The position numbers and the translations under genes are program-made. 64,000 nucleotides of DNA from Liolophura sinensis (taxonomy: Eukaryota > Mollusca > Polyplacophora > Chitonida > Chitonidae), in the NCBI RefSeq assembly GCF_032854445.1, contig NC_088298.1, positions 14,247,504 through 14,311,503 of the forward strand, written 5' to 3'. Position 1 is the first letter of the stretch. The number at the start of each line of letters is the position of its first letter. The notes below the pieces were generated by a model, which had not been told where the DNA came from, searched no databases, and was given only the letters and a program-made list of their open reading frames with translations. Of this stretch, positions 1-64,000 are shown piece after piece.

Positions 1-70
1 TAGTTGATATTGTGGAGAAGAATTAAGGGGGTGGGTGTGGAGGGAGGGAGAGGGGGGGGGGGTGTGGAGT
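1..70. other. G-rich tract
   Basis: GGAGGGAGG-type sequence with a run of 11 G ending near 62. It could form a quadruplex on the plus strand. Confidence 0.5.
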
Positions 71-150
71 GCGTTCAGCAAACATTCACATCACCGCTAA
101 TAACTCTTGAGACATTCAGTTTTACATAAGTTCGTTAGTTAAGCGACAAT

Positions 151-154
<4 letters not shown>

Positions 155-242
<88 letters not shown>
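155..242. repeat. TA microsatellite followed by CA
   Basis: About 35 TA steps (155-226) run straight into CA steps (226-242). Confidence 0.97.
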
Positions 243-243
<1 letters not shown>

Positions 244-486
244 TCCGTTGCTCTATCTGTCGTCAAGATCAAAAGAATGGAGTCAGGTGACGTAAGTAAT
301 CACGCAAAATCTCGAACTATCTCGTATTATGCCAACATATAAGTTGACTGTAAAAACTGACAATAAAATTTGTCGAAACCAAGAAACATTGTTCATGCAA
401 ATCTAAACATTTGTTGTTGTTGCGGTAACATGCCTGTCGACTGCCTTTATTGTGAGCAAAACCGTGAGAAACTGCAAATTTTAAGC

Positions 487-572
487 TATGACTAGGATTG
501 AACCCGTACCTGTTATATGCCTCGTGTTTGTGAGTAGAGCACCTTACACACTGAGAGCTACATCTTGTTCAC
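487..572 (-). mobile_element. tRNA-like relic (probable old SINE head)
   Basis: On the minus strand a TAGCTCTCAGTGTG stretch resembles an A box and GGGTTCAATCC is a good B box about 45 nt later. The flanks do not fold into a full cloverleaf, so a functional tRNA is unlikely. Confidence 0.4.
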
Positions 573-741
573 TACAAAGATTAAACAAGAGATTTAGAAT
601 CGTAGATCCTCACCTGGTGTCCAACCGACAGTCTGGCATCAGATCAAAAGTTTGAGGTATTTCCGGTTAAAATAATAGTTTAAGATATGATCCCGAATTA
701 TGGCTTCCCAACTACATGTATATCCCTAAGCCACTCATACT

Positions 742-930
742 TATTGATTTATTTCATTCATATTTGACGCCGTACTCAAGAATATCTCACTTATACGGCG
801 GCGGACAGCATTATGGTGGAAGAAAGCCGGATCGACGGACCCCGGGGAAACTCACAACCATCAGTAGGTTGCTGGCAGACTTTCCCACGAGAGGAACCCA
901 GCATGAGATGCACTTGAACTCACGCCACTT
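742..930 (-). mobile_element. SINE relic
   Basis: A diverged copy of the same SINE body, including GCCGTACTCAAGAATATCTC and the AAACTCACAACCATC segment. The tRNA-like head is mostly missing. Confidence 0.8.
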
Positions 931-945
931 GTACTGTTGAGACTA

Positions 946-2640
946 CTGTCGTTGCTTATCAAATAATTCTTATTTTAATATAAGTCTTGGACTTCAGGCC
1001 ACAAAGATTTGTGGTGAAATGGTTTCCGCCATTGTCAATTTGTTCGCTGCGCAGAATGGAGCGCAATGCAAGAATAGTCAGATTTAATAACTCGATCGTC
1101 CCAACCTTTCTTGCAGACATGACATTTTCGACACCAGGCAATATTCTTTTTCATACGATATTTATCTGTAGATAAACAAAATGTGACATAAGTAGTAATC
1201 GCCATATATTGCCGGGATCTCATTAAATGAGACCTACACCCTCTAACCTATCCCATAATTCCTTGTGCTGGTTTTCCGGCGGGTGTGAAGTTTTCTGGAA
1301 ACTGTCATTTACCGCGTATCATCATCGAAATGAGCCGATTCGAGGAGATTGAAAAGGCGCTAGCATTTCACTCAGTGTTAATTCATTCGTCGAAGGGACA
1401 TAGTGACGTGTGTCAAAGCCATTTTACGGCATAATTAAATAAATAAAAAAAAGACGAAAACGGGCTAGCAAGACAGCTCGCATTGTTTCTTTCCTGAAGG
1501 CGCGCTTAGGAGGAAATCTAATTAAACCGACAGATTTTTTCACACGTGTCGGTAAAAGAGAGGGGTTTAACACTTGTTTAGATGAAGTGACACACTGCAG
1601 CGTCCGGGGACATTTCTATAACGATATCTCTGTTACAATCTCATTATTAGTGTGGCAACAAAAGCTCTTAAAAATAAATGTGTCACAAAAAATTCGGCAA
1701 GTGCAGGGTATTAATTCACCGCAGTGCTCAAACTCAGAGTTCGGCGAAGGGAGGGTGCACAGGCGATGGAAGTTCTTAACACTGCCCACAAATGAAGGCT
1801 GATCAATTGTCCGTAAAGCCAAGACTTATAAAGTGGGCATTTGACGCCAAAGGGCATCCTTAAATGTGTATTGTGAAGGTTTTCTCTCTGTCTGCAGAAG
1901 AGAAGAAAAGACAAGAGCCGCGCCCTGGGATAGTTGAGATGCATGTGGGGTGGGGCTAGGTGGTAGTTTCCACAGTCAGTATGGGTGTCAGTGTGACGAT
2001 ACTATGGCTGCTACGCTGTATGCTTGCCAGACTCATATGCATGACAGCACGTCCTGGAATGCACGCTGCCCAGAGGGCAAGAATGGGGTACAGCTTTCAG
2101 CCGGGTCCGCGCTAAGACATACGGCAGACATGCCACGAGTTAATGAATATTGTACCGCCCCGAAAACTACGACTCGATATGCAGCTGCGAGTCCCTGGTA
2201 ACCATTTCTACGAATAAAGGATCATATGTGTGACTTAAATTGGACGGAAATTCCAGTCGTTATACCTGAATTGCAGCTTACTGATGGTTTGGAATTATGT
2301 TCTTTACAGCTCTAAAATCTTTTCTATACAATCCGAACGTTTCTTAGAATATCTACGATAAGTGTCACCCTAGCAAGCTGTTCAAGTTTTACATCAAATA
2401 AATTGGAAGTGAAACCTTCAACTGGGGCACTTAGCTCAGAAATGTCAGCTGTGCGAACAAATCTGTCCTCTTCAGGCGTTTTGGACGTGTTGGTTAAGAT
2501 TGCCTTGCTTGAGAACTAGAGAAAGTAAGTCAGTCTGTGTGTTTGTGTATCGCGAACGAGTTGCGAACATGTTTACGACGTTCATTCCACAGATCAATGT
2601 TTTGAATGTGAGTGTATTACATAATATTAAATGATATGTT
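946..2640. other. No gene seen
   Basis: AT-rich intergenic DNA. The short open frames overlap one another on both strands and lack splice or codon support. Confidence 0.5.
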
Positions 2641-2648
2641 TTACCAAA

Positions 2649-2745
2649 GGTCGGAGGTTTATCCCGGACACTCCGGTTTCTGCACCCATTAAACTGGGCG
2701 TCATCGTATAAGTGAAAAACTCTTGAGTACAGTGTTAACAACAAC
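2649..2745 (+). mobile_element. SINE relic
   Basis: A decayed 3' half of the SINE (CGTATAAGTGAAAAACTCTT and GAGTAC), in opposite orientation to the full-length copy that begins about 30 bp further on. Confidence 0.55.
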
Positions 2746-2775
2746 AACAAAGTTTACATTTTGTATGAAGATTTG

Positions 2776-3046
2776 TTTTTTTTTTTTTTTTTTTTGATTG
2801 GTGTTTTACGCCGTACTCAAGAATATTTCACTTATACGACGGCGGCCAGCATTATGGTGGGTGGAAACCGGGCACAGCCCGGGGGAAACCCACGACCATC
2901 CGCAGGTTGCTGGCAGACCTTCCCACTTACGGCCGGAGAGGAAGCCAGCATGAGCTGGACTTGAACTCACAGCGACCGCATTGGTGAGAGGCTCCTGGGT
3001 CATTACGCTGCGCTAGCGCGCTAACCGACTGAGCCACGAGGCCCCT
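2776..3046 (-). mobile_element. tRNA-derived SINE, full length, with target-site duplication
   Basis: On the minus strand the element begins GGGGCCTCGTGGCTCAG, carries Pol III A- and B-box-like sequences (B box AGTTCAAGTCC), has a conserved body (GCCGCCGTCGTATAAGTG) and ends AACACCAATCA plus an A run. TGAAGATTTG flanks it on both sides (2766-2775 and 3047-3056). That is direct evidence of retroposition. Confidence 0.92.
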
Positions 3047-3439
3047 TGAAGATTTGTAGCTTTATGTTAAAAAGTATACAATATGATGACATGTACATGT
3101 CACTGCTGGTTACCAGTTGTATATTTATGTTACCAATAGCTTTAAATTCCTATCAGATAAATAACTTAATCAATAAATTAATGTTGCAAGTTTATAATAC
3201 AAAGATAATAATATTAATTTTATATTAATTTATACCTAATTTTTGAATCGCTCAGATTTCTGACCATAACGGAGACCAGTCTTGGAATGGAACAGTATAA
3301 GAACGACTACGCGAGAGTTGTATTGTTTATTTGATATATTTGTTTATAGCACCGTTGTATTTATGTAAACTATAAATACTAAAAAAATATAGCAAGGTTT
3401 ATGGTTTGAAGAAACCAGACATAGCTTGGTGGATGCCAC

Positions 3440-3860
3440 CGCTCGTAGGAAACCACTGCGTGTCTTCAGGTACCAGACAAGGAAACTATTGCCCGTCCCC
3501 AGGTACCAGACAAGGAAACCATTGCGTGTCACCATGTACCAGACAAGGAAACCACCGCCTGTCACCATGTACCCGATAATGGAATTACGTCGTGTCTCGA
3601 TGTACCAGACAAGGAAATCACGGCGTGTCTCCAGGTATCACATAAGGAAACCAACGCTTGTTTCCATGTACCAGACAAGAAAATCAGTGCGTGCCTAGAT
3701 GTACCAGGCAAGGAAACCTTGTAGCGACTGTCTTCAGGTACCAGACAAGGAAACCATTGTATGTCTCCAGGTACCAGAGAAGGAAAGCACGGCGTATCCC
3801 CAGATATCACCCAAGGAAACCAGCGCGTGTCTCAGACGCTCCGTGTACCAGACACAGAAA
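3440..3860. repeat. 33-bp minisatellite
   Basis: About 12 imperfect units of 33 bp contain TACCAGACAAGGAAACCA. The period is a multiple of three, so frames of 80-96 codons stay open on both strands. These are products of the repeat and are not supported as genes. Confidence 0.88.
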
Positions 3861-3869
3861 CCACCACCC

Positions 3870-6375
3870 GTTGATATTTACCCTATACAAGAAAACCACC
3901 GCACCTTACCAAATATACTTGACAATGACAGTTACTAGACTGGAATGAAGGTCTGATCCAATACGTACGCAAGCATGGTTGTTTACGTCTTCTTAGATCG
4001 ACTTTTCAAGGTATCCACATACGTACTACACAAAGGGCCTTTATTCCGGTTTCATACGCCTACACACCCTTTTCAGTTTTGATTACCTAGTGGTTTGCGA
4101 TGTGGGCAATCACGATCAGGTTATGCTTACGACGAGGTGCAACTTTGTTCTCGAATCCGGTCAGAGAGTACTGTTTAATGCGTGCCTGCGAAGGGAGTAT
4201 AACAGAACAGCGATTGTCCGTCCTTTATGGCCCCCACAGCCAAATGTTATGGGGCCACAGACAAGGCGATAAGGCAGATCAGGAGCGTTGCTGGAGCGTG
4301 AACGATGGCTATCTTTGCCGTGAGACGATGAGAGCAGAGTGACTGCATGTCTCCGTGTTTGTGAAGTTCAAAGCGTCAGTATGTTAAAAACCAGCCCGAC
4401 TGTACGCCTGGGTTCCTCACTTAGCCCTCAGCTAATTTATTCGAGATTTCACCCAGCTGGGCATTTTGCGGGACAGATTGTGTGTTGTCTTCTGTTTTGT
4501 GTTCTTTAAGGATACCCCCGAGACGGAAATCAAATTCCCTGCTTGTGCTCCAGTCTCCTCTAGGTTTTATGAAGTGAAACATATATATTCAAATATCAGA
4601 CCATTCCATCTAATTCCGTGGGATGACATTGTTAAATATTTTAATTTTTAGGCCGTGTTACAGATACATTTTGACGCACAGATGGCGAACGAGCCTGAGC
4701 TTGTGTTTAGCCTAACTCTTGCAACTCATCAAATTTAAGACGCCAGTGAATGTCATTTCACGATTCCTTCGGTTTCTGTCAAAGGAAGTCATAACCTTAC
4801 TTCACGAAAATATTTTAAAAAAGGAATAAAACCATCAACAAGCAAGAAAATAAAAAAAAACAACAAAACTGGATTAAAAGTTGTCCTTCATCCACATTTT
4901 AACTTTTCAAGCGCATCAGCCATCAGGGGTAAAACTTTTTTCAGAAATTCAGAATTTTTCAGTTATTGCTGAGCTCTGCGGCATAAATGAGAGTTTAGAA
5001 GCATTGATTAGTGAGTTTCCCTGCAAAATTCCAAGAAACACAACCCGTTCCATCAGCCCACAGACTCTTAGATTTCACGATAAACGTTACAGTATAGGCT
5101 GCCAGTTATTTAGATCCTAAGTTATGGGCGGAAGAAGTTGTCAGATTAAGGAAAGAACATGATCTTTACTTATAAATGTTCCGCATCCTGGCTAGCCCTG
5201 TATTGCCTGGTGCAGGCAGGGAAATGGATCAGGGGGGGGGGGGGGGGTCTGGGTAGACGTCTCTATAGCAAGTACCTGAAGAAAGCCCCCTCACTAGATC
5301 GAGTGTGTCTACTTGTGCCTCTGTAGTGCAGCCAACTCCATGCTGCTAAATACAACGCCGAAAATCCATACGTTTAGCTTTCCTTCGCTTGTTCCACTGT
5401 ATTTTCCCCTCTCTGCTGAGCGGCAAATTCTTTTCATCTTCGTACCGGCTGTCGAAGTTCATGCCGATGTATACATACCTTGACTCAGAACAGCTCGTCT
5501 GGCTCAGACAATATAAAAAAGAAGAGCTTATGTCCACGTAGCGTAGTTCTGTATAGGGCCTGTAGATACAGTCACGCTCAAGCCGTGGACTGGCCCACAC
5601 TGCCATCGCTGTAAACACGTACTCAGCACTCCGGCCGGTCGCTAGCCCCCCAGGGCAATGCGAATGGCCCGTTTATGCATATATGATACGGTGTATACAC
5701 AGCAGTATTTATGACCGAGATGTGGCCCCAGGGAATTATAGAGGAACAAATTAGACAAGGCCATTTACGGCGGGGTAATTTGGTTAGCAGAAGTTTTATG
5801 GCTATACGGGGGAAAATGTCTGAAGAAGAGTGTGCGTCCTCGTTATGGGTTACAGCGACCTCGTCATCGCTAAATATTAATAGTCTCTGCGTAAATCTAT
5901 TATATAATAATTCAAGTGCAAATAGTTCGCAAAATAACGCCAAATTATCAATTCCATTTACTCAGGCTATGGAATGTAGGCCTACTCTATTTTCACGACA
6001 ATTTTCTCGGCTTTAATTCAGATTCAGAGTTCAGAAAGTTCAGATTTGAAATATATTTGGCTATGGAATCTTTTTTTTGAGTGGCAGGCATATAACTGTA
6101 TGGCCGCAATATACACGTCTCAGAACCGTTTAACTCCAATCAAATAAAAAAACAAATCAATCAGTGCCGTTGGCAGTTTTAAGTGTGGTTTTTGTCGATG
6201 TGCGATACACACTTTCAGTTCAACACAAATGTCAGAACACACATCAAAACAAACTCAGATTACGTCAACAAATGTGCTGGGAGAGGGGATAACTATTACC
6301 CAAGCATCTGTAAATATGAAACATCACTGTTTTTCAGCTTTACTGATGGCTAATGCATATGCAGTTACCATCTTT
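3870..6375. other. No gene seen
   Basis: Unique-looking sequence with one G homopolymer. Open frames up to 106 codons around 5623-6016 occur on both strands and resemble nothing I know. Confidence 0.5.
5232..5247. repeat. G homopolymer
   Basis: A run of 16 G residues, prone to length error in sequencing. Confidence 0.9.
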
Positions 6376-6462
6376 GTACTTCCGTACGTGGGAAGGCCTG
6401 ACAGCAACCTGCGGATGGTCGTGGGTTTCCTCCCACCATAATGCTGCCCGCCGTCGTATAAG
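6376..6462 (+). mobile_element. SINE fragment joined to the 56-bp array
   Basis: The fragment spans CGTACGTGGGAAGG to GCCGTCGTATAAGT and is 5'- and 3'-truncated. The 56-bp minisatellite begins at its 3' break. Confidence 0.8.
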
Positions 6463-7150
6463 TCTTCCTGTGTAATATATATGTCTTCTTGTGTAATCTC
6501 CACACAAAAGTTGTATGGCATGAGCTTCAGATGTGATTCTGTGGTTGTGTAATCTCCGCACAAATGTGGTATGGCATAAGCTTCAGATGTGATTCTGTGG
6601 TTGAGTAATCTCCGCACAAATGTTGTATGGCATATGCTTCAGATGTGATTCTGTGGTTGTGTAATCTCCGCACAAATGTTGTATGGCATGAGCTTCAGAT
6701 GTGATTCTGTGGTTGTGTAATCTCCGCACAAATGTTGTATGGCATGAGCTTCAGATGTGATTCTGTGGTTGTGTAATCTCCGCACAAACGTGGTATGGCA
6801 TAAGCTTCAGATGTGATTCTGTGGTTGTGTAATCTCCGCACAAATGTTGTATGGCATATGCTTCAGATGTGATTCTGTGGTTGTGTAATCTCCGCACAAA
6901 TGTTGTATGGCATGAGCTTCAGATGTGATTCTGTGGTTGTGTAATCTCCGCACAAATGTTGTATGGCATGAGCTTCAGATGTGATTCTGTGGTTGTGTAA
7001 TCTCCGCACAAACGTGGTATGGCATAAGCTTCAGATGTGATTCTGTGGTTGTGTAATCTCCGCACAAATGTTGTATGTCATATGCTTCAGATGTGATTCT
7101 GTGGTTGTGTAATCTCCGCACAAATGTTGTATGGCATGAGCTTCAGATGA
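6463..7150. repeat. 56-bp minisatellite with 224-bp higher-order period
   Basis: About 12 units of 56 bp contain GTAATCTCCGCACAAATG and CTTCAGATGTGATTCTGTGG. A marked variant (TGGTATGGCATAAGC) recurs at 6567, 6791 and 7015, exactly 224 bp apart. The block amplified most recently is therefore four units. The array starts at the broken end of a SINE fragment. Confidence 0.93.
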
Positions 7151-7887
7151 TCATACTGAAAATGTCTTCCTGTTAGTAAATAATAGCCCAAGTGTGTATA
7201 TAAGACCAAAAGCTAGAACGAGAATCACATTCTAAGCTGAAGACAGGAACGGTTACAACATCCAGCTCCCTGCACCCAGCCCACTCGATCCTTGGTTACG
7301 GGGAACAGCACCTCTACTATTCATGGCCGATAGGTCAACTTCCGAGCACATCTGGATCTCTGTAAGATTTCTCCCCGCCCCAACTTGCCCCGGGGAGGGG
7401 AAAGGGTCAAATAAATCCGAGAGAAACTCCTGCCGACACAAACAACTTGAGCCTTCTCGGCCCCTTTGTGCGCGCTGTTGCACATGGCCGGTAGGGGTAT
7501 GGCTGGCAAGGTTTTCCACGTTCTCGCGCAATCTGGTCTCCATGAGGGATGGAGAGGTCCAAGAAATCGACGCTGTGCTTTTTTGTGTTCGTTAGAATTA
7601 ACTACCAATCAGTTCACTGAGAGTTTCATCTCTAAGTCTTTGTTTCATATTTGCCACATTATTTTGGGTAGTTTCATCTTCTGACATTTGAATGACTCGT
7701 TATGTTTATTGTGATCTCAACAGATATGAACGACCTAAAATGAAACGAGAAAAAGACAAAAAACTCTTCATTTTTCTTTGCTGTTCATCTTATTCCAGTA
7801 TACATCTTATACTACTATACATCTTATACCAGTATACATCTTGCATCAAGCTTTTCTTAGTCCCCTACCAATACATATAACATTATA
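7151..7887. other. No gene seen
   Basis: A GC-richer patch (7240-7560) has overlapping short frames on both strands. No recognisable protein. Confidence 0.45.
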
Positions 7888-8185
7888 ACTTGTCTCTCTG
7901 TCTGTCTCTCTGTCCGTTAGCCGTTCAGCCTGTCTGTCTGTCCGCCAGTCTGTCTGTCCGTCAGCCTGTCAGCCTGTCAGTTTGTCTGCTCGTCTGTCTG
8001 TCTGTTCGTCAGTCTGTCTGTCCGGCTGACTGTCCATCTGACAGTTTGTCTGTCTGTTCGTCAGCCTGTCTGTCTGTTCGTCAGTCTGTTTATCTTTTCC
8101 TCAGTCTGTCCATCTGTCCGTCCGTCCGTCTGTGTGTCAGTCTTCCGTCCGTCCGTGTGTTTGTCTCTCTGTCCGCCCATCAGGG
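7888..8185. repeat. Degenerate TCTG/TCCG tetranucleotide tract
   Basis: About 300 bp consist of TCTG and TCCG steps with TCAG interruptions. The tetranucleotide period keeps a Ser/Val/Cys/Leu-rich frame open, which is not a gene. A shorter related tract (CCGTCCGTC) lies near 26450-26485. Confidence 0.88.
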
Positions 8186-11106
8186 ATCAGTTTACCAGAT
8201 TTTTTTGTGAAAGCAGTTGAAGGTATTGGCTTGGTGTATGGCTTCTTGATTCAAGTTTCATGACGATCAAGTTTTTAGTTTATGCTACTTTTTTTTTCGG
8301 TTATGACCTTTTCCCATTTATCCATGGTTAGCGAAACGATCGTTTTTTTTTTTCTGTTGTGGGCTTTCACAGCTATTGCTCTGACGGCTGTTACCAGTAA
8401 GGGACATGCATGTATCCCTTTTGCAATACTTCCAGAATGCTCGTCTTCATCTGTTCTAAAAACAAATGAACCATGCATATATACTGGGTGACCATCATTG
8501 TCTTCCATCAGGAGTATATGTGTTCACCCCAACGTCTCCCAATTGTCTCAAAAAATTTTGGTGTTTCGTTTTGGTGCACGTTCCTCGTAGTTCTCATAAC
8601 TCGTTGTGCCTAAATTTAAATATTTCACCGAATGGTTCAGGGTAATTCCTCATTACAAAGGTGTATGCAGATGTATGGCGAATATAACTTTGAAGTGTTA
8701 ATTTGATTGGATTTGATATGCTAAGCATATAGTTTTTACAGGTATCAAACCTGATACAGGAAAACCCATGTGGAAGACACTTGACAAAATATATATAGGA
8801 TTTATCTTCTTGCATGTTTTTAACACAAAAAACATGTGATATTTATGTTATCATAATGCACCAGACATTGAGCGATACCAAATGCGTTTTCGTGTGATAA
8901 CAGATTTACCTGCAGGCATGTATTGACACGAACACGTGGTTGGTGCTTTTTCTAGCCATAGTTCATCACCAAACATTAACTTATAAAAAACCTCATCGTG
9001 GAATGAAGTATCTAGTTAGTACTCGAAGTCTTTTGAATAAATGATGGAATAGTTGTTAATAATTCAACGGGCCGGTTTTACGTTACGTAATTTAATTCAG
9101 CTCAGAGCTTTTTGCAGTGATCAATGGTTGTTTTTTTTTGAACGCGGACTGTAACTCGTAGATTATGTCATTCCATTCGAATGTATATTGCTGAAGGAAG
9201 ACCCCAGTTTTATACACTTTGCCTTCACAACTGACTGAAGACACGCTTCCACGCACACATGCAGAGAGCAAAGAAGTTATAAACTACAAGCTTTGCCAAG
9301 TTGGAAAATGATGGGCTGTACCCCAGCCGGTCGGAGTATTAAAGAAATCCAAATTTGAAAACCTCTAAAAGTAAGACAAACCAATATTAGACCTTTCCCT
9401 GCGTGAAACAATTACGAAAGGAGGTAAAGTTCTCTCGTAAAGTTCCTTTGTTAAGCCGTGATGAATGGTCCCTGGTTCCACTGTATGCGATGACGTTATG
9501 TCGCGTTATTATTATTCATACATTTTGCAAGAGAACAATGATCTATCCAACCTGGACCTGAATTGCCATTGTGCGAGAAAAGGTGCCGCATGCATTATCC
9601 CAATGGTCTTGATCTCTATTTTCATCTGAGGCCTCTTCGAAGATATTCGGCATTTTTCAGCACATTGAGGGTAATGAGACGTACATGGTCTAGTGTTGGT
9701 CTGATGGCCATCTTGGAAAGATAAATAATATATTTGTTGTTTGCAATGATGCAGTGATTCTCAGTTAAGACTTACCGTTATGTTCCAAATTCCATGTGTA
9801 CGTAGTAAAGTATATAATATATGATTGACTGACCGAGAATACGGTATCATGCAATGAAGCCTAGCACTTATACCACATCTTTCTTGCAGAAAAGGGTTGA
9901 ACATAATGGATACAATCATGCTATATAATAATAAATCCTTCGTATCATTATGAACTTATTAACTCCGACGAGCATATCTGTGGGACTGGACATGAGGTTG
10001 TTGTTGCTGCTGCCGTTCTTCTGGATGGGAATATTGCGCTTCTCGTATTTGAGCGCGGGTGTATTTCTAAATGCGCATTGTGTATGAGGGCACATCGGTC
10101 ACTTTTCCTTCTTTTGAATGGCATGCGATTTACTGGTATAAGGTTATACATGAAAACCCAGGTAATTTTCAGTCATACTCTATTTCAGACTGTGATGTGT
10201 CTACATCAGCATTGGGTAGAGCAGTCGTGTTTGGCCTAGGCGCTATACATTCACAGAGCAGTATATATGACTTGTGTCGTCGTTACAACAGCATCATATA
10301 AATTTGGAGGGGCCAGGGTTTGCAGCGTTCCCAATCCGGCCAGGGTCATTACCCCCTCGCATCAATCATCGGCACTGGCTGTCTGACAGCATTAGCTCTG
10401 GCAGAGCTGTTCGCCATGTGCGCGGATGGTGCTGTGGAGATTTCAGCTTCTGTGGACCCCGCAGGAAAGATTGCGCCGCACTGCACGACTCTATACTGCA
10501 CCGCGAAATGCGTTATGTGGACTCGACCCAGAGAGGGGAAAGTTATACAGCGGATATATAGGGTGGACCCTTTGTCCATGGTACCTTCGCGGTAGGGTCG
10601 TGATACATGTAGTATATATCGTACATGGTATGGCTATTTCAAACGTGGTATTCGTCCATACCATTATATGTACGAAATGTATCTATAAGGCTTCCTTATG
10701 TGTATATAGGGTACATATGGACAACTCAAACGCACATACAATATTCATGGCATTTTTATACCATCATATTAATGTATATATGTAAATTTCCATTATATAT
10801 ATACTTGGTATACCTCCAGTCATCCTCTGTATGTATGCGTGCGGGCGCGCGCGCGCGCGTGTATATGGTATTAACAGTGTATTCACCCTTGCCAACGGTC
10901 TTCCTTCTATGTGCATGTATATACATACGTATCTACATATTATGGATGGAGAACGTGTGATATATTCGTACGTACCATAATAGGAACGTTCATCGATATA
11001 CTCGTACCCCCGTTTGGTCTATCTATACTGTGTGCCATACTGTACAATTATGTGTTGAGAGACCAAACTGAAGCACTGTAGAGCTCCAGTGATGCGTATC
11101 ACATAT

Positions 11107-11190
11107 ATCCCTTATTTATTTATTTATTTATTTATCTCATTGGTGTTTACGTCGTACTCAAGAATATTTCATTTATACGACGGCGGCGAC
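11107..11190 (-). mobile_element. SINE 3' fragment
   Basis: Tail (TTATTTATTTATTT) plus GTACTCAAGAATATTTCA and CGACGGCGG; the rest is absent. Confidence 0.75.
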
Positions 11191-11867
11191 CTCCACAGGA
11201 AGTATGAAATACGTAGGCCTACACGTGAACGTACATGATTTTTTGTTTTCCCTCTCGGGCTGTTGAGTTGTAATTGAAAAATATATTTTTAATCAGCTAA
11301 ATTAAACCACTGCAGCGTTAAAATTAGGGCTGGTAATTATATTTAATGAGTGACAGTAGTAACATCATCCTCCCTTTCTCCACACGGCTGTTTGACGTAC
11401 CCCATGAAAAGTAGACAAATTAACGATACAATTAGTCTCTCTAACTTTTAATGCTCAGCCATCAAGCACGATGCATTTAGTATAAACAGGCCCTAAACGC
11501 TAGAGTTCGTTACAATTACAATGGGTATATCTGGTCAGAAAGCGTTCACTTGCTTCATTTAACTCATTTCATGTAGAAGCATGAGCACTGAGAATGACGA
11601 TATAACTGTTTGATTTCCATGTGCTATTCATATAGGATATATGAAAATAAATAAAACCCGCAAGACCTGTGGCATCGTATAGCTTTCATTCAAATATTGT
11701 TAAGTTAGGGATTTCACTAAAAATGACTTTGAAATGTTTTTTTTAATGTTTTTAATCCCTTCATTCGTTCATCTCGTGACTTCATGTATAGAGCTGTATA
11801 GAGACATGGCGATTCGCATTGGAAAAGTAGGCACACAGACACAGTTACGCATTGAATAAGTGACCTT

Positions 11868-11945
11868 CATTGGATTTGAACTCTGGACCTCGTTGGCGAA
11901 TTGTTGAGTATCGACTAAGGACATAGGCGATTTATATCGAGTTTA
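11868..11945 (-). mobile_element. tRNA-like relic
   Basis: On the minus strand AGTTCAAATCC resembles a B box and is preceded by AACGAGGTCCAG, as in old tRNA-derived SINE heads. No clear A box. Confidence 0.3.
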
Positions 11946-14711
11946 ACAGATATTCCGCACGTAGAGGCAGTTGCGTTTTAAAGCCTGCATCTGTATGTGC
12001 TATAACAGTGCACACACCGATCCCCACCACCTAATGTCAACAGCACGAACACTTCAACACACACGTCGGTGACACAGAGTTGTAAAATGTCGGCTAGAAG
12101 TAGTTGGGCGTGAATTTCTACGTTGACCTCGCGCAGTATATCAGGCGACAGACAAAATGTCCCGAGCTCACAGCTTGAGTTGTAACTCTATATACCCAGG
12201 GGTTAGAAAGAAAGATTTATAATAGTCGCAAACGCAACTAAGATTGTTTCTTCTGTGCATGGAATATAGCTCCTTTGTCTCCATGATAACAGCTTGTATA
12301 CGCAGATGTTACCTTGTTACGTACGCCTGTCTTCAGGTGAAGACGTCGAGAACAAGACAGGCAACAGATAAATAACTGCGTACAACACAAGACTTAATTA
12401 AATAAAAAAAATCCTCCTAACTATTTAAACACCTGTGCTTATAATTTTATGATGTGCCGAAACATAACAAATTCTACCGATCCTTTTAATGCAATTTTGC
12501 CAAATGCTTGTTTACTTGAAATGTTAACGACAGAAAAGTGGAACACTCAGACCTGGTTCAACTTCATCACTTTCTTTGTGGTTTTTTTTTTTGGTTTTTT
12601 TTTTGTTCTTAATAAAGAACAGGTGCGACGAAGAAAACATCGCTCGTGATGGAAGATGTTTTACAAAAACGGACGTCAAGTTGTATCCAAAACAATAGCC
12701 GGCCTACGGGGGTATTACAAACCACAAAAAAGGATTACATTTATATTTATCCTTCTCAAAAATTGATAGGACTTCTGCCTCAGATGACCCTTGAGTCGAA
12801 TAATCACTTATTGTTTTCAGAGCAGTTCAATGAATACGTACAGACGTTCGAGTTAACGTTTCAACCCTATACCACATCTGTGCATCGCTGAAGCTTTGTC
12901 AGTAAGCCTGCGGGCTGTGAGCATTCACTCACATGCAGTCGTAGGTCATATGGAGAGTTAGTGTTAAACAACATTTAAATAAATGCACCACGCCATCGTA
13001 ACAGACATTTGTATACGTTGTCAGCCATAACGAGCGTTTCAGGTGGATAATCGCCTGACCAATTTCCAACACAATCTCAGAACTAAGCGAGTACAGAAAG
13101 TAAGAAATTAGTAGGACGAGTAAAACTCTGTTTTCGATGATGCCGACGTAAGGGATGTTCCAGCGGACAGTTTCATGAAGTAAACTTAGATGTCATGTAA
13201 CCTTTGCCAAGTTCACGTCATATCTCCACAACACACGTTATCATGGCAGTAAAGAGCTGGCTTAGCTAGTTGAGGTTCAGGTAACAGACTGGTAAATTTA
13301 AGTACACTTATGCAGCGAAGTTAAAATGTATGCCTTATTTGTAGAGTACCGTACGTAACTAAGAACATCAGTGAGTGTTTAAAGGAAACGAATACGACTA
13401 TTTAGTTTATCTCATTGTACATGGGACGAAAAACCTTGCTGTCTCCTAGAAAAGGCCTTGTGACTATGACAATTGCATTTGCAAAGTGTTCCGTTTTGAT
13501 GTATGTCATCTTCATGTTGCTGGACACGTATAGGGAAGAATCCCACACAGTATTCTAAGAGACACCTTTCAAATCCATGTACAGTTGCATAGGATAGCTT
13601 TAACGTCGGGATATATATTATCAGTGTAAGCCTTTCTTGCATATACCACGTATCCATACCACATGCAAGAATATGCCTTACACTTTTACGATAGTGGTGG
13701 GTGGGATATGCCAATTTTATTGACGCTGACGACGTCGATAATTCTTATACGCCTTCGGCTGGACCGTTTAAGGCCGAGTAAGGGCTCATCGGTTTGAAAT
13801 GATCAAGTGGTATTTGGCTGTGTTCAGAATGGAAGATCACAATGTTCAGATGCACTTGGAAACGATGACAGAAAATTGTCTCATCTCAACTCTGATCATA
13901 ACGAAATTACTAACTCTTTGGAAATATGTTACATCAGTTGAGTGAGTAGGTGATTATAGTAGGTGTCTTTATACTTGGAACAACTCTCTAAATCACTTAA
14001 TATGGATGGGCTTTCTGACTTGGACAACATCAGCGGTCAGAATTACAGTAGGGTGATTAGATGGCGACAGTTCCCTAATATTGTAGGTCATTGCCGTATT
14101 ATATCACTGTAAAGGCCTATGTAATGCATGCTGAAAATAGCACTCCATGAAAAGGAACTTACAGGATATTCCAAAAATACCAAAAGTTCGTAACAGCCGC
14201 CTTAGGAATTAAACCCATTTTTATCACTTTTTACAGAAAAAATCAGCCTACCTCATTTCTATTTTTTGCAGGGCATGATTAATGTAACTATGGTTAATTA
14301 AATGCAATGGTGTAGAAGAACCTCCAATGCACACTACACTGTTTTAAGAGGAACAATTTTAGTCACATTTAATGTCAACTCGTTAACTCTCACTTTTCAG
14401 CAAATTCCACATACACATATTAAAAGAAAAGTAAATTCCTACAGGCAGTACAGGGTCAGTCAAATAAATTACAGGAAATCAACTGCATGTCATATTTCAG
14501 ACACAGGTTCCTGACATGCTTGTTCGTGTATTTTTTTTATTAATCTCTCTTGAGGATTTACGACTTCACCTTCAGAGGAATAGCTTGCAGCATCAATGAA
14601 TATCTCAAACAAGATTTATATGCATGCTATTCCACTTGAGTGAATATTTCATAGTTCAGCAGTCTGTTAATGACCTAATTAAAGACCTACATTAATGATG
14701 ACTTTTGATCA

Positions 14712-14732
14712 AGTTTGATAACATTATCAAAC
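14712..14732. other. Near-perfect palindrome
   Basis: GTTTGATAA (14713-14721) and TTATCAAAC (14724-14732) are perfect inverted copies with a two-base centre. The palindrome lies just beyond the candidate Frizzled polyadenylation site. It may be chance in AT-rich DNA. Confidence 0.4.
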
Positions 14733-14744
14733 AATAACTCAGAA

Positions 14745-14809
14745 AAAAAAAAAACAAAAAAAAAAACACAACCTAAAACGTTCTCCATGTTATATTGTAT
14801 ACATTTATT
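14745..14809 (-). terminator. Candidate polyadenylation signal with GU/U-rich downstream element
   Basis: The sense (minus) strand has AATAAA at 14804-14809. About 30-60 nt further downstream come a GGTTGTG motif and two long T runs (plus-strand A runs at 14744-14766). That is the usual arrangement of a vertebrate-type cleavage and polyadenylation site. It would end the Frizzled transcript near 14785. Confidence 0.4.
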
Positions 14810-17800
14810 AACAAACATCTGGCTAAAATTACTCTTTTTTTTTTTCGCGCTCTTTTCTTTCCGTAAAACAGGAAAGAGTGACCATACAAGGGAGTGAACA
14901 CATGTCACTACAGAATGCCTTATGTACAAAGTAATGGGCGTAATTCACATTCATAATGGGTAATACAGTAGTAAGCAATGAAGCTGCTATGGACTCATTC
15001 ATACATCAAAACCATACAAAATACAATAAGTGTAAATAATAATGAAATCAGATCCAGCTCTGAGTTTTTGTGCTTTGGAGTAGAAAATGTGTAACTTACT
15101 GAGAGTTTATAACATGTGTAGACCTTTGGTACTAAAAAGAAGAGTGTAAGCAACCTATGAATTGTATAATAATGCTGTTATTAACCAGTTTGAAATAGAG
15201 CTGTTTTTGCACTACTGAAACTTAAGCTATGTGCACTACACAGCATGTGAAGTAGACAAGAATTTTCATATTGAGATTTGTAAACATCTTGCAACAAAAG
15301 TACTAAGAATACAGTGAAAGTAGAAATTAAATAACATTGCTGCCACAGGATATGCAACATTGTAACAAGTTAGTTGCGCACCAAACAGATGAAAAAAAAA
15401 AAAAAAAAAAACTCCTTAGTTTTAGAGCTGGCAATAAGTACAAAATGTCTGCTAAACAGACATGTAGTTACCTAACATGACAGTAGCCACATATCAAATA
15501 TCCTCTGTATTAACTATCAACAGATAAGAAAGGTACTACATGTATATGTATTAGGTAATTATGACCATGAGAACTTCAGAGATAAACAACAAATTGTTTC
15601 AATACCTGTGTTTTTTTTCACAAAGCCAATTACTTGTAAAACATAATGCCATTCCGCACCAAAATAATTTCACACAGGTCCACAAAGCTTTACTCATTCA
15701 GAAATATGGCATACTAATTTAGTACACAATGATTACCTTGAACTAAATATTCCTTAAAACTTGTTAAACTTTTGATAAAAAAAAACCTGTGCTTGATTTC
15801 AAAAAAAACAAACAAAAAAAACAAAACCCACCTTGACCAACACAAACTTTGCACCAAAATAAGGACAAGATTACAGTTTGGTTAAAGTGAAAATGACTAT
15901 CAAATTCACAAAAGCGTGAATATGTTTAGCTTATGGGCATGTTCGGATCTAGGATCAACCCTAAACTACGGCCAGGATTACGCTTGTGCTCAAAGTACTG
16001 TGGAAAGCTGACCAAAAGGCCGTAGCAGCAAAATAACATCTTCTGGAGAAGCATCAAATTTATTACAAAAATTACAGAATAGTCACTTTCCATTTGTGAA
16101 AAATATCAGCACTGTTTGCTGAAGATTCTAATGTAAATAGCAACACAGCAGAGCAACTGTTTGCACAGAATGTTAACTCCCAAAAGCAACAGAACATAGA
16201 TTTCACACTCACAATCTTACTCTACCAGACACTTTCGCACTTGCATGAATTATGTACAGTAAAAATTCTCGTTATGACTTGGATACATTAACACAGCAAA
16301 AAAGTTAACGCACAAAGGTTAACCTGCACTTAGCACACCTCCCTGCCTCTCAACCAAACACATACATCTACAGCAGCTAGGAAGCGTTTAACTGGAACTC
16401 AGTCAAGCGAAATATCACCTTTTCTCTCCTCCTCCTCCCACAAAAATGTGCATTCAAAATTGCCACGGGTCGTCTGAGATTTTTTTTCTTCCCTTGTGAG
16501 ATAGATAAAGCAGTGACATTTAAATTAAAAAAAAAAGTAGCATTTACAAAGGCTTGTAAGATTAGCTATCTAGTTTTATTTAGTAACTGTGGTGTGGAGT
16601 TTGAATGTCATCCATAGAAAACAAAATTAGTACTTATCACATGAAAGGTACAATACAAATAAAAATTAAATCAATTAGCTACTGAGCTTTCCAGTTTGAA
16701 AGCTCAGTTACACGTAATGCTTAAAAGGTAAACACAAATTTCAATGAAAGAAAATTTCCTCCATCTTGGCAAGAGCTGACCAATTTTCATCCCTGAATAT
16801 AAACAAAATGCATGTAGCATAAATTCATATTTCTGAAGTTTGACACATGCCTAAGATAGCAAGTGGACATTAAGGACGTAAATTTTAGTGGTTTTTGATT
16901 TAAAACAGTGACACAAATATTTTTAGCCCACATCACAGACCTGGGTCAACCTCAATGCCAGCTTAAGCTAAGCTCTGAATATTGGGCCACAGACATGGTA
17001 CACTTTTAGCTTGTGAAAAAGCTGGAGAAGGAGCTGTCTATGCAAACCCTGCACCCGATACCTAATTCAAGGCTAGTCAAATACAACCACAGTTCAAAAA
17101 CGATTAATCATATCCAAATTTAGAGCCCAAGATTTGTCACAGTGCTGAGAACAAAGTGTAATCTGATGATGTTGTCTTATGCTTGGCATGGTAAAAACAG
17201 TTTGCTGCCAGGTAGACACTCCTACACTTATGTCCAGTCTACCCCACTACCCCAGCAAGCAGAGGGTGGGGGAATGGCTGGATAGAACAGAGCTATTTCA
17301 CCAATAGTTAATTAACTTGAAGAGCTGACCAGCTGTAATTACCATGTGTCTAATTACAATCTTGGCAGGCCACAGTGAGTAGGCTCTCAGATGTCCCTGA
17401 TGTGAATTCAACCATCTGAATAAGCTATCATTGTATGGTGCCCCACAATGTGACATAATCAATTTGGTACACTGATTGGGTATTGAATTGAACAGACTTA
17501 GTCACCAGACATACCGGCTGACAGGCCAACTGGCTGTTCCAGGCAGCTGGGATGAATAACAGAAGATTTGAATGTGCAAGCCAAAGATACTGTATAAATG
17601 ACAATAAAAATATGAATTCAACACCAAAAACAATCAAGCATACAATTTCTCTGATTGCCTCTATTTGTTCATGTACCTATAAAAAGTTGCCAATGACATT
17701 TTGAACTAAAAATTTTGTTACTATGTGGAGTGATAAAAAACTATTTTAATCGGGAAAATTTTCAGCACTTCAAAACACACCATATGCTGTAAAAGGAGGA

Positions 17801-19951
17801 ACAGATTTTAATGTACAATCAATTATAAATAATTAAAAATCAGTAATTTACTTTCTAAAAAAAAAATTAAAAAAAAAAGTTCCTGATTCATCCACTTAGA
17901 AAAACATATCTTTCTCTTTTCTTAAACATGGATACAATTTAAAAGCTTGTTTTACTCTTCTTACTGAGAAGAAATCTTAATTAAATTTTTAAAATTTTTT
18001 TACTGCCACCACTATTGAAGGATTCATTACTTATCCTAAAAGCAAATGAGAAAAAAACTGGTTCCAAAATAAAATGTGTCGAGCGTACGCAATTTTTCTA
18101 AAAAAAAACAAAAAAAAACAAACTTTCGCCTTGCGAACTTCCAGCATACATGTGGTACAATATGGATGAAATAATCTATTACAGGTAGCAGACTTCTAAA
18201 GATAAAACAAAAATTGTATTACCCATCTAAAATTGGTAGAAAATCATATCAAAACATTTTTGCTCGAACATTTGGCTCCACTAAAATTGCTGCAAAAAGC
18301 TTGCAGCTAGGCTCTATTCTGGTGGAGGTAAAAGCAACTGCCAGAAAGAGCTAAGTAGTATGCGGTTAAAAATAGTACTGATTTGAACACATCACTCATT
18401 TATAATATATGTACAATAGTCACTCTCAAAGGTATGAAACTACGCATAATTACAAGGCTATCAACAGCTGGCATTGTGAAGATGATCCAGTGGTGTTGGG
18501 AGGCCAGGCTTTTTCCCCTTGTAGAAGATGTAGGTAGAGTTCCAAGGGCCTGTCTGTCACAGCTTCTTATATCAACTCATTTCCTGGCTTAAGATTAATT
18601 GCTTTTCAACAACAATGTGACTTTTCATCTCGTTTGGGATGAACATTTTTTTTCCAGGAACAAGAAAGTTGGCAAGGATATATTTTGTCAGTGGTCAACT
18701 ATATCTGGAGGGCAATAAACATGTTTCCAAAAATCCGAGGAATAGAAAAAAAAAAATGAACACATATCAATCAAAATGTTTAACACGTAGAACTTTACAC
18801 ACCTATTAAAGAAAAAAAAAAAAACCCATTAGAGTTTTTAACAAACTCTTTATGGCAGGACCCTGTTTAAATAAGTCTGACTTCACAGCAACAACGTTCT
18901 CTGTCATAGACAATTTCTTGCGCTCAAACATTTCCTTTTTCCCCCAAGCACAAACCCAGAAAATGCTTATCTTTTCTCTCAAATCACACCACGACATCCT
19001 GCTAAGCTGAAAAGTTTTGGAGGCATTTGAATATTAGGGATATTAATACGTCTTCTTATTTCAATATCACTCCAGAACAGGGATATTTTCCCAGGCGTTA
19101 ATGCCGTGTTAAGAAATCACATTGTGACCTTTAGATTTCAAATGATGGATGGATACAGGGGCTCTAGTGGACTCCTCGGCAGTATTGTGTAAGCTATGGC
19201 ATTAGCACTACCTTCTCACTGCTCACCACACCACACTGGGCTAGGCGTCCCACAGTGACTGCAATGCTGATGCAACCTCCCTACTCAAGCACTGCTAACA
19301 TCACCACTTATGTTCACTACAAGCCAGTTTCACAGTGCCAGTTCTGCTGGGCTGTTGGTGAGTCCACCAATAGTAACTGTGTTTGCAAATCTTTCTCTCT
19401 TTCAATCACTGCAGTTAATAAGCAAAAAAATCTGAAACATTTCTGGGTTTAGATCTATACAACTGCTACATTGAGAACACAAAGATGGCAGTAAATCTCT
19501 ATCCTCAAACACAGTGAATAGAATCTGGTACTACTCTCTCCTTTCTCCCTGGCTACCTCACTGGCTCGGCTCAAATATGCAGGGAGGAAATTTGAACCAC
19601 AGAGTTGCTGTAAGCGAAGCCATACTGATGGTATCGTCATGACATACTTGACTCTACACACTTCTGTTTGCCATCCACTGAGGGGGAAAAACACACCAGA
19701 AACCCAGTAGTGTAAACCTATATAGCTTCCGCAAGGAAATCAACACTCAGCCTACACTTTATAACTGATGTCGCATGAGAAAAAAAACTTCCTCGCATTC
19801 ATTGAACAGTTGCTTACAGAAGATCCACTGCAGGACCACGTAACTTTGATCTTGTTCTAAAACTTGAAAGGTGGATGAAAACATAAATAAGTACTTGTAA
19901 CTGAAGGCCATTAGCAGCCTGTCATGAACAGTTTTTTTAACACAATAAATT
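14785..19951 (-). other. FZD1/2/7: Probable long 3'UTR of the Frizzled gene
   Basis: No coding frame was found over 5 kb downstream of the Frizzled stop, and no SINE copy was recognised. On the plus strand, long A runs (near 15390, 15781, 15804, 16530, 17862, 18103, 18740, 18812) outnumber T runs, so the sense strand is T-rich, as in many 3'UTRs. AATAAA hexamers on the sense strand occur near 16577 and 16060, and at 14804-14809. Only the last is followed by a strong GU/U-rich element. The UTR extent is an inference. Confidence 0.4.
16681..16708. other. Perfect 11-bp inverted repeat with 6-nt loop
   Basis: ACTGAGCTTTC (16681-16691) pairs perfectly with GAAAGCTCAGT (16698-16708) around a six-base loop. 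It lies inside the probable Frizzled 3'UTR, so it could fold as an RNA hairpin. No known element was recognised. Confidence 0.5.
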
Positions 19952-21742
19952 TCAAACAACCGACTCATTCCGTCTGGGTTTGAACAACTTGCAGTAGAAT
20001 TTTTTCCACGAGCTCACAGTTTTTCTGGACCATATCCAGAATCCCGAAGTGATTCCCACAATCACGGCCATGAGGTACTTAATCATAAATACAGTGAATT
20101 CTGGGTAAACAGGTCGAGTCCTTTCAACAGGGCATCTGAAGTCACTATTAGTATACACATAATAATCTGGGAAGAGCATGTGAAAGCGATTACATGCCAT
20201 GGCATACCAATCGGCATACCACTGGGCACGCCCAGATTGCTCGTAGAAATAACATGCGATGACTATTGTGGCAGGAACAGTATATAGCACTGAAAATATG
20301 CCTATGCGAACCATCAGCTTTTCCAGTTTGTCTGTTTTTGTTCCATCACTCTTCATGATTGTTCTAATACGGAAAAGGGAGACAAACCCTGCCAGCAGGA
20401 ACGTTGTACCGATGACCAGATACACGACCAACGGTGCCAGGATAAATCCACGAAGTGTGTCAACATCGAAAATTCCTGTGAAACAAACTCCACTGAGCAC
20501 ATCGCCTTCAACTTGCCCCATAGCGAGAATGGCTATGGTCTTCATTGCTGGAACTGCCCATGCTGCCAAATGAAAATATTGTGAGTTTGCTTCGATGGCT
20601 TCGTGACCCCATTTCATACCAGCTGCCAGGAACCATGTTAGTGTCAATATCACCCACCAGATGGAGCTAGCCATGCTGAAAAAGTACAGCATCATGAACA
20701 GTATCGTACATCCTTCCTCTTTGGTTCCTTGGGTGATTACAGACTGCATGTTATTTTTGTCGAAATCATCTGTGGGAGGTTCGAATGGTGGCTGGCAGGA
20801 CACCTTATCGTTAAGAATAAATCCTGTCACATAAGCAGTCGACACCATAAAGTAACATCCTGACAAGAAAATAATCGGTCGTTCCGGATACCGAAATCTG
20901 GTCATGTCAATTAAAAACGTCAGAACTGTGAATAAAGTTGATGCTAGACAAACACTTGACCATATACCAATCCACAAGCGTGAAAATCTTCGTTGATTCT
21001 GTTGGAAAAACATATTATGACAAGGAGCTCCGCATTCTTGCCGAACTTCTTTGCCGTCCAGTTTGAATTTGTACTGATCATGCTCTCTGGTGACGTAAAC
21101 TGGTGGACAAGCCACATCGTAAACTCCAGAATGGGGATCCACTGGGGGCCTTGTTCTGTTTCTCTTGCCGCCGTCTGGAACTTTGGGGAACCAAGGCTTT
21201 TGTGTCTTTCCTGGGTTAACAGGGGACTCCGTTGTTGGTTCAGTGTTGTTTTCGCCGACACATAACCCCGCCTTGGGGAACTTTTCACATCGTAAACTTT
21301 CGGGCCACTGAAAGCCGAACTTGTTCATAAGACTTTCGCAGCCACTTCTGGCCTGTTCGCACAAAGATCTGCACGGCGGGATGGCTTCTTCGAGCACCGT
21401 ACAAACGGGAACGTACATGGCGCAGAGGAAAAACTTCAAATGTTGACTGCACTGCACTTTTACCAGCGGAAAGAACTGGTGAACTTCCAACCCAGCATCG
21501 TCCTGTTTTTGGTGATTCAGCAAATTCGGCATGATCGTTTCGTTATACTGTATGTCTTTGCACAGAGGTATGGTTATGTGCTCGCATTTTTGATGGTGAG
21601 GTAAACCTTCAACGTTACCATGCACTTGTGTGTAAGTCTGTCCGCTTGCCGCAGAGCCTCCATTTTGGAGCAGAGTCACTAGACTCAGCAACACCACGGT
21701 CACTTTTCCCACATTTTTCCACGCTGAATGCAACACAGCCAT
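19952..21742 (-). CDS. FZD1/2/7: Frizzled receptor, Fz1/2/7 class (intronless)
   Basis: Seven-pass Wnt receptor of the plasma membrane, signalling through Dishevelled. Numbered from the ATG at 21742, the protein has 596 residues. A hydrophobic signal segment lies at about 14-26. The cysteine-rich Wnt-binding domain has ten cysteines (53, 61, 98, 107, 114, 124, 128, 135, 152, 161). Seven membrane segments lie near 256-279, 289-310, 345-372, 387-408, 430-456, 476-500 and 549-571. The Dishevelled-binding motif KTVSSW is at 574-579 and the PDZ ligand ESVV ends the chain. Possible N-glycosylation sites are N67, N165 and N195. The open frame reaches a GTG at 21763, but the first in-frame ATG is at 21742 in a strong context (A at -3, G at +4), and a TGA lies just upstream of the GTG. 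CRD wording such as the NKFGFQWPE segment and the PDZ end fit Fz1/2/7 rather than Fz4, Fz5/8 or Fz9/10. A single coding exon is common in this class. The frame has no breaks. Confidence 0.97.
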
Positions 21743-22160
21743 CTTCCCGATTGCGTTAGGCACAATCCCAATATGCTGTCAGTCTCCTAGCATTGCCTTT
21801 CGTAGCTCATTTCCACTGAATATTGTGTAAATCGTTTACAACTCACATGCTTTTACATGCCCCCGTCGCTCGCCACTGAAAATGGCTGCCTTTGTGCTGA
21901 GCACTTTGAAACAGACAAAACACGCTCAGGCGGTTTCGAGGCACTCCACTGCATTCCCTTCGCGCTGGCTTTCTATCTAGTAAACACTGAGACTTCGCCG
22001 CTGGGCCAAAGGGGCCCGCGAAACCACCCGTAACGAGAACAGCCAACCAGAGTCGACCGTCCCAGCACTGCTGGCGTTTGATTGGTCGGCTTTAATTAGA
22101 CATTATCACTTGACGGCTGTTTAATCTACCCCTACCCCTCCTTCCCCTCAGCTGTGTGTC
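21743..22160 (-). promoter_or_regulatory. FZD1/2/7: Candidate Frizzled 5'UTR and promoter region
   Basis: This stretch just upstream of the Frizzled ATG is richer in G, C and CpG (21840-22080) than the surrounding AT-rich DNA. An inverted CCAAT box (ATTGG, 22081-22085) reads as CCAAT in the direction of the gene. A homeodomain-type TTAATTA core follows near 22092, and a CAGCTG E-box lies near 22149. No TATA box was found at a convincing distance. The transcription start cannot be fixed from sequence alone. Confidence 0.35.
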
Positions 22161-24597
22161 AATGATAGCTGTAATGGGTGACGCCGAAAGAGTGATCTGT
22201 CATTCTGAAGTAACAGACTCCATCATTCCTCAATAAATTCACACCTAAATCTGCCACAAGCTCTGGTTTTCTTTAAACAAACCACTGTCGCTTTCCTAAC
22301 CGTAACCTCAAGCTGTTTTGAACCATACAAAAGTTTCTGGCCCCAGAAAATTTCCAAAACACTTTTCAACATCATAATAAAAATTAGAGACGCATAAGCA
22401 AGGATTGGGAGGAAACTTAATAAATTATTGTTAATAAGATAAATGCATCAGGCCACCGGATTTGTATTAAGAGCTTAATCAATTCAACCTTTTAATATCT
22501 CCTCGGACAGAAATACGACATATAGGACCTATGCATGATACGCTTTTTCCCTCAGCTCTGATTGTGTTTCATTGAATTGTAGTTCGCACATTGTACAGGA
22601 CGTGAAATGAATGACCGGAGCACGATTTCAAGCCGCAAAGAACCTTTTTGTCACTTGCAAAGCTCAATGTCAACAACCAGGTGTGGGGTGAAAAATTTGT
22701 TTCAAATGTTTATTTAGGGTCAACTGGTAAAGTTCACAGCTCCCCTTATAGCAAGCCTCAGGGCCCTGCTCAAGTTATGGATTGAGCTCTACTACCCTGT
22801 CTTATAGGCCAATACGTGTCCCATAGCGCACTCATAGCAAGAGATGTGTGCGCTAAATTTAAGGATCTTTACCATTGACATATCAATAATGAATTAATCC
22901 AAGCGAATTAAATGGCTGAAAACTTCTTTTTTTCAGAACAGCGGAACATCATATCCAACGAAAGAACAGTTAAATGGCGTAAGTTGAAAGAAACAATCAA
23001 TACTACACGGGTATATAGGCCTATATATCGATGTGGTGCACAACTGAACAATTTTCCTATGCATAGGCCTATATTTGTATATAACTCATAAAAAAGGAAA
23101 CTGTATATGTATGAGTTACACTCAGTGTAGATATAATTCATTTTCAGACGAGAAATATATTGCAAAAAACCATATATATTGTTTTATAATGTCTACATTT
23201 TTTTTTCATTTTTATAATGTCCACATTTTGCTTCTTTTTTTTTTTTACTGTTTCATGTTATAGGTCAGAATTGATATAAGCCTATACATGCATACACCTA
23301 CCCGGTATAGCATATACACATGTACAATTAATGCACGAACAACTTAAATTGGCAACTATGTATTATGTTCTCTAGCTTATTTTCAAAGCATTGTATAAAC
23401 CAAAATGTTTAGTTTGTTAATGTTTGTTAAACTGAATTTAGGGTGACGTGTTTTACACATACAGATGTTATTATTGGATTGTAATACACAGGTGTAATGG
23501 GTGAATGCTGTAACTGCCAAGTTGAAACGTATTCATGGGGGCTTCAGACGTTTTATTCTCTGGGGAAAATTTAAACGCCCCAATACAGCATCCGTCCAGG
23601 TTTATTTACAGTCGACATCTTTCATTTGTTTATTTCCCTTCCAAGTGCCTGGCTCTATTTTGTTTGACATCAATACGGTACGCTTGTGAAGTACAGAAAG
23701 AGCCCGTCAAACCACAGCACGCAGATTCAGGGTACCAGCGATAGCGTTCTTAGACATTCATCGCCCGCGCGCCTAACATCTCATTTCAGCGCCGCCATTT
23801 AATTAATCCGATGCGACAATGTTTATTTAAAATTCAAATTTTTAAAATTATTGTAATGGGATTAGTTGTGAGCATTCTTCCCAAGAGGGTCTCTCATGCC
23901 TCCCAAAGTTCTCGCTGTCGGTTACAACAATACACATCCCGGGCTCATTGTGTCGTCTGTCAACAGTTGACACTGCCGGGCGACAGGGTTCGTATTGAGA
24001 TAGCTGTGGCGAGAAAATACCCGGCCTCTAATCCTGACAGGGGAAGACACAACAACAAACCGACCTGGCCCTGTAAGGAGATTGCACTCGCAACACGAAG
24101 AAAGACCCAGGTTCGAGGTCAGAGTAAAATTACTCGGTCCGAACAATAAAAATGTGTGAAAATTAAATTAATGACTTTGCTCATTTGGTAATGTACTGAT
24201 CTTAGCAGAGCTATATAGGGTCGACTTTTTTTCTGATTTATATATTTGTATTACGTGGTTTAAGGTATTCTTTGTGTACAATTCGATTTGAAACGCATAT
24301 AATTACCAGTGTAGCCGGTCAATTAAATAAATATATTATATTTGTTTACAGTACAACTTAGAGACATTTGGGCACGCAGGAACTATAATACATTCCAGAA
24401 GCTTAGAAAGGACGTGTCCTTTTTTGTCACTGAATTGCGATTCATTGTCAACAGTACTGAACTCTGTACATTGTTCAAAGTTTAAATTCCGAATAACTTT
24501 GTGTATGTAGGCCTATATAATCGATAATTTGTCAATGGTATATAACTAATATGCTCCATTATTAGCTGAAAAATGATTAGTTGTGACTTTGTTTTGG
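22161..24597. other. No gene seen
   Basis: AT-rich sequence upstream of Frizzled. It could hold Frizzled enhancers, but nothing specific can be named. Confidence 0.45.
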
Positions 24598-24714
24598 TTA
24601 TTTATTTATTTATCTATTTGTTTATTTGATTGGTACATTACGCCGTACTCAAGAATATTTCACTTACAGGTACAATCAGCATTGTGGTGGGAGGAAACCG
24701 GGCAGCACCGGGGA
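24598..24714 (-). mobile_element. SINE 3' fragment
   Basis: Tail plus about 85 bp of SINE body with a small internal change after TTTCACTTA. No head. Confidence 0.8.
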
Positions 24715-25274
24715 ATGCTTTATGATATAGGTCTAGGCCTATAAAAAAAACAAAAAAAAAAACATATCAGGCCTTCTTATGTACAAAGTTGAAAAATATA
24801 CGATATAAGTTGTGATGTTTCTGTTACAGATTGAACTAATTTAACACAGGCTAGCATACATATAGCTCATGTAAACCGTTGTACACAGAACAGGCGCCTA
24901 TATAACTTACGGAGTTACTTCCCTTGAGGGCAAAAGGTTCGTCCGGTGCATTTCGCGCTATAGCGGCTTAAATGCATACCGCAAAGGTTGTGACGATAAC
25001 AATGCCATGCTTGTGGGTGTATTAACAAAAGTTCGCACCTGTGTAAATAATCAAGAATTTAAGAAGAAAAAGACAACGTATAATCAACAGGCCATAAAAG
25101 CTTATAGTGTAAACTGGATAGCAAATTGTAAAGAATGGAAAGCATGTATTATAACACATTGCATGGATAATCCTGTACATTATGTAGTAATTGTAATACG
25201 TTTGTTGCCGATTAGGGTAAATAATAAGATAAACAGCCTATTTGCATTAGGTCTGTAGTCTAACAACAGGGCGC

Positions 25275-25275
25275 G

Positions 25276-25350
<75 letters not shown>
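25275..25350. repeat. TA microsatellite
   Basis: Nearly pure TA steps over about 75 bp. Confidence 0.97.
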
Positions 25351-25353
<3 letters not shown>

Positions 25354-25699
25354 TGTAGGAGAAACGATTTCAGGGCGTTTTCAGACTTGTAACAATCGTG
25401 TCAATGAAGAAACAAGCTAATGACTACGAACGATAGACACAGATATATATCAGCCAGTTCAACTCTATCATGCAATTTATATACTCCAGAGTACAGCAAA
25501 TGCATAGATGCGGACTTATTAAAACATTCTTCAGTTATGTGCTCTAAACAAAAGGTCTATATAAATAAATATATTATATAGAATCTCATGCGTCTAAATG
25601 ACAATAAGAACAGCTATAATTGTTTTCAAATATGTTAGGCCCAATTGTATATGCGCATGTATATGTCCAAAAGTAAAAAAAAAAGACAATGAAGTTTTA

Positions 25700-25828
25700 T
25701 TTATTTATTTATCTGGTTGGTGTTTTACGCCGTACTCACTTATAAGACGCAGCGGCCAGCATTATGGTGGAAGGAAACCGGGCAGAGCCAGGGGGAACCC
25801 ACGACTATCTGCAGGTTGCTGACAGTTT
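25700..25828 (-). mobile_element. 5'-truncated SINE copy with target-site duplication
   Basis: It holds the tail and the 3' half of the SINE body but no tRNA-like head. CAATGAAGTTTTA flanks it on both sides (25687-25699 and 25829-25841). The truncation therefore arose during insertion and not by later deletion. Confidence 0.85.
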
Positions 25829-26224
25829 CAATGAAGTTTTAGGCATTTATTCTTGCAGCCTGTCAGACCTATATAAATATAGGCCTCGCTGTATATTTCT
25901 AAAATTTCATGCAATAAACAAAATGCACTGTGGAGACAAAACAAGTCGTCACTCATGCAATCGTGATGGCGTGTGATTCTCTTCTTGAGTAATGCTTCAT
26001 TGTTTTAACAACACATGAAGAGCATTTTGTGTCACGCTTAGTGATAAGCTCTCTGACATGCCCCGCCAAAACACAACCACCCACCTCCCACACGCTTATA
26101 TGACATGCCTACCTGTGGTTAAGGCGCCCTGATATCTTTGACAACTATTGAACTGCGTCTGTCTGCCTGTCGGTTGAAATGTTGGTCGCATTCTTGACAT
26201 GCTGACTTTTAACATGGACGATAT

Positions 26225-26312
26225 CGACTGCCAGCAACCTGAAACATGGCCGTCGTCGAATAAGTGAACCATTCTTGACCAGGGCGTAGCACTCCAATCA
26301 AGTAAATAAATT
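26225..26312 (+). mobile_element. SINE relic
   Basis: Decayed 3' half: GCCAGCAACCTG, GTCGTCGAATAAGTG and CCAATCAAGTAAATAAA remain in order. Confidence 0.55.
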
Positions 26313-26629
26313 TAAAACACGAGTAAATAAACATAAAAGACCTGTTACTAGTATTTGATGGCCCCGAACACATCTGCCACATGCATCATGCAGTCAACCC
26401 GTCATTAGTGATCTCATGCAGCTAGCGTTTGGGCTATCGTTTGGGCTATCAGTCCGCCGTCCGTCCGCCCGTCCGTCCGTCCATCTGTTTGGAATCACAT
26501 ACGTTTAATACATTAAAGTATCCATCTTTGAATCTATCGGAACCAAAGTCAGTGTTCTTTTGACGAAATACAATACAACTTTCATCAAATGAATAGGAAA
26601 GTCACATATGCAGAAGCACATACATTTCT

Positions 26630-26731
26630 GGACCACGACCATCCGTAGACTGTTGACAGACCTTCCAAAGTACAGCCGGAGACGAAGCCGGCATGAGCTG
26701 GACTTGAACTCACAGCGACCGCATTGGGTGA
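26630..26731 (-). mobile_element. SINE fragment (head-proximal part)
   Basis: Keeps GCCGGCATGAGCTGGACTTG and AACTCACAGCGACCGCATTG, covering the B box and the adjacent body. The tail is absent. Confidence 0.75.
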
Positions 26732-27796
26732 TCTTTTAGGTTATATCTCATTTGATGGGTATAGCATCTTGATGTATTCAGGAGTATACAATGGATTCAC
26801 AATTGTAACTGCCATTATATCAGTTTGTTTATTTGTTAATCATGTCTCAAAATTTCATCACCAGATAATAAGCCATATCACGTCTCCTTAATTGCAGGCT
26901 CTTCTTGAGCGCATATGATGCGCACGCTATAATCACTCGGCCACCGGGTATACGGTTAAATGCCTGTGGTCTATAGGCCTCTGTACAACATGCATAGCTT
27001 CATACAATATAACGTAAATGTGCTAGGAACTGGCTATCCATCATTCATCAAACACGTTGTTGCCACTCAATCAACCGTATACGGCGCCCACTTTTTCCCC
27101 ACTAAGCACTAATTTCTGGAAACATAGAAAACACGCTCGAAATTGCCTGTCTCGAAATTAATGGCATTCCTGGGTAGAACGATACGGTTGTGCAAGCGGA
27201 GATGAAAGGAGCGTTTAACCGACTTACCGCGAGACTGTTCGAGATCATTGTTTCTGCACACCAACAGCTGGCATTACAAAACGCCGTAAACAACCGCCGT
27301 TAACAAGCTCCCCATTCGCCGGGTTCTAGGAACGGCGTGAGGAATGGTGTATGGATCATCATTACCTACAGGATACCCCAGCCCGCGTATACTCGATATA
27401 TACCTTACCTACTGGGGGTACAGATCAAAGGAATTTCGCTTCGGTATATGACTGGGACAGGTTAAAAGACAATCAACAGGTGTTTATGAGTAAAGTTTCA
27501 AGGAATGGGTAAATATGTCAAACGGCAAGTACATAGCCATGGGTACCAGCCTTCTTTAGAGCGAACCATCCCAATGTGGGGTTTAGTGATATTTTCTTAG
27601 GTTATTCTGTATGGGGTTAAGGTCAGAGGTCAGGGCCTTGGGCGGCACATTCGAACATAAGTTCCAGGAGATTTTTTCTAAATGAGATAAAAATTTTAGT
27701 TCCATTTTAGTTGTCAAGGCAACGTGCACATTTTCAGAAAAATTAAACCTGCGCCTGCAGCAACTTTGAATAACTGCCGCAGTAGGGGTATAGATG

Positions 27797-27869
27797 TATT
27801 TATTTATTTAATTGGTGTTTTAAGCGGTACTCAAGAATATTTCACTTATACGACGGCGACCAGCATTAA
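27797..27869 (-). mobile_element. SINE 3' fragment
   Basis: Tail (TATTTATTTATTTAATTGG) and about 50 bp of body. Similar but imperfect sequences on each side (GGTATAGATG and GTGTATAGAAG) may be an aged target-site duplication. Confidence 0.75.
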
Positions 27870-28223
27870 TAGGTGTATAGAAGACAAGTCTTGTATAGGA
27901 ACATACGGTTATTCATTCTTTACAAGAAAGAGAACCACTTTGATTGTAAATCAAAGATTCTTCCTCCCGTGAACCCAAATTTTCTTCAAGACGCCGTTGG
28001 AATGTCTGGTTTGCGAATGTATTGCCAATAACCGAGTGGTCATGTCTCCCCCCCCCCCCCCACTCCTCCAATGCATCTTGTGTAACCAGGTCTAGTTTCC
28101 GCTCACCGGCCGTCCACACAGTTGTTGTGTTATAGAAGAGATTGGAAATCAAGATGATCGTGGAACACGATCGATCAGATATTGGGCATCGAATCCAATG
28201 TGGGGATCTCCCTGGCCTATAGT

Positions 28224-28435
28224 TGTTTGCCTATCCCAGTACAATAACCCAGGACTCTCTCACCAATGCGATCGAGGTGAGTTTACATGCTGGCTTCCTC
28301 TCTAGTCCTACGGTGGAAGGTCTGCCAACAATTTTACCTGCGAATGGTGGTAGGTTTCCTCGGTCTCTGCCCAAATTCTATGCCCGCAGATCATGAGTAC
28401 GGCGTAAAACAATAAAATCACTAAATAAATCGAAG
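28224..28435 (+). mobile_element. SINE relic, nearly full length
   Basis: A diverged copy beginning near AACCCAGGACTCTCTCACC and ending GTACGGCGTAAAACAATAAA. The A box is lost and the B-box region is degraded. Confidence 0.65.
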
Positions 28436-28439
28436 ACAA

Positions 28440-31400
28440 TTTGTTTGTGCTCACAAAATAGTATACTTGGGACAATTCTTAGGGCGGATGAATGCAAAGT
28501 ATCTTGAGTCGAAAAAATATTCCCATTAGTCACACGATGTGAATAACGTGTCCCTGTGTCGTATATAGTACTCATTCAACGATTAAGGAAATTAGGTATG
28601 CATGCTTGACAGTATCATTGCCAACAAGCAATTTTTCGACACTCGACCCCGCACTTCAATGGTTCCCTTGGATTTCTTAATTACTTTACGGTTAGATGTA
28701 TGTTGTATATGTATTGCAAATTTTGATAAAATACAGAAAGGATCTACATATTTCATTTATTAGGCTGTCGAGCTTCGATGCCTTTGCTTGACGCCAGAGA
28801 GACTTTTAAGAGCTATAGAAAGTGCCGAGTAGTACCATTAGCAAAGCATAGCACATCAAAGTATATCCGATAAACCGTCAAATGTCGGGGCCAAACCGTT
28901 TAGCAAGAGCTAGATTCGAACATGTGACTTCAGTAGTCCGGGCTATTAGTCAGTAGCCTACTGGACGTCTTTGACTATACTGAGCCCCCGCGGACCCTAT
29001 TATCTTTACACTCTCTTCATTTAAAGCCGTGGGTACATCAAGTTGTACATGCATGTAATATATATTGTTGTAACGAGGGAATGATCCCTTGTGTCATTCT
29101 GTTCACGATTTAGGTAGAATGAAATTTCAGTTAGACTAACAGATTAACCTTTACTCGGTCACGATTAAAGATTAGCAAGTTTTAATTGAAAAAGGCAAAA
29201 TTTTGAAATATTTTTAAAACTGAAGCACAAGAAAGACAGTCCCTCCCAATATACACCATCTTTACATTTACATGTATGTATTTTAAGATTACTGTTTGAC
29301 AAGCGCAGTGAAGAATTCAGAGGTGATAAAGCTTTAGCTCTTTGTTGAACAGACAGTGGTAATACCGCATACGTTTTGTATGAGTTTACCATTGACAGAC
29401 CTACCTGCATTTAGTCACGTGTTGAGAAAGCATTAAGGTTTAAACCGGCGGCTGAGTAAGGAGTTTTCGTATTCTGAGCACGATCCGGTGCTTAAGTGAT
29501 GTCTACACGGAACTGGGGGAGGTACGAAAGTGGACTTCATTAGCAAATCGTTATCATAGATCAAACGGTGTACAGTGGAAGAAATGGAGTGAAGGAGTAT
29601 TGCCAACTCTCCCGCAGAGGGACATCGGGATGTATACTGCATGAATTAAAGAGACAAAGCATGAGAATGATTAACGCTTATTGAGACATATAGTTGTACA
29701 GTTTTATTACATCAGTTCACATAAATTAGATGTTTTGAGTGAATATTTATGCAAAGTTCAACGGGTGTAAATTGTTAATAGATTCTGACTTTTTCTACCC
29801 TGCATTTTATATTGCTCTTATTATCATAGAAGACATTAATGTATACAGATGTCAATCGGCCTGAACCTCTGACTGTGTAACAGAAGACAATGTCGCATGG
29901 ATTCAGTTTTTTTATTGTCATAATATATAGTGGGTCATCCAGGAATCTGTGGCTGTCTGAAATCATTGCCGTTAGACGAGACCTTTCTGGTAAACAGTAA
30001 TTCGGATCTATAAGCTGTACAATTTATTTTTCATTTCTATTATATTAGCTTGGCAATGGCATTTTTGTGGACAAACCGGCAGCGTATAGGCCTATTGCTC
30101 ATTCTGAGCAGAACTGTCATTTCATCCATAATACTTCACTTAAATAAACGATGGATACGGAACGGTGGCGCTGCTATATGTGTATGTAGTAAAGGCTGTT
30201 AAACTGATAGTTTGACTAGATGGTTTTTTAATTTGCTTGTTTGGTTGACCATCAAACACGTGGTCGATTGATTAATTGATTGAATTGTGAAATCAGAGTT
30301 AAGTTGTTGGAAAACATGAATACATACACATGTAGGCCTATACAAGCAAACCAGAACTCATGGTGTAATTAATATTCGTTGAGACATCTACAACCAAGTC
30401 ACACTAAACACTAGGGTTCTTGCATATTTTTAAGACCAGATGAGTATTGTGTTGAAGTGGTTTCTCGATGATATCCGGTGTTTCTTCCCCATGCAGAATC
30501 CATTGAAAAAGTTTCTGGCATCGCATGACAACGCGAAAGCATGTGTTCACAAAGCGTTTTTTTCAGAACCTACGCTGTGTCCAATTATAAAAATAAAGTA
30601 TGCACCACTTGGAAGAATATAGAAAATTCTACTCTTACTTCTAACATGAACAGTCCAAGGGAAAGAAAAATCTCCCTCATTTATGTACGTTCGAACCAAG
30701 ACTCTATAATATGTAGGTTTCAAGAGTTTGTGTCTCTTAAGAAGTAGTCTCGAACACACACAAACCGTTTTTTCACTGATTTATTTTATATATTGTGATT
30801 TAATTTATTATTTGATGTATAAGTACATCGTACATATAAAAACATGTCTATTAGATGATATGGCGATCTGTATATCTAAAAGTGCACGAATTTGCTTTGG
30901 GATATGCGCCATTTCTGCTCCCAAGGTGCCCGACAAACTTGCTGATGTGTAATAGCGTGGCAAAATTAGGTTTGAACACACGACCTGACGGGTGTTATGC
31001 ACAGACACAGTGGAGCAGCGGGAGACCACATATCTGTTATCGAGAATACATGCAGTGTTTGGTGTTGAAGAATTTGTTTGATCTGAAGGGCGGACGAGAA
31101 ATACGTTTTATTTACAGTCCCATGGTCTGTTGACAAACTGATAATCAATAGCCATATCCTATCACAGATCGAACTAGGCGTTTATCTTCTGAATGCTTAA
31201 CCACTTCAACCGCCATGTGTAATCACGCGGTATCAGGAAACGAGATTTGAGCGCGTGCTTGTATCCTGGAAACAAGGGTCACCGATTGTTGCCATGTCAC
31301 CACGTGCTGTATGAATGAGTTTCTGTCTTAGAGGATTGAAATTAAATCCAGTCTGGCTTGACAACGCACGTTCTGGTCGCACAAATCCCAGAGATAATCC

Positions 31401-31725
31401 AGGTCTTATCCACACCTGCGTGTTTAGTAATTTCATTAAATATTAAAGAAATGTTTACACATAGCGATCGTCGAGGCTGCGTTATCTAGGACGAACACAG
31501 TCGATGTGGTATGTGTAGTCCAATCTCGAGTAGGGTCGTATATAGTAAAATTCACAGATATGAAACCCGAGACATGTTCATTTAGAACTGAGCTCGGCTT
31601 AGCAAATGCAATAAACAAACTGATCTTATGCAGTATCGGTATAATGTGATTGGTCTGTTATGTCTCTTTATTGGGTCGTCATTTTTTGGACATTATTTTT
31701 ATCGAAATGGAAAGTTTGGCTGGGA
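28440..31725. other. No gene seen
   Basis: Intergenic, without recognisable repeats. Some B-box-like words (for example near 28915) may be very old tRNA-derived relics. Confidence 0.45.
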
Positions 31726-31734
31726 TGTGTCAGG

Positions 31735-32275
31735 TTTGATGCCTCCCTGAATGATTGGGAATCTTCGTTTTCTGTTCATTTTTTGGTGCAAGCAATTGGC
31801 GTCGGTATAATGTTACGACGGGTGTCAGGTTTGGTGTTATCTAAATGAAAGAGGGGCCTCCGTGGCCCAGTTGGTTAGCGCGCTAGCGCAGCGTAATGAC
31901 CCAGGAGTCTCTCACCAATGCGGTCGCTGTGAGTTCAAGTCCAGCTCATGCTGGCTTCCTCTCCTGCCGTACGTGGGAAAGTCTATCAGCAACCTGCGGA
32001 TGGTCGTGGGTTTCCCCCGGGCTGTGCTCGTTTTCCACCCACCATAATGCTTGCCGCCGTCGTATAAGTGAAATTTTCTTGAGTACGGCTTAAAACACCA
32101 ATCAAATAAATAAATGTAAATGAAAGATGCCTCTTCTGGTGTTCATCTCTGGACATTGTTTGGACATGGACGGGTGCGCCCACATGCCTTACTGGTACAA
32201 TGTGGCTGGGAGAGGTGTCAGGTTTGGTGTCATCTAAATGATACATGCCTCCTCTGGCGTTCATCTTTGAACATT
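31735..32275 (+). repeat. Short tandem duplication interrupted by a SINE
   Basis: GTGTCAGGTTTGGTGTTATC followed by TAAATGA and GATGCCTC occurs once around the SINE insertion and again at about 32215-32270 (GTGTCAGGTTTGGTGTCATC). A poorer copy starts near 31726. Removing the SINE restores two neighbouring copies. Confidence 0.6.
31853..32116 (+). mobile_element. tRNA-derived SINE, full length, with target-site duplication
   Basis: It begins GGGGCCTCCG, with A box TGGCCCAGTTGG (31863-31874), a perfect match to the Pol III consensus, and B box AGTTCAAGTCC (31932-31942). The ~57-nt spacing suggests a class II tRNA-like head with a long variable arm. It ends in AAATAAATAAATG. TAAATGAAAGA flanks it (31842-31852 and 32117-32127). 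Confidence 0.93.
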
Positions 32276-32469
32276 GGACTCGCCATGCCACAAAAACACA
32301 CAGTATATGTACACACACCGAAAGGTTTCTCGTCGCCATAAATTGTTGAGTACGAGGTAAAAACACAAGCATATTGATTAATTCATTTGACGCTTAATTT
32401 TGAACATTATGGGAAGCACTCTACGCGATAGACTGCATCAACCTGATATGTTTTTGTGCTTTTTATTTA

Positions 32470-32643
32470 TAGGCGGAATAAACCGGGCAGAGCCAGGGAA
32501 ACCTATGACCATCAGCAGGCTGCTGCCAGAACTCCCCACTTACGAGAGCAAGCCAGCATAAGGTAGTACTCACAGTGACAGCATTGAGGACAGAAAGTCA
32601 CTGCACCACGCTCTCACGCTAACCACTCGGCCACATAGGCCAC
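32470..32643 (-). mobile_element. SINE fragment with degraded head
   Basis: It spans AAACCGGGCAGAGCCAGGG through the tRNA-like end (CTAACCACTCGGCCACATAGG). The tail half is missing. Confidence 0.7.
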
Positions 32644-32649
32644 CATCCT

Positions 32650-35600
32650 GATATGGGAAAGTTCACGTATATATTATAGTTCACATCACCCGGGTTAAGA
32701 AAAAAGGAGAGAGTTGTAAAATCTCTAAGGGAACATTTTTAATGTCTTAACTTCTCGATCTTCACAAGAGCTGCTTTGAGCAGAAGCCAGGCAATGGGTG
32801 ATCTTGAACGTCCTAATTCATTCATAATATATTTGACTTGGAATGGTCAGAGAGGTGTGTAGAATGCCAAGTACAAAGAGATGGCGGAATATATCGTCAA
32901 TCTCATACTCCAAAAAAAGAAACATTTCAAACGATCTTTGATACAGCCATTCACAGCACATTTCACTGGTGACAAGGACATTAATCTTCATCCAAAACCA
33001 AAAACGAACCCTGGTTTTTATCCCAAAGCTTTATTTTTGTCATTACATAACGATTTATGTACAAATCGACGCCGTAAACAGAGACACTGGGGAGACAAGT
33101 GGAGACGGTTTTAATGCTGTTGTCTGACGCCATCATTAATACAGGAATTTATGGGTTGTTAGATAGCTGTCTGGCGCGGTTCACTCTGTCCCTGTCGCGT
33201 GCTGCATTATCAGACGTCCAATATTCGACATGGGAATCATCCACGGTCATTAATTCTTAAACCACACAGGTATACCTCTGAGAGGGAGTGCTTCTGGCTC
33301 ATCGACACTGTAAGTATAGGTCCACTGTATAGGACACCGTAATACGGTCCAGAAGGAGAAGCGCATATAGACTCTCTCGCCCACTCCTTTCGCCCAAGTC
33401 GAATAAGACTTAATTTTTGAATAACGGCCATAGACAGTGTAAACCATCTCTGTATACACCTACAAACAGCTAGAAATCCGACTTTCCCTATTTGTTTACG
33501 AGTTCCTCTTTTTGTCCAAAAATGTTTTTCAGTACTCAAAAAAATCTGTATTTAGCCTAAGGGAGTTCTAATGATAAAATTTCAAGTATTTCATACAGGG
33601 AGTTTCCGCTTTACACCCCTGTGTCCGTCTAACAACCGCATGTTAAAATGTTTTTCTACGCTTTTAGATTCAGTGTATATAGAGGTGTCAGATCGAATAT
33701 ATATCTTAATCTAATTTTAGCGTTTCTAGCAACCAACCCTCGTGGTACAACCTATATATCTATTATGATGTATTTCTTTACCCCAAAATAAGTTTTACTT
33801 TTTAAGTTTAATTAAATGTTTTCGTGAATTACTCATTTATTTCAATGGTGCGTTTAAATGTCGTACTAATTTTTCCCTTGTACGATGACAGTTTGGTTTA
33901 TGTGTGGAGGAAACCGGAGTATCGTCAAGCTACCTGTCATTTGTATCCAAGTGACATTTATAAACAATCCTTTCAGAAACGGAATTGTACGATCACTGTT
34001 CTGACAGAGATTCAGATTACGTGGAATGAGTGAACCGTTAAGGGGTGAAAATATCTATATCCCTTTCACTCAATTGCACATAGAGTGAAACTGTGTAACA
34101 GTGTGGATTTTTTTTGCTATGAGTGACTGTGTAACATATACACGACCCCGCAGGCCTAGGCAGGCCGTATGTCGTATCTCAGTTCATACTAGGCACCAAC
34201 CGGATACCCATCAAGTTTTCAATATTTGGTCTACTTTATAACACATCAATCAGCACCATAAACTATATGCAGAAACCTTATGACGTATATACCATCGCCT
34301 TACCATTTTATGGAAAAACAAAGCGGCGAATTTTTTAATTCGTGACATCAGCATGCGATGAAAATCGACATTGACTAGCGGAGGATGATTCACTCTGCGT
34401 AAGATGATAACAAGAGGGTCTTTAGGACAAGGATGCGGTGGGGGTGGGAGGGAGTGGTGGTGGGGGGGGACTATTGTTGGTTCAAACCCCCTCCGGGACA
34501 CTGTCTTGATTAACCGTGTTGGGAATCGTCTGCCGAGAGCCAAAGCCCGTCGGATCTTCGAAATCATGTTAGTTTAATTGTAGCCTCAACTCTTAAGCGG
34601 GGCCCGGTTTTCATATGAACATCCTCGTGCGGCTGTTCCTTAGGTCGCGAGCGCGCGCGCGGCCGATCTTCACGTGGAGGTCTGTTGCCACGGCGACATA
34701 TTGAAACCAAACGAAGCAAATTATGAGAATTGATGTCGTTGCATAATCGGGACGTCGGGTGCAAGTGACTCATCGGTTTTGATTGAACTTGTCGCCAAAT
34801 ATCAGCCTGAAGGTGTAGGCGCTCTCTTGTTTAAACACTGAACGATGTCTTAATAATATAATTATCCCGACCTGCCAATTTGAAGACGGCGATATGCAGA
34901 TATACATCTTTGTTTGGTTTTTCTGGGTTGTACATTGTCGCAGTGAGCACATCCTTGTGAATCAGCGGTGAATCCAGCTGGTAAAATTTACTGTCGTCTG
35001 CTTCTTCCAATTACTCGCGCGCATCGCAAGGGAGCTAAAAGACATTTGTAACATCGCGGAAAGTTCGCACCGTACATCTTTATCGGAAATGCTGGGGGAA
35101 AGATTTTAGCGACAATTTGTTCTCTACTTCCCGAAAAACGATCGACGGTACTTAAAAGAAATTGAATTAGAGCCCCGGGTGTTTTTTGAAGAGGAATACC
35201 GCCCCAAGTGTCGGAGATTGGACACCGGACCGATCGCTAAGTGGCCTGATCTGAAATCGTATTGCTTCGAATCATCGGCCTAATCTAATTGTTTCCCCGG
35301 AACGTTTTTCCCCTCTCTCTACTGCACAAGACCAAGCCATAGTGAGGTTGTTGCCTGAGTGTCTTGCAAGGAAGCTGCAATATGAACCAGAAAACGTCAG
35401 CATTGTATAATCACACCTCGTGGCTTCCGTGCTGTCGACATTGCCCCTGAGCCAGCCGTCTCTATAGGCACGGTCTGTGTTACTCTGTCCACAATATACC
35501 ACATGTAATTTTCTTCTTTTCTCCCCTCATATTCCCGAAGGCTATCATCATTTCAGCAGAACACTGAACGCATGCAATCAGGAATTCGAAGAGATTATGA

Positions 35601-35980
35601 CTATTTACGATCACACAAGAAAGGCGCTGTCTCCAATTCACTTCATATTTTATGGGCTGGAACATGCTATTAAATTTAAATTACACACGCTCATGTGTCA
35701 TAAAATACCGTCCGCTTTTGTTAGCTAATATTTCACTTCCTTGAGCAAGATCATGAAATATCCAATATATGATCAAGCTCAGTTCCTCATCGAGGACATT
35801 TCCGGAAAACCCAGTCCAGGCTTCGCGCACTATTAATTCGTTCCCGCCTAGAAATTTCCTGTTCTCCAACTAAAATCCACTCCCACTTTCTTCTCAAAAA
35901 TATGGTGCCAGTTAAATTCATCAGTGTGCGAACCTGGATAAAATCCTTGCAGAGACAGGTTAAAAATCTAAAACAAACAA
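32650..35980. other. No gene seen
   Basis: Intergenic. Contains one very old SINE-like relic, a G-rich patch at 34434-34472 and a GC-rich patch at 34640-34665. Confidence 0.45.
33825..33945 (-). mobile_element. Very old SINE-like relic
   Basis: Weak order-preserving similarity to the SINE tail and body (TTTATTTCAATGGTG, TGTCGTACT, TGTACGATGACAG, GAGGAAACCGGAG). It could be a related family. Confidence 0.35.
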
Positions 35981-35982
35981 AC

Positions 35983-35986
<4 letters not shown>

Positions 35987-36053
<67 letters not shown>

Positions 36054-36055
36054 AC
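35987..36055. repeat. AC microsatellite
   Basis: AC steps over about 65 bp with one TA interruption near the end. It opens Val/Cys or Thr/His frames that are not genes. Confidence 0.97.
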
Positions 36056-36399
36056 AAATAAAACAAGTGTATGGCATCCATTCAAGACAAAGTTTCCTTT
36101 GCACTTGATGCCAGGGATGCACATGCAAACCATCAGAGGGTTGGAAAGAGTATGGGTTTGAACACACGAAGTATATAAAGTTCGCACGGCAATTCCAATG
36201 TTCCCTTTGCGCTTGCAGGTGCTTTTGGGATTGGAAAGATCTTTGGTATCAAAACACGTATCATCTATGTATATAAGCACATGAACTGCATATGCCTGAA
36301 ACCAGCCCCGAGCGTCCGATTCGGGAGCGGCGGCAAATCCAGGGTCAATCCTGGATCGAGTCACACCTAAGACTTTAAAACAGGAAGCTGTAACTTCCT

Positions 36400-36648
36400 C
36401 GCTTGGCGTTCAGCATGAAGGGGATAGTGCAACCACTGGATGACCCGCATCAGTATAATGGCTCGAGCTGGGCGGCTTACTTGCCTTCGGTAAGGCGTCT
36501 CAGGGAAGCAGCACTAGATAAAAGAGCGGTGGAAATCCGTCCTGCAACAATGAGGCACATTACATGCACTCTAAGGATTTCTTCGTCATCATATGACCGA
36601 AAAATTATTAAGTACAACGTTAAACCCCAAGCACTCACTCACTACATA
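36400..36648 (+). mobile_element. Second dispersed repeat family, ACTC-tailed
   Basis: The sequence from about GCATGAAGGGGATAGTGC to GTTAAACCCCAAGCACTC, ending in ACTCACTCACT, matches my memory of an abundant repeat in molluscan DNA. One copy is present here, so it cannot be aligned within the window. It opens a 111-codon frame that is not a gene. Confidence 0.5.
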
Positions 36649-36654
36649 TGCCTT

Positions 36655-39600
36655 AAGTTCCCATTGTATGAATGCAGACAATTTGGAGATTGGGAAGAGT
36701 ATGAATTTGAGCACGTAACCTGTGTTAAAAGCATTTAGACGAAATGATGCTCATGGGCATATGTTTTCAATGTATAAGAAAAACTTCACAAAGAAACAAA
36801 ATCAATAAATATGTAATATAAAAAGAAAAATATGAAATTTTCTTTTCCCAGTTCGCCTATTCTTTCCCGAAGGCACATAACACATGATGCAGACAGTCTA
36901 TCTGCTGCATGCACACGTGGAAGGCGTACATGGATTTAATGGAGAACCTTTCCGGCCTTATGTAACTCGGGTCCAAGCTGTGTAGTGTACTGTCCGTTCC
37001 AGCTTTTACAATAACGATTTGTGGGCTAACTGGCAACGTATACTAGGCATGTATACTGTTAGTCCATTAGGTTCTTCCGTTTCTTTTCTGAATTAAGATT
37101 TTGTATACAGCCAGTTGAGCCACTGCTTCTGGCATCAATATGGACGGAACATTTAAGATATCTGGCATTCTGTTCCCCACTGCAATTGCTTATTAATGTA
37201 CTTACCTGATTGGTGTTTAACATGAATTCCCCCCTATATATGACCGTAATCAGGTTTTATACATTGACGCATGGAGGAATCCATTGCCAAAGTATCACAA
37301 ACAAAGTTATAAAATATATAGCATATGTACATTTCATTGGGAAATGATTTTAGGTGTTGTCTTGTAAACACGGGTCTTAAGCCGGATAATAGACTTGGAA
37401 TACCCTTGTTTGGTTAGAGTGTGGCAGAGGAATATATAGCAGTGAACACTGACTGGAATCCCATATTATGGTTTGCCCATATATATGTAGCGTTATCAGA
37501 CAGAGGCGCCGTTGCCTGTACATCTTATATTTCAGACTTCTTTATGGTACACATTTACATTTTCGTAATATCGTCCTGTTATTAGTAATTTTTTAGCTCT
37601 TTACAATATAAAAATTGCCTTGCCTTAAACATGGGGAACCTTTTCCATGTGAAGTGTAATTCGGGCCAAACCTGCGTACTTCATTGATTTTTCATCTCTA
37701 GGCGATTACTTCACTGACAAACTGATAGGCTATATACTATTCATGAGGTACATTCAAGAGAACAGTGGCCATCCTGGCAAAGTCCTGAGACCATTTGGCA
37801 TCAAAAGGTACCTCGGTTTATCAGCTTCAAATTGTGATATCCCCCCCACCCACCCAGAAGAAAACCCTTGCCTGATGTGATGCCTTGAATTGAGGCTGTA
37901 AGCGACTTAACTTCCGCAGTTTAGTTCAAAGAACAATGTCCCTTTCATTGTCTTTACTACCTTTTTGCATCCCGCATCAAGGCGTTAGTTTAGAGGACAA
38001 AGGGTCAAGAGGTGTGTTACGAAAGACAAGAGTTTGTAGCTGGCTATGGGCTTTTGATAATGCGAGACACTGCTCAGTCCGGTATACCCAGCAATTAGTA
38101 CCGTAATCAGGGATGTATCGCCATGTTGATTTCTCCTTAAGGCTTCTCAATCAGGGGATGCCTGCACACGCGGACAAATTAAACAGTGGCTGGGATTTTC
38201 GAGCCTAGAATTATAAGAGACATTAATTCCTCAATTTGTAACACTGGCCACAAATCAAGGAGCCGAGATCGCCGGGCCGTAATTATGCGTCTATTACAGG
38301 GCGATCGGGACGGATCGCGCGCCGAGGAATTAACGAAGGCTTCTAACTGCAACATTTATGAAAATCAGGCGGATTTTAAACCTGTCACTAATGCCCGTGA
38401 AAATCCTTAACACGCTGGTATAATTTCGTGCGACATCTGCGTCAGTACAAGTCCCCTCCCCCATTCTCTGTCTCCCAGAATCACCCAACAAACATAGCTC
38501 ATTCTTCCACCCCATGCTCTCCGGGGTTGTAATCTGCAACCGCCGCCATGACAGAGTGAATGTTCGGATGCATCGGCATGCGCTGTCACCGAACAAAAGA
38601 CGGACGTCGGGATAATAGTCCCCAAGTGACCCTGGGGAATGGTGACACATCGGACAGTGGCCAAAACGACACCTGCGTCCAGCCAAATGTGTGTCCTGTT
38701 CAACTGCAGCAATTTACATCTGCCAAGTCCAATTTTCCGATTCTTTTCTCATTCCGGCACATCGCAAACATCCCACGGGATGCCACTGGTACAAGGGCAG
38801 CGTGGAACCGATCACTCAAAACCCGAAATTCCTTTAGCGTGGTGAGAAAAAACGAAGGAAGACTTGATAATTTGTGCACCAAATCCGAGCGTTCATTCAG
38901 ACCATGTTTACTGAGTTAACCAGAATTCATTTATCATCAGCACGGACGCTGGTCAAACACTGGACGCGATGGTCAATCAATCAAGCCTTAGCACTGCAGC
39001 AGCAGAAGGAACCGACAATTCTAGGACTTTCATAATCTGCATAACATTTCGAAACATTTCAAAGGAATTTGGTCGCTTCCCAACGACAGGCAATATTTCA
39101 TGCGACATCCGGTACCGCCATGAGCGCGTCAGTCTAATGGCTTTTTCAGTTAATTGACTGTGCGCAAGTTTTTGTATAAATTAAGACGACTCCAAACGAA
39201 GCGTACAAAACATGAGACAAAACCCTGTTCTTTATCTGTCCAGCACATTCAATGATTAATTGATGTCCATTTACTTTCACCACTGGGTTATAGTATTTCA
39301 TTAAAGTCAAGCCTGGGTTATTCCTATGAATTAGGTACCCTCTTTTATCACAAACTCCCACATTCCCTCACCAGTAATTACTGGCCGGTGGATAATTTTT
39401 TTCCTGAATGAAATTCTTCGCATGCAGAAGTAGTCATACTGCATGATAGTTTGGGAATGTGTGTACTTATACTTTTCCGACAGAAGTTTCCATACACGTG
39501 CTGGGTTGTGAAACAGCCCATGCAATGGCCACTAGCCTTTTTGTTACTGGGAACGGGCTTGCTATTTTGTTGTTTGCGTCACAATGTATGGTAGAAATGT

Positions 39601-40235
39601 CTCCTCATGGTATAAACAGAACAGAAATATTAGCATACTATACATGCGTGTAGCAATAATAGGGATGGTTGCATCCGGCTCAAATAGATATCATCCACAA
39701 ATGTTGTGCGCAGAATCACGTGATTATGGTAAAATTATCCCACTTTTGGCACCCTTTTTCAAACTGAGTGGATATATCATGCAGTGACTGAAGTTATTCG
39801 TCTGCGGAGGATATGCCTGGTTTACACGTATATATATTGTCAAGTTGGCAACAAAATGTTCGTTTTCAGCAACGAAATGTTGATGTGAGCTGACGAAATG
39901 TTGAGTCTGTTTCTGACTGGCAAAACAATTAGGGTTTTTTTTTTTAAAAGGGGACCATAGCAGGCATATGTGTTGACTCCAAGCTGTGTAAAAAATCTGT
40001 GACTATAATGTACATAATATGCTATATTAATCCCAGGTAAAAACACAGCATTCACTTCTGTGCTTATAAGCTAGCTTTTTGCTCAAATGTACAATACAGA
40101 ACGGGTACAAGGGTAACTGTTTGGAGTGACTTCTTTTATGCGAATTTATTTGCTCATCACTTTGAGTGTCACGTTATATACAATATATTCCGGTCATATC
40201 TCTTACATAATATTTTTAGCGCTGCCACATAAGTA
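36655..40235. other. No gene seen; possible noncoding regulatory segment at 38160-38900
   Basis: The GC-richer segment around 38160-38900 has frames of about 100-119 codons on both strands at once, none with recognisable content. It has homeodomain-type TTAAT/TAATTA words and no repeats, so it is a candidate regulatory element only. Confidence 0.3.
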
Positions 40236-40239
40236 ACGG

Positions 40240-40565
40240 CGTACAGACACCAGGCATGAAACCCAGAACCGACCTGAGTGCCGGTATATCATGACACCAC
40301 GCCTGGAACCCAGTCGGTCTGAGTGCCGGTATATCATGACACCAAGCCTGAAACCCAGAGCCGACTTGAGTCCCAATATATCATGACATCTGACGTGAAA
40401 CCCAGAGCCGACATAAGTGCCGGTCTTATGCTGCTTGATAAATACGGGCCCAGGCCTGGAATCGACCTGAGTGCCGGTATGTCATGGCACCAGGCCTGGA
40501 ACCCAGAGTCGACCTGAGTGCCGGTATGTCATGGCACCAGGCCTGGAACCCAGAGTCAAGCCGAG
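40240..40565. repeat. About 47-bp minisatellite
   Basis: Six or seven imperfect units of 45-47 bp contain GACCTGAGTGCCGGTAT and CATGGCACCAGGCCTGGAA. The last two units are nearly identical; earlier ones are diverged. One unit is interrupted near 40425-40455. Confidence 0.85.
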
Positions 40566-41639
40566 TCGAAGCATGTCATACCTGGAATTCAACATCTGTC
40601 ACGGTCCAGTTCGAGCATTTCCCCTCATAACTATCTGGGTGGACACAAAAATTGCTTCGCCAATAGTACAGTTACCGTGTTTGTACATGGAGTACGTGCA
40701 TTATTCCAACTGAGCTGGGAAATGGAAATTACTTGATAAACTTTCGGACATGAAGCCGAAACAGATTTGAATTATACTAATTATACTTGAATTAAACTTT
40801 CAGGCACCATGGCGGAACAGAACCAGCTATTAGTTACCTGACAGACATTCCGACATGATGTCAGTTCTCACTAGGTTTTAAAAACAGAGCCATAATGTTT
40901 ATTGCGCTTATACGTACATATACATGGCTGTAGGGATTGCTGAATGGATTCTAGCGATTGAACCCACTACAGGCCGATATCTGTAGTCAGCACAATCTAG
41001 TGCGCGGACTTCACTGAGAGCATGCAGCCACCGGGAACCCATCAGCAGTACAGACGGTTTGGCCTGATTAATGACCTGTGTCGTCTTGTAGAGCGTTAAC
41101 ATTAGGACATGGAGAAGTAGGGGTTGTGACCATGTCATTGTGTGAATGGCGCACATGAATGTCAGCATGATATATATCCCCTTACCGCATTTGTCCCATC
41201 AATTCGTCCAGGAACGGGGAAATGAAGTAAAAATGGAGTCACTTAATTCAGGAAATGAAAACTTAAGCATCCGTGACTTCTGTAACCACATTCATTACGC
41301 TACATTAGAGGGCCACAATTAAGCACCAATGACGCTGTATTTCATTCATTTATTTATTTATTGTTGTTTATCGCCAAACTCTTCGATTCCTGGAGTTTTA
41401 AGAGTGCATGAAGGTATCCGACCGCTGACGACTTAACGGCCTATATGTATAACATATATGTTTACTGGGGGTGTTTTGTGCTGTACGTTTTTGTGTTAAA
41501 TTTTATATCACCGTATGGCTACAGTACTGTTAACCCAGTCAATCATTCACTGAAAACTTTATGTTAAATGCTGTTTTTGTTTGAAATTATTTGCCCGTTT
41601 TTCTTATGTCAATTAACTGCAAGCAATTAGCACGTTTTC

Positions 41640-41663
41640 AAAAAAAAAAAAAAAAAAAAAAAA
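41640..41663. repeat. A homopolymer
   Basis: A run of 24 A residues. No retrotransposed body was recognised next to it. Confidence 0.9.
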
Positions 41664-41924
41664 CAACAAAGAAACATCCGCCTCATATTTTCTCAGAATG
41701 TTAGTTCCAGTGAAGATAAACTAGTGCCATTAGTTTACTCCGGTAAGTTGTACTGACGATATTTTCCATGTGCGTAATATGTCATGGGTGACAGAGATGT
41801 AATGTGAACTTCATGTAAGGCAGCATGGTGGCTCACTGCCACCACACTTCCGAGGACAATAGAAGCACGGGAACTTTGAAAAATCCCTCTTCCAGTATGG
41901 TACTGAATCCATATCTCATGTGAC

Positions 41925-42985
41925 TGAATAGCAAGAACTATAAAGCCATGACCTGCTGAATGGTAAACACTATAAAGCCACGACCTGCTGAATGGTAAGT
42001 ACTATAAAGCCACGACCTGCTGAATGGTAAGTACTATAAAGCCACGACCAGTTAAATGGTAAGTACTATAAAGCCACGACCTGCTGAATGGTAAACACTA
42101 TAAAGCCACGACCTGCTGAATGGTAAGTACTATAAAGCCACGACCTGCTGAATGGTAAGTACTATAAAGCCACGACCCGCTGAATGGTAAGCACTATGAA
42201 GTCACGATCTGCTGAATGGTAAGTACCATAAAGCCACGGCCTGCTGAATGGTAAGCACTATGAAGTCACGATCTGCTGAATGGTAAACACTATAAAGCCA
42301 CGACCTGCTGAATGGTAAGCACTATGAAGTCACGATCTGCTGAATGGTAAGTACTATAAAGCCACGACCTGCTGAATGGTAAGCACTATGAAGTCACGAC
42401 CTGCTGAATGGTAAGTACTATAAAGCCACGACCTGCTGAATGGTAAGCACTATGAAGTCACGATCTGCTGAATGGTAAACACTATAAAGCCACGACCTGC
42501 TGAATGGTAAGTACTATAAAGCCACGACCCGCTGAATGGTAAGCACTATGAAGTCACGATCTGCTGAATGGTAAACACTATAAAGCCACGACCTGCTGAA
42601 TGGTAAGCACTATGAAGTCACGATCTGCTGAATGGTAAGTACTATAAAGCCACGACCTGCTGAATGGTAAGCACTATGAAGTCACGATCTGCTGAATGGT
42701 AAACACTATAAAGCCACGACCTGCTGAATGGTAAGTACTATGAAGTCACGATCTGCTGAATGGTAAGTACTATAAAGCCACGACCTGCTGAATGGTAAGC
42801 ACTATGAAGTCACGATCTGCTGAATGGTAAGTACTATAAAGCCACGACCTGCTGAATGGTAAGTGCTATAAAGCCACGACCCGCTGAATGGTAAGCACTA
42901 TGAAGTCACGATCTGCTGAATGGTAAGTACTATAAAGCCACGACCTGCTGAATGGTAAGCGCTATAAAGTCACGACCTGCTCTTT
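41925..42985. repeat. 32-bp minisatellite, about 33 units
   Basis: The unit is 32 bp with core CTGCTGAATGGTAAG. At least three variants alternate: GTAAGTACTATAAAGCC, GTAAGCACTATGAAGTC and GTAAACACTATAAAGCC. Runs of variants recur in the same order, which indicates block duplication. The start is decayed (about 41905-41950). Confidence 0.94.
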
Positions 42986-42989
42986 CTTC

Positions 42990-44440
42990 CACTTAAGATC
43001 AAAAGCGTTAACCCTTTATCCACCATAGTGCTGTTTTTGTCACATATAACATGCACACGATTTGATGATCCGACAGTTAGGTCATGAACACAGCATTTTA
43101 TACCGTTCACTGAGGAATTAACCCACAGGCACAATGAAAATAAAGAAATAACAACATTTATTTCAAGCAAAATGATTTTACACGACATGATGATTTTTAT
43201 AGCAGCCCCAAGCAGAACAACATCATTAGGTAACAAAGTCATCGGCATGTAGTGCATGCTTGGAGAAAAACGGGACCTTCACGTGCAGTAACATGGCCTA
43301 CAGCGCACAAGAAATTAAAATGACTTGGCTGCAGTCTTTATCAAACATGCTCTTTACTCACGATACTTGTCTCCTATCAATGACTGACTCTTAAAACACA
43401 GCCGTTTTTTCTCACACAATGTCAACATGACCCCTTTTCTCTAATACACCACTGGTATATCCCATCATGGATCCGTCTAACCGCATTAGTATATCCCATC
43501 ATGCATTGGTATATTCCGTTCAAATATTCCATCACGTACAGCCCATGACTAGCCATGAGTAAGATTTAGTGCTGGAGGGTTTCATATTAAATTTCTCCAA
43601 TATTTGCATTCTCCAATATTTGAATAGGATACTGTGTACTACAATTAAAATACGCATGTGTCAGGTTTTAGTGAGCAAGGAAAGACAACACAATGAAAAT
43701 AACTGTTACATTGTAGCTAAGTTAAAAAGACAAAATATATTTCACTACAAAGTACAACATATACTTTGATTTATTAATACAATCAATGAACATTTTAACA
43801 TTAAACTGAAGTACCTGAAACATGAAAGGTTAATGTGTCATGTTCTATTCAAGGTGAAAAAATATACAGCAATTGATAGCTAAATTAACAACATTAGTGA
43901 AACAAAACAAAACAAAACAAAAAAGAGGTTCTATACAAATGTTTCATAGCCCTTTTTTGTACTTCAATACACACCTCAAAAATCTTTCTTCATTTACTTG
44001 ATAATACCCAATTTACTGTAAAGGGAAACGCAATAATGCACTAGTGTATCATTATTAATAGTGTGTACTATGATACACAAAAGGCCACAAAGTTCATTAT
44101 TACTTATACATAGTAATGGACATCAGGCAACAATGCTCACAATTAATTATACACAGTTATGGTCACTAGTCCACATACCCAGTCGTTACTTATACACAGT
44201 TACGGGCACTAGTCCACATATCTGGTCATTAATTATCAATTATATACTACACTGGATAATGCAGCTTGACATACAATACTCATAAGACTATATAGTGATG
44301 TTTCATCACTAAAGGTATACACAACCATAAATTATTATTATATGAACAAAAACACATTAACATTTCATCATTAAAGTAAAGCAATCTTGCATGAGTGTTC
44401 TGCCCACCCTCACCTCAATGAAGCTTATACGAGAGCAAAC
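42990..44440. other. No gene seen
   Basis: AT-rich DNA with short imperfect duplications: GGTATATCCCATCATG-like words near 43455-43510 and TATACACAGTTA-like words near 44110-44230. Confidence 0.5.
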
Positions 44441-44456
44441 ATTGTGTTCTGCTCAA

Positions 44457-44725
44457 TTTATTTATTTATTTATTTGATTGGTGTTTTATGCCGTACTCAA
44501 GAATATTTCACTTATACGACGGCGGCCAGCATTATGGTGGGTGGAAACCGGGCACAGCCCGGGGGAAACCCACGACCATCCACAGGTTGCTGCAGACCTT
44601 CCCACGTACGGCCGGAGAGGAAGCCAGCATGAGCTGGACTTGAACTCACGGCGACCGCATTGGTGAGAGGCTCCTGGGTCATTACGCTGCGCTAGCGTGC
44701 TAATCGACTGAGCCACGGAGGCCCC
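44457..44725 (-). mobile_element. tRNA-derived SINE, full length, with 13-bp target-site duplication
   Basis: This is the same element as at 2776 and 31853, with a TTTATTTATTTA-type tail at its 3' end (low coordinates). GTGTTCTGCTCAA flanks it perfectly (44444-44456 and 44726-44738). It is probably the youngest insertion in the window. Confidence 0.95.
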
Positions 44726-45309
44726 GTGTTCTGCTCAACCATTCATGTCTACAACACAACTCATGAATGTAATCATCATTAACAATGTATCTGACAGGTG
44801 TACCTCTATGCATGCAATATGCTGTGTACCATGTTAGGGCTGCTTCAGTATATACAGTTTTGAACTTTGCTTTGGACATTCTTTATCCTACTATTTTTGT
44901 ATTAAGCATGTGTACTGTATAATATACTATGTCATTGAGAGTCTCAAGAAGAACCTGCTGATTTTTTGTGTTTTTACCCTCTGGGGAAATGTACTAAAAT
45001 TTATTATTATTAATTATAAGAAGGCTATCAACAACACCTGCAGAGCACTTTCAACATTTCATGCTTAAATGTGACCACCCCCAAAAAACATCTCCGCCAT
45101 GTGTACATTTACCCACAATGTACATTTGCTATGTACATTTGATTCATCAGACACCACCAGTAACGTTTTGTCATGCCAACAAAATATACCATCAACATGC
45201 CAGAATCAACAATGCAGAGGACAGTAACATTATCACTTTCACCTGTACACATGTTGAAATTCTAAAATAAGTCGGGGTTCTCTGTCGCTAACATTCTGAA
45301 AAAATATGT

Positions 45310-45540
45310 CAATTAGTTAGCGCACTGGCACAGAGTAATGATCCTGGATCCTCTCACCAATGTGGTCGCTGTGAGTTCAAGTCCAGTTCATGCTGGCTTC
45401 CTCTCCGACCGTACACGGATGATTGTGGGTTTCCATCAGGCTCTGCCCGGTTTACTCTCACCATAATACTGGCTGCCGTATTTTTATAAGTAAAATATCC
45501 TTGAGTACGGCGTACAACACCAATCAAATAAATAAATAAA
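45310..45540 (+). mobile_element. SINE relic, nearly full length
   Basis: Runs from AGTTAGCGCACTGGCAC through GTGAGTTCAAGTCCAG to CACCAATCAAATAAATAAAT. The first part of the head (A box) is lost, and the body has several small gaps. Confidence 0.8.
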
Positions 45541-46794
45541 AAAATAAGTCGTAAACTAAACAAAGACATAACTTTCTTTCGTTGTCAGAGTGGTAAACAG
45601 AGTGCATGCATGCTGAAAGCTTTACTCCAGCAATAAGACTATAAGACACGCGAAGCAAACAATTCCTGCATATCATATAATGTAAATGTATTGAAGTTTA
45701 GGTTGTTATCTTAAATTTCCACGTCAATGGAAGTATCACTTTTAATCAACCCTGTACCTGTCCGAAATATCAATTATTATAGATATCAATGAATTAAAGA
45801 TAGAAATGTCATGCATTAAAATCACACCAATAAGCTTAATACTGTAAGTTAGGTAATACTACTCTTACTAGCAGCATAGGACAACATACATGTTTTTCCA
45901 CTTATGAAGCACATAAAAATATAAAACTGCATAAAAATTCAGCCATATCAAACTCAATTTTCATAATTTAAGTGATACTTAAAAAATGTAGAAGAGCAAT
46001 AAAACATAAAATTTTAATTCAAAACTTGAAAATACTGAAACAGGTTCCTTCCACCAATATCAAAATATCACACACTTCCCAGTAAGCTTAAATCTATATC
46101 ATTTTAATTTGATTAAATTAACACTCAATTTACTCAAAGCATGATGAAGATCGTTGGATAAACTGCAATGTTGAAGACTACAGGCAATCATTCAATAAAT
46201 TAATTACAACAAGATCACAGACAAGCGATAATAAAAGTGTGAAGATTTAATTAATGATTGAAGCCATGTTTCTCTGATAAATAAAGTGCTCAGTTTTAGT
46301 TTTAAAACAGTTTTATGACCTTCATTGCAAAGGTCAAATCTCCTAACAGTTAATACATGTACAGTATCTTTCACATTATATCTACCTGTATATCTACTTT
46401 TAATAAGTCTGTTCAAACTTCTAACCCAGCAGTCATTTGACAAGTACATTATAATATTATGAACTTACAACATAGTTTTATTTTGCCCTTTCCAACACTG
46501 TACACTCATGGATAGAAAATATGGATTTCAATAATACTGTAACGTTTTTTACCCAGTCCATGATTCCTTCTGTGAGTTGTGATTTGGGCTGCTGAAAGTT
46601 TTACCTGTATACCCTTTAACACAATCTCAATCAAATTCGATGTGTTCCTTCTATGTCGGCATAAGTTAAAGTTTGTCACATTTACACTGGCTATGCTGAA
46701 ATGTTTAAAATCGAAATTGTATCGACTGAATCTATATATTTACGAGTTTAATTTGGATTACAGTAATTCTTCGCCCTTTTTGCATAATTGCAAG

Positions 46795-46990
46795 CTGTTT
46801 ATTCAAGCTTACTCTGAAGGTAATATTGGGTGCAGACTGATAAAATTACACTTTTTGTGAAGCTCTGAAATTGGCTAATCCAACCAATGTAGCTTTGTTC
46901 CTAAAATCAAATGAAATTTCACTGATAATTGCTCTTTCATATGCGAAAAGGTCGAGGAAATAGGGTACAACTTTCGGCTAAAGCTCAAAT
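46795..46990 (+). repeat. Dispersed repeat, copy 1
   Basis: It shares, in order, AGACTGATAAAATTACAC, TTTTTGTGAAGC, CTGAAATTGGC, AAAATCAAATG and AGGGTAC with the copy at 57050. Strand is relative. The family was not recognised. Confidence 0.65.
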
Positions 46991-47789
46991 ACCTTTGTGA
47001 AACACGTCCCTGGTAATTTTAGTGTCTGCCGATATAATCAAGTACTTCCTTCAGCTCTAGACTGTGACAGCTAAACAGGTGTTCTGCTTTGTTACCCTGG
47101 CCTCATTTCTTTGCTGAAGTTGTATTTCTGTTTTTAACTTCCATATATATAATACTGTTAATGATTAATGCAACATGTAGAGTTCATAAACAGTTTGTAA
47201 ATTTATCACAGATGCATTAAAGTCAGCATTTTCAAATCAGCAAGTTCATCATTACACAGCATCAGGCACTTGGACAATCATAATAAAAAAATATTTAATA
47301 TTTAATAAATCCCATATGGAAACAAGCACAAATTTCAATAGTTGTAACATCCACAAAAAAATGGATGTCACTGAGTGGATGGTCCATGTTAACAAATAGG
47401 ATATCAAAAAACTGGTTGATCAACCAGAAGATCTGAGCAATTTTCAGAGTTACGCGTCACAAGCAAAAAGCAAACCAATTTATGAATTTATCTGACAACA
47501 CATATGCATATGTATTATAACTCATGTGATCAGGTTTATGGATGAAGAAAACTGGGAGTAAACCAAAAGGAAAAAAAATACACATGTTTTTACATAAACA
47601 GTATAAAAGGCATTAGTGGTAAAAGGTTTTAAAGACAAAATTTATCAGATTTCTGACTGAAGACAACTAGTGAACAACAACATGTGTAATATGGTTAAAC
47701 AACTGCCATATCATATCAGATGGTAAAAGGTGTTTGAGCACAACACGTAATTGTATTAAATAAAAAAACAAGTTAGTGTACAAATGAAA

Positions 47790-47826
47790 TACATGTAAAC
47801 ATATCCCCTCTACGAGAAAATTTAAT
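47790..47826 (-). terminator. Possible polyadenylation signal of the coiled-coil gene
   Basis: ATTAAA on the sense strand (plus-strand TTTAAT, 47821-47826) lies about 445 nt after the stop, with T/G-rich sequence downstream. It is a common variant hexamer and a weak prediction. No AATAAA was seen on the sense strand closer than about 46.8 kb. Confidence 0.25.
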
Positions 47827-48270
47827 GAAAATGACAAAACTCAAAAAATAAATGACAGATACAATTAGAATATGCGCCTTATGAATAACTAAAACACTGG
47901 CACAGGTTGAGCAAAAGTCTGAGCAGTGTTGCATATGGTGAAACTTGATCAGAATGCAGTTCTTCACAACTTTAGACATAAAATGGTCGAGATTTAGTTC
48001 ATTGTAAAGTGATAAATGAATTGTTCAAAAGAATAAGGCAATGGAAAAATCATAACAAGAAAAAAATGAAGTAAAAAAAAACAACAACAACCATGCTACA
48101 CATTTCGAAACATTGCCAATCATCCAGCAATTTGCAGACTCTAACACTGTCTCTTAACATTTCGAAACATTAAAAACATTTCAAAAGATTTTGAATGTCA
48201 AAATCATGAAAATGATTGAAAAACATAGCCTTGCAAATCAAGTCATAACACAAGTAACACATAAAATAGG

Positions 48271-48520
48271 TCAAAACTTAGCTTGAAGTTTCTGCAAGTC
48301 AAATTCTGGGATGTCCAGGCCTAACCACTGCAGGAGTTCGAAATACGAGTAGACAAAAGCTCGCGTAATATCCTGTGTGTGACCTAGACCTTTGGCCTCT
48401 AGCATTAGCTCCCGGTTGAACTTTAACCTTGCCTCCAGTTCCGCTTGTTTCCGAGCCATTTCCTCGGCCAACTTCCGTGCTTCTTCCAGGGCACGCGCAG
48501 CTTCTTCCTCACGCCGAATT
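48271..48520 (-). CDS. Coiled-coil gene, terminal coding exon
   Basis: This exon has 250 nt; its first base completes an Arg codon and it ends at TGA (48271-48273). The acceptor is TTATTTCAG. It finishes the charged helix (REEEAARALEEARKLAEE...), then changes to a compact tail with aromatics and leucines (FVYSYFELLQWLG) and an acidic end. This tail is the most family-specific part of the protein and the best query for identifying the gene. Confidence 0.9.
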
Positions 48521-51500
48521 CTGAAATAACAAATTTGGTACATGTCTTATTACATGAAGTTTAGATAGGACTGTCGAAACTAACACTTCCACATTCCTGA
48601 CTTGTTTACCATAGGACTTGCCACTGGACCAAAATCAATCCCAAAAAACAAAGCAATGAAAGATTTTCTTCAAAGAATATCTGAGACATTTTAAACTACA
48701 ACTTGACCGTGCGAGGGAAGTTAGAGCAAGTTAAGACCCCATGTATATGTATTACAGGTGCACTACTGGTGTTGATTGTACAGTCAGTGTGCTGAAACTA
48801 AAGTTAATGAAATCAGCGCGACAAAACTCACTCTGTTCCTTTTGAAGTTCCTGTATTTCGCTAATAATTTTCTCCAATTAATGTAAAAAAAAACCCCCAA
48901 ACAAATGATATATGTACTAGTTTAACAGTGGTTACAGATTCAGCTGAGGAATGATCAAATAACAGCTGGCCCTACAGAGTATGCTTTTAACATGGGTAGC
49001 TGAAGCTAATAAACTCGGCTAAATTTTTCAATATCTGATCACTCTTCTGTTCTACAAGTCACATGGCATGGTGATTTAATGGCTAAAAATTCTGTGATTT
49101 ACATGTACAGTATATTGCTGTGATTTACAGTATATTTCTGTGATTTACAGAACATTTCACATTTTTTTGAGTTTAACAAGCAAAATACTAGGAAGCCTCA
49201 AAATTCTATTTCCTTTAAGTTAAACTGTTTTCCTGTTGTCTGTTTGGGCCAGGAGTGTGTCGCAGTCTTCAAAATCAGCACTTTATTTTACAATTCCTTG
49301 GGTTGACTGAATTTAGTTTTCCATCTCACTTGAGTGTTACGTATCCCCTGACTGACTAAATGATTGATTAAGATTAAACTGTGAGCACTGTTCCAACAAT
49401 GGACAAAGAACAGACATTCTACTCTCTGAAAAAGTTTCTGTCTTCAACCACTCACAATGCAAACTCTTTTGTCTTTGGAGATAGATTATCTGCCATCCTA
49501 TTAAATTTCCATTATCCTGCCTTGTTACACAGCATCTGGGCAGATGCTTTGATACCACTGCATTTGCATCTTTCTCTTGCTGAGTTTATCTCTGAAAGAA
49601 TTCACTCACGCATCAAGACTCGCTCTGTCTCACCCGAAGAAAGCCAGCTCATTCGAGGGAGCTGATAACGCATCCATTGTGGCTGATAAAGACATTCACG
49701 GTTTTCAACAGCCAAATTTCTAAACTTTGGAAAAATCAATTCTTTAAACTTTTTCTTTAGCTCCAAACAGATCAGTTCAGATGCAAGCACAGAATTAAAT
49801 TACAGTGAAATGTTGTGTCTGTATTCGATCTACTTTCGTCCCTCTAAAGAAACGTCCACATGGAGCAAACTTTAATAAAATCTGGCAAAAGAAGTTTTGA
49901 ACTGCATTGAGGCTCAAATCCAAGCCTCTTATAAAACAATAGTGTAATTTTTATTGTGTTATTCATAAAAACATGTCACAAGAAATCTAACTGATAAAGC
50001 ATCCAGCCAGTCAAGATACTTTACCGAGCCATGACATTTCCAACAACAAAGCCAATTTTCCTAAAAAAGGCTAACATGCATAAGCACATAGCTATATATA
50101 CCATACGTCTGACCTTTGTGCTGTAATTTATACACAAACATGTAAATTCTGGACAAAATCCCACACTGGTTTACATTAACAAACATCCAACTTCCAATTG
50201 TAAATTTCTAACAAGTTAGTTTGCATAAAACCTCTACATACACACACACTGTATTTGACCTACACCTATATCCATTTTGCTTGATAATGACAGTTGCATT
50301 TATTAATCTTAAAAAAGGTGATTTGAGGTGTGTTTGGGAGGTAGTGTTTCATCTAACTGGAAAAATGTCAGTTTCATCCCCAGAAAATAATCATTTATGA
50401 CGTACACTTGCCTTTAAACAAACACTTTTGGGAAGGGGGGGTTTGGGGGGAGCAAAATCTGCATGTCACAAACTAAGCATTCTGTACATCAATAAATTTT
50501 TTTTTTCTGAAAAGGGAAACAAATGATGCCAAAATCAAACGGTTGTAGAATGGGTCTTTTACATATTGTGTTTACTCCCGACATACAACATCATTTAGAT
50601 ATGCACATAATATGCACACCTGTAGTTTGAACTCATTGCCTTGAAATGGTGGAGGAGTAAGTCACAAGGAGTACTGAGTCATGCCGTATAAATGGTGATG
50701 CAACAAATGTGACCTGATTGATGCCATGACCCTTCAGTATGTCAGGTCTTGTACCACAACATCTGAAGACGGTCTATTACATCATATACTGTGGAGATTT
50801 AAATGCCAATTGTCAATCACACAGCGGAACCTCTCTAGTTCTATCAAATCATCAAATCAAACCCACAAACAACAGCTTGGGGTGCAGTCCTACATACAGG
50901 TTGGGGTGAGGGGAGTGAGACTGCAGTGTTTGTGTATGCCCCGCTGCCCTCCAACCTCACCACAGAGATCGAATGCCCTTTGTTATGGGGCACACACCCT
51001 CTTCAGCTCTTCACAGACACAAGGCAACAAAAAAAGGCCTATCAACACAGCCCGGGGGGCAAAGAGCTAAGAAGGTTGAAGTAGCCAGTTGTTGGCATTA
51101 CTGACAATAACCTTTGTATCATAACTTTTAAGAGAAGAGTCCTTAGGGATTAACACTACTTTGGGATACTGTACTAGAACCTTAAAAGAAAAGAAGTAGG
51201 TTAATACATTGGGTGGCGAAAAAAAACTTAGCATGTATGTTTTTTTTTGTGTGAAATAACTGTTTTTTTTTAAATCTTCTTGCCAGGGAAACCTGGAGAA
51301 AAAATTCATTATCATTATGATCTTTGATCAACCTTTCCACATGTAAACATTTTTGCAAATGGTTTAAAACCTGCCAATTGTAAAAGACACTGAGATGAAC
51401 AAGGGGAAAATTCTCTTCTACATCCAAAACATTTTTCTACAAAATGACAACCATCAGGTGAGTTCTCCATTTACTTTACTATCCACCAATACTACCCACC

Positions 51501-54500
51501 ACATGACCATCACCCAAGTGGGGGGTGAGGGGGTGGAGGGGAGGGGGTGGAGGGGTGGTGTTGGAGGGGTGGGGGTGGGGATGAATGGTTATGTACCATC
51601 AGTAAAGTCCACACTGCAGTTAAAAATGTCCTATTATATGGGAAAAGGCGTAAACATCAGATTGTGTTCAATGAAGAACACACAAAGGGAAGAAAGTCGA
51701 CTGCTGGCCCTGAGCACAACCATTGCTAGTCTCTAGGTCCCCACTGCTACCCGCCACCCCTCCCCCCCTCCCACCCACAACCCCCTACATCCACTCCATG
51801 ATGCTCTCACCACTCTTGTCCACCAGTGTCCAGTTACAGATAATACAAGTGGTCAACTGCCTGACCACTGTCCACTTGAAACTCCACAAAGAGGATCTGT
51901 TACCAGTAATCCCCCACCTTATTAGCTCCCTTTGTCTCCATGGTCTAGAATTACAGTTCCTGTGATCCAGCCCAGGGTGTCCTTTGTCCTGTCCAAATCA
52001 CAGGACACATGGAATCCTTCCCAGTGTTCAGGGTGAGACTTTAAACTGTCATGTGATAGGGGCTTGAGGCCCTCATTCTGACAAGGTAAATGTTTTGATT
52101 TTATCCTGTGAGGAACTTAAACTGCTGGGTGATATGCATGGGTACACTGTAACTCCAGATAAATAGTGGTCTGAGCATACACCATCTGAAGTACCTGAGT
52201 GCTCAGCATACAAAATAGAATATAATACCGAGTAACTTTGAACTTTCTGATCATCAAGAAACCACAATCTCATGGAAGATGACTAAAAAGAGACAGGACC
52301 TCCACATTACACAGGTCATCTATTTCATAATGGTGTCACTTTCTCCCTCACCCCTTGTTCAGCTCTTTGTTTATGACTACAGACGGGATCTCCACATTAC
52401 ACAGGTCATATGTTCAATAATGGTGTCACTTTCTACCTCACCCATTGTTAAGCTCTATGTTTATGACTACAGACAGGATCTCCACATTACACAGGTCATC
52501 TATTGCATAATGGTGTCACTTTCTCTCTGGCCCCTTGTTAAGCTCTGTGTTTATGACTACAAACAGGATCTCCACATTACACAGGTCATCTATTGCATAA
52601 TGGTGTCACTTTCTCTCTGGCCCCTTGTTAAGCTCTGTGTTTATGACTACAAACGGGATCTCCACATTACACAGGTCATCTATTGCATAATGGTGTCACT
52701 TTCTTCCTCACCCCTTGTTAAACTCTGTGTTTATGACTACAAACAGGATCTCCACATTACACAGGTCATCTATTGCATAATGGTGTCACTTTCTCCATCA
52801 ACCATTGTTAAGCTCTGTGTTTATGACTATAGACAGGATCTCCACATTACACAGGTCATCTATTGCATAATGGTGTCACTTTCTCCATCACCCCTTGTTG
52901 AGCTCTATGTTTATGACTACACACAGGATCTCCACATTACACAGGTCATCTATTGCATAATGGTGTCACTTTCTCCCACACCCCTTGTTAAGCTCTGTGT
53001 TTATGACTACAAACAGGATCTCCACATTACACAGGTCATCTATTGCATAATGGTGTCACTTTCTCCATCACCCCTTGTTAAGCTCTATGTTTATGACTAC
53101 ACACAGGATCTCCACATTACACAGGTCATCTATTGCATAATGGTGTCACTTTCTCCATCACCCCTTGTTAAGCTCTGTGTTTATGACTACAAACAGGATC
53201 TCCACATTACACAGATCATCTATTGCATAATGGTGTCACTTTCTCCATCACCCCTTGTTAAGCTCTGTGTTTATGACTACAAACAGGATCTCCACATTAC
53301 ACAGGTCATCTATTGCATAATGGTGTCACTTTCTCCATCACCCCTTGTTAAGCTCTGTGTTTATGACTACAAACAGGATCTCCACATTATACAGATAATT
53401 GCATAATGGTGTCACTTTCTCCATCACCCCTTGTTCAGCTCTGTGTTTATGACTACACACAGGATCTCCACATTACACAGGTCATCTATTGCATAATGGC
53501 GTCACTTTCTCCCACACCCCTTGTTAAGCTCTGTGTTTATGACCACAGACAGGATCTCCACATTACACAGGTCATCTATTGCATAATGGCGTCACTTTCT
53601 CCCACACCCCTTGTTAAGCTCTATGTTTATGACTACAGACAGGATCTCCACATTACACAGATAATTGCATAATGGTGTCACTTTCTCTCTGGCCCCTTGT
53701 TAAGGCCTGTGTTTATGACTTAGAGCTAAGAAGGCATTCTTTTAATTCATTCCCTGACTGGGAAAGGAGGAGACTGGTGCTGTAATTAAATACAGATGTT
53801 TGAGGATGGTGTGTGTACACAGAGGGGCTGGACACCCAAGAGGGCTGGGTGGCAAGAGCTGGGGATGGAGTTGGCCAGCTGGGAAAAGGAAGGCAGGATT
53901 CAATCAGCAAAGGAGGGTCATATGATTGGGGTGGGGTGGGGTGGGGTAACTAGTGTAACAGTGAAGCTAAAGAGGCTGTTCTAGGGGTTTGGGGTAAACT
54001 GGCTGTAAAGAATCTAATAACTTAATGGTAACACTGCTGAAGGGCTAAAATGTTTCGAGTTTGAAGTAAGACTCGAAAGAAACTAATCACAGTGTAACTA
54101 AAATGCGGTGAGGGTGGGGGAAGATTGCAGTAGGAGCAGAGTAATTTGGAACTGCTATGTTGTACAGAGGCGCAGGGAGTACGGAAAATACTAAATGGAT
54201 GAGTGCTGGTAAATGCGATTCACCAGCAGACCGGCAGGGAGTCAAACATTACTGTGGATGCTGACCCTATAGTTAATGCTGAGGAAAAAAGGGCTTTGTA
54301 TAATAAAAGGCTTTCAGCATAGAGAGTAAAACCAGCATAGCCAGGAGAGTTTGATATTTGGCAAATGGTCACATGTAACACCTGGAATACGGCTTCTTGT
54401 CTCTCTAGCTCAGGTAGGGTTTTATACTGCATGTTCATATAAATGCATACATGGTGGCCAGTTACATGCCTCCAATAGCACCATAGCTTAAGGAGAATTA

Positions 54501-57500
54501 ACTACAACAAAATGCAGTATTGATGTTAAATGACAATGGAAGGGCAGACATACATATATCAACACACTTGATACAGTGACTGTATTTCAGGTACTTCATC
54601 ATGGGAGCAAATTTGCAATATTAGCAAAAAGGCAATTGCACAGGGTATCATGCTGTCTTGCACTCGGGCTCTTTGTTGAGTGAATGGCGCATGTCTAAAG
54701 ATCTGATGTCTAGAATTTGACTGACTGATCACTAGACTAAGCAACTTACAGAGCTCCATTCCTCTGCTAAAAAAACTCTGAAACCAAGATTATGATTTTA
54801 ACAAAACTGAAGAATCTTATGACAAAATATTTCTTCTCAAACTTTTTATTTTTCAGTCTATTTATTTTATATCTATTTTTTGGCAGGTGTTTCGTTCCTG
54901 GTCAAAAATGAGGTCAGCGATGAATTTATACTGGGAACACACAACAAACTAAGCGCTCCAACTGAAGTGTTCTTCCCTGTCTCATGTAGCCTTTACTAAC
55001 ACCGTCAGTGTTGTCATCGAGGAGTGCCTGATGTTTTGTACTGTAAAACAGCATTACGGTTGGAGATGACCAAATCGAGAAAGAAACCAGGACACTGATT
55101 TGAAATCAGGGACAGATTTGGTTCAGACATAGTTAGCTGGTTAAAATCCCTCCTGAAGTAAGGAGACAGCATCAGTGTTCATCCTCAGGATATAGTGCCT
55201 TATTGACACCAGATTGAGGTTTCCCATGTGAGCCTGCGGGGGGGCCTAGCTGGACTTGGTTCCAGGCAGACTAAACCTATTGTCCTTCTGATCCGATACC
55301 TCCCGGCTGAAGCGACCCTGTAGCCACCTGGTGAGGAGGATCTAATCTGGCCACGCTGTGGGACGCCCTCTTTTCATTTTCATGCCTGCTCACAGATTTA
55401 GCGGAAGCATCTGATTCGTACATTGTCGCCAGCATTTTGTCTCCCATGGCACATCTTGGTAAAACTTAAAGACGATGAGAGACTGCTGAGAGAGATTAGG
55501 GGCTATTTTCTGTTTTTCTCACACTTGATTTAGCGAGTGGAGAGGGACATGCTGAGATAACAATTTTCATAGAATTATTTTGCTTCTTATCTGAATATTA
55601 AAAGTGGAATGTATTAAATGTGTATAAAGTTAACAATACCCTACACTACTGTGTCTGAAATACAGCAAAAATGAGGTTCCTGACTATGCCTAATTTTGAT
55701 AGTTCTATTGATGTTTAGAGGATTAACTGAAAAGAATGACAAAAATCTAAGCTTCAGCACCAAAAGTAACTCTTACTTGCTTCTATAATTGCTCTTTCTT
55801 GAGCAACTTTTCAGGGCAATGTCATTAAACTAAAGAGTACATCCCTATCACCATGACAAGTGATTCTGAAATGAGGCTACAAAATTATGCCTGCTGTGTA
55901 AAGTTAGCACGCTTATTTTAAGCAATATTTTTTCCCCTTCTGGTACATCTAAATGTCAGCCTCATAAACTCACTGCAAAAGTTGTTTTGCACAATTCTGT
56001 CCTTGGCTAAAAACCACTTTGCTGAAACGTCAGTGTGATCGTTAAAAGTAATGTCTACCCGAGTAGTTGCCAGGCAGTAAAAGACATTCTCTAATTTGGT
56101 AAAAACCTCATGCCCATAACTCTGTCTGAAGAGTGCTGTTGAGGTATTAAGTCTACATGGGACTGGCTCCAAACTAACCACTCTGACAAATACAGAAACA
56201 TTTCTGGGCATTGTGGAGTGGGCTGTTGACATTAGGTATATCTGAGGAAATGGGGGTCTCACAATGGCCGCCAGTTACTTTTTCCAGCCGTAGTTCCAGC
56301 CCAGTGTTTTTCTTTGCGATCCTCTTAGGGGCGATATTGTCCGGCAGAATTCGGCAAGCAGGGAGGTGAAATCCGTCAGAGCAAGTCTCGGTGGAACTTT
56401 TCGGCGGCAATCTCCAGTGTGTTGACTCATGAGTAATTGATTGATTGAGCAGACGGACATGTAATCCTGCCATTTATTCAGCTTTGATGTCGGGGCAGGA
56501 GAAAGCAGGCGCCCGATGCCGGACTACACGGACAGCTAAGGCTACGCGCTTAAGTCCAATAAAACGCGTCCATTACCAAAATCCTTCTGGGGAGGCACTG
56601 AAAAGCTCGGTCATGTGATATATTGGAATTTTTCGACAGAAGGGCTTTGTCGCCTAAGAACAGACATGGCCTGAGTGGCAGAGGAGTTGTAATGGAAATG
56701 TGACTAATTGATGTCTTTTTCCACCGAAGCCAACAGAAAATCTCCCTTATTTATCTCAGCATTACATCTCCATGTACGCATTTGGTAATTTTCCAATTCA
56801 GTACTTAAAGCGAACCCTTTCGGGAGAGGATATACCAGCACTAGAAGAAAAATCCCCTAAACAATGGTGTAATGAACAGTTAACAACGCTAACATCTGAA
56901 ATATACATGTACTGTGTAGAGGAAGGTTACAGCTAGATCATTCAGCAGATAAACCTAAAATGAACTAAAAATCCCCCTTGTAACTGTGTACCCAACTGAC
57001 GATATACAAGCCCGATAATGTAATTCTTGAACCTCTTGGTGTGTTTACAAGGTGTATATTTAAGCATATTCTGAAGCCACTGTTCTGTGTAGACTGATCA
57101 AATTATACTTTTTGTGAAACGCTGAAAATGGCCAATTAAAACCAACAGTTTCCAAAATCAAATTGTAAGTGTGCATAAACTGCACAAACAATGGCTTTAT
57201 TATACGTGAACATATTGAAGAATTAGGGTATATACATGTTTTGTAAACAGGAAGGTGATGTCAGAATGACAGATGACATTTAAATACTGGTTTAACGTAA
57301 CAGTAATTCCGTTAGTAGTGATTTTGATTTTAATGGAAATGAAAAATGTTAGGCCAAAATTTTTTCTTAAAACGCAATTTTATTCTTAATGCATATTTTA
57401 TATCTCCTAATTACCCATCACTTTTGTGCATATTTCATGTCAATGGATGAAAATTTTTGGAAACGACGTCAGCAATGAGAAGAACAGCATCCCACTTGTT

Positions 57501-60500
57501 ATTCTAGATTACATATCATTGATTCTATTGCTATTAACAACTGGCTGAGACCACTCTGTCTTTTGGATTACTCTTTCTGGACAATGGTGAGGATACTTTT
57601 ACTTGCAACCAATTTCTAAATATCCTCCCCCAATCTGATACTGTATGTTCAGCCAAATCAGCTGTATCATTTCTAATCATCAGAGTGATAATTTATTTTC
57701 ATAAAGTCTATCAGCTGAATGGTCTACATGGTGGATAGGTATTGTTAGTGACTCTGAGGTCGCTGGTTCGAAACCCAGAGTGGGCAGAGCCAATTTTCTC
57801 TGCTACGTACACAAAAGTGTAATCCTAATAACAACAATCCAGTTTGGACAGTGAGAGATTACTACAGTGAGTGAAATTTCTTACTCCAACTGTTGAACCT
57901 TGAAACCAAATCTCTTACTCCAACTACTGAACCTTAAAACCAAATCTCTTAATCTAACTGTTCAACCTTAAAACCAAATCTCTTAATCTAACTGTTCAAC
58001 CTTAAAACCAAATCTCTTACTCCGACTGTTCAACCTTAAAACCAAATCTCTTACTCCAACTGTTCTACCTTTAAACCAAATCTCTTACTTCAACTGTTCA
58101 ACCTTAAAACCAATTCTCTTACTCCAACTGTTCAACCTTAAAACCAAATCTCTTACTTCAACTGTTCAACCTTAAAACCAAATCTCTTAATCTAACTGTT
58201 CAACCTTAAAACCAAATCTCTTAATCTAACTGTTCAACCTTAAAACTAAATCTCTTAACCTAACTGTTCAACCTTAAAACCAAATCTCTTAATCTAACTG
58301 TTCAACCTTAAAACCAAATCTTTTACTCCAACTGTTCAACCTTTAAACCAAATCTCTTAATCTAACTATTCAACCTTAAAACCAAATCTCTTACTCCGAC
58401 TGTTCAACCTTAAAACCAAATCTCTTACTCCAACTGTTCAACCTTAAAACCAAATCTCTTACTCCAACTGTTCAACCTTTAAACCAAATCTCTTAATCTA
58501 ACTGTTCAACCTTAAAACCAAATTTCTTACTCCAACTATTCAATCTTAAAACCAAATCTCTTAATCTAACTGTTCAACCTTAAAACCAAATCTCTTACTC
58601 CAACTGTTCAATCTTAAAACCAAATCTCTTAATCTAACTGTTCAACCTTAAAACCAAATCTCTTACTTCAACTGTTCAACCTTAAAACCAAACTAGTTTC
58701 AAGGCCGGATTATTACTAATGTGCCCCCTGATGTACTTATGAGCCCTAAATGTAGAAAATATGTAGATTATTTTATTCTCAACACACTACCAGGGTCTTC
58801 TGGAGTGTGCTGGGAGTGTGTGGAGAGTGTGACAAAGACTGAGACTAAGGGGAGACAATCGCCAATACACCCCCATCCCTTGACACTAGGTCACCTCCCT
58901 TGATCTGTCTTCATTTATGCCATTATTTAAAAGCAAGATAAGAGAATTGGAAGCTCATGTCAACAAGATATTTTCCAGAAGTTTTGGCTTCACATGTCAT
59001 ATATTCATTTATTTATTCATTGTGGACAACAATGGCTATTTATTCTGCACTGACTTTTTCCTACAATCCTCTCTCTTTCTCTTTTCTTTTGGTGTCTGGC
59101 TAGATTTCAGTGAAGAACCACTGGCTTCACTTCAATACCACTACATATGCTCCACACCGCTTTCACTGAACAACTACACATTTATAGATGACAAACTTTG
59201 AATTATTTGCTTGGGAAAACCAATGAGAATGGAGGACTCCACATTATTTGCCAATGCTACTTGACTGACTGTTCTCTAATGCCATACACAAGAACTTTTC
59301 ACTTACTTCTGTCATATATAATGACACACTCCTGTGTTAAATGCCAATCAAACAAATGTCAGTCAAACAAAGCAAATAAATAGATAAACAAATAAATTTT
59401 CCTGACCTTGCGGCCTCCTCCTCTTTTTTCCGTCTCTCAGCGTCTTCCTTTTTCTTTTTCTCGTAAGCTATCCTCTCATGTTCAGCCATCTCATACAACA
59501 TCCTCTCCTCCTCCAGCCGTCTCTCCTCTTCCTCCTTCTGCCGGATTAACATTTCCTCTGGGAACACACAACATCATACAACAGGGTAAATTAATTCATT
59601 TGATCAATGAAACACACAACATCATACAACAGGGTAAATTAATTCATTCGATCAATGAACACACAACATCATATAACAGGGTTAGTTTATTCATTCAATC
59701 AATGAAACACACAACATCATGCAACAGGGTAAATTAATTCATTCGATCAATGAACACACAACATCATACAACAGGGTTAGTTTATTCATTCGATCAATGA
59801 AACACACAACATCATACAACAGGGTTAACTTATTCATTCGATCAATGGACACACAACATCATACAACAGGGTTTATTTATTCATTCGATCAATGAAACAC
59901 ACAACATCATACAACAGGGTTAATTTATTCATTGGATCAATGGACACACAACATCATACAACAGGGTTAGTTTATTCATTGGATCAATGGACACACAACA
60001 TTTATACAACAGGGATAGTTTATTCATTCGATCAATGGAACACACAACATCATACAACAGGATTAATTTATTCATTCGATCAATGAAACACATAACATCA
60101 TACAACAGGGTTAATTTATTTATTCGATCAATGAACACACAACATTATACATCAGGGTTAATTTATTCATTCGATCAATGAAACGCACAACATCATACAA
60201 CAGGGTTAATTTATTCATTCAATCAATGGACACACAACATCATACGACAGGGTTAGTTTACTCATTCGATCAATGGACACAACATCATACAGCAGGGTAA
60301 ATTTATTCATTCGATCAATGAAACACCCAACATCATACAGCAGGGTAAATTCATTCATTCGATCAATGAAACACACAACATCATACAACAGGGTTAATTT
60401 ATTCATTCGATCAATGAAACACACAACATCATACAACAGGGTCAATTTACTCATTCGATCAATGTTTAATGGCACACCACTGAATAAGATGCTGGAGGTC

Positions 60501-63500
60501 AAACAACTGGTTGGGCAAATTGGTGAAGTTGGCCCTGGGTATAGCTTACAGCTAACAGCTTCATTTAAAGTTGAGGACTTGTCAGGGTGATATCATCAAC
60601 AAGAATCACTGGTCAAAGGTTTGCATACATACCACACATCAAGGAACTTTTTTCCTTTAGATCAATGTCAGGGTATGAACCATTATTGTTTAAATATATT
60701 ATACACCTGTTGTATCGTTTCCTTTTTTGTTTCATCGCATAAGAGCATGCTTTTTGGAAATAAAGAGTAGTATATTTCTGTTCCAGCTCAGCCTCTCTTC
60801 CTTTTATGGGGTACACCAAAACCCAACCAATCCTTTTTGCTCCAGCTCAGCCTGTTTTCGTTTTGTCTCGTTTCATCAGTCTGATGACATACAAGAAACT
60901 CACATAATCGATTCTGCTCCTGCTCAACCTGTTTGCATTTCATTTTCTTCATTGTGATGACATTCGCCAAAAACTCACCCAATCGTTTCTGCTCCTCCTC
61001 GGCCTGTTTGTATTTCATCTCCCTCATTCTGATGACATACACCAAAATCCACCTCATTGTTTCTGCTCCTGCTCAGCTTGTTTGCATTTCATCTCCCTCA
61101 TTCTGATGACATACACCAAAACTCACCTTATTGTTTCTGCTCCTGCTCAGCCTGTTAGCGTTTCATCTCCCTCATTCTGATGACATACACCAAAACTCAC
61201 CTCATTGTTTCTGCTCCTGCTCAGCCTGTTAGCGTTTCATCTCCCTCATTCTGATTACATACACAAAAACTCACCTAATCGTTTCTGCTCCTGCTCAGCC
61301 TGTTTGCATTTCATCTCCCTCATTCTGATGACATACACCAAAACTCACCTAATCGTTTCTGCTCCTGCTCAACCTGTTTGCGTTTCATCTCCCTCATTCT
61401 GATGACATACACAAAAACTCACCTAATCGTTTCTGCTCCTGCTCAGCCTGTTTGCATTTCATCTCCCTCATTCTGATGACATACACCAAAACTCACCTAA
61501 TTGTTTCTGCTCCTGCTCAGCCTGTTTGCCTTTCATCTCCCTCATTCTGATGACATACACCAAAACTCACCTAATCGTTTCTGCTCCTGCTCAACCTGTT
61601 TGCATTTCATCTCCCTCATTCTGATGACATACACAAAAACTCACCTAATCGTTTCTGCTCCTGCTCAGCCTGTTTGCATTTCATCTCCCTCATTCTGATG
61701 ACATACACCAAAACTCACCTAATTGTTTCTGCTCCTGCTCAGCCTGTTTGCCTTTCATCTCCCTCATTCTGATGACATACACCAAAACTCACCTAATTGT
61801 TTCTGCTCCTGCTCAGCCTGTTTGCCTTTCATCTCCCTCATTCTGATGACATACACCAAAACTCACCTAATCGTTTCTGCTCCTGCTCAGCCTGTTTGCG
61901 TTTCATCTCCTCCAGTTTGCGCTGGTATTCCTCTTTCATCCTCTTTTCTCGCTCCATCTCCTGTTGAGCTTTTCTCAATCTCTCTCGCTCCATTTCCTCC
62001 TCACGATTTTTCTCCTCCTCTTCTTGTTGCTTTTTCAATCTACAAATGATATAAATAAATACATCTGGAATAAATGGAATAAAATACAAATCAAACCATA
62101 TGCATCTCTTTACAAAATTTAATTAACTCATAACTTTCTAACACTCAGTTAAATATGACAGTGTGCTAAAAATATGCATTTGTTTGATGTTGCAAAAATC
62201 GTTGTTATTCTATGTACAAAAATGCATGCATTTATTCTGTACTGCTTAATTCTCCAGAATGGATTGTTCCACATGCATTACATTTAGTTAGAAGCCAGAG
62301 AGAACCCAAGGCAAATAATTGTCGAAACTAAATGCACCAATTTCGCTTTTTTTTTTTTGGCAAACTAAGTTGAAAATTGCCTAAATGATAACCTAAAGCA
62401 AGTATTTATGTGAGGTTTAATAGTTTGGGGCCATTGTGAATATTTCCAACAGGGTCTAGCCGACAATGAGTTTTGATTGTGAAACCTTCATTTTGAAATG
62501 ACACGACGATGGTTGCCTTATGAAAGAGAGTGTCAACAACCATACCTTCTTTCTTCAGCTTTCCTTCGCCGCGTTTCCTCCAACTCTCGGTTCAGCATCT
62601 CCTGACGCTCCATCTCTTCCTTCTCTCGTTTCAGCTGCTCTTCTCTTTCCCGGCGTTTGCGCTCCACTTCCTGTCGCCGCTTTTCTGCCTGTGCAGCTCG
62701 CTTTGCTGCACGTGCGTCTTTGTTTGATATAGTGTGCAGTTGATTGGAGGAGGAGTCCTTAAAATCATTAAAAAAAATCTTTAATACTTAAACATCTAAA
62801 TTATTCTTCTTATTAAAGTCTACCTTCATGCTGATATCAAAATCCATACATCAACACATCATAATACTAGATGCTTATGTGTCGTATTTGACCTATGACC
62901 TATGACACTCTATACATGTAGCATGTAATCACAAGATTATTGAATGTACCAAACAAACACAACAAACATTACAACTATAAAATTGAAATCTTTAAAGAAA
63001 TATTGATATTTTACTTGATAAGAGTTTCTACGAGCATTCTTTATATTTTTGCAGTGTTTCTGTAAAGATGACAAATCCATTATAACTTTCTACAGTTTTA
63101 GTGATAAATGTTCATTAATATCCAGGGCTAGCCAATCATACCCAGCTATAAACATGCTTTCTAAACAAGTACTAGCAACTCAGCAGTGTTTATGAAACAC
63201 ATACACATACCTACTTCTGTGCAAAGTATGTATAAGAAAGCACGATTCCTGAACGGTAAACAAATAACTATAAAATTGAGGAAAATGTGTACATATTTAA
63301 TTTGGAAGCTGTATCTCAACAATATTAAAAAACTGCGTGCACAATTAATACAAAGACCTCATTACATTTGCTATAAAGGAAAAAAAAAATCTGCCAGAAA
63401 AAAAGAAGAACATAAAGGAAAAATTGTTCGGATTTTACCGAAATGTCAGCTTCATTGTCTGTGACGTCAAGTGTAGCAGGGGAGGGAACTGCAGATTTAG

Positions 63501-63612
63501 CCGATTTTGGAGATTTTGGAACTTCTGGTTCAGGAACAGATTCATCGTCACGAACGAAGACAAAATCAATATCTTCTGATCCAGATTTTGAGGGAGCCGG
63601 GGAAAGTGGTTC
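48271..63612 (-). CDS. Coiled-coil protein resembling KIAA2012 (DUF4670-like), 3' five exons, 5' end outside window
   Basis: Five exons join on the minus strand: 63612-63439, 62757-62546, 62039-61867, 59557-59407 and 48520-48271. Every junction has AG and GT in the expected places, and phases agree (0, 2, 1, 2). The joined length is 960 nt, exactly 319 codons plus TGA. The protein starts with an acidic, Ser/Pro-rich linker. About 200 residues of Glu/Lys/Arg-rich single-helix or coiled-coil sequence follow. The last ~45 residues are less charged and carry aromatic and Leu-rich wording (SYFELLQWLGL). From memory the helix and this tail fit the vertebrate KIAA2012/DUF4670 family, whose function is unknown to me. 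Other charged coiled-coil families (MAP7-like, trichoplein-like) could look alike in the helical part, so the family name is less certain than the gene structure. Introns are 681, 506, 2309 and 10886 nt; the last two hold four minisatellites. Confidence 0.8.
51519..51585. other. G-rich tract (quadruplex-prone), plus strand
   Basis: Repeated GGGG runs separated by one to four bases (GGGGGTGGAGGGGAGGG and similar). It lies in the last intron of the coiled-coil gene and would be C-rich in its transcript. Confidence 0.6.
51738..51797. other. C-rich tract facing the G-rich tract
   Basis: Several runs of four to seven C residues with short spacers lie about 150 bp from the G-rich tract. On the sense strand of the minus-strand gene this is G-rich and could form an RNA quadruplex. 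Confidence 0.55.
52290..53722. repeat. 90-bp (30-codon) minisatellite with a long open frame
   Basis: About 16 tandem units of 90 bp each contain GATCTCCACATTACACAGG. Because 90 is divisible by three, one plus-strand frame stays open for 375 codons (52279-53406) until a 4-nt deletion in one unit brings in a stop; a second frame of 88 codons then opens. The predicted unit (LHITQVIYCIMVSLS...) is unlike any protein I know. Unit differences include many amino-acid changes. It lies inside an intron of the minus-strand coiled-coil gene, so I regard it as noncoding. Confidence 0.9.
53927..53947. other. Four-run GGGGT motif
   Basis: Four consecutive GGGGT steps meet the simplest quadruplex rule (four G runs, one-base loops). 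It lies just beyond the 90-bp array. Confidence 0.7.
57050..57245 (+). repeat. Dispersed repeat, copy 2
   Basis: The partner of the copy at 46795 (AGACTGATCAAATTATAC, TTTTTGTGAAACGCTGAAAA, CCAAAATCAAATTG, AATTAGGGTATA). By eye, similarity spans nearly 200 bp with small gaps. It lies in the last intron of the coiled-coil gene. Confidence 0.65.
57725..57785 (+). mobile_element. tRNA-like relic next to the 34-bp array
   Basis: A perfect B box GGTTCGAAACC (57765-57775) is preceded by GACTCTGAGGTCGCT, as in tRNA-derived elements. The A-box region is decayed. Confidence 0.4.
57873..58692. repeat. 34-bp minisatellite
   Basis: About 24 tandem units of 34 bp have the core CCAAATCTCTTACTCCAACT and a variant with AATCTA in place of ACTCCA. 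The array lies in the last intron of the coiled-coil gene. No open frame of note spans it. Confidence 0.93.
59407..59557 (-). CDS. Coiled-coil gene, exon 4 visible here
   Basis: This exon has 151 nt: two bases finish a Glu codon, then 49 codons, then AG of the next codon (donor AAG|GTCAGG). The acceptor is TTCCCAG. The product is Glu/Lys/Arg helix interrupted by MLYEMAEHERIAY. The 48-bp minisatellite runs up to within about five bases of the acceptor, so the usual upstream tract is supplied by repeat sequence. Confidence 0.88.
59560..60465 (-). repeat. 48-bp minisatellite abutting the 3' splice site
   Basis: About 19 units of 46-49 bp run up to the acceptor of the exon at 59557. On the minus strand each unit has a TTAACCC or TTTACCC segment (fits a yUnAy branch site) and the tract TGTTGTATGATGTTGTGTG. 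The proximal unit leads directly into TTCCCAG. The array therefore repeats the sequence that precedes the acceptor. Confidence 0.92.
60770..61906 (-). repeat. 74-bp minisatellite carrying exon end plus 5' splice site
   Basis: The unit is 74 bp, repeating exactly every 74 bases from 61873 down to about 60985, with two or three decayed units to about 60770. There are roughly 15 units beyond the copy inside the real exon. On the minus strand each unit reads through the last ~40 nt of the exon, then AG|GTGAGT and ~34 nt of intron. Ten extra units keep AG|GTGAGT unchanged; three more keep GT with altered flanks. Confidence 0.93.
61867..62039 (-). CDS. Coiled-coil gene, exon 3 visible here; founder of the 74-bp array
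   Basis: This exon has 173 nt. The first base completes an Arg codon with the previous exon, and the last base starts a Glu codon. The acceptor is TTTGTAG and the donor is TTAG|GTGAGT, a near-ideal 5' splice site. It encodes more Glu/Lys/Arg/Gln helix (KKQQEEEEKNREEEMER and onward). Its last ~40 nt and the first ~34 nt of the following intron match the unit of the 74-bp tandem array that fills the next kilobase. Confidence 0.88.
62546..62757 (-). CDS. Coiled-coil gene, exon 2 visible here
   Basis: This exon has 212 nt, entering at phase 0 and leaving after two bases of a codon (donor AAG|GTATGG). After a short polar start (DSSSNQLHTIS) the product becomes a continuous charged helix rich in Arg, Glu, Lys and Gln, with no Pro or Gly to break it. 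The Ala-rich entry (ARAAKRAAQAEKRR) resembles my memory of the start of the DUF4670 helix. Confidence 0.85.
63439..63612 (-). CDS. Coiled-coil gene, exon 1 visible here (acidic Ser/Pro linker)
   Basis: This exon has 174 nt, 58 codons, and is phase 0 at both ends. The acceptor is a T-rich tract ending in TTTCAG and the donor is TCG|GTAAAA. The product is rich in Glu, Asp, Ser and Pro, with repeated PKSPKSAKS-like wording, so it is probably disordered. The rather weak donor makes this the least certain of the five exons. No further exon was found between it and the right edge of the window. Confidence 0.7.
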
Positions 63613-64000
63613 CTGAAATCAAAAATGATTAAACAAATTTCCATTTTTTTTTCCATTTGTAAATATCAAATGAACACTGACATTTTTCACAACAAAATAA
63701 TATGAGGAAACTCAAAACTGTAGCCGAAAGCAACCCTTTGAGTAAAATTCACACCTATTATAAAGATAAAATCAGGCCTTACAACACGACTTCTCAGATT
63801 CACGTTCACAACGTCACTCCTCTCACTTCGAAAAAAAAAAAAAATCACTTTAAGTAAGAAGCCCAATTTTTGTCAATAATTATATCATGCTTGAATCAGG
63901 CGACCATGAATGTCTTTTATACAGTAAAACTTAGCAAAGGACATCAGAAATCAGCATTGTACTTTCACTGGACAGGGACAACTCTATATTTCACGTTTTG

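Follow-up and report, generated by a model that had tools for sequence, protein, structure and literature searches.

Different minisatellites near the two ends of one intron suggest intron enlargement by local tandem duplication

How do introns become longer, and how does splicing pick one site among many equal ones? Both open questions are touched by an intron of 2309 nt (59558-61866, minus strand) in the window, i.e. the whole stretch of 64,000 nt of DNA that was analysed. The intron links two exons of one DUF4670-domain gene, and two tandem arrays of 1092 and 903 nt make up 86.4% of its length. An earlier sequence-only reading had described two arrays in one intron between two supported coding exons, and both the arrays found by TRF and the DUF4670 match of the exons bear this out (Table 1).

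Table 1. Features of the two-array intron and its gene; a slash marks an exon/intron boundary.
Feature	Position	Strand	Basis and remarks
Upstream coding exon (Ec)	61867..62039	-	Open frame ...EEMKRKQAEQEQKRL; acceptor TTTGTAG; donor TTAG/GTGAGT; Pfam DUF4670
Last 44 nt of Ec, copy 0 of the 74-bp array	61867-61910	-	
Authentic 5' splice site GTGAGT, outermost of 13	61861..61866	-	Only one with an uninterrupted frame into the next exon
Donor-side 74-bp array	60775..61910	-	TRF, unit listing, nhmmer and shuffles for degenerate inner copies
Intron middle, ~309 bp	60466..60774	-	No clear repeats; faint, marginal signs of further degenerate copies
Acceptor-side 48-bp array, 19 copies	59563..60465	-	TRF, alignment and AG count, branch-like motifs
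Authentic 3' splice site CCCAG, outside the 48-bp array	59558..59562	-	
Downstream coding exon (Ed), same gene	59407..59557	-	Frame E/EMLIRQKEEEERRLEEERMLYEMAEHERIAYEKKKKEDAERRKKEEEAAR; donor GCAAG/GTCAGG; Pfam; end recounted
Last coding exon, same gene	48271..48520	-	Preceded by a 10.9-kb intron

The gene, identified by Pfam PF15709 (DUF4670), is presumably KIAA2012-like. The spliced protein scores 93.7 bits against the DUF4670 profile (curated cut-off 27; E 2.3e-26), with residues 10-201 aligned to positions 330-521 of the 521 in the profile, i.e. its C-terminal part, over equal lengths, and the match continues across the intron without net gap; Pfam was run on the exons of this gene only. 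The sequences on either side of the array-related exon end map to profile positions 330-431 and 452-521, respectively, so that the 20 intervening residues face 20 profile positions. Given that the exon end fills exactly these 20 positions and that the intronic copies carry missense changes and stops, we take the exon end to be ancestral and the copies in the intron to be derived. Scans of the whole window for tRNA and Rfam families gave no hits. The gene content fits an animal, and searches with pieces of an interspersed repeat of the window pointed to no taxon. By eye, the protein is of low complexity, a charged coiled coil, and profile alignments are permissive for sequences of this type.

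On the donor side TRF reports 14.8 copies of a 74-bp unit (60812-61910, 91% matches), and a search with the unit by nhmmer finds 16 matches, the copy in the exon among them, the innermost being partial and ending at ~60775, so that the array comprises 15-16 copies with that of the exon counted. Each unit consists of 44 nt of exon end and 30 nt of intron start. The proposal that exon end and 5' splice site both lie within the donor-side unit is correct, and an array does lie at the donor as described, but its true start is 44 nt inside the exon (61910) and outside the interval originally assigned to it. The innermost copy (60811-60738) outscores all 500 dinucleotide shuffles, and a possible further copy (60737-60664) is marginal, its score being reached by 23 and 61 of 500 shuffles in two scorings. 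The rest of the intron middle does not match the donor unit (score reached by 395 and 186 of 500 shuffles), and a weak match of the acceptor type near 60667 is marginal (nhmmer E 0.2; reached by 82 and 28 of 500 shuffles). The middle of about 300 bp that had been said to look unique is of the right length, but holds marginal traces of degenerate copies.

The donor-array copies decay inward with a polarity away from the exon: copies 1-11 differ from the exon end at 2, 2, 2, 2, 2, 2, 1, 3, 3, 3 and 6 positions (Spearman 0.70, p 0.017), and degenerate copies follow. Since the inner flank of the founder is degenerate, the duplication breakpoint, and with it any microhomology, is not definable. Changes relative to the commonest letter are found in 20/484 exon-like cells and 6/330 intron-like cells, i.e. 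the exon-like part is more variable, not less, which argues that the copies are under no coding constraint. The six variable exon-like sites comprise, in our own reading, three missense, two stop-giving and one silent, and stop codons in the exon frame occur in copies 9-11; on these grounds a coding use of the array was ruled out. Copies 2-4 and 5-7 are identical at 221 of 222 positions, and as good an agreement arises in 2.0% of shuffled orders, with the block size picked post hoc; this near-perfect 222-bp block repeat hints at turnover of the array.

The donor array contains 13 GTGAGT motifs, the real donor (61866) and 12 decoys downstream of it, and 10 of the 11 outermost intronic copies retain the motif. 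The copies show no visible splice-site constraint, with changes in 5/99 cells in the nine splice-site columns and in 21/715 cells elsewhere (counted from the copy table). With any of the 12 decoy donors the joined exons run into a stop once 66 residues have been read, by which alternative donors that keep the frame are excluded; the outermost donor is the sole usable one, and each of the decoys would give a premature stop. With a dozen near-identical 5' splice sites behind the real one, each of which would disrupt the protein, the gene offers a natural test for exon definition and for the choice of the outermost site.

On the acceptor side TRF reports 19.0 copies of a 48-bp unit from 59563 to 60464 (90% matches). 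The consensus unit is AG-free and has branch-site-like and GU/U-rich stretches, in agreement with the branch-site-like and pyrimidine-rich sequence previously noted there. The array had been taken to end at the acceptor and to have expanded from that junction. Copies do lie near the acceptor, but they stop 5 nt short of the downstream exon and include neither the acceptor AG nor exon sequence; as no boundary is crossed, the case for an origin of this array from the acceptor is the weaker of the two. Upstream of a functional 3' splice site an AG-free stretch is expected, and the array has 3 AG in 902 nt compared to 50 expected from base composition. These counts represent one inheritance and not 19 tests, given that an AG-free unit makes the whole array AG-free; among other 48-mers tested 4.6-7.8% are AG-free, and among seven array units checked on both strands (14 unit-strands) one other is, the 34-bp unit on the plus strand. 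Changes that create AG among the copies (3/45, compared to 23/144 possible) suggest a slight depletion, calculated without a mutation-bias model.

Between the donor and acceptor units no more than short local matches are seen, with scores of 7 and 9 (without shuffles for this pair). By this measure similarity or pairing between them is not evident, the units look unrelated, and the two expansions appear to be independent, as had been supposed. Readings based on folding were set aside with z values too weak to build on: two donor segments gave z of -1.07 and -1.86 and two acceptor segments -2.02 and -2.56 as RNA, and one donor and one acceptor segment folded as DNA on both strands gave z between -2.62 and 0.79. 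A transposed origin of the units was likewise rejected within the window, where eight of the nine long arrays are without a match elsewhere and the ninth has one weak 39-bp match. The donor-like motif in the 74-bp unit is not special by itself, since GTRAG-like motifs are present also in the 32-, 90- and 34-bp units.

Combining the repeat anatomy with the gene model, we consider it likely that an ordinary spliceosomal intron in a KIAA2012-like gene was enlarged by two minisatellites that arose locally and separately at its ends, and that splicing hides this junction-anchored growth. In this model, (i) the 74-bp segment spanning the exon/intron boundary was multiplied in tandem on the donor side, as its copies show, (ii) the 48-bp segment just upstream of the AG would have been multiplied on the acceptor side, where the array is seen directly and a founder at the acceptor is presumed, (iii) copy number would shift through slippage or unequal exchange, by one or several units at a time, as the 222-bp block repeat suggests, and (iv) the exon would be defined by its acceptor and the first 5' splice site, with presumably no AG from the last branch-site candidate to the true AG. 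Subtraction of the extra copies suggests that the intron may have grown from ~0.4 kb to 2.3 kb. Such growth would be tolerated because the mRNA is unchanged, and the array copies, in which no constraint was detected, would be without selected function.

The repeat character of the two arrays is far beyond chance, and the coincidence of where they lie is less clearly so. With nine long arrays covering 11.0% of the window, position alone is weak evidence. When the arrays are placed at random, 2.4% of trials give one of the three introns a different array at each end, and 39% have an array touching at least one of the six junctions, in a crude, post hoc test with nine arrays hand-picked from 34 TRF rows, three introns of this gene only, and three of the six intron ends misplaced by 1-5 bases. 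The earlier judgement that the arrangement is hard to dismiss as chance was accordingly too strong, even before allowing for the picking of this intron from a scan. It may be that in a minisatellite-rich stretch junctions neither seed nor favour arrays, an explanation that competes with the anchoring and not with the description of the arrays, and that fits the other two arrays of the gene (34 and 90 bp), which are interior to the 10.9-kb intron, their distances to the nearest junction being ~0.7 and 3.8 kb. However, the donor array truly copies the junction, which leaves no doubt about a junction founder on that side, and 5 nt separate the acceptor array, which is AG-free, from the exon; we regard chance as a possible but somewhat unlikely account. 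Mis-assembly, to which near-identical long arrays are prone, could have produced the arrays or their joint presence, but this is hardly credible with site-specific variants and graded decay among the copies and both flanking exons intact and in frame, although the exact copy number may still be wrong.

The many donors could instead have a regulatory role, the 12 decoys serving either as a sink for U1 or as a poison switch by which some transcripts are diverted into nonsense-mediated decay. The decoys fit the U1-complementary consensus no worse than the real site, with 7 of the 9 positions matching in every copy from 0 to 10, and the premature stop from every decoy donor is what such a switch would use. 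The donor columns lack extra conservation, however, the inner copies decay and the two donor segments tested have no exceptional RNA fold, which makes a regulatory role very unlikely in our judgement in spite of the precedent of human IFI6, in which downstream minisatellite repeat units are used as donor sites according to the portion of the report consulted (PMC4526556). Alternatively, the intron may be in the making, created recently in whole or in part by tandem duplication of an AG/GT exon segment as in the Rogers model. The unit holds an exon end and AG/GT, as that model and the amphioxus proposal require in the sections consulted, and an intron gain by boundary-crossing duplication is reported for potato RdRp in the part of the source used here (PMC4974935). 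In the Rogers model donor and acceptor come from one duplicated segment; here the acceptor side shares only the short local matches with the donor unit, a middle of 309 bp lies between them and the downstream exon begins with non-array sequence, so that the acceptor does not derive from a duplicated donor unit, and we find recent creation of the intron very improbable indeed.

Enlargement of an existing intron by two end minisatellites could be one instance of a broader rule. Splice junctions might be preferred nurseries of minisatellites whose growth is hidden by splicing, with introns of minisatellite-rich animals growing from both ends; we regard this as quite unlikely. Duplications would then survive because they are invisible in the mRNA, either as a donor copy downstream of the real one or as a branch-site/U-rich zone without AG, and the signature would be a donor unit with the splice site, an acceptor unit without AG and inward decay. 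Two-ended intron growth might then occur also well outside lancelets. The asymmetry itself, with the donor copied together with its site and the acceptor without AG, provides a simple genome-wide prediction for splicing-tolerated intron growth.

Duplications across a splice boundary that alter an intron are described, in the parts of the sources consulted, in the Rogers model, in potato RdRp and in human paralogs in segmental duplications, where a tandem duplication changes intron structure. The present intron resembles them in this respect; unlike in Rogers-type intron gain, it appears to have grown and bears no sign of being newly created. Human IFI6 (6-16, G1P3; Turri 1995) likewise has a minisatellite whose units hold multiple splice donor sites (PMC4526556, consulted in part), but there the use of downstream units gives alternative transcripts, whereas here the inner donors would all give a premature stop.

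The closest relatives are the amphioxus "mirages", minisatellites across exon/intron boundaries for which crossing-over and a link to intron evolution were already proposed (PMC3087553), so that the mode of growth suggested by the sequence-only reading is not new. In the portions of that literature consulted, such repeats occur in Adh3 (units of 10-72 bp), the globins BflGb6 and BflGb9 (about 150-160 bp), TnC and PGBD5 (60 and 108 bp), and are thought harmless to splicing. In our reading the present growth works like that of these repeats, and the donor array has their defining anatomy, with a unit that crosses the exon/intron boundary, carries splice signals and is of a similar order of length. 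The acceptor array differs from them in stopping short of the boundary and excluding the AG; exclusion of the AG is not general for mirage-type repeats, given that in BflGb6 the acceptor is repeated along with part of the exon (PMC3087553, sections consulted). Within the consulted portions of the amphioxus mirage literature, no intron with a different array at each of its ends was found, although Adh3 might hold a two-ended case. If the host is not a lancelet, the intron would widen a phenomenon whose named form is, in these sources, reported for amphioxus only; IFI6 and some human paralogs are related cases beyond amphioxus. As far as these sources go, boundary-spanning minisatellites are thus already known, and the variant seen here is that both ends of one and the same intron have different arrays, which together make up 86% of it.

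The intron lies in a minus-strand gene, as sequence and open frames show, and its interval in the sequence-only reading, 59558..61866, proved correct. Once joined, the exons match Pfam PF15709 (DUF4670), which we take to be the domain of KIAA2012 (2.3e-26; residues 10-201 on profile positions 330-521, equal lengths), and the gene model runs continuous across the intron. Downstream of this KIAA2012-like gene (48271-64000), also on the minus strand, is a Frizzled frame whose nearest solved relatives are Frizzled-1 and Frizzled-7. FZD7 and KIAA2012 are presumably neighbours on human chromosome 2. The pairing of the two genes in the window supports the gene assignment and, because FZD7 adjoins KIAA2012 among the human association loci listed in the excerpted part of one report (PMC6455049), they may constitute an old conserved gene pair.

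Coordinates and character of features in the window
Feature	Position	Strand	Character	Basis
SINE-like repeat copies	44457-44728, 2777-3048, 31853-32115, 45317-45545 and others			
Minisatellite	6489-7149		56-bp unit	
Frizzled open reading frame	19958-21778	minus	uninterrupted, FZD1/2/7 type, 607 aa	
Minisatellite	41924-42981		32-bp unit	
Minisatellite	52293-53720		90-bp unit	
Minisatellite	57874-58692		34-bp unit	
Downstream exon	59557-59407	minus		sequence and open frames
Intron 3' end	59558	minus	...GTGTGTTCCCAG	sequence
Acceptor array	59563-60464		48 bp, 19.0 copies	TRF
Donor array	60812-61910		74 bp, 14.8 copies	TRF
Upstream exon	62039-61867	minus	ends ...CGATTAG, then GTGAGT at 61866	sequence and open frames

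Both arrays assigned to the ends of the intron by the sequence-only reading are present and together account for 86.4% of it, but the donor array extends 44 nt beyond the interval into the exon, and the acceptor array terminates 5 nt short of the exon at the 3' end. The two arrays are apparently unrelated, and only the former copies the boundary.

The donor unit combines the exon end (44 nt) with the intron start (30 nt), and the array is traceable inward to approximately 60775 using nhmmer and shuffles. The exon pieces flanking the array-related end align with PF15709 profile positions 330-431 and 452-521, and the 20 residues between them correspond to 20 positions. Since the profile needs this exon part, the exon is the source of the donor array and the intronic copies are derived. 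Among the copies, the exon-like part varies more (20/484 cells) than the intron-like part (6/330), missense changes are present, and stops occur in copies 9-11, numbering inward from the exon's own last 44 nt as copy 0. The splice-site columns are no better conserved, with 5/99 cells changed versus 21/715 elsewhere in a manual count; GTGAGT is still found at 13 places, the real donor included. Divergence from the exon end increases inward (Spearman 0.70, p 0.017, 11 copies), the innermost copies are degenerate by nhmmer, and copies 2-4 recur as copies 5-7 with 221 of 222 positions identical, which 2.0% of random orders equal. There are, then, signs of turnover close to the exon and of decay inside, and the intactness of the exon edge itself may be owed to selection.

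All 19 acceptor copies have an A/T-rich part, a stretch resembling a branch site (CTAAC in four copies, TTAAC in six, TTTAC in five, TTGAC in one and none of these in three) and a further stretch rich in U/GU. On the sense strand no AG occurs in the consensus unit, and the whole array contains three AG in 902 nt. AG-free 48-mers number 394/8496 in the next intron with arrays masked, and 560/8074 and 628/8074 on the window's two strands when sampled outside arrays; one other AG-free unit (34 bp, plus strand) is found among the 14 unit-strands of seven array units. An acceptor founder drawn from the AG-free zone just before the working acceptor fits these data, which do not amount to proof. Selection against new AGs in the acceptor array is not shown by the AG-creating changes (3/45 versus 23/144 possible), compared without a mutation model.

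We suggest that one chance duplication on each side of the intron would have been the first step and that slippage or unequal exchange would then have expanded the two arrays. Their growth would be tolerated because the splicing machinery would take the first donor past the exon's own acceptor and, on the 3' side, would encounter no AG ahead of the true one. With each of the inner donors, i.e. the 12 GTGAGT copies past the real 5' splice site, the frame reaches a stop after residue 66. Each skipped donor adds 74 nt, so that the exon would measure 247, 321 and more nt versus 173 nt, and exon definition is expected to favour the shortest version.

Could the arrangement have arisen by random placement? 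The window holds nine long arrays (7012 bp, 11.0%). In 200,000 trials, with three of the six intron ends entered 1 to 5 bases off, random placement gave one of three introns a different array at each end in 2.4% and touched at least one of the six junctions in 39%. The two-ended pattern taken alone is therefore modest evidence, and weaker still as a finding picked out of a scan. The remaining arrays of the KIAA2012-like gene (34 bp and 90 bp) are interior. The 56-, 32-, 90- and 34-bp minisatellites have no match elsewhere within the window; the 32-bp unit, read on the plus strand, includes GTAAGC, which resembles a donor. Within 6382-6497, the 56-bp array starts approximately 26 bases past a fragment of the SINE-like interspersed repeat, at whose edge it was perhaps seeded. 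The copy of this repeat at 44457-44728 has 12 further matches across the 64 kb; the repeat is presumably of a type common in molluscs and had no match in the sequence collections or literature searched.

The observation made in the sequence-only reading is sound and its interpretation, intron growth anchored at splice sites, is in part right, and the intron has strong precedent in known kinds. The closest are the mirages, minisatellites across exon/intron boundaries described from amphioxus. In the excerpted parts of the reports cited here, duplication is possible at 5' and at 3' boundaries, regular splicing is undisturbed as the authors' data suggest, and copy number at BflGb6 varies between haplotypes (PMC3087553); PGBD5 and TnC are further amphioxus cases (PMC3902484). 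Similarly, downstream repeat units serve as donors in the human IFI6 minisatellite (PMC4526556; Turri 1995, by title), boundary tandem repeats are discussed as possible intron formers in human paralogs (PMC2812944), and an intron is reported to have been gained via a boundary-crossing duplication in potato (PMC4974935), while the excerpt on earthworm metallothionein genes describes first-intron minisatellites and mentions no junction link (PMC12783039). No intron carrying a different array at each end was reported, in excerpt, among the matches listed in topical literature searches, IFI6 included, which leaves the absence of such introns unproven. PGBD5 comes near the present intron because, in the excerpt, two different arrays sit at its neighbouring exons (PMC3902484). 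In a lancelet host, the intron would count as a further mirage, one whose second array is unusual; in a mollusc or other animal, it would make the mirage phenomenon wider than the excerpted published reports covered.
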